Source: Antedon mediterranea (taxonomy: Eukaryota > Echinodermata > Crinoidea > Comatulida > Antedonidae). Taken from it: 64,000 nucleotides of DNA. The stretch lies in assembly GCF_964355755.1 (NCBI RefSeq), contig NC_092670.1, positions 30,429,795 through 30,493,794 of the forward strand. The letters are read 5' to 3'. Positions 1 to 64,000 of the stretch are shown here, in pieces. The notes under the pieces were generated by a model, which was given only the letters and a program-made list of their open reading frames with translations, was not told the origin of the DNA and searched no databases. Numbering within the stretch: position 1 is the stretch's first letter; the number at the start of each line of letters is the position of its first letter. Position numbers and translations under genes: made by a program.

Positions 1-1440
1 CTTCGGTGCTATGTTCATGTATCGCACTGGATCAGTATGCCTTTCTGCCTGGTGTATGAAAGTTAGGCAAACGTATAGTAATGCACTTGCACTGCCTTTC
101 TTAGCATTAGGAGTAAGGATGCAATATTACAGTGCATTAGACTACTACTGTATCCATTATCATACTGTATTTCAGCTAGAGCTTTCAGTCCCAACCAGAA
201 TGAATGGTGAGCTAAGTACTACAGATTGTTGGCCTTAATTACAAAATTGTAGAGAGCTGTTTTGGAAAAAATTATTTCAACTGTTAGACCATAGAGACAA
301 TACTTTAACATCTATGGTTAAACCACCATCAACATTTTGAAGAAATATTGTGAGGAGATTTTCACTGATTGTTTCATGTGAAACCTATACTTTTTGACAG
401 ACCAGTGTGTACCCTCATATCACAGTATGTCATTTCCACCACCAGGCAACAGTATCTGTTCATGTGCAATAATTTTCATTTTGTTTTCATAAGTGCTTTC
501 AAATACTGTTTCCTGTTCATTTATTGTCAATATTTTAGATCATTTGGTTACCACAAATAGCTGACGATGTTGCATCAAACAGATGTGCTAAATACATTTT
601 TTTAAAGCGTTTAAAAGCAAATAATGTAGTACAGCTAGCTAGATTTCACAGTGTTTGTTATTGTTTGCGTACATTCTACATGTATATATAGTACTGTAGT
701 TACTAGAGTTTTTAAAATTAAATTATTTGCATGCTATTTTTGCATTATATTTATATTTACTTTAATGATGTACCATTTTTCAAATATCAATTTAGTTTGT
801 AGGCCTACCATTGATAGTAGGAAACCATTTTTTTTTTCAATTTAACAGCACTTAAAAGCTAGCGCCTTGCTGAGTGTTTGTTAGTAGGAATTTTTAAATC
901 ATTAAGCCTACTTTTCTAATACTCACCATATTAAAAAAAAGTCACCCATGAGGATTAAACATTTCTATTATATGTGGAAACAATTTCATTATATATTGTT
1001 GAAATACCAGTAAGCAATTATATTTCAGCTGTATATTTAAATTATTCATAGTTTACAGACGGGTTTTAAACAACAAGACAGGAATGTTAGTGTCCTTTTA
1101 AGTTGGTCCCCTGGTTACATCCATCTCTAGTAATTGAGTTGGCAATGTTGCCATCAACCTACGTGTTATGAAAAAGTCATAGATCACTCAAATCATGATA
1201 TGTTTGCTAAACCTTACATATTTATAAACAATCTGCAAATTAGACCAAAAATACAAATTAGTATTCGCCATTGCTGTAAGGATAGTTATAAGCATTACTG
1301 GGCGTTCTGTTGTTCGTTGTTTTTAAATAATTCAGAGTTAATATTTTATAAAATTATATATTTCCAATTAATATTTCTATAATTATAGTGTTTGGAATTT
1401 AAAATAAACAAAGTTTTCAACAATATTTAGATGATTTTTT
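1..1440. other. Non-coding AT-rich stretch
   Basis: No reading frame here shows recognisable protein similarity or a splice-linked exon pattern. The short open frames are what AT-rich sequence gives by chance. I see no clear repeat family in it. Confidence 0.5.
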
Positions 1441-1445
1441 CTTAT

Positions 1446-1622
1446 TTTCCATATTTGATTGGACGATTGTTGGTCACATGGCGTGCAATAGTACGCACTA
1501 TTAACGATTGTTAAATAATACTTTTTCTTTAAATTGTTTTCGTGTAGGAAAAAAAAATATTTTCGCATACAGAAATTTTTTTTGAAGACCATTACTTTAG
1601 AAATCCAACAGCGCCGCTTATT
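1446..1622. repeat. Dispersed repeat, copy 1 (GATTGGACGATTG family)
   Basis: The stretch beginning with tttgattggacgattg and containing gtcacatggcgtgcaatagtacgcactatt is repeated nearly word for word near 8718-8790 and, more diverged, near 16500-16570. A run of A and a cgaaaaaaa-type motif follows in all three, and the copies at 1600 and 8890 share a downstream cagcgcc motif. It is a dispersed non-coding element, probably a MITE or SINE-like unit; I cannot assign a superfamily. Confidence 0.6.
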
Positions 1623-1749
1623 CTGTACTTCCGCCGCGATGATGCAAGTGTGATACTCTCGTATCGTTACAGAAGTACATTTTTGGAGAGATATGTACTA
1701 ATTTAGACCAAAAAAGCATTTCTACACATAAAATTCACATTTATTTACT

Positions 1750-2615
1750 CATCCTTTATAAATATAGTTTCATAGCATAAATGATGGCAAGGATCCTGCA
1801 TAGAGAAGTTTACACTTCTGTTTTCGCAGGACCCTTTTACATAAAAACATAAAACAATAAACACAACATAATAGATAAAAAAAAAACAATTCCTATATAC
1901 ATCAATAAAATGTCTCTTTTTACATATTTTTTGAGTATTTTATAATTCTTGTTAACAATATCTAAGTGATTTCTACAAAGCTCGTTCCATAGTTTCGGTC
2001 CATGTATACTGATAAAATGTTGTCCAGACGTTAACCTAGAGTATGGTTGTTTTATACGCTACAAATATTTCGAAGATTATGGGTAGTATTTTCGTTTCTT
2101 TTGAATATCATTTGGATTCGTCTGGGTAAAACATTACCTTTAATCTGGGCCATGAAACCTAGGACGGTAACTCTGTTGACATCTTGTATGTTAAGTATAT
2201 TTAATCGCTTAAACAGTGGCTCAGAATGTTGCCATGGCTTTTTAAATAAAATAATTCTAGCAGCCTTTTTCTGGAGTTTAAGAAGGGATTCTAGTGTACT
2301 ATCATAAGTACTGCCCCAAATAATGTTTCCATACTGAAGGTGAGGTAGAATTAATGTATGTAAATTTGTTAAAATATAATTAGGAAAAAAATGTCTACTT
2401 TTTCCAATATTCCAATAGACCTGCGTTTTTTTTGCTAATAAGCCTTATATGATTTTTCCAGCAAAGGTTCTCATTTATTACAACCCAAAGAAATGTTACA
2501 TTTTTCTTTTGTTCTAAAGTAATGTTATTCATTTTCAATTCAATGTTGGTTGTAATAATACGCCTTTGGGAAGTTTTAAAGATTACGTAATTTGTTTTGC
2601 TGGTGTTTAATAAAA
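1750..2615 (-). mobile_element. 3' part of a CR1/jockey-like LINE (nested host)
   Basis: Read on the minus strand, about 2612 to 2395 encodes the end of a LINE reverse transcriptase: an LLLNTSKTNYVIF segment (thumb-type LN..KT motif), then F-L-W-V-V-I-N-E-N-L-C-W-K-N-H-I, the usual FLGV-ID..L.W..HI block. Further down (about 2360-2060) other frames give LPHLQYGNIIWGSTYD and a following helix typical of CR1-like C termini, with frame breaks between. The region to about 1750 would be the 3' untranslated part. The upstream half of the same domain lies at 5516-5665, on the far side of an L1/Tx1-like LINE. Degenerate and non-functional. Confidence 0.7.
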
Positions 2616-5515
2616 GTTTTTTTTTTTCTCTTTTATGGCGCAAACACCACTTTTATTCACATTCATATTATCTCATATTACATAAAATCATATTATTTAA
2701 CTTGTAAATGTCGTTCTTAAGTAACATTTTTACATATATGATTTCTGTATTACTCCCTTTTTCATTAATTTTCTTATATTTTGCTATACACTTGACAGGA
2801 TCATCATTATCATCTATCCCGTTTTAAAATAGTTTACACATTTTCATTTGTTTGTTTTTAAAAAACTAGCACCATTTGCATTGCAGTTTTTTTTTTTCAC
2901 TTTTGTTGTGTAACATAAACTGAATATATTTAAAATTAATTCATGCAATATAATATATATATGCTACATTGTATGGTAAAATAAATATAATAAAACACAT
3001 TTAAATCAAACCTACGGCAGTCATATCAACTACATTAGATTTAAAGACCACCCATGGATTTTGACAAAACGGTTTTTTTAATTCATTATATATTTTTATT
3101 TTATAAATAGAATAGGTAGCGATGGTATATAATTGTTTTTTTGTACAATTTCCACTGCCAAGAATGAGCTCTTTAAAAGAGCTTTTACTACCATCAATAT
3201 TTTTAAAAATGTTATCTATATTTCTCCATAAATTCTTGTTACCTGGACATTCAAAGAACATGTGTTTTTCATCGTCAAAGGCATCACAATTATTGCATTT
3301 ACTAGTACTCTTAATATTCCACATATAATCGACTATTGGTAGGAATAGTTCGATTCAACAATTTATAATTAAATTGTGCATATTTTTTGTTTTTTTCATT
3401 TAATACTTTTTGTTTCCAAACTTCTGGCCATTTTATTGTGATTTTAAAGACATTCTCCCATTTATGTATAATACATTGAGGAGGAATATAAATGCTGTCG
3501 ACAAAGTATAAATATGCATCTTTTGTGGTCGTTCCTAAAATTGTATCGATTACGTCACATTTTGTAACATATTATTTACCTGTTTATTGTTTTTCTTAAT
3601 TACATTTATCCACATTTTTGGAATTGCTTCAACAAGTGTAGTGTATTCACTAATCCAATTTCTTTTTATACCCAAATTATTCTTTATTTCACTTGGGTTT
3701 AATAAACGATTAAAGGAAACAACGTGTTTCACTTTTGTAAACCCTGATGAAACCCAATTTTTATAAAATAAAGCCTTGTTATTTATTTTAATATTCTTGT
3801 TTCCCCATACGTATTGTTCAACAATCTGTTCATAATTACTGATAGTTTCAACGTCAACCTTGTTAAAATCGACGCAGCTCTCAATAACTTTTAAATAAAA
3901 TAATGGTATACCTTGAAAGATCTTCTGATTAGTGAGATTTATGCATGACATACTGAATAAAATATTCTCATTACCTATTCTATTGATGTAATGCAAAGGC
4001 AACAATTTCCACCTTACATGTTTTCTCGATAGGAGATTTCTCGCCCATTTAATTTTAAGTGATTTTACTTGTAGTGAGAAATCAGGCATTCCAACGGTTT
4101 ACCAATTAATGTTTTTCTTTTTATTTTTTCTTTTGTTCCATTCCACAAGAATTCATATGACAATTTATTTACTTTCGCGATAACATGGTTAGGTACATCT
4201 ATAATTGAAGCATTGTATATCAATTTTGACAATGCAAGACTTTTTAGAATTGTCACCTTACCATAATATGTTAGATCTATCATTTTCCAAGTATTCAGTA
4301 GTCTTTCAAAGTTTATCATTTTAGCATCCCAGTTTAACTCTTTGCTCAATATGGTATTGTATCCAATATAGATCCCTAATATCTTAATTGGTTTATCTAC
4401 CAATTCAGCTTACCAGGCTTCTCAATTCTATTTCTATTTTTACCTATCCACATAGCGTTGGTTTTATGCTCATTTAAACACATACCAGACACTTTACAAA
4501 ATTCTTTTACAATTTTTACACTCCTACTTATACTTTTGTCATTTCCGACAAACAACACCATATCGTCATTAAGCTGCGCAATACGCACCTCTTCAAAATC
4601 ACAATCTTTTTTAGGAACTGGTATTCCTTTATAGATTCCCTGCTAACAGAATCGAAAGCTTTTTTAAAATCAAGTGATATTATAGCACCTTCTGTTTCTG
4701 TTTCTTCAGTGTAATGAAGAATGTCATTAATCATTTTGTTTATTTGAATTTGAATGAATTTGAAAATTGAAATTTGAATTCGAATATTCTCGCCAGAGAA
4801 TCGACCCTTAATATAGCCTTTTTGATCCTCATTAACTAGCATCTTAATTACGTTTTGAAGTCTTGAACATAGTATGTGAGTCAGAATTTTATAGTATGTG
4901 TTAAGCAATGTAATAGGACGCCAGTTGTCTAACAATTCTTTGTCACCTTTTTTGTACAATAGTTTAATGACACCCCGTTTTTGAGTAGTGCTCATTTCTT
5001 TTTTACAATAACAGTAATTTAAAGCACTACAGACGCTTTCTTTAATTTCTTCCTAAACACATTTATAACATCTACTGTCAAACCATCGCATCCTGGTGCT
5101 TTGTTTGATTTCATACTTTGTATTGCCATTTCACATTCATATAAGGTAACAATACCCTCACATAAACTCTTTTCTTTTTCTGTTAAACATGGTATATCTG
5201 TTTTGTTAAGATATGATTCTATTTCATTAAGAGGAATCTCTTTCTTTGCATAAAGCTGTTTATAAAACCTAACCTCTTCTCGAAGTATATCTTTTGAGGT
5301 TGTTATAATTTCGCCGTTCAATTTTTAAAGACTTTTTATAACCTTTTTATTACCATTTCTTTTTTCTAAATTTAAAAAGTATTTTGTGCTACGTTCACCT
5401 TCTTCTATCCACTTTACCCTTGAACGTACGTATGCACCTTTTGTTTCATTATCATAAATGTTTTCTAACTCTTTAGTTTTTGTTTCAATGTTTATTTCTA
5501 TGGTTTCCACATTCA
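2616..5515 (-). mobile_element. L1/Tx1-like LINE, 5'-truncated and broken
   Basis: Minus-strand frames give, in order, the linker before the RT (RSRVKWIEEGERSTKYF, 5430-5350), the fingers (NKAPGCDG; DNWRPITLLNTYYK; DQKGYIKGRFSGENIR), the first palm aspartate (SLDFKKAFDSVSRES, near 4640), the NDD catalytic pair written LNDDMVLF (near 4560), then the FLG-like block, the W-rich C terminus, and a Cys/His end motif CNNCD...KHMFFEC (near 3270). Several frameshifts separate these. About 70 residues of palm between SVSRES and the KGIP..K segment are missing when compared with the related element at 60.1-63.2 kb, so it cannot be active. The 3' tail reads as A-rich sequence ending at 2616. Confidence 0.85.
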
Positions 5516-5665
5516 TCGTGTTTGCCAATGCGTTCAGGTTATTTCCACACTTGAACCCTGTTGTATCATCGGCAAAGCTAATGAATTCAATCTGTGTACT
5601 TGAGTTACATCCCTATATCGTTTACATATACAAGAAACAACAAAGGTCCCAAAACGGACCCCAAA
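5516..5665 (-). mobile_element. RT palm fragment of the CR1/jockey-like LINE
   Basis: The minus strand carries a G-PLLFLVYVNDI block followed, after a frame slip, by FISFADDTTGFKCGNNLNALANTM. FADD is the catalytic aspartate pair of LINE reverse transcriptase. The logical continuation (LLLNTSKTNYVIF) is found at 2612, directly beyond the inserted L1/Tx1-like element. I therefore read 5516-5665 and 1750-2615 as one older LINE split by a younger one. Confidence 0.75.
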
Positions 5666-5689
5666 GATTCAGAATAATATATTTGATTT

Positions 5690-5900
5690 GTCTTTGGGGT
5701 CAAGGTCAAAGGTCATTCCAGTTTGACATCTAAATTATGCAAATTATCTCTTAATCCATTAGGTATTTTGAATAAGAATGTACAAGTACAAATATAAACA
5801 TGACCCTTAAGATTCTGAATAGCACATTTGATTTTTTATCTTACCCTGGGGTCACTGGGTCAAAGGTCACAATATAAAAAAATTCAAATTATCCTTTAAA
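5690..5900 (-). repeat. Inverted copy of the 145-bp satellite unit
   Basis: This block is the reverse complement of the unit that is tandemly repeated at 7290-8080: both contain, on one strand or the other, taatggattaagagataatt and gaccttgaccccaaagac. It contains two perfect direct repeats of AGGTCA-type half-sites with one base between them (5703-5715 and 5857-5869). Confidence 0.75.
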
Positions 5901-7180
5901 TCAATTTCCATAGTAGTCTTACTACTACTAAAAACATAGCATATACAGTACAGACATTGCAGCAGATTGATGTCTGCACACTGCGCCCACACCCCTCCCA
6001 CCCAGAGACTACTAGGTCAATTTAAAAAAAAATTGTTTATTTATAAATATTATAACTACTAAATGTACATAGTATGAGTAGGTCATTTACTTTATACCAT
6101 ACAGTATAGCTTATTTTGACATTTACTATTACATTTAGGCATACCTACTTTAGTAGACCTACAAAGCTTTTAAGCTTACATTTCTGAAACATTGGTCACA
6201 AAAATGTCTAAATAATTCTTGGGTCGGACTCGATCGTCAATGGAGTTACTTTTTAAGATGTTTTTGCCATACTCTGGACAATTCTCGCTTCACTGAGAAT
6301 TCAGTAAAATTACGTCAGAGTAGACCAATAAACTTAGGTTTCTGATAATTAGTAATTTAAATTATCATCTATCATTTTTTTTTAAATCAAATTATCTACA
6401 ATTAAACTAAGCAACAACAGTTGCAACGAACTAGTTTTGTTAAAGTATACTTTAGTAAGTATCACAATGACTTACTGTCTTACTGTATTCATTACATTCT
6501 CGATTGAAGCATCATTTTGCTAATAAAAGTATTAATAAATACTGTTACTTAATCCTAATATATATTGATACTTTAAAATGTTTGTGTTTAGATAAATTTT
6601 AACATACAGTACACTAATGGTATTTAAATATGAATACAAACTACACTTGTTTTTAATGGCTGGATTTTTTTTAATTTTCATCCATCTCAAACTTAAAAAT
6701 TTAGGGTGTTACGAAAGATTCTAATTTTTTTTTAAAGTATCTTTATATTTGTGTCATTTGAGAGCAGAGGACTCGTTCTTATACTAAAGTAAACTATAGA
6801 CACTTGTTCTAAAGATTTTTAGTTCACATAGTCTCTGTATTCTTAATACACAGAATATGTCATCTTTCACTTCTGCACCCACTTTGGTTAGTACAACATA
6901 ACTTTTCCCAATGTTAAAGTCAGGTTTTACTGTTTCAAGTGGTCGGTTACTGTTTGAACCACATGACCTCCATTTTCACAGTTACAAATTTTGTAAGGGT
7001 AAACAGCCAGGATTGTGTGACATATTTTAGCATAGTGTACTATAATCTAAAAACCACCAAATATAATAAATGTAATTCCTTACAATTAAAACACCTTTCC
7101 TAATAGTCTGATCCCTGAAGTTAACTCAAATGAGCTTTTCAAAATAGATATGAGTTGTTCATAAGTACATCATCCAAATT
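5901..7180. other. Non-coding AT-rich stretch
   Basis: No gene, exon or clear repeat recognised. It lies between the inverted satellite copy on the left and the tandem satellite on the right, so it may be the body of one larger repeat, but the sequence itself gives no further support. Confidence 0.4.
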
Positions 7181-7289
7181 GAAATGAATTCACTTCATAA
7201 TTAGAGTATTTTATATTGTAAGATAATGACATTTTATCTTGACCCAATACAAATCAAATGCAAATCATAAGAACATATTATGTATATTT

Positions 7290-8090
7290 CTATTAAATAC
7301 ATTCTTGTTCAAAATACCTGATGTTTTGAGAGATAATTAGCATATTTTATATGGCATAATTAGATGACATTTGACTTTGACCCCATACAACTCAATTGCA
7401 TCTTTCTAAATATTTAGGGTCATTTTATATTAAATACATTCTTGTTAAAAATACCTGATGTTTTGAGAGATAATTAGCATATTTTATATGGCATAATTAG
7501 ATGACATTTGACTTTGACCCCATATACAACTCAATTGCATCATTCTGAATATTTAGGGTCATATTTATATTAAATACATTCTTGTTAAAAATACCTGATG
7601 TTTTGAGAGTTATTTTCAAATTTTATATAGTGTAATTAGATAACCTTTTGAACCTTGAACCCTAATACAACTCAATTACTGTACATTATTCTAAACCGTT
7701 AGGGTCATGTTTAGGCCTATATTTGTACTATAGTTAAACATTCTTATTCAAAATACCTAATGGATTAAGAGATAATTAGCATATTTTAGAGGCCATACTG
7801 GAATTACCTTTGACCTTGACCCCAAAGACAAATCAAATACATTATTTTAAATCTTTAGGGTAACATTTATATTTGTACTTATACATTCTTATTCAAAATA
7901 CCTAATGGATTAAGAGATAATTAGCATATTTTAGATGTCAAACTGGAATAACCTTTGACCTTGACCCCAAAGACAAATCAAATATATTATTCTGAATCTT
8001 TGGGGTCATGTTTATATTTGTGTTCAATACATTCTTATACCAAATTCTTTATGGTTTAAGAGATAATTGGGGTCAAAGTTGTAAAATGGC
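7290..8090. repeat. Tandem satellite, about 6 units of 136-163 bp
   Basis: The phrase acattcttgttcaaaatacc, followed by a tgatg or taatgg variant and a gaga(t)aattagcatatttta block, starts near 7300, 7436, 7575, 7738, 7886 and 8028. Spacing is 136, 139, 163, 148 and 142 bp. Each unit also carries a gac.tttgac.ttgacccc segment. Units differ by roughly 10-20 percent, so the array is old. An inverted unit lies at 5690-5900. Confidence 0.85.
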
Positions 8091-8229
8091 AGCCATTTTG
8101 ATTTTATGCAAATTAGGTAATTTATAATCGGCAGATCAGGGTAGATTTTGGATATGACAATATCTACATATAGTTGAGTATGTTTCAGCAAAAAAACAAA
8201 CTGTTGCAATTTGTTTGACTGAAAAGTCT

Positions 8230-8700
8230 ATTTCCACTCATCTAACAACCCTCTATAATTTTGTCACCAGATGTAAAAGTGGATGGAACGTTATTTTTGC
8301 CTCCACCTGGATTTATTATATCATTTATAATATTCCATGTTTTTTTTAATTTCCTCTAGTATTGTTAAAAACATTTTCATAATATGATTTCCTTTCATTT
8401 TTGCATGTACACATAAATGACTTATTAAACTCTTTATAAATATCCTTATTTTTAGACGAGGGATGTTTTATAAATTTGTTGTACAACACATGTTTTCTTT
8501 TGCTAGAGCTCTTGAGCTCATCCATGGTTGTTTAAACTTTTTATACATTTTGTAATTTTCTTGAAATTTTTCTTTTTTTTTTAAAGTTTTTATTATATAA
8601 TTCTTTGAAAGTGTTGATAACAGCATTGTAAGCATCATCAGGGTTTGTCCTTGCATATACATTAGCCCAATCAACAGGTAATAAGTCATTTTATATAACA
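8230..8700 (-). mobile_element. LINE linker fragment (downstream of endonuclease)
   Basis: On the minus strand near 8690-8600 the frame NDLLPVDWANVYARTNPDDAYN matches the W..VY...D...AY..F segment found between endonuclease and RT in CR1/RTE-type LINEs. It is followed by a lysine-rich stretch and KHPSSKNKDIYKEFNK in shifting frames. It appears to be the continuation of the endonuclease fragment at 9209-9590, with a repeat inserted between the two. Confidence 0.6.
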
Positions 8701-8703
8701 CCT

Positions 8704-9208
8704 AAATAAATTCCTGTCATTTGATTGGACGATTGTGGGTCACATGGCGTGCAATAGTACGCACTATTAAACGATCGTTTAATAGTACTTTTTGAAACAT
8801 TTTTGTGTACGAAAAAAAAAACGTCTCGCGGATGAAAAAAAATCTAGTACACAAATTATCCTATGATATGGCTCTGTACTGTGAAATACAACAGCGCCAC
8901 CTGTCGTCTGGCCTCAGTTTCGTTTTTCTTTTAAACATTTTGTGTACGAAAAAAAAAACGTTTCGCGGACGAAAAAAAAATCTAGTACACAAATTACCCT
9001 ATGATATGGCTCTGTACTGTGAAATAAAACAGCGCCACCTGTCGTCTGGTCTCAGTTTCATTTGTAAACACCACCGCGAGATATGCAACAGCAGCAGATA
9101 TTTGTGTATGATTTGGACATTATGTACAGTACTAATTTCAACTCGGCTCGCCTCGTTGAAATATAACCTTTCATCATTCACCTCGTGCCATTATTTGTAC
9201 CATTACAC
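8704..9208. repeat. Dispersed repeat, copy 2, with internal 125-bp duplication
   Basis: It begins with the same tttgattggacgattg motif as 1446. A palindromic ttaaacgatcgtttaa follows at 8766. Then a unit of about 125 bp runs twice in tandem (about 8802-8934 and 8940-9062), containing tgtgtacgaaaaaaaa, tctagtacacaaatta and cagcgccacctgtcgtctgg. The block sits inside a minus-strand LINE. A possible ATATA flank duplication is weak because the area is AT-rich. Confidence 0.65.
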
Positions 9209-9590
9209 TCATAAACATTCATTATTTGTATAATATAGTTTATTTATATTTCTTTCGTTTATTGCATATTTATGAGGTTCTATATTCCCGGTTTTTACTT
9301 TAATATGTTTGTCAGGCACGGAGTGGATAATTTGGTATACCGGTAAATGATCAGATATGTCTGAGATTAGTATACCAGATAACATTTGTTCAGAAAGTGT
9401 ATTGGAGAAAATGTTATCAATTAATGAAGATGTGTTGTTTTGTATTCTAGTGGGTCTTGAAATCGATGCTTTATATCGTTTTGTATAATTTTGAATTATT
9501 AATGGGAACATCTCTACAAGACGTGACTGGAAAATAATCCTCGATGGATGAATCGATTGAATAAAATCGATTCTACATTTGTTATTACAA
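9209..9590 (-). mobile_element. LINE endonuclease-domain fragment
   Basis: The minus-strand translation contains ISRPTRIQNNTSSLIDNIFSN and, some 20 residues later, ISDHLPVY. PTRI...LIDNIF.N and SDH.P are the C-terminal motifs of the APE-type endonuclease of LINEs, with the SDH histidine catalytic. The frame can be followed upstream to about 9590 in a second reading frame. The remainder of the endonuclease is absent. Confidence 0.8.
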
Positions 9591-10640
9591 ATAGTTACCT
9601 GGTTAGCGATTTTAAGCCATTATAAGCCATTATAACAGTACGAAAAAGTCCCGTAGAGCCATTAAATAAGAATTAACTCTCTTTCTGCTTCATTGCTGTC
9701 AACAACAAAAATAGTTGCAAAGTTTCTAATTTGTATTAAAATAATATAAATGTTAAACCGGAGCTACCCTTTAAGATTGTCCTTACTCTCAATTACGACA
9801 TTCGTGATATCAAAGATGTTTCGTTTCTAAACTATTCAGTTCAGTTTCATACATGTTGATGTGACTTCACTGGGTCCACGGAAGACTTCCTCATTTTGCT
9901 CTGTTTTTTTTTTCTATTTCTTTTTAATTTTCAATTTTATAAGATATCGATATAACCACATTTATTAAAATTAATTAAATCGTACATAATATTTTTAATG
10001 TATTTATTTAACTGTTTATAGGCCTAAAGGTACTTATTTTAACTCAAGAAGTAATACTAGTTGTCTTGTTTTTCATTTTTCACATTAGGATTTGTATCGC
10101 CGAATAATAAAAATGCAATTTACTAGCCTATTCGAAAGCACAACTGCCAATAAAAAAAAAACACGCTCTTCGAGAATATTTTTTTGTTTTTTCATAAACG
10201 CAGTTTTAAGCCTTCAACATATCGCCAGAAAATTGGATTGAGATTTCAACTACTGTAGGTGTCAAACATGCCACTGTACATTACTTTCATCAATACATAT
10301 TTAATCATTAACAAACTAAAACTTAATATAAAAAAATACATTAGTTTTACACAATAGTTTTTAAATTGTATTTTTTTTACTCTGCAATTCTATTCTCCCT
10401 GATTCCGCCCTTATTATGGAATGGGAATAAACTGTTCTTCGGTTTCTTGAGTCGACGTATTGGACCTGAGTAGAGGTTACCCTGTTACAAAGAAGTTTCA
10501 TTCCCAGTATAGCTTCCTTGCTACTTCTGTTTCACGTGAAAAGCGAACTGAAACCGATGGTTTCTTTTGTCTTCTGGTGGCCTTTCGATGGTCAGATTGT
10601 CGCATCAAACACCTACTTCTTGTCTCAATGCGTTTACGAG
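9591..10640. other. Non-coding stretch
   Basis: AT-rich with homopolymer runs. No coding or repeat signal that I can support. Confidence 0.4.
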
Positions 10641-10654
10641 TTTCTATGTTTGCA

Positions 10655-10781
10655 AGTAATTGTGTTGCGTAGGCCATACAGTTATGCCGCTGGCAGTATT
10701 GGTGAGATGAACAGCAAAGTCTTCGCAGAAAACAACCGGTGCATACGATGTCCCTCCAAAGAACACGTGGCCATCGGTTAT
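10655..10781 (-). CDS. Candidate exon, unknown protein
   Basis: On the minus strand a pyrimidine-containing acceptor (tgtatttcag) ends at about 10782, and an open frame follows reading ITDGHVFFGGTSYAPVVFCEDF and on to a stop near 10650. Its composition looks more protein-like than the surrounding frames, and the plus-strand frames over the same bases look random. I do not recognise the family. It could be the next exon after the two candidates at 12.4-12.6 and 11.9-12.1 kb, but the joins are unproven and no donor was confirmed. Confidence 0.25.
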
Positions 10782-11128
10782 CTGAAATACATGAGGTTAT
10801 AGATAACTAAAATTGTTTTCATTGTCGTCGATCCTAAAGCTTGGTTCCCACTGGAATGCAACGCAAGAATGAAGACATAACGTATTGATACACATGCCGT
10901 AAAAGCATACCGGTAACCTTGCGTGTCACAAGTGAGAACCGGAGATGAACACACGTGCCGTATACGTATATTAAACCAGCGAAGAGTGAAATCACAAATT
11001 CCACTTTTCCCTAAATAAACCCCGTTTTATGCTTTGCCTACGTCGTAACAGTGAGGGGATGCGAAATTGCGTTGTTTACCGTACGTTGCGGCAAGAACCA
11101 AGTTGTATGTTCGTACATGGACGTCTAA

Positions 11129-11307
11129 AGCTTGGTTCCCACTAGAACGTAACGCAAGGACGTAAACGCAACGCAGGCGTTTTAACCAATGACAAGCGAA
11201 GTTATAGACAGTTAGCAATTACAAGCGAATAAGCCATCGCTTGTGATTGGTCAATTCACTTGCGTTGCGTTACGTCCTTGTGTTGCGTCGCTAGTGGGAA
11301 CCATGCT
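11129..11307 (+). mobile_element. Inner MITE, left arm of a 380-bp palindrome
   Basis: A complete 179-bp unit with ends AGCTTGGTTCCCACTAG and CTAGTGGGAACCATGCT, flanked by TAA and TTA. Inside are cgcaacgca motifs near both ends. Its near-exact reverse complement follows at 11333. Confidence 0.75.
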
Positions 11308-11332
11308 TTAAGCGTGGTTCCCACTATACTAA

Positions 11333-11512
11333 AGCGTGGTTTCATACTAGCGACGCAACACAAGGACGTAACGCAACGCAAGTGAATTGACCAATCACAA
11401 GCTATGGCTTATTCGCTTGTGATTGCCAACTGTCTATAACTTCGCTTGTCATTGGTTAAAACGCTTGCGTTGCGTTTACGTCCTTCCGTTAAGTTCTAGT
11501 GGGAACCAAGCT
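11333..11512 (-). mobile_element. Inner MITE, right arm of the palindrome
   Basis: This 180-bp unit is the reverse complement of 11129-11307, including acaagcgaataagcca and gtgattggtcaattcact. The few differences include the altered ggtttcatactag left terminus. Together the two form a hairpin with a stem of about 180 bp and a 25-bp loop. Confidence 0.75.
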
Positions 11513-11884
11513 TACAGCTTCTGGCGACGCAACGTAACGCAACCTACGCAACGTAGGAAAATGCCCTTCCAATAATTGTGTTTGCCCCCGCCTGCGTGAA
11601 ATCAAACCTGCGATTTTTGCAGCACTGTTGCGTCGTCGGTTCCCACTTATTATTACGCAATACATCACTCTGCGTCAATACGTCACCGCGTTGCGTTCTA
11701 GTGGGAACCACGCTTAACATCAGCGACGACGAAATCTGTTAAAGCAAAATATTCTACATTATGCATAAACTAGACCTGACATTACTTTACAGCACAATGC
11801 ACATTGGTTTGTACTATACTGTTTATGATCAAGGGATCAACTATCCACAGTAATGTAATAGATCCTTATCATATACCCCTATGG

Positions 11885-12096
11885 GGTAATAAACTGATAT
11901 ACCGTACATGTAGTAAACGTGACTGCCTGTACGTCTTGTGCGACTGCGCCACTTGGCAGCCCAGGCCATCTTGGTAGCAAATTTGGCTTCCTTTGCAAAC
12001 GTCTTTCTAACAGCCACACGCCATAAATATCCCAGAAAACTTGCGCATTTTCAGGTGTCAACTTTGACAAAGGACCGCTTAATAATGGAAATATGT
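11885..12096 (-). CDS. Candidate exon, unknown protein
   Basis: On the minus strand an acceptor (aattactttcag) ends at 12097. The open frame then reads IFPLLSGPLSKLTPENAQVF and continues through DIYGVWLLERRLQRKPN to a stop near 11880; a GTACAG at about 11935 could be a donor. The first codon is split after one base (phase 1), which does not match the phase-0 donor of the candidate exon at 12411-12626. Either an exon lies between, or one of the two calls is wrong. Family not recognised. Confidence 0.35.
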
Positions 12097-12410
12097 CTGA
12101 AAGTAATTTTGTTTTTGTTAATTTAAAGATTAATTTGATGAATATGGTTATTTGATTTTATTATTGTATTGAATTATCATTTTGATTGATTTGTAGGCCT
12201 ACATTTAAAATGTATTTAATTGAAATAATTGTTTATTTTTAGATACATACATGATTCAATGAGTTATGTTAATGTTTACTCCTGTATTTTGAAACTAAAA
12301 TAACGTACTCTTATTTACCTTATTCAAACAAAAAAGAGGACAAATAATAATTTTGGAACCAGATGAATGTATTTAATATGATGTAATGGGTGTCTGCTTA
12401 ATAATCTTAC

Positions 12411-12626
12411 TGTAACAGTGTTTGATGATTGATGTTTGTTATATAATTTATAAATATTATTAGTCGATAAATTAATTTCGGGTAGCTTGAAAATTTGATC
12501 TTTTGGAACTAAATGCAAAAGGTTACCAAAAAGTTGCTGAAAATCTTGCAAACGATATGGTGGTGATATAGGTACTTTATCCAACGCGTTCATGGCTTCT
12601 TTCATCATATTGGTCAGGTCTCTTTC
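12411..12626 (-). CDS. Candidate 72-residue exon, unknown protein
   Basis: On the minus strand tttatactag ends at 12627 and an open frame begins ERDLTNMMKEAMNALDKVPI, continuing with RLQDFQQLFGNLLHLVPKDQ and reaching a good donor ACA|GTAAGA at 12410. The exon is exactly 216 bp, phase 0 at both ends. The composition (balanced, mixed helix-like) differs from the neighbouring AT-driven frames, so I treat it as a possible real exon of a gene running leftward. I do not recognise the protein. Confidence 0.4.
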
Positions 12627-12699
12627 CTAGTATAAACACATTGTATTGTTAATGTTTCTAAAACAATTATTGCTGTCAGACTATTCTATTTTTCAGCAT

Positions 12700-13012
12700 A
12701 ATTTAGAATTTAGGTTAGGCCTAGGCTATATATTATTATACAATATACGATATAAATAGGACTATAACGTCTAAGGCCTAATTAGCCTAGGCTTTTAAAA
12801 AACCCATATAAACATGCGACCTTTTCAATTCTATATGATGATAGTATAGGTCTAGGCCTAGTAGGTATTTGCTAGCTTATGCCTAATAGGGTAGGCCCTA
12901 GCTTAGCATAGACCTAACCCTAGCCCCTACTAGCATAGCTTAGCTAGATCTAGGCCTAGCCACTAGGCTACTTTAGGCTAGGCCTAGGCTATATAGGCCA
13001 GGCCTAGTATGA
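12700..13012. repeat. Degenerate TAGGCCTAGG low-complexity block
   Basis: Repeated and overlapping aggccta, cctaggct and tagcctag words fill this stretch. Shorter patches of the same words occur at 48890-48945 and 61490-61650. Confidence 0.8.
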
Positions 13013-13309
13013 AACTCAGCATTTACTTACGTTAATTGGTATCCGAATAGGGCCTAATATTCTTGTTTTTATTTGATTATTCTCAGAACGTAATCGCATG
13101 ATTTATCTATTCATTTAAAAAATGCCTATATTGTATAGCATAGGCCTAAGCCTAAAAATACGGCATAAAATAATAATTATCTGCATTTATTGTCGCACAG
13201 TTTTATACATTCTAAACTTCTATGCGTCAACGACAATCGACATACACGCGCCACATTTAGAATGAGCGCATGGCGCAATTGATAGATGAGCGCAATGTGG
13301 CCATGTTTC

Positions 13310-13640
13310 TGCAGCCAAAAATTAACCGAAAACAATTAACCGATAAAGTTTATGTTGAAATGAACTTATTTCATTCGAGAAAAATTAACAAATCATTATT
13401 TCATTCAAATAAGGCCATTTTTCCGCAGCAAAAAAAAACCCATAATTAACCGATTAAATTAACCGATAAAAATTAACCAATAAAAATTAACTAATAATTA
13501 ACCGATAAACTGCCTGTAGAAGAAACGAGGTTTAACCGATTCCACTCGAGAAAAATTAACCGATAATTATCTCATTCAAATCGGATAATTATCCGATGAA
13601 TGTGACGACTTTTAACCTTTGACCCGTATGACAAATTGTT
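13310..13640 (-). repeat. ATTAACCGATAA-rich repeat
   Basis: About ten copies of attaaccgataa variants occur here. The end of the block (accgataattatctcattcaaatcggataattatc, then ttaacctttgaccc) matches, in reverse complement, the tandem unit at 36754-37560. It is one family in opposite orientation. Confidence 0.65.
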
Positions 13641-13689
13641 ACGTTGTGGAATTAGCGCATGGGTGATACGGTAATGAGTGATCATATGC

Positions 13690-13965
13690 GCACTTTTTTT
13701 ATTCAGCTCCGCCAAAGGAGGTTATATATGTAGTTGATCGCGTGTGTCTGTTTGTTAGCAGGATTACTCAAAAAGTCATTGCAAGATCTTTACCAAAATG
13801 GCACCACAAGGACCACTCCATTAATTTTTGGAGGCAATCCGGACCAGGGTTCCAATTCTGGACCACTTTTTAGTATTATTTTCAGACCTGATATCGGTAA
13901 TTAAAAGATAGGAGACAATTTTCAAAAGCCGGGGAGTAACAAGTAAATTGATGTACAGGTTTTTT
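13690..13965. repeat. Dispersed repeat starting at a CTCCGCCAAAGGAGG hairpin
   Basis: The short inverted repeat ctccgcc-aa-aggag and the phrase gatcgcgtgtgtctgtttgttagcaggattactcaaaaagtc are of a kind I associate with dispersed non-coding repeats in marine invertebrate genomes. Only one copy is in this window, so the assignment rests on memory and not on a second copy here. Confidence 0.35.
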
Positions 13966-14163
13966 GATACGATCGAGTAGTTTTAATAAACCTATTTCTT
14001 TTCAAATTCACCCGTTTGTTTTTGGCGTTGCTGTTCTATTGTTTGTTAGTGAACTGAAACTATTGTTAGTTGAAAGGCTGGTTACATAACCACTACACGA
14101 AATTCTAATACACCATGGTTGTAGTGAAATTAACATAATCACACACAGCATTAAGATACAAAA

Positions 14164-14164
<1 letters not shown>

Positions 14165-14194
<30 letters not shown>

Positions 14195-15250
14195 TTCATT
14201 TTTTTTTTATTCATTTCAAAAAATACAAACACAAATCACTTAAATATAAAGTAATAGGTATCAAAAAGATATGAACGTTTAAATAAAGTAACTTACAGTG
14301 ATCAAACAATATTAAAAAACTATAAATTATTAATTCCATTTTTTTTTTAAAGTAAATAATTAATTAATTTGGTAAATGCTGTGTTTTCCACAATTATGTA
14401 ACTAATCTAACTAAATATAATTGTATTAATCAAATTAGCCAGAGATATACATTTACTAACATATTAATTTTTTTTTGTCTTTACATAGTAATAATAAATA
14501 ATACTCATATTTATACATACACATACATACACACAAATATATCTTAATCTGTACTATTACCAAGGAACTATAATATAATTGTGTTAATTAAAATCAGATA
14601 CATACATTTAACAACATAACCATTTTTGTTTCTTTAAAATAATACATATATATTAATAAAATACATATTTTTAATTATCTGTATTGTAACCAAGGAACTA
14701 ATAGTATGCCTATAATAAATACTTAAATATATCTAACAAGTGCAAATAATAATTTCTGGTTTACATTTTAATTTAATACAATAATAAAGAGCAAGCGTAA
14801 TAATAATAATAATACACAAAAGTAAGTCATTTCCTCGAGAAACAGTATCGTTAAGTTATCAAATATAATCTTCTATTAATTCCCACTTTTGTCTGAAATT
14901 ATACAATGTACTTCTTTTAGAAGCAATGTTTTTCTCTACGTTATAATTAAATTTTAACCGATTAAAGAAAACCTGGAAGACTGGCTTTTTGTGAGTTAAT
15001 TTGTAACTAAATATAATTTTCTTAATCAACAAAATACATAGATTTAATAACATATCAGGATTTTCTGTATTGTAACCAAATAATATGGAGGTTTTATCAA
15101 GGTAAATCTTTGTTTTTGAAATGTTTTCCCACCAAGTTGTGAATTCATCCCATAGTTTGGTTGCAATGTTACATTCAACCAAAAGATGGGTCATAGTTTC
15201 ACTATTTGATTCACATATTTTGTTTCCCGGTGAAATCTTATGTAGGAAAT
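14165..15250 (-). mobile_element. 5'-truncated L1/Tx1-like LINE, 3' end only
   Basis: On the minus strand 15250-14859 reads HKISPGNKICESNSETMTHLLVEC, then TKLWDEFTTWWENI, ending in a lysine-rich tail with a stop at 14859. C...SETMTHLLVEC....W is the Cys/His motif at the very end of L1/Tx1-type ORF2. About 690 bp of AT-rich 3' untranslated sequence follows, ending in a long A run (T run on the plus strand at 14178-14210). Only the last 130 codons survive. Confidence 0.8.
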
Positions 15251-16490
15251 TTTACTGTAGAGGCGGAGTGATACACTCTCGGAGTCCGTTCTAGTTTAAT
15301 TGTTGTTATGGCTGACTGCAAACGTACACACACTCAAAATGCACGGCAATAACTCAATTTGGTTTCTAATTTTTGCATTATTCACTCTAGAATACGTTTT
15401 CTCTTGACACAATGTCCCCGGAACCACCGGTAGATGGTGCTGTACACGACTAAAGCTTTCAAGTGACACACTTAATACTTTCGTAGAGAAAAATCAGCAG
15501 GTAATGACCTAAAATGCCCCAGATATGTATGTTTTAGCCAACATTGTATCGCATGAAACGCATTAGAATGGTTTCAAGAGACGCTGAAAAACATACGAAA
15601 CCATATATATCTGAGCCAAAAAGTACATTTTATTATTTTATTTAAGGTACCTGTGACGTCACAAAGAACGTCATCTTCGGCATGTCTTCGGAAGCAACGT
15701 TCCGGAAGCATTGGGATGATCGGAAATATCACCAAAAAAAGTTCAAAATGATCATGCTGATTGGTCGGTTAAAAAGCTTACGTATATGTTTTATTCATTC
15801 ATAAAAAAACATAACACACAATTATGTGCAACATCAAAACAGCTCAAGACATGCAGTACACCAGTACATTGAAATCCCTTCACCAGGCCATGCCTTCAAC
15901 AAACACTGCATGTTAGCCAAAGTATTGTACCTAGTCATTTTGCTAAAACCTTCATCTTTTAATTATTGTGCAGCGGCACAAGATCTATAAATGTACAAGT
16001 AGCCTCTTTCATCTGACCAGACGCAAAACACGGCATTTATCTCTAGTTCCGAAAAACTCTGGGTTTTAGAATCAATACTGATTTGTTGTGACGTGGTTTC
16101 TCGGTGCCACAAACCCATTTTACTCTATTATTACCTGTACTTTGTGCCCCGTGTGGGATTATTCTTTTTTTTTATCATGGATAAAAGATGATATTAAATG
16201 TTTTTAGCCGACCTATTTCCAAACATAACATGTCGATGTCTATTGAGAGCCACATAGCTGACTTACACTACAGCATCAAACCGTTGACACAACCTATTTA
16301 ATCAATGTGAACACTTATATATATATATAGCGCTCCCTGTGTCATAATTTATGAAATATTAATCTAATTATTATTCATGATTTCTGTTGTGTGTTGTGAG
16401 GCATATATTTCAAATATTTGGCTTTCCTTTTCACGTGACTATCTACTCGAAATAACAATAAACTATAAATAATACACACAGACACACAGC
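15251..16490. other. Non-coding stretch
   Basis: No exon, LINE or DNA-element signature recognised. A short (TA)n tract lies at 16317-16329. Confidence 0.4.
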
Positions 16491-16494
16491 TGCT

Positions 16495-16625
16495 TGCCAT
16501 TTGATTGGACATCATGTGTGGGGTCACCTGGCGTTTGGTTAACAAGAGTATTAAACGATCGCGTGGTAATACTTTTTTCAGTATTTTGGTACGAAAAAAA
16601 ACTTATCACGTAGGCCAAACAATTA
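16495..16625. repeat. Dispersed repeat, copy 3 (GATTGGAC family)
   Basis: The sequence from tttgattggacatcatg through gtcacctggcg, attaaacgatcgcg and tacgaaaaaaaac aligns with the first part of the repeats at 1446 and 8704, but is more diverged. Confidence 0.55.
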
Positions 16626-16799
16626 TCAAATTCCAACTGTGTACAGAACAAACAAACTTTACTTCTTTTTTTTTTCAAAATTTATTTACAAATTGGTATA
16701 ATATATTGTATCAGTATTGTAAAACAGCATTTATTTACAGTAATTGTAAAACGTTAGTTAAAAAGCAATTAAATATAGGCTTTTAAAATACAGTTAAAT

Positions 16800-17024
16800 A
16801 TAGTGATGCCAGTTAATCCATTATTGGTTATCCGCACTTGGTGGATAACCCCTTGTTATTGTCACGATCTTTTTTTTCCTATATTCTTCTTTCTTTCCAC
16901 GAATTTTGTTGGCAGCGTAGGCCTATCTCTAATTCTGGCCAATATATGATTGTATAACTTTGTCATAAGATTGACCTGTAGCTGTATAGTATGTAGATGT
17001 GCAAGAAACTTCCTTATACGATTT
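16800..17024. other. Non-coding stretch
   Basis: Nothing recognised. It leads into the repeat that starts at about 17025. Confidence 0.35.
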
Positions 17025-17450
17025 TAGAGTCGCGCAGCATAAGTTAAGCGCGATTTTATGAATTTAACATAGGTCGATATAACCATACAACAATTTAAAT
17101 TGAAACTTCGAAAATTGTAAATTTATGTCATGCGCTAACTACGGTATCTATGGAAAACAGAAAGTTACGCGCACACGCGCGTTTAAAATCCGAAAAATTT
17201 ATTTCTAATCAACTTTCTACGCGTTTCATGTCATTTTGAGCATGTCAAAAATTTCCACGCGCGCGCACGTATCGTTAAAAACATTTTTCTTTTGCGTGAT
17301 TTATGATTTTCCAGCCTTTTTTTTAGTAATTTTGCAAATTTTTAACAATTTCGACTTAAAATCACGTCATACGAGCACTTCGAATTGGACAATTTGCGCG
17401 CATTTTTTATGAAAAAGTTAAAAAATTAGTCAAAATTATGCCTTTTTTAA
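17025..17450 (-). repeat. GC-island repeat, inverted copy of 20975-21470
   Basis: From gagtcgcgcagcataag through acgcgcacacgcgcg, ctacgcgtttcatgtcattttgagcatgtcaaaaattt and gacttaaaatcacgtcatacgagc, this is the reverse complement of the repeat downstream of the gacagaccgacc array at 20880-20945. It lacks the GACC tract itself. The pair brackets the 3' exon of the patched-domain gene. Confidence 0.75.
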
Positions 17451-17484
17451 AACAGTCATAGATTCTAAACTACGTGGTGAAGTT

Positions 17485-18062
17485 TATTTTCACGCTGCTG
17501 CTTTAGCCCGCTACGTCCCAGGAGGATGACTCATTAAGAAACCGAAAGTAAAGCAGCAGTTATATATCTAAGGTTGACAGTTTTGCTAAAAATGCATACT
17601 CGACTGTAATTCTAACGGTTGAATGACAAATCCCAAAGCATTTCTGGTATTTATGAGTCCCATGATATTATATAATTCGCTGTCAGATGATACTTCACAC
17701 TTGAATGAAGTATCTAGGCGTGATGAAGTGACCCCCAGACTTGACCTTAGCAATAAAATAAACTAAAGTGACTGATATGAAACACAGACTCTGTAACAAA
17801 AAATAATATTTGTTCACATGTAAAACAAGAAAAGAAACGTTTAATTATAACTCAAAAACCATTGTCTGACAGACAATTTAAGTATTTTTTGCTTTAAATT
17901 AATTTTTTTTCAGGTAAAATAACTATTATGTGACAATAAAATGACACATTCAAACACAAATTTGAAATAAAAAATATTTTTCAGAGGGACAATATATCTT
18001 TAAAACTGTTACGTCAATAAGCGAGCAGCGTTTTTTGTAAGAAATATTTCTTGTTTATTACA
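17485..18062 (+). repeat. 580-bp block duplicated at 23970-24560
   Basis: The two blocks share, in the same order, cacgctgctctagcccgctacgtccc (with small changes), agcatttctggtat, gatgaagtgacccccaga, ctgacagacaa, tcaggtaaaataactatta, and gcgttttttgtaagaaatatttcttgttta. A third partial copy of the beginning lies at 25190-25345. This is local segmental duplication of non-coding DNA on either side of the patched-domain gene. Confidence 0.8.
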
Positions 18063-18763
18063 TATTCTGGAAGTAGATGAGTTGTAGATATCGGATCATG
18101 TATTAATATGGCTAACCGGAGATTATTACGTCATCGTATGGCCACTCGAATATAAAATCATTCCAATAAATTTCAATATGTTATAGCTCCTCAGAATGAA
18201 ATAATTATGATTTAACCGTTTTCTGGAAACTATTGAATTGTTGTAGATACGAATTCATGTATAAATTATGCGTATCGGATGATATGACGTCATCATATGG
18301 CCAGTTCAATTATAAAAGTCGTAATTTCATATTTTGCGTCATAGTTCATGACATTTAAAAGAGAGCGCTTTCATATTCTACGTATCCAAATTTATTCAAC
18401 ACGTTGATATGTTGTTGCTCAGATAATTTCCTTCCAAAATTGCTATCCACGTTTTTCATTTTGATGTCATCATCATGGTAAATTGGATGAAACGGCTGGT
18501 CCCGTTATTTTCACCTATTCTGCACTGGTATGTAGTACGTATACAGTATATAGTGTATACTGTATATACTTAGGCGTATGAGAGCACACTAAAATTTGTT
18601 CAATGGCATAATCGTTTTTCTGTGCGCAATATTCTAACGTATGACGTGTACATTTTGCGTTTGCGTTGCGGATCACCTAACTCGTCCATAGTGACGAGTT
18701 CAAATCTAGTTAGTATTAATTATATATTATTTATAACATAATTCACACATTTTAAATGTTTCG
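18063..18763. other. 3' flank of the patched-domain gene
   Basis: No coding signal. Two related stretches (about 18090-18190 and 18260-18360) share ttacgtcat or tgacgtcat followed by catatggcca-like words and aatataaaat or attataaaag, suggesting an old duplication. I see no perfect AATAAA for the minus-strand gene; the nearest candidate is ataaataat just beyond the stop. Confidence 0.4.
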
Positions 18764-20406
18764 TTATTCACGATTATTATAAGCATGGTTAATGTGCATG
18801 TTAGATGATTTTTCTGTTGAACTTTCTTCTTTTGGCACGGTGTCGGCCACAGCACCACTCTTTGCACTACCCCCAAGGAATGTTAACAGAACTGGTAGGA
18901 AAAACATACTATGAAGTAAACCAAAAACGATAACTAAAAACAAAGTCTTGAAAAAAATACGGAATATGTAACCATTGGACATTGAAAGGACAGATATTCC
19001 AAACAAAGTGGACAGAGCTCCTTGGAGAATCGGCATGCCCAATGTAAATAGAGTTTTAATGATTCGGGCATTTTTCGAAACACCATCTGAAACTGTGAAC
19101 GTGTAAGCAATGTGGGCTGAAAAATCAACACTGAACCCAATGCATAGAATGATATTAATCATAGAGATGGAGTCCAAGTTCACATCCCAGTGGCTCATAA
19201 ACCCAACTACCCCTGCCTCTATAGATAGGATACACAACACTACCCACACAGAACAAATCGGTTGAGGGATGAAGATCAAAGATACCAGCATCATTGCAGC
19301 TAAAGCAATACCAAGATTTTGAAGTGTGTTTGGTAAGACTGCTGTGTACTGATCGAAGAAAATAAAAGCTGGATGATATACTGTGATGTCGTACTTTGAT
19401 TGGTCGGCCTTTTCACGCATATCGGACATCATATCTCGTTCCCTATTCGTTGTGTTGATGTCTTTAGTTATTACTAGGCATCTTGATGCGATGATAACCC
19501 CATCGTCTCCAAACGTGACGTCTAAAGAAAAATGCTCGAATGAAGGATTCGCAAGGAATTCGTACCTTAAGACATGTAATAGTGTGTCAGTGTCGCTATC
19601 GTCAGATATGTTTCGAACATTAAGGTATCCGATGAAACTTCTCAACCAGCAATCCGTCAAGTTTTCTTCGTATGTATATTCTGAATTCTCAAAAACTGCA
19701 AGCGTACTCAAAAGGTCTTCGTTAACAGCAGGTTCCAAACTGTTCAGTTCTTCTGGGAATACCACAAACACAACTGGTCCATACGTTTTGAAATATTGTT
19801 CTTCTAAGTCATAAAATGGTTTTACGTAGGAGTCATCCAATGCCAGATTTTGTAGTTGTAGGCCCTGCTGAAGATTTAAAATCCCCCATATTGACAATCC
19901 AACGTAAGCTAGATAAGTGATAATCACAGCAGCCTTAGTGACCGAATGAGTGATGAATGGACCGAAGAAATCTCTGAAGAAAACCATGACGGCATGAGGA
20001 GATTCTTCTCTTGTCTTGCCACTTGTTTTCCGAGATGGACCTCCAGAGCAACAGATAGCATAGCACTTGTTCGGAGAGTCATCCTCTGGTTTAACCCTTA
20101 AACACGTACCATAATGTCGATTTGCTCTTTCTCGTTTCCCGCTAATTGCCATACATGCTGCAAAGAAAGTTACCTGGTATAAGTAATCAAATAAAACGGC
20201 CAGTCCCGTGTATGCGCAGAAAATTCGTACGGATGGAAATACCGCTAAAACGCCGACACCAAATGCAAGAGCGTCCGTGACACTAGTGATGGTTATGGAT
20301 AGAGCGGCCTCAGACATGGCTTCCCCCATACGTTCTTCAACTTTCCCCCTAATATTCGTCTTTCTCCATGATGCTATCATGATAAACATATCATCTACAC
20401 CAATAC
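18764..20406 (-). CDS. Patched-domain protein, exon 2 (C-terminal 547 residues)
   Basis: Second and last coding exon of a patched/RND-type membrane protein. The acceptor tttatag ends at 20407, and the split serine codon (A from exon 1, GT here) restores S-IGVDDMFIMIASW, the sterol-sensing-domain TM4 signature with the charged D325-D326 pair. Following segments are TM5-TM6, a cytosolic loop with Cys pairs, TM7 (AVIITYLAYVGLSIWGIL), a second large extracellular loop with several NxT/NxS sequons, and TM8-TM12. TM10 carries GFSVDFSAHIAYTF, the second-half counterpart of GxxxDD. The stop is at 18764-18766, followed in the protein's tail by an acidic/lysine end. The set of twelve membrane spans and two lumenal loops is complete, so this looks functional. 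PTCHD-type proteins are predicted lipid or sterol transporters or Hedgehog-pathway relatives; the substrate cannot be told from sequence. Confidence 0.9.
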
Positions 20407-20681
20407 CTATAAATAGAAATACCAGTTTATAATGTTAATGCATAATATGGCTAATTGTCTATGATTATGATTTGTCAACTTTCAAAAACAACCAAATTAC
20501 GTCATGTTAATTCAGTGCGCGCATGCTGATATATTGGGGCATGTGTGCTTGCTCCCCTTGAGACAGGTTTGATGGTTTCTATAGGTCCAGGTGACGACCG
20601 ATCTTTAATTTCGGCCGTCCGATGCAGAATGCCCAAATTCATGGCGCGCCACCAATGAAAACTAATGTTGTTATGGTCGCT

Positions 20682-20845
20682 ATAAATGTTATAAACGTCT
20701 TTCTTGTTATCATGCTATTGATAATATATTTTTAAAATATTTTGTGTTCAATCTTTCATTTCAGTAATACATTACAAAAAAATTTAAATACAATTAAAGA
20801 CTAATACAAAATGTTACAATTTTTCTATAGCAAAACACAGATCAA
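20682..20845 (+). repeat. Intronic duplicate A, left part
   Basis: The run gctataaatgttataaacg to caaaacacagatcaa is repeated with only a few changes at 22136-22299. In the second copy it continues without interruption into aaagagtgatgtagatattt. Here that continuation is displaced to 21630, beyond an insertion. Confidence 0.85.
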
Positions 20846-21629
20846 CAAGGCCAACAGCCATTAAGTCGCGTGCTACAATGCATAGTGATACCGGACCGAC
20901 AGACATACTGACGGACAGACCGACAGACAGACCGACCGACCGACATAGTGAACTATATAGTTGCGTCCACGCGACTAAAAAGGCATAATTTTGACGAATT
21001 TTTGAACTTTTTCATCAAAAACGTGCGCAAATTATCCAATTCGACGTGCTCGTATGACGTAATTTTAAGTCGAAATTGTTTAAAAGTTGGTAAAATTATT
21101 AGAAACGGCTGCAAAAACATAAATCACGTGAAAAAGTATGTATACAACGCTGCGTGCGCACCGCGCGTGAAAAATTTGCGCGCGTATGGGAATTTTTGAC
21201 ATGCTCAAAATGACAAGAAACGCGTAGAAAGTTGATTAAAAATTAATTTTGCGCATTTTAAACTTTTAAATGCGCGTGCGCGCGTAACTTTGTGTAAAAC
21301 ACACATTTTTGTTTCTACCGAAAGTTAGCGCCTGATATAAATTAAACTTTTGCAAAGTTTCAATTTAAAATGTTATTTGGTTTTTGACCTATGTTAAATA
21401 CGAGAAAATCGTTAAATCGCGCGTAAATCACGTTGCGCAACTCTAACGTCATTCACAATAGGAGGTGCACAATTTCACGTAAATGCCCACATGTTGACAT
21501 CAAAACAGTTAAAAAATTACAGAAAAGCAATAAAACGCATAGTGATACCGGACCGACAGACAGACCGACAGACAGACCGACAGACCGACCGACCGACATA
21601 GTGAACTATAGAGTCGCGTCCACGCGACT
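20846..21629. mobile_element. 784-bp element with GACAGACCGACC arrays
   Basis: Defined by comparison with the uninterrupted duplicate at 22136-22327. Each end region carries catagtgataccggaccgacagac, a GACC/GACAGACC array, and catagtgaactata followed by the hairpin AGTCGCG-tcca-CGCGACT (the left copy has one mismatch). Between them is the GC-island sequence also found inverted at 17025-17450. The two array-plus-hairpin modules are in direct orientation, like short terminal direct repeats. There is no coding frame. Family unknown to me. Confidence 0.7.
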
Positions 21630-21656
21630 AAAAAGAGTGATGTAGATATTTAATTA

Positions 21657-21966
21657 CCGACTAAATTAAATGGGAAAATCCAACAGTTATTACTTGACAA
21701 GAGTCCAAAACATAATGTATACATTATTCTCAAATTAAAAAAGAAATTCTGTGTAAGTCTATATTTGCTGAGGCAATTTTAATATATTGTCTAAGCCTTT
21801 TACAAATATATCATTATAATATTTTAACATAATACCGGTACTATAGTTAATTCATATAGGTTTATAATGTGTCACTGACACTTTTTCAAACCATTTCATT
21901 TTCAGTTAGCATACCGTGATGCTTCCAATATTTTTATTTAATTTGCAAAATTACTTCCTTTTTGTT
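21657..21966 (+). repeat. 310-bp block duplicated at 23606-23935
   Basis: Both copies run from cgactaaattaaatgggaaa through gcaagagtccaaaa (or gac-), tttgctgagg, ttacaaatatatcattataatattttaacata, gtgtcactgacac and catttcat.ttcagttagcataccg. They are in the same orientation about 1.95 kb apart and bracket exon 1 of the patched-domain gene. Confidence 0.85.
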
Positions 21967-22135
21967 TTTGTTTCGTGAATATTTATTATATTTGTGTTTT
22001 AAGGTGGCGATAAACAACTATTTTGTTTACCTTAATTCTGAACCTTTTACCATATATATATATATAATACATAAAATTAAGTTTTCTGTCTCTTTTTTTA
22101 AGCCTACATATACCATAGATTTTTTTTTATATTAC

Positions 22136-22327
22136 GCTATAAATGTTATAAACGTCTTTCTTGTCATCATGCTATTGATAATATATTTTTTAAATATTTT
22201 GTGTTCAATCTTTCATTTCAGTAATACATTACAAAAAATTAAAATACAATTAAAGACTAATACAAAATGTTACAATTTTCCTATAGCAAAACACAGATCA
22301 AAAAGAGTGATGTAGATATTTAATTAC
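22136..22327 (+). repeat. Intronic duplicate B (uninterrupted)
   Basis: Near-identical partner of 20682-20845 plus 21630-21655. It is the empty-site reference for the insertion at 20846-21629. Confidence 0.85.
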
Positions 22328-22519
22328 AGTATCTATTCTATATGATGATGTTTGGTTACAGTATCTATACAAGCAAATATCAGAAAAACAGATAATAAGG
22401 ATTGAAACGTTAATGAATTTGATTCCATTGTTTCTATGAGAAAATAGATGAAACAACATTGATAATAATATGATGACCGGTAAACTATACTCTACTAGAT
22501 TAAAATAAAATGTACTTAC

Positions 22520-23480
22520 TTAGAATGAGAATTGGCGTGGTGGCAACAATATCAATGAACGGCACTCTGCAATACATGAGAAAGCCAAACGCTGAAACTA
22601 CTGCAAAGCCCGCAGACACAACACCCATCAATGCCAACCATGGTTTGTTCTGAACGTTATCCAGACGAATGCTGGACCAGATTGCAAAGTTGATAATAAT
22701 CGTAAAAGCAATTGTGAATGAAGTAAATACCGAATCGCTAGCGTGTTCGAGTTCAAGTTCGAGAGAACGCGATGTGTATCGGTAAACTTCAACCAAGTTT
22801 CCATCATAAGACTCTAAAGTTTCCAGGAATGCGTCTTCCCATTTGTCGGCAGTTACGTCATCTATGCGGAGGTAAAAGATTAACTGGATTGCGGCGGCTG
22901 TGCTAATAACATCTGTGTTTCCTTTAAGCTCAACACCACCAAATAAGCTACCGATAAACACATCTTCATATACGGGATAGGTGACGTTCTTTTCTCTCAT
23001 AGAAGAACCTTTAGGAAAGGTGTAAACAAAGCCATCCGTTTGACATTCTCTTAACCACTGCAGACAGATATCATCAAACTTTACCACACCCTGCGAGTCG
23101 GTTACTGAAATGTTTTGCACAATTTCAATTAACGTGTACACCTCTGATATAATTTCTTCTGTGATTACATTACCTCCGTCTTTTGCCACTAGTATCATTC
23201 TTCCGTATCGGCCTAGCGTTGTCAGGCGGTTAACAGTTACGTTGTTATCATGAATAAAGACATCTTCAACCACATCACGCTCGTCCTTAGCTCGTCCGTT
23301 TGTAGGCGTAAACAACTCTTCTACATCTGTCTGTTTTTCGAGATATATCATTCCGCATCCCAATGCGATAGTAATTAACACGGGTACGATTAAAAACGGG
23401 ATGGGATGACGAGAAATGAATTTGCCATAGCGTTTATAAAATGAAACGAGTCGTTTTTCTATGCAATCAAGTTGCACCAT
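22520..23480 (-). CDS. Patched-domain protein, exon 1 (N-terminal 320 residues)
   Basis: First coding exon of the patched-domain gene. The chosen ATG at 23480 has a good context (CAAGATGG), and the sequence upstream is not open in frame with family similarity. The N terminus (CIEKRLVSFYKRYGKFISRH) and TM1 (IPFLIVPVLITIALGCGMIYL) match the start of PTCHD-type proteins, followed by the VEELFTPTNGRAKDERD segment that opens the first large extracellular loop (about residues 50-255, with NxT/NxS sequons). TM2, TM3 and the start of TM4 end the exon. The donor follows 22520 in phase 1. Joined to exon 2 the protein has 867 residues, a normal length for PTCHD-like proteins. Assignment to the patched superfamily is firm; the exact orthologue is not. 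Confidence 0.9.
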
Positions 23481-23605
23481 CTTGAAGATGTATTGTAAAA
23501 TGAATACGATCAGCTCCTTCCTACTAGGCCTAGCCTACCCAGTTTCGTGACGCGATAAGCGAATAGCAATAAACACTCCCATTATTATGACGTTAGGTAT
23601 AGCAT

Positions 23606-24565
23606 ACCGACTAAATTAAATGGGAAAATCCCTTACAGTATTATTGCTTGGCAAGAGTCCAAAAACATAATGTACATCATTCTCCAATAAAACAAAAACA
23701 AAAAACAATTCAGCATAAGTCCATATTTGCTGAGGTAATTATAATATTGTCTAGGCCTTTTACAAATATATCATTATAATATTTTAACATAAGACTATAG
23801 TTAATTCATATAGGTAATGTGTCACTGACACTGTTTCAAACCATTTCATGTTCAGTTAGCATACCGCGATGCTTCCAATATTTGTATTTAATTTCCAAAA
23901 TTACTTCCTTGAATATTTTGTTTTTGTTTCGTGAATATTTAGTATATATATATATATTTTTCTCTCTTTTTTCACGCTGCTCTAGCCCGCTACGTCCCAT
24001 TAGGACTACTCAATCAGAAGCTAAAGCAAGCAGCAGTTATAGTTCTAAGGACGACAGTTTTGCGAAAATGGAAACTCCACTATAATTTATTGATTCCAGC
24101 TGCTACAGTAGACCTAAAAAAACGTCTGGGAAAAGAGTCTATTAGGACATGTCATGCTAAAATTACAAATCCCCAAGCATTTCTGGTATATTCACTGTCA
24201 GATATTCATTGAATTATTATCGAAACAGTCCATTAAAGTTTGTGTTTGTAATAGGATACTTCACACTTGAAATATCTAGGGTGATGAAGTGACCCCCAGA
24301 TTTGACAATAAAATTAACTAAAGTCACAGAAATTGAGTATTCACTTCTGTAACAAAAAAATAATATTTATTCACATATAAAAAGAGAAAAGAAACCCAAA
24401 AACCATTATCTGACAGACAAATTTCATTTGTTGCTTTAAATTACATTTTTTCAGGTAAAATAACTATTAAAATGACACATTCAAAAACATTTGAAATAAA
24501 AAAAAAATTTTCAATAAGCGAGAAGCGTTTTTTGTAAGAAATCTTTCTTGTTTATAGGCCTACCA
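23606..24565 (+). repeat. Duplicated 5' flank of the patched-domain gene
   Basis: 23606-23935 duplicates 21657-21966, and 23970-24560 duplicates 17485-18062. The two source blocks lie apart, so this region is a composite. The patched-gene promoter must lie within or next to it (start codon at 23480), but I see no TATA box I would defend. Confidence 0.7.
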
Positions 24566-27320
24566 TAGATTCTGTTTTGATATTACGAATGTTTATTTAC
24601 ATATAATCAGATCACTTCGTTAGAAATGTAAATTTGCAGTATATGTCATAATTTAAAAGAGAGTATAAAACATAGGCTTTATGATAGGCTTACGTGATTT
24701 AAATAATATTTTATGGCGTATCTTTTTCAATTAACCTTAGTTCACCTCAAGCCTTTAGAACGGTGGTAAGGTAAAACTCGTAATTCGATTCAGGAAATAA
24801 TATTTAAAAAAATGCACAATGCCAAATGTATTTTTATCAAATAACTAATACAAATTAAGTACTAGTAATTTTATACTATCTATCGTTACAAACAGTAATA
24901 TTAAATAGAGGCTACACACACACAAAACGAAATTGGTGACAGTTTGAGCAAAATAATATAGTCACTGGTGAAAAACAATATATAGGTGTATATAGATAAG
25001 CCTCTATGAAATAAGAAAAATTTGAATTTTAAATTATTTTCTTTCTTTTATTCACCTATCAATGCGGATGGGTTAGTTCCCAGCGAATAGATAAAATCAC
25101 ATCGCAATGCATTAACATTGCCTTTTCTCCAGAAGTGCATATCCTTTGTATAAAAATCAGTGACATTGTATATATAAATATTGTTGTTTTTCGTGCTGCG
25201 GCTTTAGCCAGCTATGTCCCAAGAGGATATATTCATTAAGAAGCTTTTTCATCGCGGTAGCTATAGTATCTAAGGCCGACAGTTTTGCGAATTTGTAAAC
25301 TCGATTATAATTTGTATAGGTCCCAGCTGCTGGACCCAAAAAACGTCTGGGAAAAGAGAGTCTATGAGGGCTCACGGTTGAACTATTTTGGGTTCTCGGC
25401 CTTTGATTGGTTGACGGAATCAACAGACTGTGGAGAAGAATTTCTCACTTTACCACCGTGAAGTCACGTTGTTTCTATGTGGGTATTTTAGTTAATTGAC
25501 TATGGTTGTATGCCTATACAGGTTATGGTCACACACACAGGCACAGCACACTACAGGTATTTAATCTCTAAATCAAATTCTTCAATGAACACATGATGTA
25601 ATTTCGACAGTTTGAAAAGAAAATTGATTGTGCAAATAATCTTTACGATTCAACATATTTTTATTTTTTACATATTTCTATGGTAACAAAAACATATTTT
25701 TAATAAACATTTTGATTGAAAATTGTGTTTATTATACAATTAACTGGTGAAAAAAATGGGCATGATGTGATTTATAATTAAATAGCTATGTTAGATTTTG
25801 TATATTTTTGCGATTAACCAACATATTTTTATTTTGTTACACTTTTCCATGGTAACAAAAACATATTTTCCATAAATTTGTAAAAAATTGTGTATTTATA
25901 GTATACAATTAACTAGTGAAAAAATGGGCATGTGATTCATAATTAAAAAACTATCTTTGATTTGTATGTATTTTTGCGATTAAAGGACATCTTTTTAATA
26001 ATTAATCATTTAATATATCTGATGAAAGAACAGTGAATAATTTTAAAATTTCGAGCGGCGTTTTTTGTAAGAAATATTTCTTGTTTAAGGTGGGAATAAA
26101 AAACAAGTTTGTCTGCCTTCTTAAACACAATGTGACTCAATGTGTCTTCTTCTTCTGTTGTTGATTGATGTTGATTACACATATACCATACGGCTGTTTA
26201 TTTGCATTATATACCACCAGACCACTAAAAATGTAAATTTGTAGTGTATGTCATAATGTAAAGAAATATAGTTTAAACACATTATCTTTTATGATAGGCT
26301 TACGTGATGTAAATAATATTTTATGGCGTATCATCTTAATTTCAAATAACCTTAGTTCACCTCAAGCTTTTATAACGAATTGTTATGTTATGGAGATTCA
26401 GGAAAGAAAATATTAAAAAAATCTATATAAATGCACAATGCCAAATGTATTTTAATCGAATAACTAATACAAATGACGTTGTGTTATTAGTCATAAAAAG
26501 TTCACATTTAAAAAAAGACACTTCTGTAATTGTAGGTCCAATTACAAAATTACAGCAAGTAAAATGTAGGCCTACAATGAATAAAGTTAATACATACATT
26601 GATTAATATACATACATACATACATATAGGCCTACCCTTTGTTTACATAATCTCTAGTATAGTCTTAGTGGAAAATGAATAAGAAATATGTAGATACAGT
26701 CTAAGCATATTGCAGTATAACGTATATTAAATAGGGTCTATGCAACAATAAATTAACTTGTAAAGTACTAGACACTGGCAAACAATAAATACTGATATAG
26801 GCCTGTATAAAATAAGACATATTTTAATCTTAGATTTTTCCGAAACCGAACTTTACTATCAATGTGGATGGGATATGTTGCGAAAATTGTATTGAATAAT
26901 TACTATCACGTCGCAATTCATTCGTTGCCTTTCTTCGGAAATCCAAATCCTTCGTATAAGAATCAGTGACAGAGTCGTATAGACCTAATATTTAAAAGAA
27001 GTGAGAAAAATAAAACGGTATCAGCAACAGAATAATATTAATACTCTATAAGGTTGGAAAGTAAATCACAGATTAATGTTCTTCAATGAATTGATTATTA
27101 CATTAATAAGAATGATAACCAATAATGTAATCGTTAAAGGTCACTGACATTACAAAACATTCAACCATTATTTGATGAAGAACAATATTACGAGTCGAGT
27201 GTTTGATTATGCCTTTCAATTGATATAATGTGAATTATCTCATAGATAACCTATCAATTAAACAACCGGCTAAAATATGTCAACCAAACAGAACATTGTT
27301 GTAAGTAGGTTATAAACAAT
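24566..27320. other. Non-coding stretch with short repeats
   Basis: 25190-25345 is a third copy of the ctttagccagctatgtcccaagagga block. 26045-26090 repeats the gcgttttttgtaagaaatatttcttgttt motif. 24590-24860 and 26190-26480 share agatcact.../agaccact..., tgcagtatatgtcata-like text, ataggcttacgtgat and aatgcacaatgccaaatgtattttatc, so they are another old duplication about 1.6 kb apart. 25670-25980 contains two diverged copies of a catatttttattt...ccatggtaacaaaaacatatttt unit. No exon was recognised. Confidence 0.6.
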
Positions 27321-27409
27321 CGGTATTATGATTCATAATTAGGACTACGCGCATGCGTGTAGAGAGTTATTAGTTTATGTAGTGCATTATTTCCATAACA
27401 AACTAAAGT

Positions 27410-28190
27410 TTGATAGTGTAGACACAGAGCTTTACGCACGTATGTCTCGTTTGATAGTGTAGACAGAGCTTTACGCACGTATGTCTCGTTTGATATTGTA
27501 GACAGAGCTTTACGCACGTATGTCTCGTTTGATAGTGTAGACAGAGCTTTACGCACGTATGTCTCGTTTGATAGTGTAGACAGAGCTTTACGCACGTATG
27601 TCTCGTTTGATAGTGTAGACAGAGCTTTACGCACGTATGTCTCGTTTGATAGTGTAGACAGAGCTTTACGCACGTATGTCTCGTTTGATAGTGTAGACAG
27701 AGCTTTACGCACGTATGTCTCGTTTGATAGTGTAGACAGAGCTTTACGCATGTATGTCTCGTTTGATAGTGTAGAGCTTGACGCACGTATGTCTCGTTTG
27801 ATAGTGTAGACAGAGCTTTACGCACGTATGTCTCGTTTGATAGTGTAGACAGAGCTTTACGCACGTATGTCTCGTTTGATAGTGTAGACAGAGCTTTACG
27901 CCCGTATGTCTCGTTTGATAGTGTAGACAGAGCTTTACGCACGTATGTCTCGTTTGATAGTGTAGACAGAGCTTTACGCACGTATGTCTCGTTTGATAGT
28001 GTAGACAGATCTTTACGCACGTATGTCTCGTTTGATAGTGTAGACAGAGCTTTACGCACGTATGTCTCGTTTGATAGTGTAGACAGATCTTTACGCACGT
28101 ATGTCTCGTTTGATAGTGTAGACAGAGCTTTACGCACGTATGTCTCGTTTGATAGTGTAGACAGAGCTTTACGCACGTATGTCTCGTTTT
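27410..28190. repeat. 39-bp minisatellite, about 20 units
   Basis: The unit is gatagtgtagacagagcttt followed by acgcacgtatgtctcgttt, 39 bp. Most units are identical; a few differ by single bases (t for g in agatcttt, c for a in gcccgt, t for g in gcatgt). One unit near 27765-27785 is 4 bp short. Because 39 is a multiple of three, two minus-strand frames stay open across most of the array as 13-residue repeats. This is a property of the unit length, not evidence of a gene. Confidence 0.95.
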
Positions 28191-31100
28191 ATCCATCAAA
28201 TTCATTTGAACACTTATTATGATATTTGTCGATGTATATCCGGCAATAACAGCGGTGGGAAATAGTCGCGGGAAGAGGCTTTGTAGTATAGGTTATTGTA
28301 AAAATATCAACCAATAAATGTAGTTATAGTGGTCGTGATGCTGTAAAATAAAATAAATAAACATTGAAGAAAACACTTGAAAAAATATGGCAGATTGCAG
28401 GTAGTAAATATCCATCCGGTAATAAAGCTGGTGATATTAATATATATCAGTATACGTTAAATTGTTTATAACTAAAATAATCATAGACCTGGTTTTCTGC
28501 ATATGGTTCCCGTTGGAAGTCTCAAGTGACAGTTCGGATTCCGCAACGCGTCAATGATTGGTAAAATTAATTATCCCAATATACTTTTTACATGTTAAAA
28601 ATTAAAATGAAAAGAAAAGCTATACGATATTATTAAATGACAAACATGACAAATGATTAAGAATAATAAAAACAGACTTTGAATAGACCATTTCGCAGAA
28701 TAATAACAAAAAAAAAATAACAAAATTAATCACTTATGTATATTAAATAAACAAATTAGGCCTAAAACTTAAAATTACAGTTTTTTTCAGGAAAATAATT
28801 TTCAAATTCAATTTTTTTTTAAATGAATAACTATTATCTGACATTAAAATGGCATATTATTCAACAATATATTACTTTTTAAATGTTGTTTTCGATTCAA
28901 TTTTCAGTTAAAATGAATAATTATTATCTGACATTAAAATGGCATATTCAACAAAAAATTTATTATTGAAGTGGACAATATATATTGAAAGGAATTTCAG
29001 TCGCTTTTAAATTTTAAAAAGATCGATATTATTATTATTCAAAGCATATGGGGCAATCTACTCCTAGGAGTAGGATAAATCTGGTAACTACGCTACATGC
29101 CTTCCATACCAGCGTTGAACCCCCATGATGAGATCGCTTTCATCTAAATACGAAGGGGATTTCCCACTTCATTTTAAAGATAATTATACATCTTATGGCA
29201 TTCATTCCGAGACACAGACACGCGATATTCAATTTACAAAGTCTTTATGAGATTATATTTTAAACAAACCGTACCCCGAAATAGTGTCTCGACGTATTAT
29301 AATATGTTTCCTTTGTACGAAATAATAATGTTTACACTCAAATGTTAAATACAATGTGACTAAGTACTTCACACAATTTGCTAACAGTTTTATTTTTAAA
29401 TCATACATTGTCGTAAATTGGTGTAATAGTTGGTTTTTATTTAAAATCGCGACGCCTAACACAACCAGTACCTCTTTTCAAATAAATGCTCCTAATTATA
29501 CTACGTTCCAATCAATATTGGTGATCGGTGTCAAATATAGTTTAAGTATATAAAAATAATAATAAGTAATAGTGATTCGTTATAGCTACAGACCGTGAAA
29601 CACAATTTATTCTATTGATAAGATTTTGTGAAAGCATTTCTCTGCCTTTTATCGTTGGATATGAATGTTTTGAGTATTAAATGCAGGCGCCATCCGCATT
29701 TGTGAACATTTATCAAAACTCAGACATGTCTTTTTAAATTCACATTGGTACATTACAAAAGGCTTTTGCAGTTTATCAGACTAGAACATATCCTATTATA
29801 TTATATTAATCTATTTTAATCATGTAATGCACTACAACAATAGTTTTTTAATCTTGATAAGCATAGGCTTTTATTGACAAGTAGCAACACATTACCGTAT
29901 ATTTGGATTTTACCAAAAACAGACTAGACTGCCTTTGTAAATCATGTCGAGATATAAATAAATATATTCAAAAAGAAACTGAAGAATATGTGATGCGCGT
30001 TAAAGATCGTGGTGAATGTAATCATGATTGATCCAGTTATTTAACGAAAAAGAAGACACAACTTCATTATGTCAGACATGCCCCTTTACCACGGCGGTTT
30101 TAGCCGATATCGGTTCATGCCCGCGATCAGTACCCATTAATTACCACTAAAATGTAGGCAGTATGGTGTAATAGATAATTATACATCTTATGGCATTCAT
30201 TCTGAGACACAGACACGCGATATTCAATTTACAATGTCTTTATGAGATTATATTCTAAACAAACCGTACCCCGAAATAGTGTCTCGACGTATTATAATAT
30301 GTTTCCTTTGTACGAAACAATAATGTTTACACTAGTAGGCATATTTGTTCCTTTCTTAACCCAAACCAGTATTTTTGTATTTGTCCATTTAAGGAGGTTT
30401 GGATTTTCACAAGAGTGTCGATAAAAACGCTTAAAATCACAAATAAGTCCTCAGTAAGAAGTCCATGTACGTGTAACTAGCTCCATACCCCACAATGGTT
30501 CTACACCATTCACCCTAATTATGTGGACGTTATGTGATGTCTAGTCCCCCAGCTAAAGGATTCATCAAAACGAAAACTGTTGAAATCCCAAGGAATTAGA
30601 AGCAACGGCCGGCCTCTTATTTTAAAAATAGTTAATTTTGGGGAGCCCGAGTTCCATAATTTATAAACTCAACATCATATTATTTGCTTGGTTGAATCAT
30701 AATAAAAATGGGGATATCTCGCATTATCCGCACGAACCTAGTAAGTTGTGAGGAAAATCCCCCAAAACATTTAATAATGCTCTATGTTTAAAATGATACT
30801 AAACGGGAGTTTTGAAGTGTTCTTAAATCAAATATCCAAGCACAAACCGATACCTCTTCACAAGCATAAAACATAATCGTTTCTCTATAATTAGATATTA
30901 AATATTCTGTGTTGGTCTTAAAACGCACCCGGGGAACGTAATATGACCTGTCATGTTCCAAACAGTGTTATTGTCGTACATGGGTTGATCGGTGTTTACG
31001 ATCCATGATGACATCTATGACCGAATCTGGATGGGGAAATTACCCCTTTTTTTAAAAGCCATTGCCACTTATAATTTTGAGAAAGATAATTCAATTGTCT

Positions 31101-32180
31101 TAGGAGTCCAAAAAAATCCATTTTGCAACATCATAAATATTATATGATAATTTTTAAAATTAGACAAAAAATTCCATTTTGCAACATCATAAATATATGA
31201 TAAGATTAAAACCTTCTACTTAGATTTACTTTTTTTTATTTACATACCGTACTGTACTTCGTAACTAACAACATATATACATAATATGCACCGTCGCATT
31301 TATTGCGACGGAAAAGTTGTTTAGTAAATCTAATCTACGCGTATAAAAATGTAGGCAGATAACAGATAGTTCATAGTTAAATCTGCATTTTTGGTGTTGG
31401 AAACTGTGTAACCGTATTATAGTACCATTCTGAAGAAAAATGCTACCAGCACAGTGGTAGTAAAGTTGATCTGTAGTAGGCCTAATGTTTATGAACTTTT
31501 AATTGCATTCTCTCAGATCTATCAGGAGAAAGTATTGTTCCAATCATCAGTGGGGTTTTCAGATTTCGTGGGACTACCAGTCCCTGTATTTTAATTATGT
31601 TTGTTCAAAGATTCTTATAACTTTATTTATCATTCGAATGATTCTCTATATTGTTAAAATTGTCTTCTGGAAAATAATTTTACAGTATACTATCTTAATA
31701 TATAACATATTAATGAAAATAGGTGCCTTTTACCGTTTATTTGAGAGATACAATTTTACCGTTAAAACATAGTTTGATTTACATATCGGAAACCGATCCA
31801 TGAACACAAAATATGTCATAACAAAACATTGCTACCGGATGGTAAATGTTATTGAAAATATTATAAGCATCAACATAATTTTTAAAAATCAACTTCATCT
31901 TAGCCTGTATAAGGGAAACATTTGGGGATTTTTGTTGTTGATTTAATTTACGACAGCAAAACACAACCTTTGGGGATTTTTTCAAATTCTTTTACTAACA
32001 AATTTTAGGCCTCCGTATTTCATTGGTCAAGAGTGTCACCTCTCTAGTCACCATTTGAAAATCAAACAAACGCGATAGTAATTTAGCTTATTTCATTGGT
32101 CCCGATCTCATGTTTGATTAGTCACGTGACGGATGACGTCAACATTACTCAACATTACAAAAGTAGCTGTTTAACTTTGT
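28191..32180. other. Non-coding stretch with local duplications
   Basis: 29172-29340 and 30170-30335 are a direct duplication of about 165 bp (gataattatacatcttatgg through gtttcctttgtacgaaa). 28795-28865 and 28900-28955 share aatgaataattattatctgacattaaaatggcatatt. 31105-31205 holds two copies of attccattttgcaacatcataaatat. No exon of the neighbouring PKS gene was recognised before 32.2 kb. Confidence 0.6.
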
Positions 32181-32220
32181 ATTATATAGAAGAAAAATAG
32201 GGCAAAGGAATAAGACCATG
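32181..32220 (+). promoter_or_regulatory. Possible promoter and 5' leader exon of the PKS
   Basis: A tattatatag element (32182-32189) lies about 30 bp before a stretch ending ATG|GTAAGT (donor at 32221). A good acceptor (cctttttttttttctttataaag) ends at 32695, 16 bp before the PKS start codon. If these are spliced, the leader ATG opens an eight-codon upstream frame whose stop overlaps the PKS start codon. Inference only; no transcript evidence. Confidence 0.3.
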
Positions 32221-32340
32221 GTAAGTTTTTGAATAATTTTTTTTTAGTTACTAAACTACTTTTAAGTAACGTGAAGGTCTATGTGTGCTTGTCGTACTTG
32301 CTCACTTGATACCCTCCGGGCATACACTAAGAGAGCATAA

Positions 32341-32472
32341 CATTTTAATTCTTTTAGTTGTGGTTTACTTACGTACGCAACAAAAGTAATTTGACCAATC
32401 GAATCGCAAGCAATTTTATTCGAACCGTTACTTGATTCGTTGTTGCGTTGTCCTAGAAACCAAGCTTTCAGT
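32341..32472. repeat. Possible small MITE with acgcaac motifs
   Basis: Left part ttacgtacgcaacaaaagtaa and right part ttgttgcgttgtcctagaaaccaagctt are imperfectly inverted and resemble the ends of the 10.8-11.7 kb MITE family. Weak match. Confidence 0.35.
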
Positions 32473-32711
32473 TATATATACAGAACATTGATTATAAAAA
32501 AATAACACGGAAGGATAGCTACAACCTGGGTAACTACCATTTTAGAACACATTAAATCCTCCCTAACTCCTTGACGCCCTTGAAATGTTTGCAAACCAAG
32601 ATTATAAAATTACTGGTCAGCGATAATGTTGTCGGCTAGGGAATTTGATTGCCATTTGTGTCATATGGTATTACCTTTTTTTTTTCTTTATAAAGATTTT
32701 GAGAAGTGAAC

Positions 32712-33018
32712 ATGAATAATAGAAAAAGCATGAACCAATCGTCATTTCCGCCCGTCGATCCTCTAGACGAAAATGACAAGGTTGCAATTGTAGGGATTGG
32801 ATGCAGATATGGAGATGGTGTAGCAGGTCCACTGGAAATGTGGCGTATGTTGAAGGAGATGAGAGACTGTACAACATCTCATCCGGCTGAGCGTTTCGAC
32901 AAATCAACTTTCTTTTTTCCTGGTGAAAAGAAGAAAGGTAAATTGTACACCAAACGTGGCGGTTACCTAAAGCAAGATCCGTTTATGTTTGACCGACAAT
33001 TCTTCAGGATGTCCCCAA
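32712..33018 (+). CDS. Type I polyketide synthase, exon 1 (KS start)
   Basis: Encodes residues 1-102 of a 2435-residue type I PKS. The start ATG at 32712 is the first in frame after the splice acceptor at 32695. Residues 22-36 (DKVAIVGIGCRYGDG) are the N-terminal signature of ketosynthase domains, followed by the P-x-x-x-W..L segment and RFDKSTFF, and ending in the QFFRMSP motif that precedes EAE.MDPQ. The donor is CCCCAA|GTAAGTCG; the final codon is split after its first base, and joining to 39354 restores SP-SEAEHMDPQ exactly. A second copy of the donor lies 220 bp downstream. Confidence 0.93.
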
Positions 33019-33450
33019 GTAAGTCGCTTTCCATCAATTACTATGTTTATGTGATTTGCATTAATGAACTTTCGCATCGGGAGGGTAGACGAAAAAGGAC
33101 AGTAGATTTTAACCGATGCGGTAAGATTAATCTGCGCATGCGTATAAGCCCGTTCAGTTTGTCGATAACGTTCGGTTCGGTTAGTTCATGACGTCATTTT
33201 GAAACTTTTCTACGATAAACAAAAAAGATTTCGTCCTCAAGTAAGTCGCTTTTCATCAATTACTACGTTTTTTACGTGATTTGCTTTAATGAACTTTCGC
33301 ATCGGGAGGGTAGACGATAGAGGACAGTAGGTTTGAAACGATGCGGTAATATTAATCTGCGCAGGCGTATAAGCCCGTTCATTTTGTCGATAATGTTCGA
33401 TTAGGCTAGACGAAGTTTATGACGTCATTTTGAAACTTTTCTACGACATA
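33013..33450 (+). repeat. 219-bp tandem duplication including the exon-1 donor
   Basis: Copy 1 starts at ccccaagtaagtcgctttccatcaattact and copy 2 at about 33232 as cctcaagtaagtcgcttttcatcaattact. Both run through gaactttcgcatcgggagggtagacga, gatgcggta, cgtataagcccgttca and gacgtcattttgaaacttttctacga. The copies are 85-90 percent alike. Confidence 0.85.
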
Positions 33451-34899
33451 CAAGAAATATTTCTTACAAAAGATGCCGGTTGAGTTTTTTTACGTTTTAT
33501 TTAATCAATATACGCTGGCGTAACATCTAGGTCGTGTCCACAGATGGTTCTCGAATAGAGTAGAACCCATATTCGGGGCAAATCATTTAACCTAAATTCA
33601 TTTCAATCGTCAATAATTAATTATCTTTCTCAACTTAATTAGTATACTGATTTTTATTAGGTTTTAAAAATCAATATACCCAACTTTCTATACCGTCGAG
33701 TAAACATTCTAAAAGTTAGGCGCGATTACCGAATTAATCATTATGTTCCAGCTACGATCTGGCGACAAGCTACTGCTTCATCAGCCTATATCAAGCAACT
33801 ATTAAGGTGACAGAGCTTTCTCAACACTGTTCCTCGACTCTGGAACACCTTGCCCATCTCAATTCGCCAATTCGTTAAAAATGATTATCTTTTTGCCCAG
33901 GCTTATACATAGTCATAATTTTTGTATTGTAATTATAGTATGCATAAACTCATTTTGATTTTTATAGATTCGTTTAAAAAGGGAAGCGTTCTTGTAAAGC
34001 CCAAATATGGTAGTGATATGCTCCAATATGGTGTGGTAAGACATCATCATGTCCATTGGGCACATAACTTTTTGTTTTCACATACATTTTGATAAAGTAG
34101 ACATAGTTTGGCCCTCTTTAAGATTTTGATTTACCTTTTTTAGTTCTTTATTTTTAACTTTTCTAAATTAAGACCTAGCCTGGCTAACGCCAAACGGTCG
34201 TTCAGATCTGTTCCGGCATGATTCCGGCCCGGCGCCGGCAAATCAAATCGAACGTCAATGTTTTGTTTTCACGCATATCGAATGGCGCATTAGCCGCGTG
34301 GAACGCCGTGAAAACGAAACATACGGATGACGTCAACATTCTACTCATTTGCATAACAACGTAGTTTAAGCGAACAGACTTGTTCGTTTTTATTCCGCGC
34401 TTAACACTGTATAACGCAACGCATGTGTCGCGTCGCGCAAGCAACAAACGCCGCTTGTATTAAAACAAATCATGTAATACATTTGCCTAGCTACACATGC
34501 TCAATCATGCATTTTGGGTGATAAATAGCATATTGTGTTGAACAATTCGTACTGTTTGGCTTAATATAAAACATAACTTTAAATTTACCAGTTGTTTTCT
34601 TAATTATTTTTCAGAATTATGATGATTATTCCATGATTTGTTACCCTTTGGTTAACGTTTCTTATGCTACTTATCAGAAATAAGGTTCTCGACTCACGTA
34701 ACTAAAGTTTTTCGTAATGCTTGCGCACGCGCATATCGATTTGTTTACAAAGTGGGCGGAGCTTGCGTGCTGCATGTTGGAAAATAGCGTTACAGTTAAC
34801 GTTTACGTGCTCCTGCGATTCAACGCAACATGTTGATTTTATGTATGTGAGAAAGAAATAAAAATAAAGACAATACAGATTAATGAATATATATTCCCT

Positions 34900-35185
34900 T
34901 TGAAAGCGCAGCGTCGCACGTCATTTTCGCCTGAAAACAAAAGTTGCGGTTCGATCAGGGTTGGCATTTATCAATATTTGCTAATTATTTTGCTTAAGCT
35001 GAAATATTTAATAAGTATTTAATAACTCAAGCTTATTATCAATCGTCTTAGAAAACCAATTGTCTTGGCGCATGTGCAAAATTTAACATTATAGTGCAGT
35101 CAATTTTGTCTTGAGACGAAAAATCTTTGCTTACGCGTGCGCATTTGCTTCTTTCTGTTTTGGTGGCGGCGCTATAACTTTTATC
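34900..35185. repeat. Intronic repeat, copy 1 of 3
   Basis: The sequence from aaagcgcagcg through cgcctgaaaacaaaagttgcggttcgatcag, tttatcaatat, cgtcttag, tggcgcatgtgcaa, gagacgaaaaatctttgcttacgcgtgcgcatt and ggcggcgctata recurs in part at 35925-36095 and 36490-36665. Confidence 0.65.
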
Positions 35186-35221
35186 TACGCACAAGAAGAA
35201 TTCTGCTAACTATTCATTTAT

Positions 35222-35690
35222 TAGGGTCGTTTGGCAACGCTACGAATACGATAACGAAAACGGATACGTCACACACACGTATTCGTTTTCGTAAGCCAAT
35301 AAAAATCTGTTTTGCGTGGCAACGAAATATTGAGGGCGCCATCCAAAATATGACCGCGGTAAATTTAACGAAGCGCAGGCAGGTTGCTTGGCCGCCTAGA
35401 CCTAGCGTAACATCAAAACGAGTGAGAACTTTCAAAACTGCGCAAATTTATCAAAATTGACCTGGCATTTTAGTAAATTACTTTTAGTAAATGATAAATC
35501 TATAATTATACAGTATTATAATCATAAATCTGATTCAAATGCAAAATGTATGACTGGTGATATTCGTCAACACGAATTCGCTTTACGAATATGAAATGAG
35601 GATCTGCTCAAATGTGTCATAAATGTGTGACGTATGGATGCGATAGCGAAAACGAATACGTATTCGTAAGGTTGCGAAACATCCGTATTA
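35222..35690. mobile_element. Inverted-repeat element with GAATACG ends
   Basis: The left end gtttggcaacgctacgaatacg and the reverse complement of the right end (tgtttcgcaaccttacgaatacg) are an imperfect inverted pair, each followed by cgaaaacg-type words. No coding frame was recognised between them. Exact termini and target duplication are not clear. Confidence 0.5.
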
Positions 35691-36112
35691 CTTAAAATAT
35701 AGAAAGAGCACAAAAGTCGTAAACTCAACTTTTATTTATTTGTATCAATGACAGCGACTCTTAGCAACCGATAGAGTTTTATAATAGTTTCTGGATAGTC
35801 AAATAAGTCACATCTATACTGAAATATTTCTAGCCCATCTTACTGAAGATCGATGTCATTATCAGCGTACATAATACCACGGAAAACGCACTAGCATAGT
35901 CTTTCGAAGTGTTCTTATAGGCAAATAACTTATGCTTATCAAACCGTCTTAGCAGAAAAATTGTCTAAGGTAAATTTTAGTTTGCGCATGAGCAAAATTA
36001 AACTCTAGAGGTCAGTAAATGTGTCTTAAGACGAAACAACCTTGCTTACGCTTGCGCATTAGATTTTTCTCTTAGCGATGGCGGCACTATATCATTTTTG
36101 CCCATATTATTA

Positions 36113-36443
36113 CGCCCGTTTTCTTAAACAGGACTGCAGTCGTAGTTTGAGCTAAAACTTTAAAAATTGACGTCATTTTAATTCATAAACCGTACTTCAA
36201 CTAAATCAGAGACTAAATCAGGCCAACCTCGACTAAATCGAGACGGATTGTGATCAATTTTTGTTAGTCCTCGAGGGGGCTGGCTAAATCGCCGACAAAA
36301 TGGTTTTTAAACGGGGTTTAAGTTTAAGTCGAACTGCAAACTTTGACTACTTTTTTATGAATCGAAAAAGTAATAGCTCAAACTAGCACTTTTTGAAGTC
36401 GAAGTTTGAACTACGACTAAAGTTCGGTTTAAGAATTCGGGCG
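36113..36443. mobile_element. 331-bp MITE with TTA target duplication
   Basis: The left end CGCCCGttTTCTTAAAC, followed by AGTCGTAGTTTGA, matches the reverse complement of the right end, CGCCCGaaTTCTTAAAC followed by AGTCGTAGTTCAA. TTA lies immediately outside both ends (36110-36112 and 36444-36446). The inside is rich in actaaatc and gtcgaa words and also folds back. This is typical of non-autonomous PIF/Harbinger elements. Confidence 0.75.
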
Positions 36444-36753
36444 TTAAACTTTTGGACAAAGTGTCGTGCTTCGAATAATTATATTCCCATTGAAAGCACA
36501 GCACATTTTCGCCTGACAACAAAGTTGCGGTTCGATCAGTGGGCTGGCATTTATCAATATGTGCTTATATTTTTGCTTAGGCTTAAATATTTAAGAAAAT
36601 AACTTAAGCTTGTTTATCAAGCCGTCTTAGCAAAACAGTTTTTTTACTTGGCGCATGTGCAAGCGAATTTGCAGGTGAAAGTGAACAAGTTGCCCATGAA
36701 AAGAATTCACGCGCGGAGCTTTCGCTATCCGAATTCACCGCAGCCAAAACAAA

Positions 36754-37560
36754 ATTTATCTGTAATCACTACAATAATAAATTGCGCATGATCAGCTATT
36801 ACCGAACAACCAAGAGCACAATCACAACGCAATGATTTGTCCTCCATGTCAAAGGTTAAACATTATCGCATTTATTTCGATAATAATATCCGATTTTAAT
36901 GAGATAATTATCGGTTAACAGGCAGTAACAAAGTTTTTTTTTCTCTCTTTTGTGGGGATTTTACACACTTTTATTTCTTATAAAAATTCATATTTTTGTA
37001 AATAATATTTATCTTTATATAATAATTTATCTGTAATCACTACAATAATAAATTGCGCATGATCAGCTACCGAACAACCAAGAGCACAATCACAACGCAA
37101 TGATTTGTCCTCCAGGTCAAAGGTTAAACATTATCGCATTTATTTCGATAATAATATCCGATTTTAATGAGATAATTATCGGTTAACAGGCAGTAACAAA
37201 GTTTTTTTTCTCTCTTTTGTGGGGATTTTACACACTTTTATTTCTTATAAAAATTCATATTTTGGTAAATAATATTTATCTTTATATAATAATTTATCTG
37301 TAATCACTACAATAATAAATTGCGCATGATCAGCTACCGAACAACCAAGAGCACAATCACAACGCAATGATTTGTCCTCCAGGTCAAAGGTTAAACATTA
37401 TCGCATTTATTTCGATAATAATATCCGATTTTAATGAGATAATTATCGGTTAACAGGCAGTAACAAAGTTTTTTTTCTTCTCTCTTTTGTGGGGATTTTA
37501 CACACTTTTATTTCTTATAAAAATTCATATTTTTGTAAATAATATTTATCTTTATGTAAT
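36754..37560. repeat. Tandem triplication of a 267-271-bp unit
   Basis: atttatctgtaatcactaca begins at 36754, 37025 and 37292. Each unit contains cgcatgatcagcta, tcaaaggttaaacattatcgc, ttatcggttaacaggcagtaac and a ttttttctctcttttgtggggatttt stretch, and the units are almost identical. The last unit runs on into a further 470 bp that also occurs in PKS intron 3. Confidence 0.9.
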
Positions 37561-38030
37561 ATGCACAATTTTCATTAATATTTGTTTCTCTACTCTACTC
37601 AATTAATACAGATGTAAGTTTTTCTTATACATACATTAAGATATAATAATAATTATAATTATAAAACAAAATTATATTTTCATAACTATATACAAGTATT
37701 TCAACTCAAATATCCATAACAAAATAATTATAATTTTTAATTAATACCAATTACCAATATGTTATACTTTAAACATGTTCATAGCATTTCTTTAACACTT
37801 TCTTTTTACATGAACATAATTATAATTTTCTTATGGTATTATATTTTACACACATTAAATTTAAGTATACATGTTAATATACACATATAATTCCTTTATG
37901 AATGTATATTTCTACTTTAATCATGCTTTGATTCTTATGTAACATTATCTTCTACATAAATTAATATAATAATTCATAGTTTTATCTAGTATAGTTTGTT
38001 GTTTGCAACATTATTTTATCTCATAAAAAA
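37480..38030 (-). mobile_element. LINE-like 3' end, copy 1
   Basis: About 550 bp that are nearly identical to 41125-41683. On the minus strand the end is AAAAGAGAGAAGAAAAAAAA, resembling the tail of the L1/Tx1-like LINE at 2616 (ATAAAAGAG then A run). It is probably a 5'-truncated, non-coding LINE end. Confidence 0.7.
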
Positions 38031-39353
38031 AAATTGTTTATATTTATTTAATTATTAATAAAACATTTGAAGTTATTAATAGAAGAACCATTAGTTGAGC
38101 AGCATGAATTATAATAGTACAATGTGGTATTTTCTTTTACAGTAACAAAGTTAATATTTGAAGGATATAAGGGTTTTTTGGACCCGTAAAAGTGGAGTTT
38201 TTGAAGATTTACGATTATTTTTGGTCTATATTTTGTTATCTTTAACCCCAAAATAATAATGAAATTTTATTTTTACTGCCTAATTTGGTTTATAACAGAT
38301 AAAAATTCCATGCAGTATAAAATCTATTGCTTTTTTCTAGAAAAAATAACAGCGAATTTATCAAAAGTGTTTTTGCACATTTAAAGTAAATTTGCATGGT
38401 TTCTTCCAGTTTCAATGGTTACAAGACCCTAAAATTTAATTAGTAATTTGTTTACTAACTAAAATCATTAGTGGATTTAATTAAAGATGTCTTCTTCCTA
38501 ATACAATATTAAACAGTTTGGATTGCCACATTTACAATTTTGGCACACTTTGAATTGATTCTGACCCATTGTGAGACGGTTTGTACAACATTCGGAAATG
38601 GTTGGAGCAAATAGTTTAACCTAAATTCGTTTTAATCATCAATAATTAATTATCTAAGTAAAGTATGTACCGTACTGTACCAATTTTCTATATCAACGAG
38701 TAAAAATGTTAAAGTGTACACACGCTAAAAATGTGGAAAAAACGAACACACTTACACTTAAAATTTTAGAAAGATATAAAAATATATAGTTGTAAAGCCT
38801 ACATACATCATCCTATATAGGTTTATTATTACAAATGGAAGTTAATTGAAGTAACCAACGACCACGTGGCCTTTCTTTTACATTATTTTTTAATTTTTTA
38901 ATTATTTACTAAACAAATAAATGCGAAATTAAACATTGTAATTCGTAAAATTACAAGTCTATTACAGTATTTAACAGCCATTTTACTGAAATTGACCTGT
39001 TCACATGCATGGATCCTTGTAATAACTTGTTATACCTACATTTTAAAAATAATTGTAGGTGTGAAATTGGTATAAGTAGAAATTAACTGGTAACAGTTGT
39101 AGCTGAAACTAGTACTAGTAGTAGCATCTGCTATGAAGCTTTATTATGTTTTTTCTGTGACTTGTGTCTGTTTAACTTGAAATGGTTAACCTAATGTAGC
39201 TGTAAAATAGTATTTAATTTTTATTGTCTATAAAACTAAAAGCGGGAATATAATCTGCTATTGAAACTACGGCAGAATTGGGTCATATAAACTGAACTAA
39301 GCAACAAATAACGTTGAACCCCTGTTTTACAATGTAATTGTTTTTATGTGTAG

Positions 39354-40810
39354 GTGAAGCTGAACACATGGATCCACAAATACGAATTCTTCTTGAGGTT
39401 GTCTGGGAATCGATTGAAGATGCTGGTATTCCTGCTTCTACACTTCGTGGCTCTAACACTGGTGTGTATATGGGAGTAACGGCTAATGAGTATTTGGCCC
39501 TAACCGGCTTACCCTTTAGTAACATCGGTCAATACACAAATTCAGGAACCAACTCTTGCATGATTTCCAATCGTATTTCGTACGAGTTTGATTTAAGAGG
39601 ACCAAGCTTTTCCATCGACACTGCTTGTTCGTCATCTCTCTATGCTGTACAGGTTGCATGTGATGCTCTAAGAGGAGGCGTCTGTGATACAGCAATTGCA
39701 GGTGGAGTAAATATCATACTTACACCATCTGTTACAATTGGGTTTTGTCAAGCTGGTATGCTTTCTCCTGATGGCCAGTGTAAAAGTTTTGATGAGTCAG
39801 CTGACGGTTACAGCCGAAGTGAAGGTGTAGGGTCAGTACTTCTAAAGCCACTTAAAAGAGCAATAGCAGATAATGATCGAATTTACGCAGTTATAAGGGG
39901 CGGCGCTCTAACAAATGATGGACGAACGCCAGGTATTGCAAACCCAAGTTTTGATGCTCAGATTGATCTTGTGCACAAAGCATGTTCAGCAGCGAAAGTA
40001 GACCCACGTGACGTTGCTTATATCGAAGCTCATGGTACAGGTACTAGGGTAGGCGACAAGACTGAAGCTAATGCCATCGGTGAAGCTATGAGCAAACAAC
40101 GTTCGGATGATGCACCACCTTTGTATATTGGTTCTGTAAAATCAAACGTAGGACATGCAGAAGGTGCTGCTGGAATAGCTGGAGTTATTAAAACAGCATT
40201 GTTACTGTATCATCGTGAAATTCCTGGTGTTGTGCATTTCCAACGCGGTAACCCAAGCATTAATTTCGAAGACCTCAAAATGACCGTTCCTTCTACAAGC
40301 ATCTCTTGGCCTGCTGATTCAAAATATCTCGCAGGTTGCAGTTCGTTTGGATTCGGAGGTGCTAACGCACATGTTGTTTTTGAAGCAGCCCCATCTACAA
40401 TGCAAAATCATTGCGAGGTAACGAATGGTGATTCATCACATTCTGAGAAATCAAATATGTTAATGCTTTCAGCATCGACATCAGAAGCTCTTAAGCAAAA
40501 GTTTATCGACTATGGGAACTTTATTTCACAAAGTTCGGTTTCTCTAAAAAATACGTTATATACTGCAAACTTGAGAACACATAATCATGTTTTTAGAGCA
40601 GTTCTTTTAGCCAAGACCAGAGAAGAATTTATGAATATACTGCAAAGAAAAGTACACGGAGAAAACGTTATTACTTTAATCGAAGGAAAGGCACCAGAGG
40701 GCAATGTTATAATGAGACTAGTTTTTGTTTTTTCTGGCATGGGCACTCAGTGGTGGGGCATGGCTAGAGAGTTAATGAACACACAACCAATCTTCCAAAA
40801 AACCATGCAG
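39354..40810 (+). CDS. Type I PKS, exon 2 (KS body, linker, AT start)
   Basis: Encodes residues 103-588. The KS catalytic triad is present: Cys194 in DTACSSS, His329 in EAHGTGT, and His370 in KSNVGHAEGAAG. The KS closes with SFGFGGANAHVVFE. The KS-AT linker follows (about 440-555), and then the AT opens with FSGMGTQWWGMARELM. The KS Cys context is that of decarboxylating chain-elongating synthases. The acceptor is tatgtgtag|gt; the donor is ATGCAG|GTAATT in phase 0. Overall similarity is to animal FAS-like PKSs, which share the FAS domain order. KS elongates by condensing malonyl units, in the cytosol as far as known for the family. Confidence 0.95.
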
Positions 40811-40919
40811 GTAATTACAAATACGAAACAACGTTAAACCTGGAATATTACTGTTAAAATCACTATAGAATATTTTTGATCAAGAATAATTATAAAACAC
40901 TTCTTTTTTTTAATAATAG

Positions 40920-41016
40920 AGAATTGATAGTTACCTTGGAAAGATTGGAGGAAGATGGTCACTTATTCAGATATTGACAGAAGAAACTGATAAAAACAGG
41001 ATAAGCAAGGATACAG
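40920..41016 (+). CDS. Type I PKS, exon 3 (97 bp, inside AT)
   Basis: A mini-exon encoding residues 589-620, R-I-D-S-Y-L-G-K then GGRWSLIQIL and a lysine/aspartate-rich end. This is the conserved L..lg.WSLi..L segment of FAS/PKS acyltransferases and fills the gap between exons 2 and 4 exactly. The acceptor is ttttaataatag; the donor is ACAG|GTTTAC, weaker than the others. It enters in phase 0 and leaves in phase 1, matching exon 4. Confidence 0.88.
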
Positions 41017-41124
41017 GTTTACAACGTTCTTATTCTGAGTTAATCGATGACATCTATCATGAATACATTCTTGTAGAAATGACTGTTAAACATTTTCGCA
41101 AACTATTGCAGTATTACAAATATT

Positions 41125-41683
41125 TTTTGTTCTCTTTTGTGGGGATTTTACCCACTTTTATTTCTTATAAAAATTCATATTTTTGTAAATAATATTTATC
41201 TTTATGTAATATGCACAATTTTCATTAATATTTGTTTCTCTACTCTACTCAATTAATACAGATGTAAGTTTTTCTTATACATACATTAAGATATAATAAT
41301 AATTATAATTATAAAACAAAATTATATTTTCATAACTATATACAAGTATTTGAACTCAAATATCCATAACAAAATAATTATAATGTTTAATTAATACCAA
41401 TTACCAATATGTTATACTTTAAACATGTTCATAGCATTTCTTTAACACTTTCTTTTTACATGAACATAATTATAATTTTCTTATGGTATTATATTTTATA
41501 AACATTAAATTTAAGTTAAAATTGTTAATATACACATATAATTCCTTTATGAATGTATATTTCTACTTTAATCATGCTTTGATTCTTATGTAACATTATC
41601 TTCTACATAAATTAATATAATAATTCATAGTTTTATCTAGTAGTTTGTTGTTTGCAACATTATTTTATCTCATAAAAAAAAAA
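41125..41683 (-). mobile_element. LINE-like 3' end inserted in PKS intron 3
   Basis: Near-identical to 37480-38030. TATTACAAATATT is present directly on both sides (41112-41124 and 41684-41696), a 13-bp target-site duplication of the kind left by LINE retroposition. The T run is on the left, so the element is in minus orientation relative to the gene. Without it the intron would be about 270 bp. Confidence 0.85.
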
Positions 41684-41860
41684 TATTACAAATATTGCAT
41701 ATTTAAACATCAGGAATATGATTTGCTAATAAAATGATGCTGAAATGCTAATGTCATATAGAATACCATTAATTGAGACCAGAATAGTTTATCCACTGAC
41801 ACTCGAACTTCAATTAGAAACATCTATTCTTAATATTATATTGTTGTTTGTCTTCAACAG

Positions 41861-44800
41861 AAATGTCACAAGTCTGCATTTGTAGCGTACAAATTGGATT
41901 AGTGGAACTATACAAGCTTTATGGAGTAACCCCAAGTGCCATAATCGGTCACAGCGTCGGAGAAGTAGCAGCAGCCTATGCAGCGGGACTTCTTTCTATG
42001 GAAAATGCAGTTAAAGTAATCTATAAACGAGGACATCTTCTCAGGAAAACAAGTGGTTCTGGGACAATGGCTGCAGTTCTTCATGACGTAGATGTTGTCA
42101 AAAGTAAGCTGGAGTCTACTCCCAGATGTATAGACGTGGCAGCTGTAAACAGCCCTACGCAAATTGTATTGTCAGGTAAAGCAGAGTTAATCAATGAATT
42201 TGCATCACAGCTGAATGAAGATGGTATTTTGACAAAATTACTAAGGGTTAATAATGCTTTTCACAGTCGTCACCAGGAAGGTATAAAGGAAGAATTTCTG
42301 AAGAAGACACGTTTTCTAAAGAAGAAAACGTTTTCCACTAACCATAGACCAGTTATTCCAATGATGTCAACTGTAACTAACCGATACGTTACTCTACAAG
42401 AGGCTAATGATCCTGCTTACTGGTGGAGTAATATTCGCCAGAAAGTGCGTTTTAGAGACGCCGTAGATGCCATACTAAAGGACGGTTACAATAGCTTTTT
42501 AGAAATAGGAGCTCATCCAGCCCTGTCACCAGCAATTAAAGACATTGTAGCCTCGAAATTGAGCACCCCAATGGTTCACTTTATCACTCATTCTCTTAAA
42601 CGACCACGTGATGTAAATAACTCTTCCAATGATAATCTCAACTTTAATTTGTCATTGGCCCAGATGTTTGTACGGGGCTATCCGATTGATATGACACCAA
42701 GCTTTCTAGGATCTAAGTGTGAGGTAGAATCCTTGCCATTGTATCCATGGCAACGTACCGAGTGTTCAGCAGCAACCTCTTCAAGGAATGAGATCATGCG
42801 GTATCCAAACTCTTTCCATCCTCTTTTAGGAAAACCAGACACTTCAGCTAACTTCTCTTTAAACGAAGGCTTTCAGGTTTGGAAAGGAACTATTGGAACC
42901 CATGAGGAACCATGGATTGCCGATCACGTGGTTCAAGGTAGTGTAGTGTTTCCGGCTGCTGGGTTTATAGAAACAGCAATAGCGGCGCATCAGAGAGTTT
43001 TTTCCGATTCACTTCAAGTAATTATTAAAGATATGCGTTTCGACCGTTTTATGTTTGTTTCTGATGAAGGGACAACCGTTGAAACAACAACCGAATTGGA
43101 AACTGAAGGCACAGCAACATTCAGATTTTGCTCACTCAATACAATAGAAAATAAATGGACAAGGCACACAACGATGACATTGATTAACACGCATGTTGTG
43201 TCTGGTCATGATATATGTCTAACTAATATGACGTACCTTCCTGTAAGCGAAATAAGAAATAGATGTCATGAAGAACTCGATCAAACTGGTTTTTATGCCT
43301 TCAAAAAGCAAGTCGGTTTTAATCTTGGTGAAAGTTTCATGTGTATCGAGATGGTAAACTACAACAAACTGGCCGACGAGGCACTTTTCTATATCAGAGC
43401 ACCGGATACTGTTGCTGCACAGTCAAGTCGATTCTATATCCATCCAGCTTTACTAGATGGTATCCTGCAAGCTATGGCAGGCCTTGAACGTCTACAAAAT
43501 ACAATTATAAATCCCACAGCAAAGCCCGAAGGTCGTGTTCCCAGATCTATTGAAAGGAGTTGCTTTAAAAAAGGCATATTCCCAGAAAGTGTATATCTTC
43601 ATTTTAAATTAATGAGCGACGGCGGAGCAGACGTTTATGCTGATGTTTCTGTTGCTATTGCAGACACCTTGGAGGTCATTGCTATGTTTTCAAAAATCCG
43701 TTTTGGATCAGTGGCTGGTCGTAGTGAAGACAGCAATATTAAAATATGGAATAAGGAATGGGTGCCTATCGACATGGGCATGAAATCATTCGATCCAACG
43801 GGTTATACCTTAATAACAGGAAATGACAAGGAGTTGTCATTGCATCTCCAGAACCACTTGACTTCGGCTGGACTTGAGTGTGGTATCTACAATGGAGGTG
43901 ATGTTCAAGAAGAGCAATTATCTATGGGTGGTAATAAACCATTGTTACATATTATAATCACAATTAAACCGGGTGACAAGAGAAACCATGACAAACTTTC
44001 CAGGAAAAACTTTTTGGAACTGCAATCTAGCATTGCAGAAATGTGTATCAATCACTATAAAGCTTTATCAACCCAGAAAAACATAGATCCGAAAATATGG
44101 CTGATTACACGAGATGGGTTTTATGTCACACACGATGACGTAGTTGATCCATGCCAGGCTTCAGCCTATGGTTTTGGTATTTGTGCGGTACAAGAAAATC
44201 TTGATTTCAAGCTCTCTATTTTAGATATTCCATCAGGAATTATCAATATTACAACGGCGGATTGGTTATTGAAATACATCTGGGGCAGTGACAATGATGA
44301 GATAATCATTGCATTACGTAAGAACGAGTCATCGCCAACAACGGATTTCAACGTGTATGTGTATCGGTTGTGTATACGTGATAGTTATCACTTTCCCTGT
44401 AAACAGTCATCATCTAAGTGGAAATTTAACGTTCGACAAAGTTTTGAAACTGGGAGATTGTTGCTGACAAAGTTCATTTCTGATAAGGAAGAAACCAACT
44501 CTGTCACATTGACAATTGTTAATATTGAATCTTTCCAACTGCTTTCATCTGAAACTCAAGGTTCTTCTAAAGAGGTAAAGCCGATTGTACTGTTTTGTGG
44601 AAATTCAGAAAAGTCCTCGTTGGTGATTGGTGTTTGTTCTTCAAACGAAATGAAGTCTACAATACAGTGCAGCAACAATGAACTGTTAGAACTAGAGACA
44701 AACCTTCCACCTACACATGTAATTGATATTGTCTCGTCATACACTGTTCCATTTCTTACTGTTCGTGATCTGAAACCAGATGGTGCGACGCTTGTTTGCA

Positions 44801-47307
44801 TAGATTCTACTGAGGATAAACAGTGCTTAGCTGTTGCACACGTGGCTGAAAAAATGGGTCACAATGTTTTGATTGTCATCAAACATTTTCCCGAGAAGCA
44901 TAGCTTGGCTTCAGATGCTTTTCCGAGATTCATTGAAAGTACAGACGTAATGTCTGTCTTGAATGGACACAGTGTGGGCTGTGTGATAGGATATATACAG
45001 TGCATAAGAGAATTAATCAAGGTTAATGAAGGATTAAAGGACAGATTGACAACGTTTGCAAAAGTTGAAATACTGAAGTCTAAGGAAGACATTCCAGTTA
45101 CTGATAACCTTGGCCTCTCTAGAAACGTAAGGGTTGTGGTCAATAGCTACACATTACCATTGCTTTGTCAGTTTCACAAGATGAAGCCTACTTTCAACTC
45201 GTTATTGAATCTGTTTAAGGAACCGCCATCAGCACAGAAATATATAAAGAGTCCACATATCAAGCTACTTAAGGAAGTAAACACCAGAGATAAGTATGCA
45301 TTTGATGATGTTATATTTTCAGTTGAAAACCACGAATCCGTTCGTGTAAATTATGACTTTTCGGGAAGAGAGACTAGATTAAGCATGCGCAATTATTATA
45401 TTGTAACTGGTGGTACGACTGGATTCGGACTCCGTCTTGTTGAATGGCTAGTGGATAATGGAGCTGGACACATTGCCATCTTAAGTCGATCTGTGCCAAG
45501 TTTTGAATCGGAGAAAATATTAAGAAGTCTTACAAATCGAGGAATAGAAATAGTGCACATTAGAACAGACATTACAAACAGATCGGATATAGAAAACGCA
45601 TTTGCTACAGTTTTAAAAGATCGGTCTAAAACTTTAAGAGGAATATTCCACTGTGCTGCGCAGTATGATGATAGGCTAATAGAGAGTATCGAACCAGATA
45701 GCTGGAAGAGAGTAATTGCAACCAAATCATGGGGTGCTCTTCTACTACATCAAACGTCAATTAAGTTTAATGTTCAACTGGAATACTTTGTAATGATTTC
45801 TTCTGTAGTTCAGTTGGTAGGAAACACAGGTCAGGCAAGTTATTGTGCTGCTAATACATATCTTTCATCTCTTGGTCATTATCGTAGAAACCAAGGTTTA
45901 CCTGCAACAGTCATCTGTCCGGGAGTGATTGGAGACACTGGATTTGCAGCAAGAGTGTCGGGCATTATAGAGTTTTGGGAAAGAAGAGGAATTGAAAGCG
46001 TGACATCACAGCAGGTATTGAATTTACTTGATGTATTGCTTAGTAGCAATACCTCTGACATGGGGGTAACTGGAAATCTTCGAATTAATGATGTTATTAT
46101 GGAATACCGAGGTATTCTAAAACATCACGACTATGAAGCAAGTTCAATGATGCTAGGATTTTCTTCTACAAGATCCCTGGGTCAAAACGAGAATGCATGT
46201 GACATTATGCATTTAAAACCAGATGAAGCTAAACTTTATATTTTCCAGCAATTGTGTAGTTTCATCTCCAAACGTATTGGCTTAACTGGTGACATTTCTC
46301 CAAACTCCGCACCGTCTTCACTCGGAGTAGATTCATTGACTGCAACTGAATTGAGCGGAGACATCCAAAGAACTTTTTTTGTTCCATTCCCATCTATGGA
46401 ATTGATTAATGCAAACGCGACAATGCAAAGTTTGTCTATTTTAATCTATAGAAAAATATTAGACAAGAATGAGGTTAGAGGTCAACAAAACAGCGAAGAG
46501 GAAATTGAGGAAGACACGTCTTGGAAGGCATGGTATATAATGGATGAGATGACTATGTCTCCTATTATCCAGCTAATTTGTTTCCCGCCAAATGGCGGAG
46601 GTCCGTCTGTATATGCATGGTGGCAGGAAAAACTGAGTAAGAATAATGTGCAGTTAATCATGGCACAATTACCCGGATGGGAAGGACGTCATAATGAGAA
46701 ACCTCTTCAAAATCTTGAAGAAATTGTGAGTAAATTAACGGAGAACCTAGCACCACGACTTTTGCCAGGCAGGTTTATATTGTTTGGTCATAGTATTGGT
46801 GGACTCATCGCATTTGAGGTTGCTCACCTTCTAAAAACTATGGGTTTACAGCCGGCTCATATGATCATTAGTTCTTGGTATGCACCCACGCTGGACTATC
46901 CTAACTCAATAGAGCTTTCAAAAGGGCCAGTTATATTAAAACAAATTGAACAAGATATCAACAACAACATCCCAGTAACCAACAAATCTCCAACGCTTTC
47001 TTTTGTTGATGATGACGTGTTGGGAAATCCTGATGTGATGAGACGCCTTATCCCTTGCTTCAATGCTGGCTTTAAAATCTGTCAAAAGTACAATTACACA
47101 CACAGTACAAAACTTCAATGCGGTATGACTGTGTTTGGAGCCAAGTCGGATCGGTTTATTCCTCCCAACTCATTAGATGCATGGTGTCATGAAATTGATG
47201 AAAATCATCATTTCAAAAAAATAATGGTACCAGGAGGTCACATGCACATTAGAAAGAGAGCATTTTTCAGAGATATTCAAAAAGCTCTTAAAGATACATT
47301 CCAGTAA
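41861..47307 (+). CDS. Type I PKS, exon 4 (AT, DH, ER-like, KR, ACP, TE)
   Basis: Encodes residues 621-2435. AT: Ser652 in GHSVGEVAAAYAAG and His755 in NAFHSRHQE; the AFHS form suggests malonyl-CoA. DH (about 940-1220): HPLLG start, His976 in DHVVQGSVVFPAAG and Asp1153 in HPALLDGILQ. About 1240-1800 holds the non-catalytic KR half and an ER-like stretch in which IDSTEDK (1601-1607) stands where the NADPH glycine loop should be. KR: GGTTGFG 1804-1810, Lys1909, Ser1934 or 1935, Tyr1948, Asn1952. ACP: Ser2112 in LGVDSL, the phosphopantetheine site. TE: Ser2265 in GHSIGGLIAFE, Asp2384 and His2414, with the CFPPNGGG start of type II (RifR/OLAH-like) thioesterases. It starts after tcttcaacag, completing a split Glu. 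All catalytic residues except those of the ER are intact. Product unknown. Confidence 0.95.
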
Positions 47308-47316
47308 CCAACAACA

Positions 47317-47322
47317 AATAAA
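47317..47322 (+). terminator. PKS polyadenylation signal
   Basis: A perfect AATAAA lies 10 bp after the PKS stop codon, implying a very short 3' untranslated region. A later AT-rich tract could provide alternatives. Confidence 0.6.
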
Positions 47323-47547
47323 AGGCTTTCGTTTGTTTATTTCATAGAATTTTAGAATATAAACTTTCTTATCATTGTAAACATTTTACTTATTTTAACT
47401 AAAGGCAGATTGCACACCTACAAAAATGCCCAAATATGCCCGTTTCCATTTCTGATAATCATCTAACCAATATCAATTTCTTTAAATAGTGTAAAATTTA
47501 ATTTTTTTATTTATTGACGTTATTAAACAATCATGACTCAATTATAT

Positions 47548-48003
47548 TGTATATAAAGACAAGATTTATTTTAAAAGGTTGACTTATTACCCGACATTAC
47601 GTAATTTAGTTAAGTTATTTAGACTCGGCATTATGGAAATTCTTATTTGTAAAGAACTTCCAATGAATATTTTGATTGTCTTTTTCTTCCTTTTAAAAAT
47701 CTTGGTTTGAGTATTGTTTATTAGTAATATTCTTATGTTTGAATTGTTTATTGTTTTTATTTAAAGACAAGTTATACATGCAAGGCAAGACAAGATTTAT
47801 TTTAAAAGGTTGACTTATTACCCGGCATTACGTAATTTAATTATGTTATTTAGATTCGGCATTAAGGAAATTCTTATATGTAAAGAACTTCCAATTAATA
47901 TTTTGATTGTCTTTTTTTTCCTTTTAAAAATCTTGGGTTGAGTATTGTTTGTTCTAATTAGTTTATTAATATTCTTCGGTTTGATATGTTTATTGTTTTA
48001 ATT
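47548..48003 (+). repeat. Tandem duplication, period about 238 bp
   Basis: The run gacaagatttattttaaaaggttgacttattaccc to agtattgttt is present from about 47560 and again from about 47788, with roughly 90 percent identity. It is non-coding. Confidence 0.85.
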
Positions 48004-49317
48004 CTTTGTTTGTTTTACAGTACCTTGTAAAAAGGGTGATATATATCGTTGGGTGATATAGGTAATTCTATTCATCATTTGCATATAATCGCTGGATAAT
48101 TCGACCGATCAGCACACATTAATGTATATATGCTGTGCTATTTTTTTGTGGCAATGTGTCATGTCTATTTCTAGACGCATCCAGACTTATGTTGTTCATT
48201 GACCTATGACCCGATGTTGCAGGTTAACATTTAAACTTGTTTGGAATCAGGGAAATGACCGAGTTATGACGTAGGCTTTCCTCTGTTTTTTTACCACCAG
48301 TTGACCTGATGATAGCGACTAGGACTAAACGTGAAATATTGCCAAAAGCAATTGGTTTGATTTATCTGATATATTTACTGTTGTTCCGTTTGCTAGATAA
48401 ACATACAATGTAAACATCAATTTGCTATGCACGTAGAATATAATATGCAAAAATATTGTATTCAAGTACAGTAGGCTTATCTAAATATGTTCCCCCAACA
48501 ATTTACTACGTTCTATTTTGATTTCAATGTCTAACCACTGTATTTACTAATTAAAATGTAGTACTAATAATGTGGTATACCAAAATTAAGGACATAACGT
48601 CAGTAAACACAGAATATGCGGTTCTATTATAACATTGGTTGCCAAATGGGCCCCATTTTTTACCCATATGGATCGTTGTTGCATACAATACTTAAATCCC
48701 ATATGGATAACCAATATGGTACCCATAAATGTTCCCATCGACGATATACAAAATACCGATATTTTACTCTCAGTTATTATACCATATATATGTATGTATA
48801 CTCAGTCTTATACCATAATAAGTACACAGGTGCGACTTATACACCGAAATATACGGTACACTAAATTCTAAAATATTTAATTAGGCCTGCTAACAACGAC
48901 CTAATGCTAGGCCTACTGTGTAGTAGGCCTAGCCTAGGCTTGTTTAGTCACGGGGCCTAACGCGCCAAAAACAGAATTAAAGTGTGAAACAAATTATGAA
49001 TAGATGTTTGAGCTCGTTGTTTTATTCAGTTTGTTTTGTTACTCTCAAATTCGCGTACAATTAACAGAGAAATTAACATTAAAAAAAAAAAAAAAACTTG
49101 TTTCCACCCGCCCCAACAACCAAAAAATTTACAGCAAACAAACAATTTTTTTTCTTAGGCCCTATAATATAATCAGAAATTAGAAGAAATGGTCGCGCTT
49201 TGCGGAATTTTTGACCCACGAGGTAGCTAGAAGTATGACGTATGTGATGACGAAATAGAATCGCTCAATAACATCGCACTCAAAACGTTCCTCTGTGGTG
49301 TGACACGCGACGGGTCG
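48004..49317. other. Non-coding stretch
   Basis: It contains a small aggcct low-complexity patch (48885-48945) and nothing else I can name. Small open frames near 48616-48871 lack coding character. Confidence 0.4.
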
Positions 49318-49327
49318 TGTCGGTGTG

Positions 49328-50406
49328 GGGTGTCACGAAACCTCAGACCACGAAAGCTCAGACCCCCTAAGACCTAAGATCACGAAAGCTAAGACCCAAC
49401 ACCTAAGATTACAAATATTTATTTTTCGCACCTGCCTTGTATTTTAACTCCTAACATTTATTCTGAATACCACACCTTAGAATTGGCACTTTCATGAAAA
49501 AGAATCACATAAAAAGTAACAAATACATTTTTAAATTGATGATTTTACAGACGTTTTTCTCGCACACAAAATGACTAGCCTACAGTACAGTAGGCCTACC
49601 CCATGGGCCATGTTCAATGTTTTTGTTTCTATGGAACGTCAAAAGAGCAAAAATTATATAGAGGGCTGAAAACTCTGTGGAGTCCATCTACAGTGTGGAT
49701 GGAACAATGTAAAATTAAAATTGTAATGATAATAGTATAATCATGCAAGTACGAAGAAATAAATACTGGCAAATAAATTTTAATTAAAAAATCATGATAA
49801 GTTTTTTTGTTTCGTTTTCTTTCTGTTTTTATATTTGTACTATTATTGTTGCTCTTTTGGCGCTCCATAGAAACAAAAACATTGAGCATGGGAGCTCGAG
49901 GAGTTACATTACAGTATACAAAGAAACACATCTGTAAAATCATCAATTTAAAGGATTTATTTATTTGTTATTATGTGTTTCTCCTTCTGAAAGTACTTAT
50001 AAGTCCTAATTTTAAAGTGTGGTGTTCAGGATAAAGTTAGTCAACAAATTTGGAGTCAAAATACAAGAAAGGCAGGTGCGTAAGAAAAACATCCTCTGAA
50101 CCAACACAATGGAGTAAATATATACCAACAAACAACCCGTCAAGTTTGTTTGTTTTAAAGAAAAAATATACATTTACTCAACGGGCGAAAATAATGTGAG
50201 TTTATCTATGTTTTGCGGTAGTATTAAATTATATTTATGGTAATAAATGAAACCTACTGTGTTTAAAATTATGTATGGATAAACAAGTATTGTTTTTAAG
50301 CTGTAGTATATCTTAGTATTTGTAATCTTAGGTGTTGGGTCTTAGCTTTCGTGATCTTAGGTCTTAGGGGATCTGAGCTTTCGTGGTCTGAGGTTTCGTG
50401 ACACCC
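49328..50406. mobile_element. 1.08-kb foldback element with 10-bp target duplication
   Basis: The left terminus GGGTGTCACGAAACC continues with tcagaccacgaaagctcag and matches the reverse complement of the right terminus over about 90 bp. The inversion continues, with gaps, deep inside: gcacctgccttgtattttaac at 49430 versus atacaagaaaggcaggtgcg at 50062, and caatgtttttgtttctatgg at 49614 versus ccatagaaacaaaaacattg at 49865. TGTCGGTGTG flanks both sides (49318-49327 and 50407-50416). Long inverted ends plus a 10-bp duplication point to a Mutator-like non-autonomous element. It has no protein-coding frame. Confidence 0.85.
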
Positions 50407-50416
50407 TGTCGGTGTG

Positions 50417-51410
50417 TGGTGGTGATTCTGCAGCCTATTGATATGCCTACTAGGAAACCTATGCCTAGCCTTTTGGCCGCCGTTTATGAACGCCTACATT
50501 CATGAACTTTTATAATTTACTCACCATCGTCTTTGAGTACAAGGGTTATAGGCCGGAGGATTACTATAAACACCATAGTCTTTATTCACCGAAAATCACC
50601 GCGATCGTATTAAAAAGTGTTTAGTGCGATATGGTTGAATGATTCAAGAGCATCATACGTCATGTTTCTAGCTACTCTTTCCGGTCAATAGACAAGTCTG
50701 GCAAAGCGGGAACATTTCTAGTAAACACAGTTGTGAAATAAATCGTAAAAAATATAAATGTTGAATTTATTTTTTGTTTCTTTTGCCTATCTGGATAATG
50801 ATGTGTTTCTTCAAAATACCAGACTAAACATTTTGGCAAATTGAAGCCGAATACATGTCAAATTAGCAATTGAAGTGACGGTACCTATCTCTTGTATGTT
50901 AACAGTAAAAACTAATGAGGTAGATTTTGCCATGCACTTGTGATGTAACAGCAATTTACGGCAACTGATGTACGGCGAGTGCGCGCGACATTATCGTAAA
51001 TCTCGCGATTGTTCTGAATTCGTTGTTCAAATATGGTTCTCGGTCTAGTTGTCCTTTAAAGAGGCCGGTTTATACTAAGAAAATAACGACAGCCGATAAA
51101 ATGATGAATATACATTTTCCTACAGAAAGTAACAGAAATATAGAAAAAAAAATTGTACAAGCTACCAATTTATACTGTATATTGTAATAGTATGTTCACA
51201 TAATATGCCAATAAATCAGTACAATAAAACCAGGTTAAAGTGATTCTGAAGATCGTTTACAAAGAAAAATATTGACAATTCAACATCAACAGTAAAACAG
51301 GCTTTACGACTACTAATGTGTTCGTTAATAACAAAGTGGTGTCGTTTCGCAAATACTCTTCTTTGGAAGCTACAGTATCACAATTAATTTGAGGATACTT
51401 GCTAAGATGT
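50417..51410. other. Non-coding stretch
   Basis: No exon or repeat family recognised. Confidence 0.4.
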
Positions 51411-51419
51411 TGCTCCTGA

Positions 51420-52985
51420 TTTGATTTGATTTGAATTTATTCGGAAGTACACAAATATACATAACAATTGGTAAACAAGAACAATTAAAACATACGGTAG
51501 TCTTCCATGGATAACCCAAAAAGCCGGTAAATATCATTCCAGCTTATTTCCATTGGGGTCCATTATATACATACATACAAACAATAAAATATTAAACCAG
51601 TAAAACAATAAAACATAGCATATAAAAGCATACTGTATAAAATTGATTATTAAAATAATATTACAAGTCATTCTTTAAAGTCTTACAGTAAGTTAAAATA
51701 CATCTGTCATTTATTCATTCATGAGACGTTGCTAAATACTCCTTTACTTTAAATTTAAAATCTGTCTTGTTAAAAATGGTTTTTAAAATGTGTGGTAATA
51801 GGTTCCATTGTTGTGCTGCTGTGTAGAAGAATGTGTCTTTAATATATGTGTCTGATTTAGACAGCTAGAATGTATGAGAGCTTCTTCTTGTGATATTTTG
51901 GATGGTGGATGTCTTGGAGAAGTATGTGTACATGTATGGAATGGCTTGGTTGTTGAATATTTTGTGAACATGGTTTAGTTTTAATTGTTTAACCCGACTT
52001 TCAATATTAAGTTGACCAATAGATTTAAGTTCTTCCTTACCAATATGGGACCTGTTATCCCAGTTACAAATAAATCTGGCAACTTTATTTTGGCCAACTT
52101 GAAGTTTTCTCTTAAAGATAACAACTTTGTCGATACAAATATTTAAGTCGTGCATAAATTGTTGCAAGTCCGTTTTCTACCATGGTTTCACCACGAAGAT
52201 CTTCATCCATATAACATCCTAAGTATTTAACAGATTGCTTCCGTGATAGTTCTTTACCATTACAATATACTTTAAATTCTTCAACATTTTAAACTTTTTT
52301 CTTTGGGCCAAAAAGAATAGCCTCAGTTTTATCAACGTGTAGTGAAAGTTCATTATTGATTAACCAAGTGTGACATGAATCAAGGTTGGTACTTAAAGAA
52401 TTTGCAATATTTTCCAGGCTTTTGCCAGAAACTAATAATGCGGTATCATCTGCATATAAGATAGTTTTACAGTTCGTACTAATAGAGATATCATTTATAT
52501 AGCATGTTAAAAGCAACGGACCGAGTATGCTTCCTCGTGGAACACCGGTATTTATTAAACAATATTTTGATTGAACATCATTCGAACAAACTACTTGTTT
52601 ACGGTCAGTAAAGTATGACTTAAACCACTTTAAAGAATTAGGAAAAACGCCCATTACACTAAGTTTATCAAGAAGTATTGAATGCTTTACGGTATCAAAT
52701 GCCTTTCTTAAGTCTAATAATACCATTCCTGTGTAATTACCTTTTGATGATTCATATCGAATGTAGTCGTGAATATAAATTAAACATGTTTCTGTAGAGT
52801 AATTTCCTCTAAATCCAAATTGAAAATCATCCACCAGCTTGGCTTTATTTAAATAAACAGTAAACTGCTTGTGGACTACCTTTTCCAACAGGAAGAACAC
52901 TTATGGGTCTATAGTTACTTGCATCACTTTTGAAGCCTTTCTTATATAGTGGAGTAATCTTAGCGTACTTAAATTCATCTGGGAA
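51420..52985 (-). mobile_element. CR1/jockey-like LINE, RT domain, frameshifted
   Basis: The minus strand encodes, from 52985 leftward, FPDEFKYAKITPLYKKG, NYRPISVLP, and after a frame slip near 52890 a 203-residue stretch with the RT blocks: FQFGFRGNYSTETCL, LLDLRKAFDTVKHSIL, TGVPRGSILGPLLL, ILYADDTALLV (catalytic YADD) and LSLHVDKTEAILFG. A later frame (52170-51865) has RFICNWDNRSHIGKEELK, the C-terminal region. It is 5'-truncated near 52985 and broken by at least two frame slips and stops. The 3' end lies near the gatttgatttgaattta stretch at 51420. Confidence 0.88.
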
Positions 52986-53530
52986 TATATTGCATGCATA
53001 TGTATACTAACTCCTTATTTCAAATCCACGCGTACAACACAAATGAGGGTGACATACTCGTGGTGTTGAGAGGAATACATTATTAGTGACGTCACACAGA
53101 TTGGAACGGTCGATTTTTGCACTCGTCTCAAAATTACCACTAACACCAAGAATAGAGTGGAGCTTATTGACTTCTACAGTGTTAGACGTATTATGACTGT
53201 AATGTTCGGAAACAACAAACTACTAAAACAGCTCTTTAACAGTAAACTTTTAATTGAATCATTCGACCGTATAAAGGTATAACTAACCAACAATGTGTTA
53301 TGTGTCACGTGACAGCTAGCGCTGTACTACAAAGGCGTTTTCAGAACATTCCTCCTTTTTTAGATTTGATATATTGGTTATAATATAAATTCTGTTAAAA
53401 TGAGCAATATTTCAAACATGGTTATAATAAAAGTTATTTGCGACACATCAATTATCAATATCATTGGCTACTTTGTAGTCATAATTATTAGTATCATAAA
53501 TCTGTGATGATCATCAAAACAACTGTTCAT
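52986..53530. other. Non-coding stretch
   Basis: Nothing recognised between the LINE and the long-TIR element. Confidence 0.4.
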
Positions 53531-53533
53531 TAA

Positions 53534-56500
53534 TAGTCAGGTGGCTTGGCAACAATTTTCAGGATTAACGTTACCGGCCGGACAAAAGTACAAAAATTGG
53601 CATGGAGTTTCCTTTCGACCTATCTATTGATTTTATCCGTGGAACCCACTTGATCGGGTCCGATTTTCCAAGATGGCGGCCAAAATCCAAGATGGCCGCC
53701 AGAAAAAAGGAAATGCCATATATCTGGCTGTAAGACTCATAAATCAACAAATGGGGTGTCAATGTCAGAGTTTCTGGGTGTCACTGAAACAGAATCTGGT
53801 CATGTCATGTTGCTCAGACCACCAATTTCCAAGATGGCGGCCAAATTTCAAAATGGCCACCAAAAAAATCAAATGTCATATATCAGACTGTAAAAATCAG
53901 AAATGAACAAATGAGGTGTCAATTCAGGGGTTTTTGAGGTTACTGTAATAGATGCTGGTCAAGCCATTTTGCTCAGGTCACCCAATTACAAGATGGCGGC
54001 CAAATTTCAAAATGGCTGCCAAAAAAGGAAATATTGTATATAAGGTTGTAAAAATCATAAATTAACAAATAAGGTGTCAATTCAGAGGTAGGCCTATCTG
54101 AGGTTACTGAAACAGATACTGGTCAAGCCATTTTGCTCAGGTCACTCATTTCCAAGATGGCGGTCAAATTTAAAAATGGCCGCCAATTCTACAATGAAAG
54201 AAGGATCACTCAGGTGAAATGGTAAGGAATATTTAATTGTATTGATTTTGTACATCGGCAGACAATAGAGTACCTCAACCCAGGACAAATCCCAGTGATT
54301 ACGTTTGACCAGCCTCTGTTCACGCTCGCCAAGTATGTAGGCCTACAATAGAAATGGCCAGATCTCTATGGTGAGAAAGTCTACGTAGTTATGATGGGCG
54401 GACTGCACATTGAGAAGGCACTATGGAACAGTGTTGGTGATTTATTAGATGGGTCAGGTTGGACAACGGCTCTCACTGAATCTGACGTTGCTTCATCTGG
54501 AACAGCCGATTCATTCCTGAAAGTATCACACATTACCAGAACTCGACATGCCCATCAAGTCACTGTTCTTGTTCTTCAGCGGCTACTGAATGAAGCATTC
54601 AACCAGAGATCTAATATTGATGAGAGTTTGAACAACTGGCTGGAACAAATGTGTAAGAAATCTCCCACGCTCAAGTTCTGGAACGCACACTATGAGATTC
54701 TGATTCTCATATTTGTTAGAGCCCATCGGGAAAGAGACTTCCTATTGTATGTTTCTGTATTAGAGGCACTCGTGCCATTGTTTTTTGCGTTAGATCATGT
54801 GAACTATTCTCGGTGGCTGCCTGTACAAAGAAGTATCAAGAGTATGTGAAGACCGTGCTCGTGGATCGTAGTCGTTCCATACATGATACGATCTCAAAGA
54901 ATTCACCACCCTTGCTCTCAACAAAGCTCAAAGTCAAATCAAAGGATTGCAAGAAAGTAAAGGTGCTTGAGAACAATGTGGCACTCTTCGGCCAGTTATA
55001 CATTTCCTTACAAAATAGAGATGGTGACATCAGTGAATTCTTTGCACACGAAGTACAGTCGTATCCTCCATCCCTGTCTGAGTTTGGAAAGCTTAATCTG
55101 TCTGGTACCAAATGTCATCTGTTACAATGTATCGAATCAAACCACACAGAGGCACCTGTATTTTATGACTGCAAAGTTCTGGATGGTGCGGTGACAGTAC
55201 ATGCATTACCTGTAATAAATGTCTCAACATTCCAAGAATATGCTGACAACGTGTTTATACCCCATCTTAAACGTCAGCTACGTGACACAAAGCGAGTGGA
55301 TGTTGTGAGGGACGAATACCGACCAGATAGCCTTAAGGAGGGAACCAGGGAGAAACAAGGCAAAGGTGTGCATAGAAAAGTATCAGGTGATACCAAGCTG
55401 CCGGGCAACTGGAATGACTTCCTCCGTGATCCAATCAACAAGAAAGAACTTTTTGAATTCCTTTCATCAAAGTTGCGGATTGCAGCATCCCTCCTGAGTG
55501 TTCGGTATATATCACAGCTGGAGAGCATGTTACATATGTTGGAATGCAGTTCAAAATGTCCAGCTGTAATCAAGAGGAAGCAAACACTAGGATTGTGTTT
55601 CACGTGAAGCACGCGTTGGAAAATGGAGCAAAATCCATCCAGGTGCGAACTGTGGATACAGATGTTGTCGTTGTTCTTATCAGTGTGTTTCATGACCTCT
55701 CTCATATAAATGCTGATCTTGATCTCTGGATAGCATTTGGAACTGGAAAGAACTACACTCATTACAGTATCAACGCCATTTGTGTACATCTCGGTGAACG
55801 CAAATCACGTTCCCTGCAGATTTTCCACTCCCTGTCAGGATGTTATACTACCTCAGCGTTTAGAGTTACGGATGCCTTTCTTTATCTTGCCGCACATCCG
55901 TTTGAGCATCTTCACTTACATTCTGAATCATTTCAAAGAATCGAGAGACTAGTTGTCGTAGTTTATGACAAAACAAGTAACGCCATGAATGTTAACAGTG
56001 CTTGGATGGAACTGTTCAGCCAGAAACAGCAAGCTGTTGACAAGATACCACCTACTCAAATGCACTACTCCAGCACACTAGAAGGGCCGTATACCAAGCT
56101 GGCATCTGGACAACATGCATGTTATCTAAACAAACAAATCCGTGTCCAACCGACTATGCATGGGTGAAAGTTGGGAACTCATGGGAACCTGTCTGGTCTA
56201 GCATTCCAGAGGCATCTAAAGCTTGCAGAGAATTTGTGAAATGTGGCTGCAAAAGGGCCTGTACAGTCTGCAAATGCAGCAAGCAAGGCAAATCTGCCTT
56301 GCACATCTCTTTGCCGGTGCACATGTTCATCCAAATAGGGTAAATCAACTGTACTATAACTGTAAACTGTTATGTAGCTATTATAGAAGTCCAATAACCA
56401 TCAACAAGTCGAGCCAAGTAAACCTTTTTCATATATTATTTTTGTTAATTTCTGATTTTTAACCCACATATGCCTACACAAAATTTTTGGAGTTTTTTTT

Positions 56501-56977
56501 GGCAGCCATTTTGAAATTTGGCCGCCATTTTGGAAATGGGTGACCTTAGCAAAATGGCTTGACCAGCATCTGTTTCGGTTGACCCCAGAAACCCCTGAAT
56601 TAATACCTCATTTGTTCATTTCCGATTTTTACAGTGACACACACAACATTTCCCTTTTTTGGCGGCCATTTTAAAATTTGGCCGCCATCTTGGAAATAGG
56701 TGGTCTGAGCAATATGGCATAACCAGCATCTGTTTCATTGACCCCAGAAACCCTTAAATTGACACCCCATTTGTTGATTTACGAGTTTTACAGCCAGATA
56801 TATGGCATTTCCTTTTTTCTGGGGGCCATTTTGGATTTTGGCAGCCATCTTGAAAAATCGGACCCGATCAAGTGGGTTCCACGGATAAAATCAATAGATA
56901 GGTCGAAAGGAAACTCCATGCCAATTTTGGTACTTTTGTCCGGCCGGTAACGTTAAAATTGCTAAGCTACCTGACTA
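53534..56977 (+). mobile_element. 3.44-kb DNA element with ~490-bp inverted ends
   Basis: The left terminus TAGTCAGGTGGCTTGGCAA and the reverse complement of the right terminus (TAGTCAGGTAGCTTAGCAA) start an inverted repeat of roughly 490 bp or more, including gttaccggccggacaaaagtac and cctatctattgattttatccgtgg. TAA is duplicated outside (53531-53533 and 56978-56980). The arms hold three to four subrepeats of about 150-160 bp, each opening with an AAGATGGCGGC-type word. Between the arms is a broken gene (54241-56343). Long ends, a 3-bp duplication, an XPG/FEN-like motif set and a Cys-rich C terminus recall Academ-type transposons, but the superfamily is my inference. Confidence 0.85.
54241..56343 (+). 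pseudogene. Broken transposase/nuclease-like gene of the long-TIR element
   Basis: Successive plus-strand frames read as one long protein of a type I know as abundant, uncharacterised and repeat-like in corals, fish and echinoderms. Frame 1: PVITFDQPLFTLAKYV, an in-frame TAG (54349), then KWPDLYGEKVYVVMMGGLHIE and GSGWTTALTESDVAS to about 54849. Frame 3: ALFGQLYISLQNRDGDISEFF, VLDGAVTVHAL, REKQGKGVHRKV to about 55490. Frame 2: NQEEANTRIVFHVKHA, VRTVDTDVVVVLIS, LWIAFGTGKN, SGCYTTSAF. Then after another slip: WEPVWSSIPEASKACREFVK with CGC...C..CKC. The E-E-x-[D/N], D-x-D and G-C-[D]-T spacing resembles FEN/XPG-like nucleases; the usual aspartate of GCDT is tyrosine here. One stop, three frameshifts and a lost acidic residue make this copy dead. 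An acceptor-like tacatcggcag at 54261 suggests an upstream exon. Confidence 0.75.
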
Positions 56978-57539
56978 TAAATGCAATCAAACGTTCAATT
57001 ATTAGTCCACAACAGATTGCATACAACAACGCGCAAAATAACATTGTTTACAAATCTAATCTGTCAGGAGCCTTGCGAATTCTTCCTGATCTGCGATTTT
57101 CCAATTCTGGTGAATTAACTGTAGTTGTAGGTTTAGGTACAGTATCTGATAAATCATTAGTGTTGATTGAAGATTTTTTTTTTCTTTTTATTATTATTCT
57201 TATTTCATACAGAGAATTACATAAGAAAAAAAAAGGGAAAAAACTAAAATACGTGTCTATAACAAGCAGTAGTAAAAAAGATTAACATTACAATAAGTTA
57301 ATAAAGTCTAACCATTGTTTAAAGATCATTTGATTCTCCATTTTGCCTTGCAATATACCTTAAAAAATGTAAAGCCTTAATACTTGACAGAGTTTTACCA
57401 ATTCTACATTTATAAATTAAATACTATGTAAGAATAATAATTGCATTAACAGGAAAACATTGCGAAATATCTCCAAACAAAATCGAATCAATTGTAAAAG
57501 TTATTTATTTAATTATTAAATTAAAGATATTAAAGATAA

Positions 57540-57653
57540 TAAACTTAAACAGTTGAACATCAAACTATTGCATTGTATAACACCTACCAAAAGAAGGCTG
57601 TTAAAATGGAAAATAAGCAACACAGATACTTGCCTACAATGCAACGTAGTAGA
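57540..57653 (+). mobile_element. LINE C-terminal fragment, left half
   Basis: The plus-strand frame LLHCITPTKRRLLKWKISNT followed by CLQCNVVD is the ..KW.i..s..C..C segment at the end of L1/Tx1-like ORF2. It stops at 57653, where a DNA element is inserted, and resumes at 58641. Confidence 0.65.
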
Positions 57654-58630
57654 TAGACTTGCTCCAAGTCTGTATTGTCTTTTTTTTTATTTATTTGTTT
57701 TTATTTCGACCGCGATTTTTGTCTGAAAATACAGACTTGTGAAACACGTATAGAAATCGATTTGCAGACCGCAAGCATCCGATAAGAATGACGTAGGTTA
57801 CGATACCGTATTTGGCTATATGGGGCGGGCGGTATGTAAATATGGATTTCGAATCAACCAATGATCATTTTGTTTCAAAATAAAAAAGATCGAGTACTAT
57901 ACGAACAGTGCTGAATGTACGATCGAGACTGTTGAAATATAAAATCGTGTTGCCAAGTTGTTTTGTTTATTAATTGTTTAGTCCTTGGCCTAGGCCTCCT
58001 TCGTAGGTCCTACTCAACTCGCACGTATGACCTGCCGAATAAAACGCCAATAAGGTAGGCCTACATACCACCACCGGCACACAACAGGGCTACACCACCA
58101 CACAGGACAGGGTCTGGGTGGGAATTAAATCAAAATATCTCCGCGTAATAAATGATCCATTCAATCAATGTTTGATTTGCGGAGAAGCTAAACTATCATA
58201 TCAAGACGAGTTTTCATGTTCTTGGGAAAAATCCCATCAAATAATTACCAGACTACTAGGGATAAAATCATTTCTAGCCTTCAGAAACTTTCATCAATGT
58301 ACCCATGGAGGTACCTCCATGATGTACCCAAGTACACATTGTCTAAACGTAAAATAGCGCATGCGCATCATCTTAGATGTTGAGTCTTTGAAATTCTGAA
58401 ATATGAATATTAAAATAGTGTACGAGTGAGTAGCCAATCGCATGCAGCTGAAACTAGTCAACCGGATAATCGTATGCACCAAGAATTCTTGGTGTCAAAC
58501 CACGTGACTTGTGCGTGTTTCCCCAGACGGAGTATCCAAAATCAAGTAGTAAACGTATGAAACGCCATATGTGCCAAAATATTTATCTTTTTACTAATAT
58601 TAAGACAAAACTCCGTCTGGAACCCAGACT
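57654..58630. mobile_element. 977-bp DNA element with 10-bp target duplication
   Basis: ACGTAGTAGA is present directly on both sides (57644-57653 and 58631-58640), and one copy plus flanks restores the LINE frame. The ends (agacttgctccaagtctgtattgtc, and the reverse complement of the right end, agtctgggttccagacggagttttgtc) are weakly inverted. The inside holds a perfect 18-bp palindrome, CATGGAGGTACCTCCATG, near 58302, and an inverted pair ccagacggagt/actccgtctgg at about 58524 and 58610. No recognisable protein. Confidence 0.7.
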
Positions 58631-58760
58631 ACGTAGTAGAGGATGATGCCCATTTCTTTTATGAATGCACTAGTCCAGATCCCCATGTCAAAAAACGTGC
58701 CTTCGTGTGCAGATCATGGGGAAAGTGTAAACATTGTGTTTTATGAATAATTGAATCATG
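58631..58760 (+). mobile_element. LINE C-terminal fragment, right half
   Basis: The frame VVEDDAHFFYECTSPDPHVKK matches the ..D.HFF.EC end of the Cys/His motif begun at 57630. The join falls exactly on the 10-bp target duplication. Confidence 0.65.
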
Positions 58761-59495
58761 CTGGTTATAAAAACCCATGTTGTCAAATTTCTAAAATTCA
58801 TCTTTGACCTCTGACCTCAATTTGAATGTTTTGACCCATTGAAAACAAAATGATCATATCTTTGCAACGCTTAGATTAAATGAAATAATTTTAGTGTCAA
58901 ATTATTTGGGAGATGCATATTAATATTCGTTTTAATTGGAAAGTTTGTTCCAAAATGGCGGGAAGTATGAGTTTTGGCATATTTGACCTTTGACCTACAT
59001 ATCATATAACTCCGTAACTAATAGTTGGACAAACTTTAAATAGGGCTCAAATTAATCTGAAGGTATATGTTTCTATTCAGTCTAATAAGAACTTTTACAA
59101 GAAAATGACCCAAAATCTTCTTATTGTATTGACCTTTGACCTGTACAGGTAGTACATATTTCTATAATCTCAAAAACTATGGGCCGTAAAATGGTTGTTT
59201 TTGTGAAATGGTTCGAACAATTTACATTTATATGTTGTATAATAACAACATTTTATAGAAATGTAAAAGAATTCTATTCATGATCACTAACTTTATAATT
59301 TTATTAACATCACTAGCAGTTGTTATAATATTAAAATGTGTTATATTTGCTGATTTTAAGCACTTCCCATGAATTTATCAGAATTATGTGTATTTAATAT
59401 AAAGTTGTTTTTTTTATATATAAAGAAAATTTAATTGTCTATCAAATAAGACTATTTTCAAATTATTATGGCTAAAACTTAATTAGATACAGGCA
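58761..59495. repeat. Non-coding stretch with TGACCT direct repeats
   Basis: Three perfect TGACCT-N-TGACCT motifs lie at 58805-58817, 58984... (58984-58996) and 59130-59142. Each is followed by similar text about counts of a and t and by ataactc/ataatctc words, so the region may be three very diverged units of about 160 bp. No gene. Confidence 0.5.
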
Positions 59496-59499
59496 AAAA

Positions 59500-60066
59500 A
59501 GTGGTTTTACATATCTGCAGCTTACAAACAGATGAGGAAGTGTTTCAGGTACATTGTCACAGAAAGTACATGCTTCATTTTGTCGAATACCAATTCTTGT
59601 CAAAAAACATTTGTTGCAATTATTCTATTATTTATTCTATATTGGAACCATTGTAGGTTTGTTTGTCCGACACATTTAAAAGGAAGTTTGTACATTTGTT
59701 TCAGTTTCTCATCTGTTTTATTGACATTAATTTTTTCTTTCCATTTTCTCATACTTTTCGGTCGGTAAAAAGTTACATTGAATATTATAATGTTTTTTAA
59801 GTGTTCCCATGACATAAAAGATTTTTTTTCTGAACGTAATACATCGTTAATAATATAAACTATTCCCTTTTCATACCAGTTTTTAAAAAACACTGGCCTA
59901 TTGGCAACTTTTATTTCGTTAAAAAATTCTTGAGATATCTATAAAGTATTTGTTTCTGGGTAATTTCTTTGATTCAGATTATTCCAGGCAGTTACAACAT
60001 CATTCCAAAAAGCATTCATTTCAGAAGTTAAAAAAACACTTTTTCCCAAAATTTTACCACTCATAA
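59500..60066 (-). mobile_element. L1/Tx1-like LINE C-terminal fragment, minus strand
   Basis: The minus strand reads VFLTSEMNAFWNDVVTAWNN near 60030, then PVFFKNWYEKGIVYIINDVL (59895-59830), SWEHLKNIIIFNVTF, a Lys-rich part, QWFQYRINNRIIATN and the terminal ACTFCDNVPETLPHLFVSC. This is the last 170 or so residues of ORF2. It abuts, head to head, the plus-strand LINE that begins at 60067. Confidence 0.75.
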
Positions 60067-63000
60067 GAGGAACAAAAAAATTAGAAAGAGATTTCCACTT
60101 GTTCAAAAAAGTGAAAGAATTAACAAATAAACTTGAGATTGCATATGATGATGAAACAAATATCCAATTAAGCAACATCCAGAAAGAGCTTAATGATATA
60201 TATTCAATTGAAGCACACGGTGCCCAAATTAGATCCCGATTGGACTGGTTTGAAAAGGGAGAAAAAAAAACTAAATTATTTTTAGGATTAGAAAAATCCA
60301 ACGCAAAAAGAAAACACATTACTTCAGTATTAAAAAGTAATGGAAAATACACATCAGACACATCTGAAATTATAAAGGAAGAAGTAAGTTTCTTCAGAGA
60401 GCTATATGCAAAAAAAAATATCCCTGATCATAAAATTAATGAGTACTTACACAGATCAAATGTAAGCAAACTTTCAATTAATGACTATACTAAATGTGAG
60501 GGATTATTATCATTTGATGAATGCACAAATGTTGTTTTAAAAATGCACCTTAATAAAAGCCCAGGATCTGATGGCTTGAGTGTTGAATTTTACAGAAAGT
60601 TTTGGGACCATATAAAAGAAATGCTGTGTACAGCTCTGAACTATAATTATCACAACAATATACTTTCAAATTCACAAAGGAGAGGTATAATTCAATTACT
60701 TTTCAAAAGTGGACAAAGAGAGAAGTTAGAAAACTGGCGACCTATCACACTCATTAATGTAGATTATAAGATATTAGCTCATGTTCTATCAATCAGATTA
60801 CAAAAGTAATATCAACTATTATACATCCTAATCAAAAAGGTTACATTACTGGAAGATTTGGTGGTGAAAACATAAGACTTGTAGAAGATATACTTTATTT
60901 TACTAATATCAAAAACAAACCCGGCGCCTTAATTTTCCTCGATTTTGCAAAAGCGTTTGATTCGGTAAACAGAAATTTAATGTTAAAAACGCTAACAAAA
61001 TTTGGATTTGGTCCTTCTTTTATTAAATGGATTAAAGTAATATATCGGCCGTTCCAAGGCAAAACCACGTAACTCGCATTTTGGTCAATTTTGAGATTTT
61101 TACATTTGGGGAATTATTACAAATTTATGAACAACCTGTACAAATTTCAGGTTTCAGAGATCATTATTTTTAGAGATAGTACCACGTATCTTTAAGCAAA
61201 AAACAAATAATTCTGGTATTTTCCAAGGCAAAACGTATCTACCAGATACGTTGTTCTGCCACGGAAATGTATACGATTTTCGCTTCAAATTCTCACAATC
61301 AGCTAAGTTACATGATGTTGAGACAGAAACCGCTGATGCATGACGATATGCATAGCAACGATCTTAACTAAACGTAAACGATATATTAAACAATACTAGG
61401 CTTATTAGGCTAGACAACTAATTTAATGTATTAATTTTTTTTCTAAGAATTAACTATATTTACGAAAAAGTTCAGGCAAGCTTGAAATTAGGCTAGGCTA
61501 TTATTTTTGACAGACCTACCTAATCTAGCCTAGGCCTAGTACCCCAGTACTGTCAATGGAAATAGGCTAGGCCTAGGCTAGTACTAAGTAGGACGGCCGT
61601 TTTTGCATTGTTGTACGTAGGCCTTGTAGTAGCAGGCTAGTAGGTAGGCTATAACATAATAATGTAAGTAAGTCTATATCCTAAATAGTAGATCAAAATG
61701 GCTAAGCCTAGCTTCAAATGCACTCTTTGTAAAGCCAACCTAGTTCGTAGGCATTATTAGTGATCGCAGCCCTGTTGTTCAAAAAGAATTTCAATCAAAT
61801 TATTTTTAAAATAACCACAGTTACGTTGTTTTGCCATGGAATGACCACTGTTACGTTGTTTTGCCACAGGATATCGCAGTTACGTTGTTTTGCCTCAGAA
61901 ATGACTTTCATTCTATGCACGTCATTTCCAAGGCAAAACAACGTATATGTTAAAAGTGGTAATAACTTTTGATCAAATTGTATAAATTATTTAAAATTTT
62001 GTATTTAATAATAATTATTATTTATTTATACTCATGCAAAATTTCACATCATTACGATAATTTGTTTCTGAAATGCAAACACTCAAACTTCAATTCAATT
62101 TTTCTCGAAAAGCAACATTTTGTAGTTACGTTGTTTTGCCTTGGAACGGCCGATATACTGATACAGAAAGTATAATGGTAAATAATGGTTGGATGTCGGA
62201 AAGCATTAATATGGAATGTGGAATAAGACAAGGGTGTCCTTTATCGGCCTTGTTATTTATATTGGTAGTTGAATTGATGGCCTGTAACATACGGAACAAT
62301 CCCCTATGTAAAGGAATTGAATTGCCAAAAATAAATGATGAAGAATGTACTGTTAAGATAGCTCAGCTTGCAGACGATACTATCATCTTTACAAAAGATA
62401 AAGAATCGTTGATCTGCTTTTTACATGAGATTGAGCTATTCTGTAGAATATCAGGTTTAAGATTGAACAAAGGAAAAACAAATGGTATGTGGATTGGTGC
62501 GAGTAAACATAATATGTCAGAACCATGTAATATTGCATGGACAAAGAAACCTGTAAAGTTTCTAGGAATTTATGTTGGATACGATAACAAATTATGTGAA
62601 AAGAAAAACTGGGACGATAAGATTATTTCTTTAGAAAATATCTTAAGATTATGGAAAAGAAGAAATCTTACGTTCTTTGGAAAAATTATTATAATTAAAA
62701 CTCTAGCCATATCTAAACTAATATACAATGCTAGCATTATAACCGTACCAAAATATATCTTGCCCAAGGTGGAAAAGATAATATATAGTTTTATGTGGAG
62801 TGGTAGACGAGAAAAGATTAAAAGAACCACACTCAATAGAAAAACAGATAAAGGTGGTTTAAATATGATTAATTTGAATGCAAAAGTCAAAGCATTGAAG
62901 CTAAACTGGGTTAAGCGACTCCTTAGCCCAGATCCAGGAAAATGGAAATGTATACCGAATTATTTCATGCACCCTATTAAGTATACTGTTAATATCACTC

Positions 63001-63214
63001 AAATTAACAATGAAGATCATTCTGATCTAAAACTATTGCCTGTTTTCTATAGAGAAATACTAATTGCTATAGTTAATATTAACAACTTTAACTGGTCTGA
63101 CCCACAAAACATTGAAGACGTTAAAAACCAACAATTGTGGGAAAATAAATGTATACAGTTAAATGGAAAGTCAATCTATTTCAAAGTTTGGCTTGATGCA
63201 GGTGTCATATTAAA
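60067..63214 (+). mobile_element. L1/Tx1-like LINE, plus strand, interrupted
   Basis: From 60099 the plus strand encodes the ORF2 linker (AQIRSRLDWFEKGEKKTKLF), the RT fingers (LNKSPGSDGLSVEFYRKFWD; ENWRPITLINVDYKILAHVL) up to a one-base frame slip near 60807. It then continues as HPNQKGYITGRFGGENIRLV and FLDFAKAFDSVNRN to 61045. A DNA element interrupts at 61046-62152. After it come the palm and thumb: MECGIRQGCPLSALLFILVV, AQLADDTIIFTKD (catalytic ADD), FLGIYVGYD, and the W-rich C-terminal region to about 63205, where an LTR element cuts it. The 5' part (endonuclease) is missing. This is the best preserved LINE in the window. Confidence 0.88.
61046..62152. mobile_element. 1.1-kb DNA element inserted in the LINE RT domain
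   Basis: The ends are CGGCCGTTCCAAGGCAAAAC and its reverse complement. ATAT is duplicated on both sides (61042-61045 and 62153-62156); removing the element and one ATAT rejoins the RT frame between WIKVIY and TDTES. The subterminal word GTTACGTTGTTTTGCC occurs near the right end and at about 61821, 61849 and 61878, with inverted forms near 61062, 61225 and 61930. It carries no convincing protein; 61480-61680 is taggcctagg low complexity. Confidence 0.82.
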
Positions 63215-63604
63215 TGTTGTGATTCTCTGTCTTTAGAGAAGGATGCTTTAGACCAGGTCCGCCTTATTATTAGCCAATCAAAATCGTATAATTTTTGGAG
63301 GGAAAATGTTATCCTCCTCTGAAGCCTAAAATTTGCATATCCAGTATAAAAGTAGAATGTAATAGATATTAGAGGAGAAGAGAGAATAAGATCAGAGTAG
63401 ATAAACGGAAAGATGATAAAGAGAATATTAAGGCGTTACTGGAAGTGGTAGAAAGATGTATTAATCGAATTACAAGGAATAAAAGTTCTAGTTGTGTTAA
63501 ATATACTTTTTGTATGAGTTATCATTCAGTGACAGTGTACGTCGCGTGGAGTTATATATATACGCCTGAGAAAGCTCGGAACCAACTAAAATAAATTCAC
63601 TACA
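63215..63604 (+). mobile_element. 5' LTR of an LTR retrotransposon
   Basis: The block starts TGTTGTGATTC and ends ..AATTCACTACA, giving TG...CA termini. It contains a TATA-like gttatatatatacg (63551-63564) and an AATAAA (63590-63595) near its end, in the order expected of an LTR (promoter, then poly-A signal). It interrupts the LINE frame. The matching 3' LTR would be beyond the window. Confidence 0.7.
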
Positions 63605-63618
63605 TGGTGGCAGCGGTG
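63605..63618 (+). other. Primer-binding site of the LTR retrotransposon
   Basis: TGGTGGCAGCGGTG directly follows the LTR's terminal CA. A TGG-initial sequence here is complementary to the universal CCA end of a tRNA, and this form is common in Ty3/gypsy-like elements of animals. I cannot say which tRNA. Confidence 0.75.
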
Positions 63619-64000
63619 AAAATTTTTGTTTACATGATTTAAGTATCAAGAAGAAGAAGACGAAGAAGTGACAGTGCCTACTCTACGGGCCTGTTAAATC
63701 AGTAACCAAAAAGTTAAATGGTTACGAAGATCTGGATTCCTGACAGTTTTTATACCGTGCGTTGTTTGGATATTACAACGAAGAAGTACTGTTGAGCTCA
63801 AGACTGCTGGATATTCATCGGAGATATATATTCACCGAGATCTGAAAGAAGAAGACTGAAGTAACAGAAGGAAGCCCAGAAAATTTTGAGAAGATTTGCA
63901 AAGCTGACTTTGTAAACTATTTTTATTTCGAAAGTAAATTTTTGTACAGAGCGAACTTGGAACGTTGTTTGTGACTTTGAAGTAAATTAAAGTCTTATAT
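63619..64000 (+). mobile_element. LTR retrotransposon leader, truncated by window edge
   Basis: Purine-rich non-coding leader (agaagaagaagacgaagaag and similar). No gag frame has begun by the window end. Confidence 0.55.

Follow-up and report, generated by a model that had tools for sequence, protein, structure and literature searches.

A PKS2-type gene family in the crinoid Antedon mediterranea and its possible role

Introduction

What kind of enzyme does a long PKS gene of a crinoid encode, and what might the animal use it for? The question is raised by a 64,000-nucleotide stretch of the Antedon mediterranea genome (C1:30429795-30493794; hereafter, the window), for which an original prediction, made from the letters alone, proposed a complete animal type I PKS gene in four exons and compared it to FAS-like PKSs of sea urchins. 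The 354-Mb genome is assembled in 18 contigs, 11 of them of 22-41 Mb and 7 shorter than 0.6 Mb; a set of eleven chromosomes is in keeping with crinoids, though also with bryozoans. A TTAGGG array is present at the start of C3 only (84/85 exact matches). COX1 was not found in the assembly, and a genome search with GFP, run with no positive control, returned no match.

Here, we describe the gene and its relatives in the same genome, compare them with known PKSs and with bacterial sequences, and weigh what the enzyme is likely to do.

Results

Structure of the gene

Splicing of the exon coordinates produces a 7308-base coding sequence on the forward strand, which is translated into 2435 residues and has a single, terminal stop codon. 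The exons, and a repeat found in the introns, are as follows:

32712..33018, + strand: exon 1, start codon, N-terminus and beginning of the KS; a homologous exon is present in five paralogues
39354..40810, + strand: exon 2, remaining KS, KS-AT linker and beginning of the AT
40920..41016, + strand: exon 3, 97 bases within the AT; it has a counterpart in five paralogues
41861..47307, + strand: exon 4, remaining AT through the TE and the stop codon; 5447 intron-free bases
37473..37772, + strand: repeat of about 300 bases within intron 1; its copy at 41123-41422, within intron 3, is 98% identical

All the exon coordinates that were proposed originally proved correct, and so did the codons said to be split at 33018/39354 and 41016/41861: junctions 1 and 3 are both in phase 1, and junction 2 is in phase 0. 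The three introns all have GT..AG boundaries and are all located N-terminally to residue 622. The same three intron places and phases are found in the five paralogues, and dN/dS is low among the intact copies (see below). The window PKS is thus a real, intact, spliced animal gene.

The retroelement flanks mentioned in the original prediction were also recovered, as open reading frames (ORFs) with RVT_1 matches in Pfam at three sites of the window:

4528-4995, - strand: RVT_1 ORF
52289-52900, - strand: RVT_1 ORF, with copies on other chromosomes
62073-63233, + strand: RVT_1 ORF

The 300-base repeat of introns 1 and 3 has more copies on other chromosomes and is, therefore, a resident genomic repeat. 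Since both the intron repeat and a flanking RT ORF have copies elsewhere in the genome, a contaminant origin of the window is excluded, as had been argued from the introns and the flanking retroelements.

Several other features of the window may be mentioned. Pieces of a Patched/NPC1-like gene with a sterol-sensing domain lie upstream of the PKS gene on the opposite strand (18764-23480, -). Overlapping ORFs of 152-264 codons occupy a GC-richer stretch at 54391-56167 (+), and the two of them that were scanned (54813-55604 and 55544-56164) had no Pfam match. A two-copy direct repeat is found directly 3' of the PKS stop codon (47556-47953) and a 51-base inverted repeat at 49608-49891; these repeats are possibly a small DNA transposon.

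Domains and catalytic residues

The order of domains in the protein is KS-AT-DH-[linker]-KR-ACP-TE. All Pfam domains scored above their cut-offs, no MT or ER Pfam domain was found at E 0.001, and the catalytic residues that had been described as intact were located in each of the KS, AT, DH, KR, ACP and TE:

32775..40240, + strand: KS, residues 22-398, spans intron 1; C194, H329 and H370; PF00109 (E 1.2e-85) and PF02801 (6.1e-37)
40721..42573, + strand: AT, residues 559-858, spans introns 2 and 3; S652 (GHSVGE) and H755 (NAFHS); PF00698 (E 6e-63)
42817..43713, + strand: DH, residues 940-1238; H976 (HVVQGSVVFP) and D1153 (HPALLDG); PF21089 and PF14765
43720..45369, + strand: linker, residues 1241-1790; probably a structural pseudo-KR with an enoylreductase that has decayed
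45397..45924, + strand: KR, residues 1800-1975; TGGTTGFG, S1934, Y1948, N1952 and YDD; PF08659 (E 1.8e-48)
46249..46437, + strand: ACP, residues 2084-2146; S2112; PF00550 (27.6 bits, cut-off 20.8)
46570..47283, + strand: TE, residues 2191-2428; S2265, D2384 and H2414; PF00975 (E 1.2e-29)

We take GHSVGE and NAFHS to mark a malonyl-type AT, and the KR, with YDD in place of LDD, is presumably of the B type. An ACP-TE profile matched 3qmw (E 1.3e-27), RifR (4.9e-20) and the medium-chain thioesterase 4xjv (4.4e-19), and no type I FAS chain was present among its 14 matches (to E 1e-5). We take the labels of the TE matches to be type II/OLAH, and, as far as these profile matches indicate, the TE is nearest to type II thioesterases.

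The 550-residue linker between the DH and the KR has no Pfam match, and its PDB sequence matches, to PKS chains, are weak (best E 0.0078). In a single hhalign comparison, a linker profile of 5 sequences aligned over 259 columns to the pseudo-KR and ER of two PKSs encoded on C4 (a profile of 2 sequences; probability 91.7, E 7.8e-7), and in this alignment the ER nucleotide (NADPH) motif is not retained in the window linker. The predicted structure of residues 1241-2030 is of low confidence (mean pLDDT 49.8); the best Foldseek matches of this model, which includes the true KR, are DH-ER-KR regions. Together, the profile comparison and the low-confidence model suggest that the linker is probably a pseudo-KR plus a decayed ER.

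The gene family in the genome

A KS search of the whole genome returned 22 stretches. We assign 12 of them to six window-type genes, 3 to two KS-AT relics, 2 to the two PKSs on C4 and 4 to FAS; the last is a locus on C8. The six window-type genes are distributed over three chromosomes:

C1, window: the gene described above
C1:30.55 Mb: C1b
C1:4.197 Mb: C1c
C1:4.210 Mb: C1d, adjacent to C1c and on the same strand
C11:9.52 Mb: the C11 copy
C5:29.77 Mb: the C5 copy

Introns 1, 2 and 3 are in identical places and matching phases in all six genes, with lengths between 93 and 6335 bases, the introns of the paralogues being called as the best-scoring GT..AG pairs with the window protein as a guide. 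The KS is 89%, 90%, 87% and 65% identical to that of the window in C1b, C1c, C1d and C5, respectively, and 97% identical over 349 residues in C11. The C1b protein stops after 2185 residues, with no TE in it or in about 2 kb of the DNA that follows. The C11 copy is broken by a stop after 1353 codons and by a frame break near residues 1541-1556.

One KS-AT relic is located on C1 (30.65-30.67 Mb) and the other on C11 (9.62 Mb), and their similarity to the window protein ends at about residue 929, the sequence examined beyond this point being 4.7 kb at L014 and only 0.6 kb at L012. In both, the KS cysteine is replaced by serine and the GHS of the AT by GQS, and the frames are open (L012 1548-9346 with L011; L014 2178-5158). 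On both chromosomes a full copy lies upstream of the relic, at a distance of ~95-190 kb, a placement that hints at segmental duplication, although dS is not the same for the two pairs, being 0.05-0.09 between the relics and 0.15-0.28 between the full copies. The dN/dS between the two relics is 0.40-0.55.

The C4 PKSs (C4:27567607 and C4:27612496; L007 and L008) have the order KS-AT-DH-MT-ER-KR in a single open frame of ~2300 codons each, and both contain GLMD in the KS and retain the KR tyrosine. The FAS of the genome is a separate gene with several short exons; its KS reaches 653 bits with human FAS and at most 431 bits with EcPKS1/2. One intron of the FAS gene is filled by a long minisatellite (L015, about 4330-6300).

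Comparison with animal PKSs, and the expected product

Comparison to sea-urchin PKSs, as in the original prediction, is well founded. The domain order of the window protein (KS-AT-DH-KR-ACP-TE, without MT or ER Pfam domains) equals the published order of PKS2 from S. purpuratus, a match that the original prediction had not pointed out: in Table 2 of PMC4604110, PKS2 appears as KS-AT-DH*-KR-ACP-TE and PKS1 as KS-AT-DH-MT-ADH-KR*-ACP. The window enzyme has its domain order and its echinoderm host in common with both SpPks2 and HpPKS-2 of Hemicentrotus pulcherrimus. According to the same table, however, the DH of SpPks2 misses an active-site residue, whereas the DH motifs of the window PKS are intact, and a single PKS2 is listed for S. 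purpuratus as opposed to the six window-type copies found here. Orthology of the window gene to PKS2 is proposed from its architecture, in an order that Acropora PKSs nearly share. No account of PKS2 in crinoids was found in a literature search done largely at listing level, and neither SpPks2 nor Pks2 was found in PMC11414698.

The echinoderm PKS1 enzymes (SpPks1 and CrPKS) are also iterative type I PKSs with a KS-AT-DH..KR-ACP order. As described in PMC11414698, they contain MT and ER, have an inactive KR from which the tyrosine is lost, and have no TE, while in the window PKS the KR is intact, a TE is present and neither MT nor an ER domain was found. Up to the KR, the C4 pair is built like PKS1, but by our reading its KR tyrosine is present, unlike in CrPKS and SpPks1 as reported there, and the C4 PKSs are therefore not plain CrPKS orthologues. 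Section 9 of the same paper reports the KS motif GLMD, which both C4 PKSs carry, in 17 of 18 crinoid genomes; 77 specimens from the remaining four classes have GMMD. The vertebrate PKSs (OlPKS, MuPKS and ApPKS) share KS-AT-DH-KR-ACP and the lack of an ER with the window PKS but, in the account of PMC4604110, have no TE, OlPKS being 2051 residues long and encoded in six exons. The coral PKS of Acropora digitifera, KS-AT-DH-KR-(ACP)-TE, nearly has the window order but has an extra N-terminal part and belongs to another phylum. As in the window PKS, the introns of mollusc PKSs are described in PMC10764717 as few and concentrated at the N-terminus.

With this set of domains, the AT would charge the ACP with acetyl and malonyl units, which the duck PKS of the vertebrate family is reported to load (PMC6334511). 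The KS would then condense them, the KR would reduce each beta-keto group and the DH would dehydrate the product; because KR and DH would act without an ER, of which the linker probably holds a remnant, a double bond would be retained in every round. After several rounds, the C-terminal TE would hydrolyse the chain to release a free acid. The product would, then, be a polyenoic acid built from malonate, either conjugated or hydroxylated in part.

In H. pulcherrimus, hppks-2 is reported to be expressed in primary mesenchyme (skeletogenic) precursors, and its morphants to have severe spicule defects. By analogy with sea-urchin PKS2, the most likely role of the window PKS would be a skeletal (calcareous) one. 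Alternatively, it is possible, though we hold it to be distinctly less likely, that the same enzyme makes a defensive or pigment metabolite and that the diverging copies make different compounds. Six full-sized copies, one of them TE-less, and two relics follow the pattern of a diversifying family of specialised-metabolite genes, and a polyene pigment is described from a bird PKS (PMC10764717), the listed bird PKSs being KS-AT-DH-KR-ACP (PMC4604110); against this stands hppks-2, an echinoderm enzyme of the same domain order that acts in spicule formation.

Relation to FAS and FAS-like PKSs

The suggestion that the enzyme is FAS-like is not favoured by the bit scores. The window KS alone scores 386 bits to Pks13, 381 to CurL and 282 to human FAS, with EcPKS1/2 absent from the best 60 of its 74 matches; the whole protein scores 599 bits to MAS, 448 to FAS and 362 to EcPKS1. 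A special kinship to 7zma was considered and rejected, the high score being the sum of two KS domains. In a KS tree of 50 rows, which took in 31 of the 80 kept bacterial loci and 5 plasmid matches out of the 20 listed, the window family, FAS and the C4 pair each form a clade with 100/100 support. The FAS of the genome joins those of human and mouse (100/100) and is separate from the window gene. A KS phylogeny had been proposed as a check of the original prediction, and it did keep the FAS clade separate; the union of the window family with FAS was, however, not rejected by the AU test, being 7.65 log units worse with p-AU 0.31. The deep order of the window, FAS and C4 groups was also not settled by a quick KS-AT tree with long branches and one partial FAS row.

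That the window PKS is nevertheless a FAS or a FAS-like (AFPK) enzyme is improbable. The TE, which is present as in FAS, and the unrejected union would fit this reading, but the bit scores favour Pks13 and MAS over FAS and EcPKS1, no ER domain was found in the protein, the AT motif is presumably that of a malonyl-type enzyme, and three N-terminal introns stand against the many short exons of the FAS gene of the same genome. Of the marks of an animal FAS, namely a KS in the FAS clade, an active ER and many introns, the window gene shows neither the second nor the third, and its KS falls outside the clade in the tree, with the reservation of the AU test. The AFPKs (EcPKS1/2) are animal type I megasynthases like the window PKS, with a KS near FAS and many introns. 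As presented in PMC10764717, they have been identified only in molluscs and arthropods, and their mo-clades 1-3 have no TE; EcPKS1 uses methylmalonyl-CoA (PMC7280274). Judged from its sequence, the window gene is very probably no AFPK, and it is not of the pigment type (SpPks1/CrPKS).

Selection on the copies

The NG86 estimates of dN/dS between the window gene and C1b, C1c and C1d, in this order, are as follows:

KS: 0.11, 0.09, 0.08
AT: 0.24, 0.15, 0.10
DH: 0.22, 0.18, 0.19
linker: 0.37, 0.31, 0.23
KR: 0.31, 0.24, 0.23
ACP: 0.21, 0.06, 0.17
TE (C1c and C1d): 0.17, 0.07

YN00 values are similar wherever they were computed, and in the comparison with C5 dS was not computable in 5 of the 7 domains. 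The KS is the most conserved domain, and conservation is lowest in the linker or as low there as in the KR. The intact window-type copies are under purifying selection.

That the window gene is a decaying, non-functional copy is, by a little, even less credible than that it is a FAS or FAS-like enzyme. Decay does occur in the family, in the C11 copy with its two frame breaks and in the two relics without a KS cysteine, but the window copy is open over all 2435 codons and retains its catalytic residues, and dN/dS (NG86) against C11, a comparison in which one copy is broken, amounts to 0.19 over exon 2 and to 0.29 over the first 730 codons of exon 4.

Bacterial relatives

A scan of genome contigs with the single KS confirmed no relative. 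Of the 401 stretches from a scan with a KS alignment, which detects only loci bearing either of two peptide patterns, 362 were confirmed; among the 80 of these that were kept, the best bacterial KS is 54% identical. The window KS also matches 1288 plasmid records, every one of them less than 60% identical. In the KS tree, the neighbour of the window family is a small bacterial group, with weak support (82/67) and a long stem (0.88).

A recent horizontal transfer from bacteria, to which a KS closer to bacterial PKSs than to FAS and this weak sister placement might point, is the least credible explanation and was rejected, given the low identity of the kept bacterial loci and of the plasmid matches, the long stem, the introns and the six copies on three chromosomes. 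The KS trees and the distance of the best bacterial KS together indicate that the window PKS is neither a canonical FAS gene nor a recent import.

Other genes in the assembly

A phosphagen kinase on C10, with exons joined by hand, has its best PDB match in 3ju5 (479 bits), which we take to be a sea-cucumber enzyme, and scores at most 387 bits to creatine kinases. Matches to two-domain chains, whose scores are sums of two stretches, are 449 bits (arginine kinase 4rf6) and 419 bits (taurocyamine kinase 4wo8); other arginine kinases score at most 221 bits. Echinoderms are marked by an arginine kinase that arose from a creatine kinase, and the 3ju5 match is in line with an echinoderm host. A single open frame of 1124 codons on C9 (6113010-6115877; L115-L117) contains three creatine-kinase-like domains and presumably resembles the three-domain flagellar creatine kinase. 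On C3 (19.6-25.1 Mb), 19 scattered matches to myosin-head positions ~342-408 and 12 to ~563-640 were found among 65 scored of 335 candidates, an apparent local expansion.

Discussion

The window gene is probably a functional nuclear echinoderm gene for an iterative, partly reducing type I PKS of the PKS2 type, with a likely skeletal role by analogy with the sea-urchin enzyme. As an echinoderm PKS2-type PKS, it is ordinary in kind and of a sort already known; what is added here is the expansion of the family, a TE that appears nearest to type II thioesterases, the probable pseudo-KR and decayed ER in the linker, and the TE-less paralogue.

More tentatively, and with somewhat less weight than we give to a metabolite product, it may be proposed that PKS2 expanded in crinoids to six genes, one of them broken, with a decayed ER and with a TE-less member that releases its chain otherwise, and that the varied polyene acids made in this way pattern or nucleate calcite. 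PKSs are reported to be required for the formation of fish otoliths and sea-urchin spicules, and the literature searched, as far as its accounts go, names no product for this biomineralisation role. The crinoid PKS2-type set, with its variants with and without a TE, offers concrete genes to clone and express, and polyenoic acids as a product class that can be put to the test. If the proposal is true, the window family would supply natural variants with which to find the mineralisation factor that a PKS makes.
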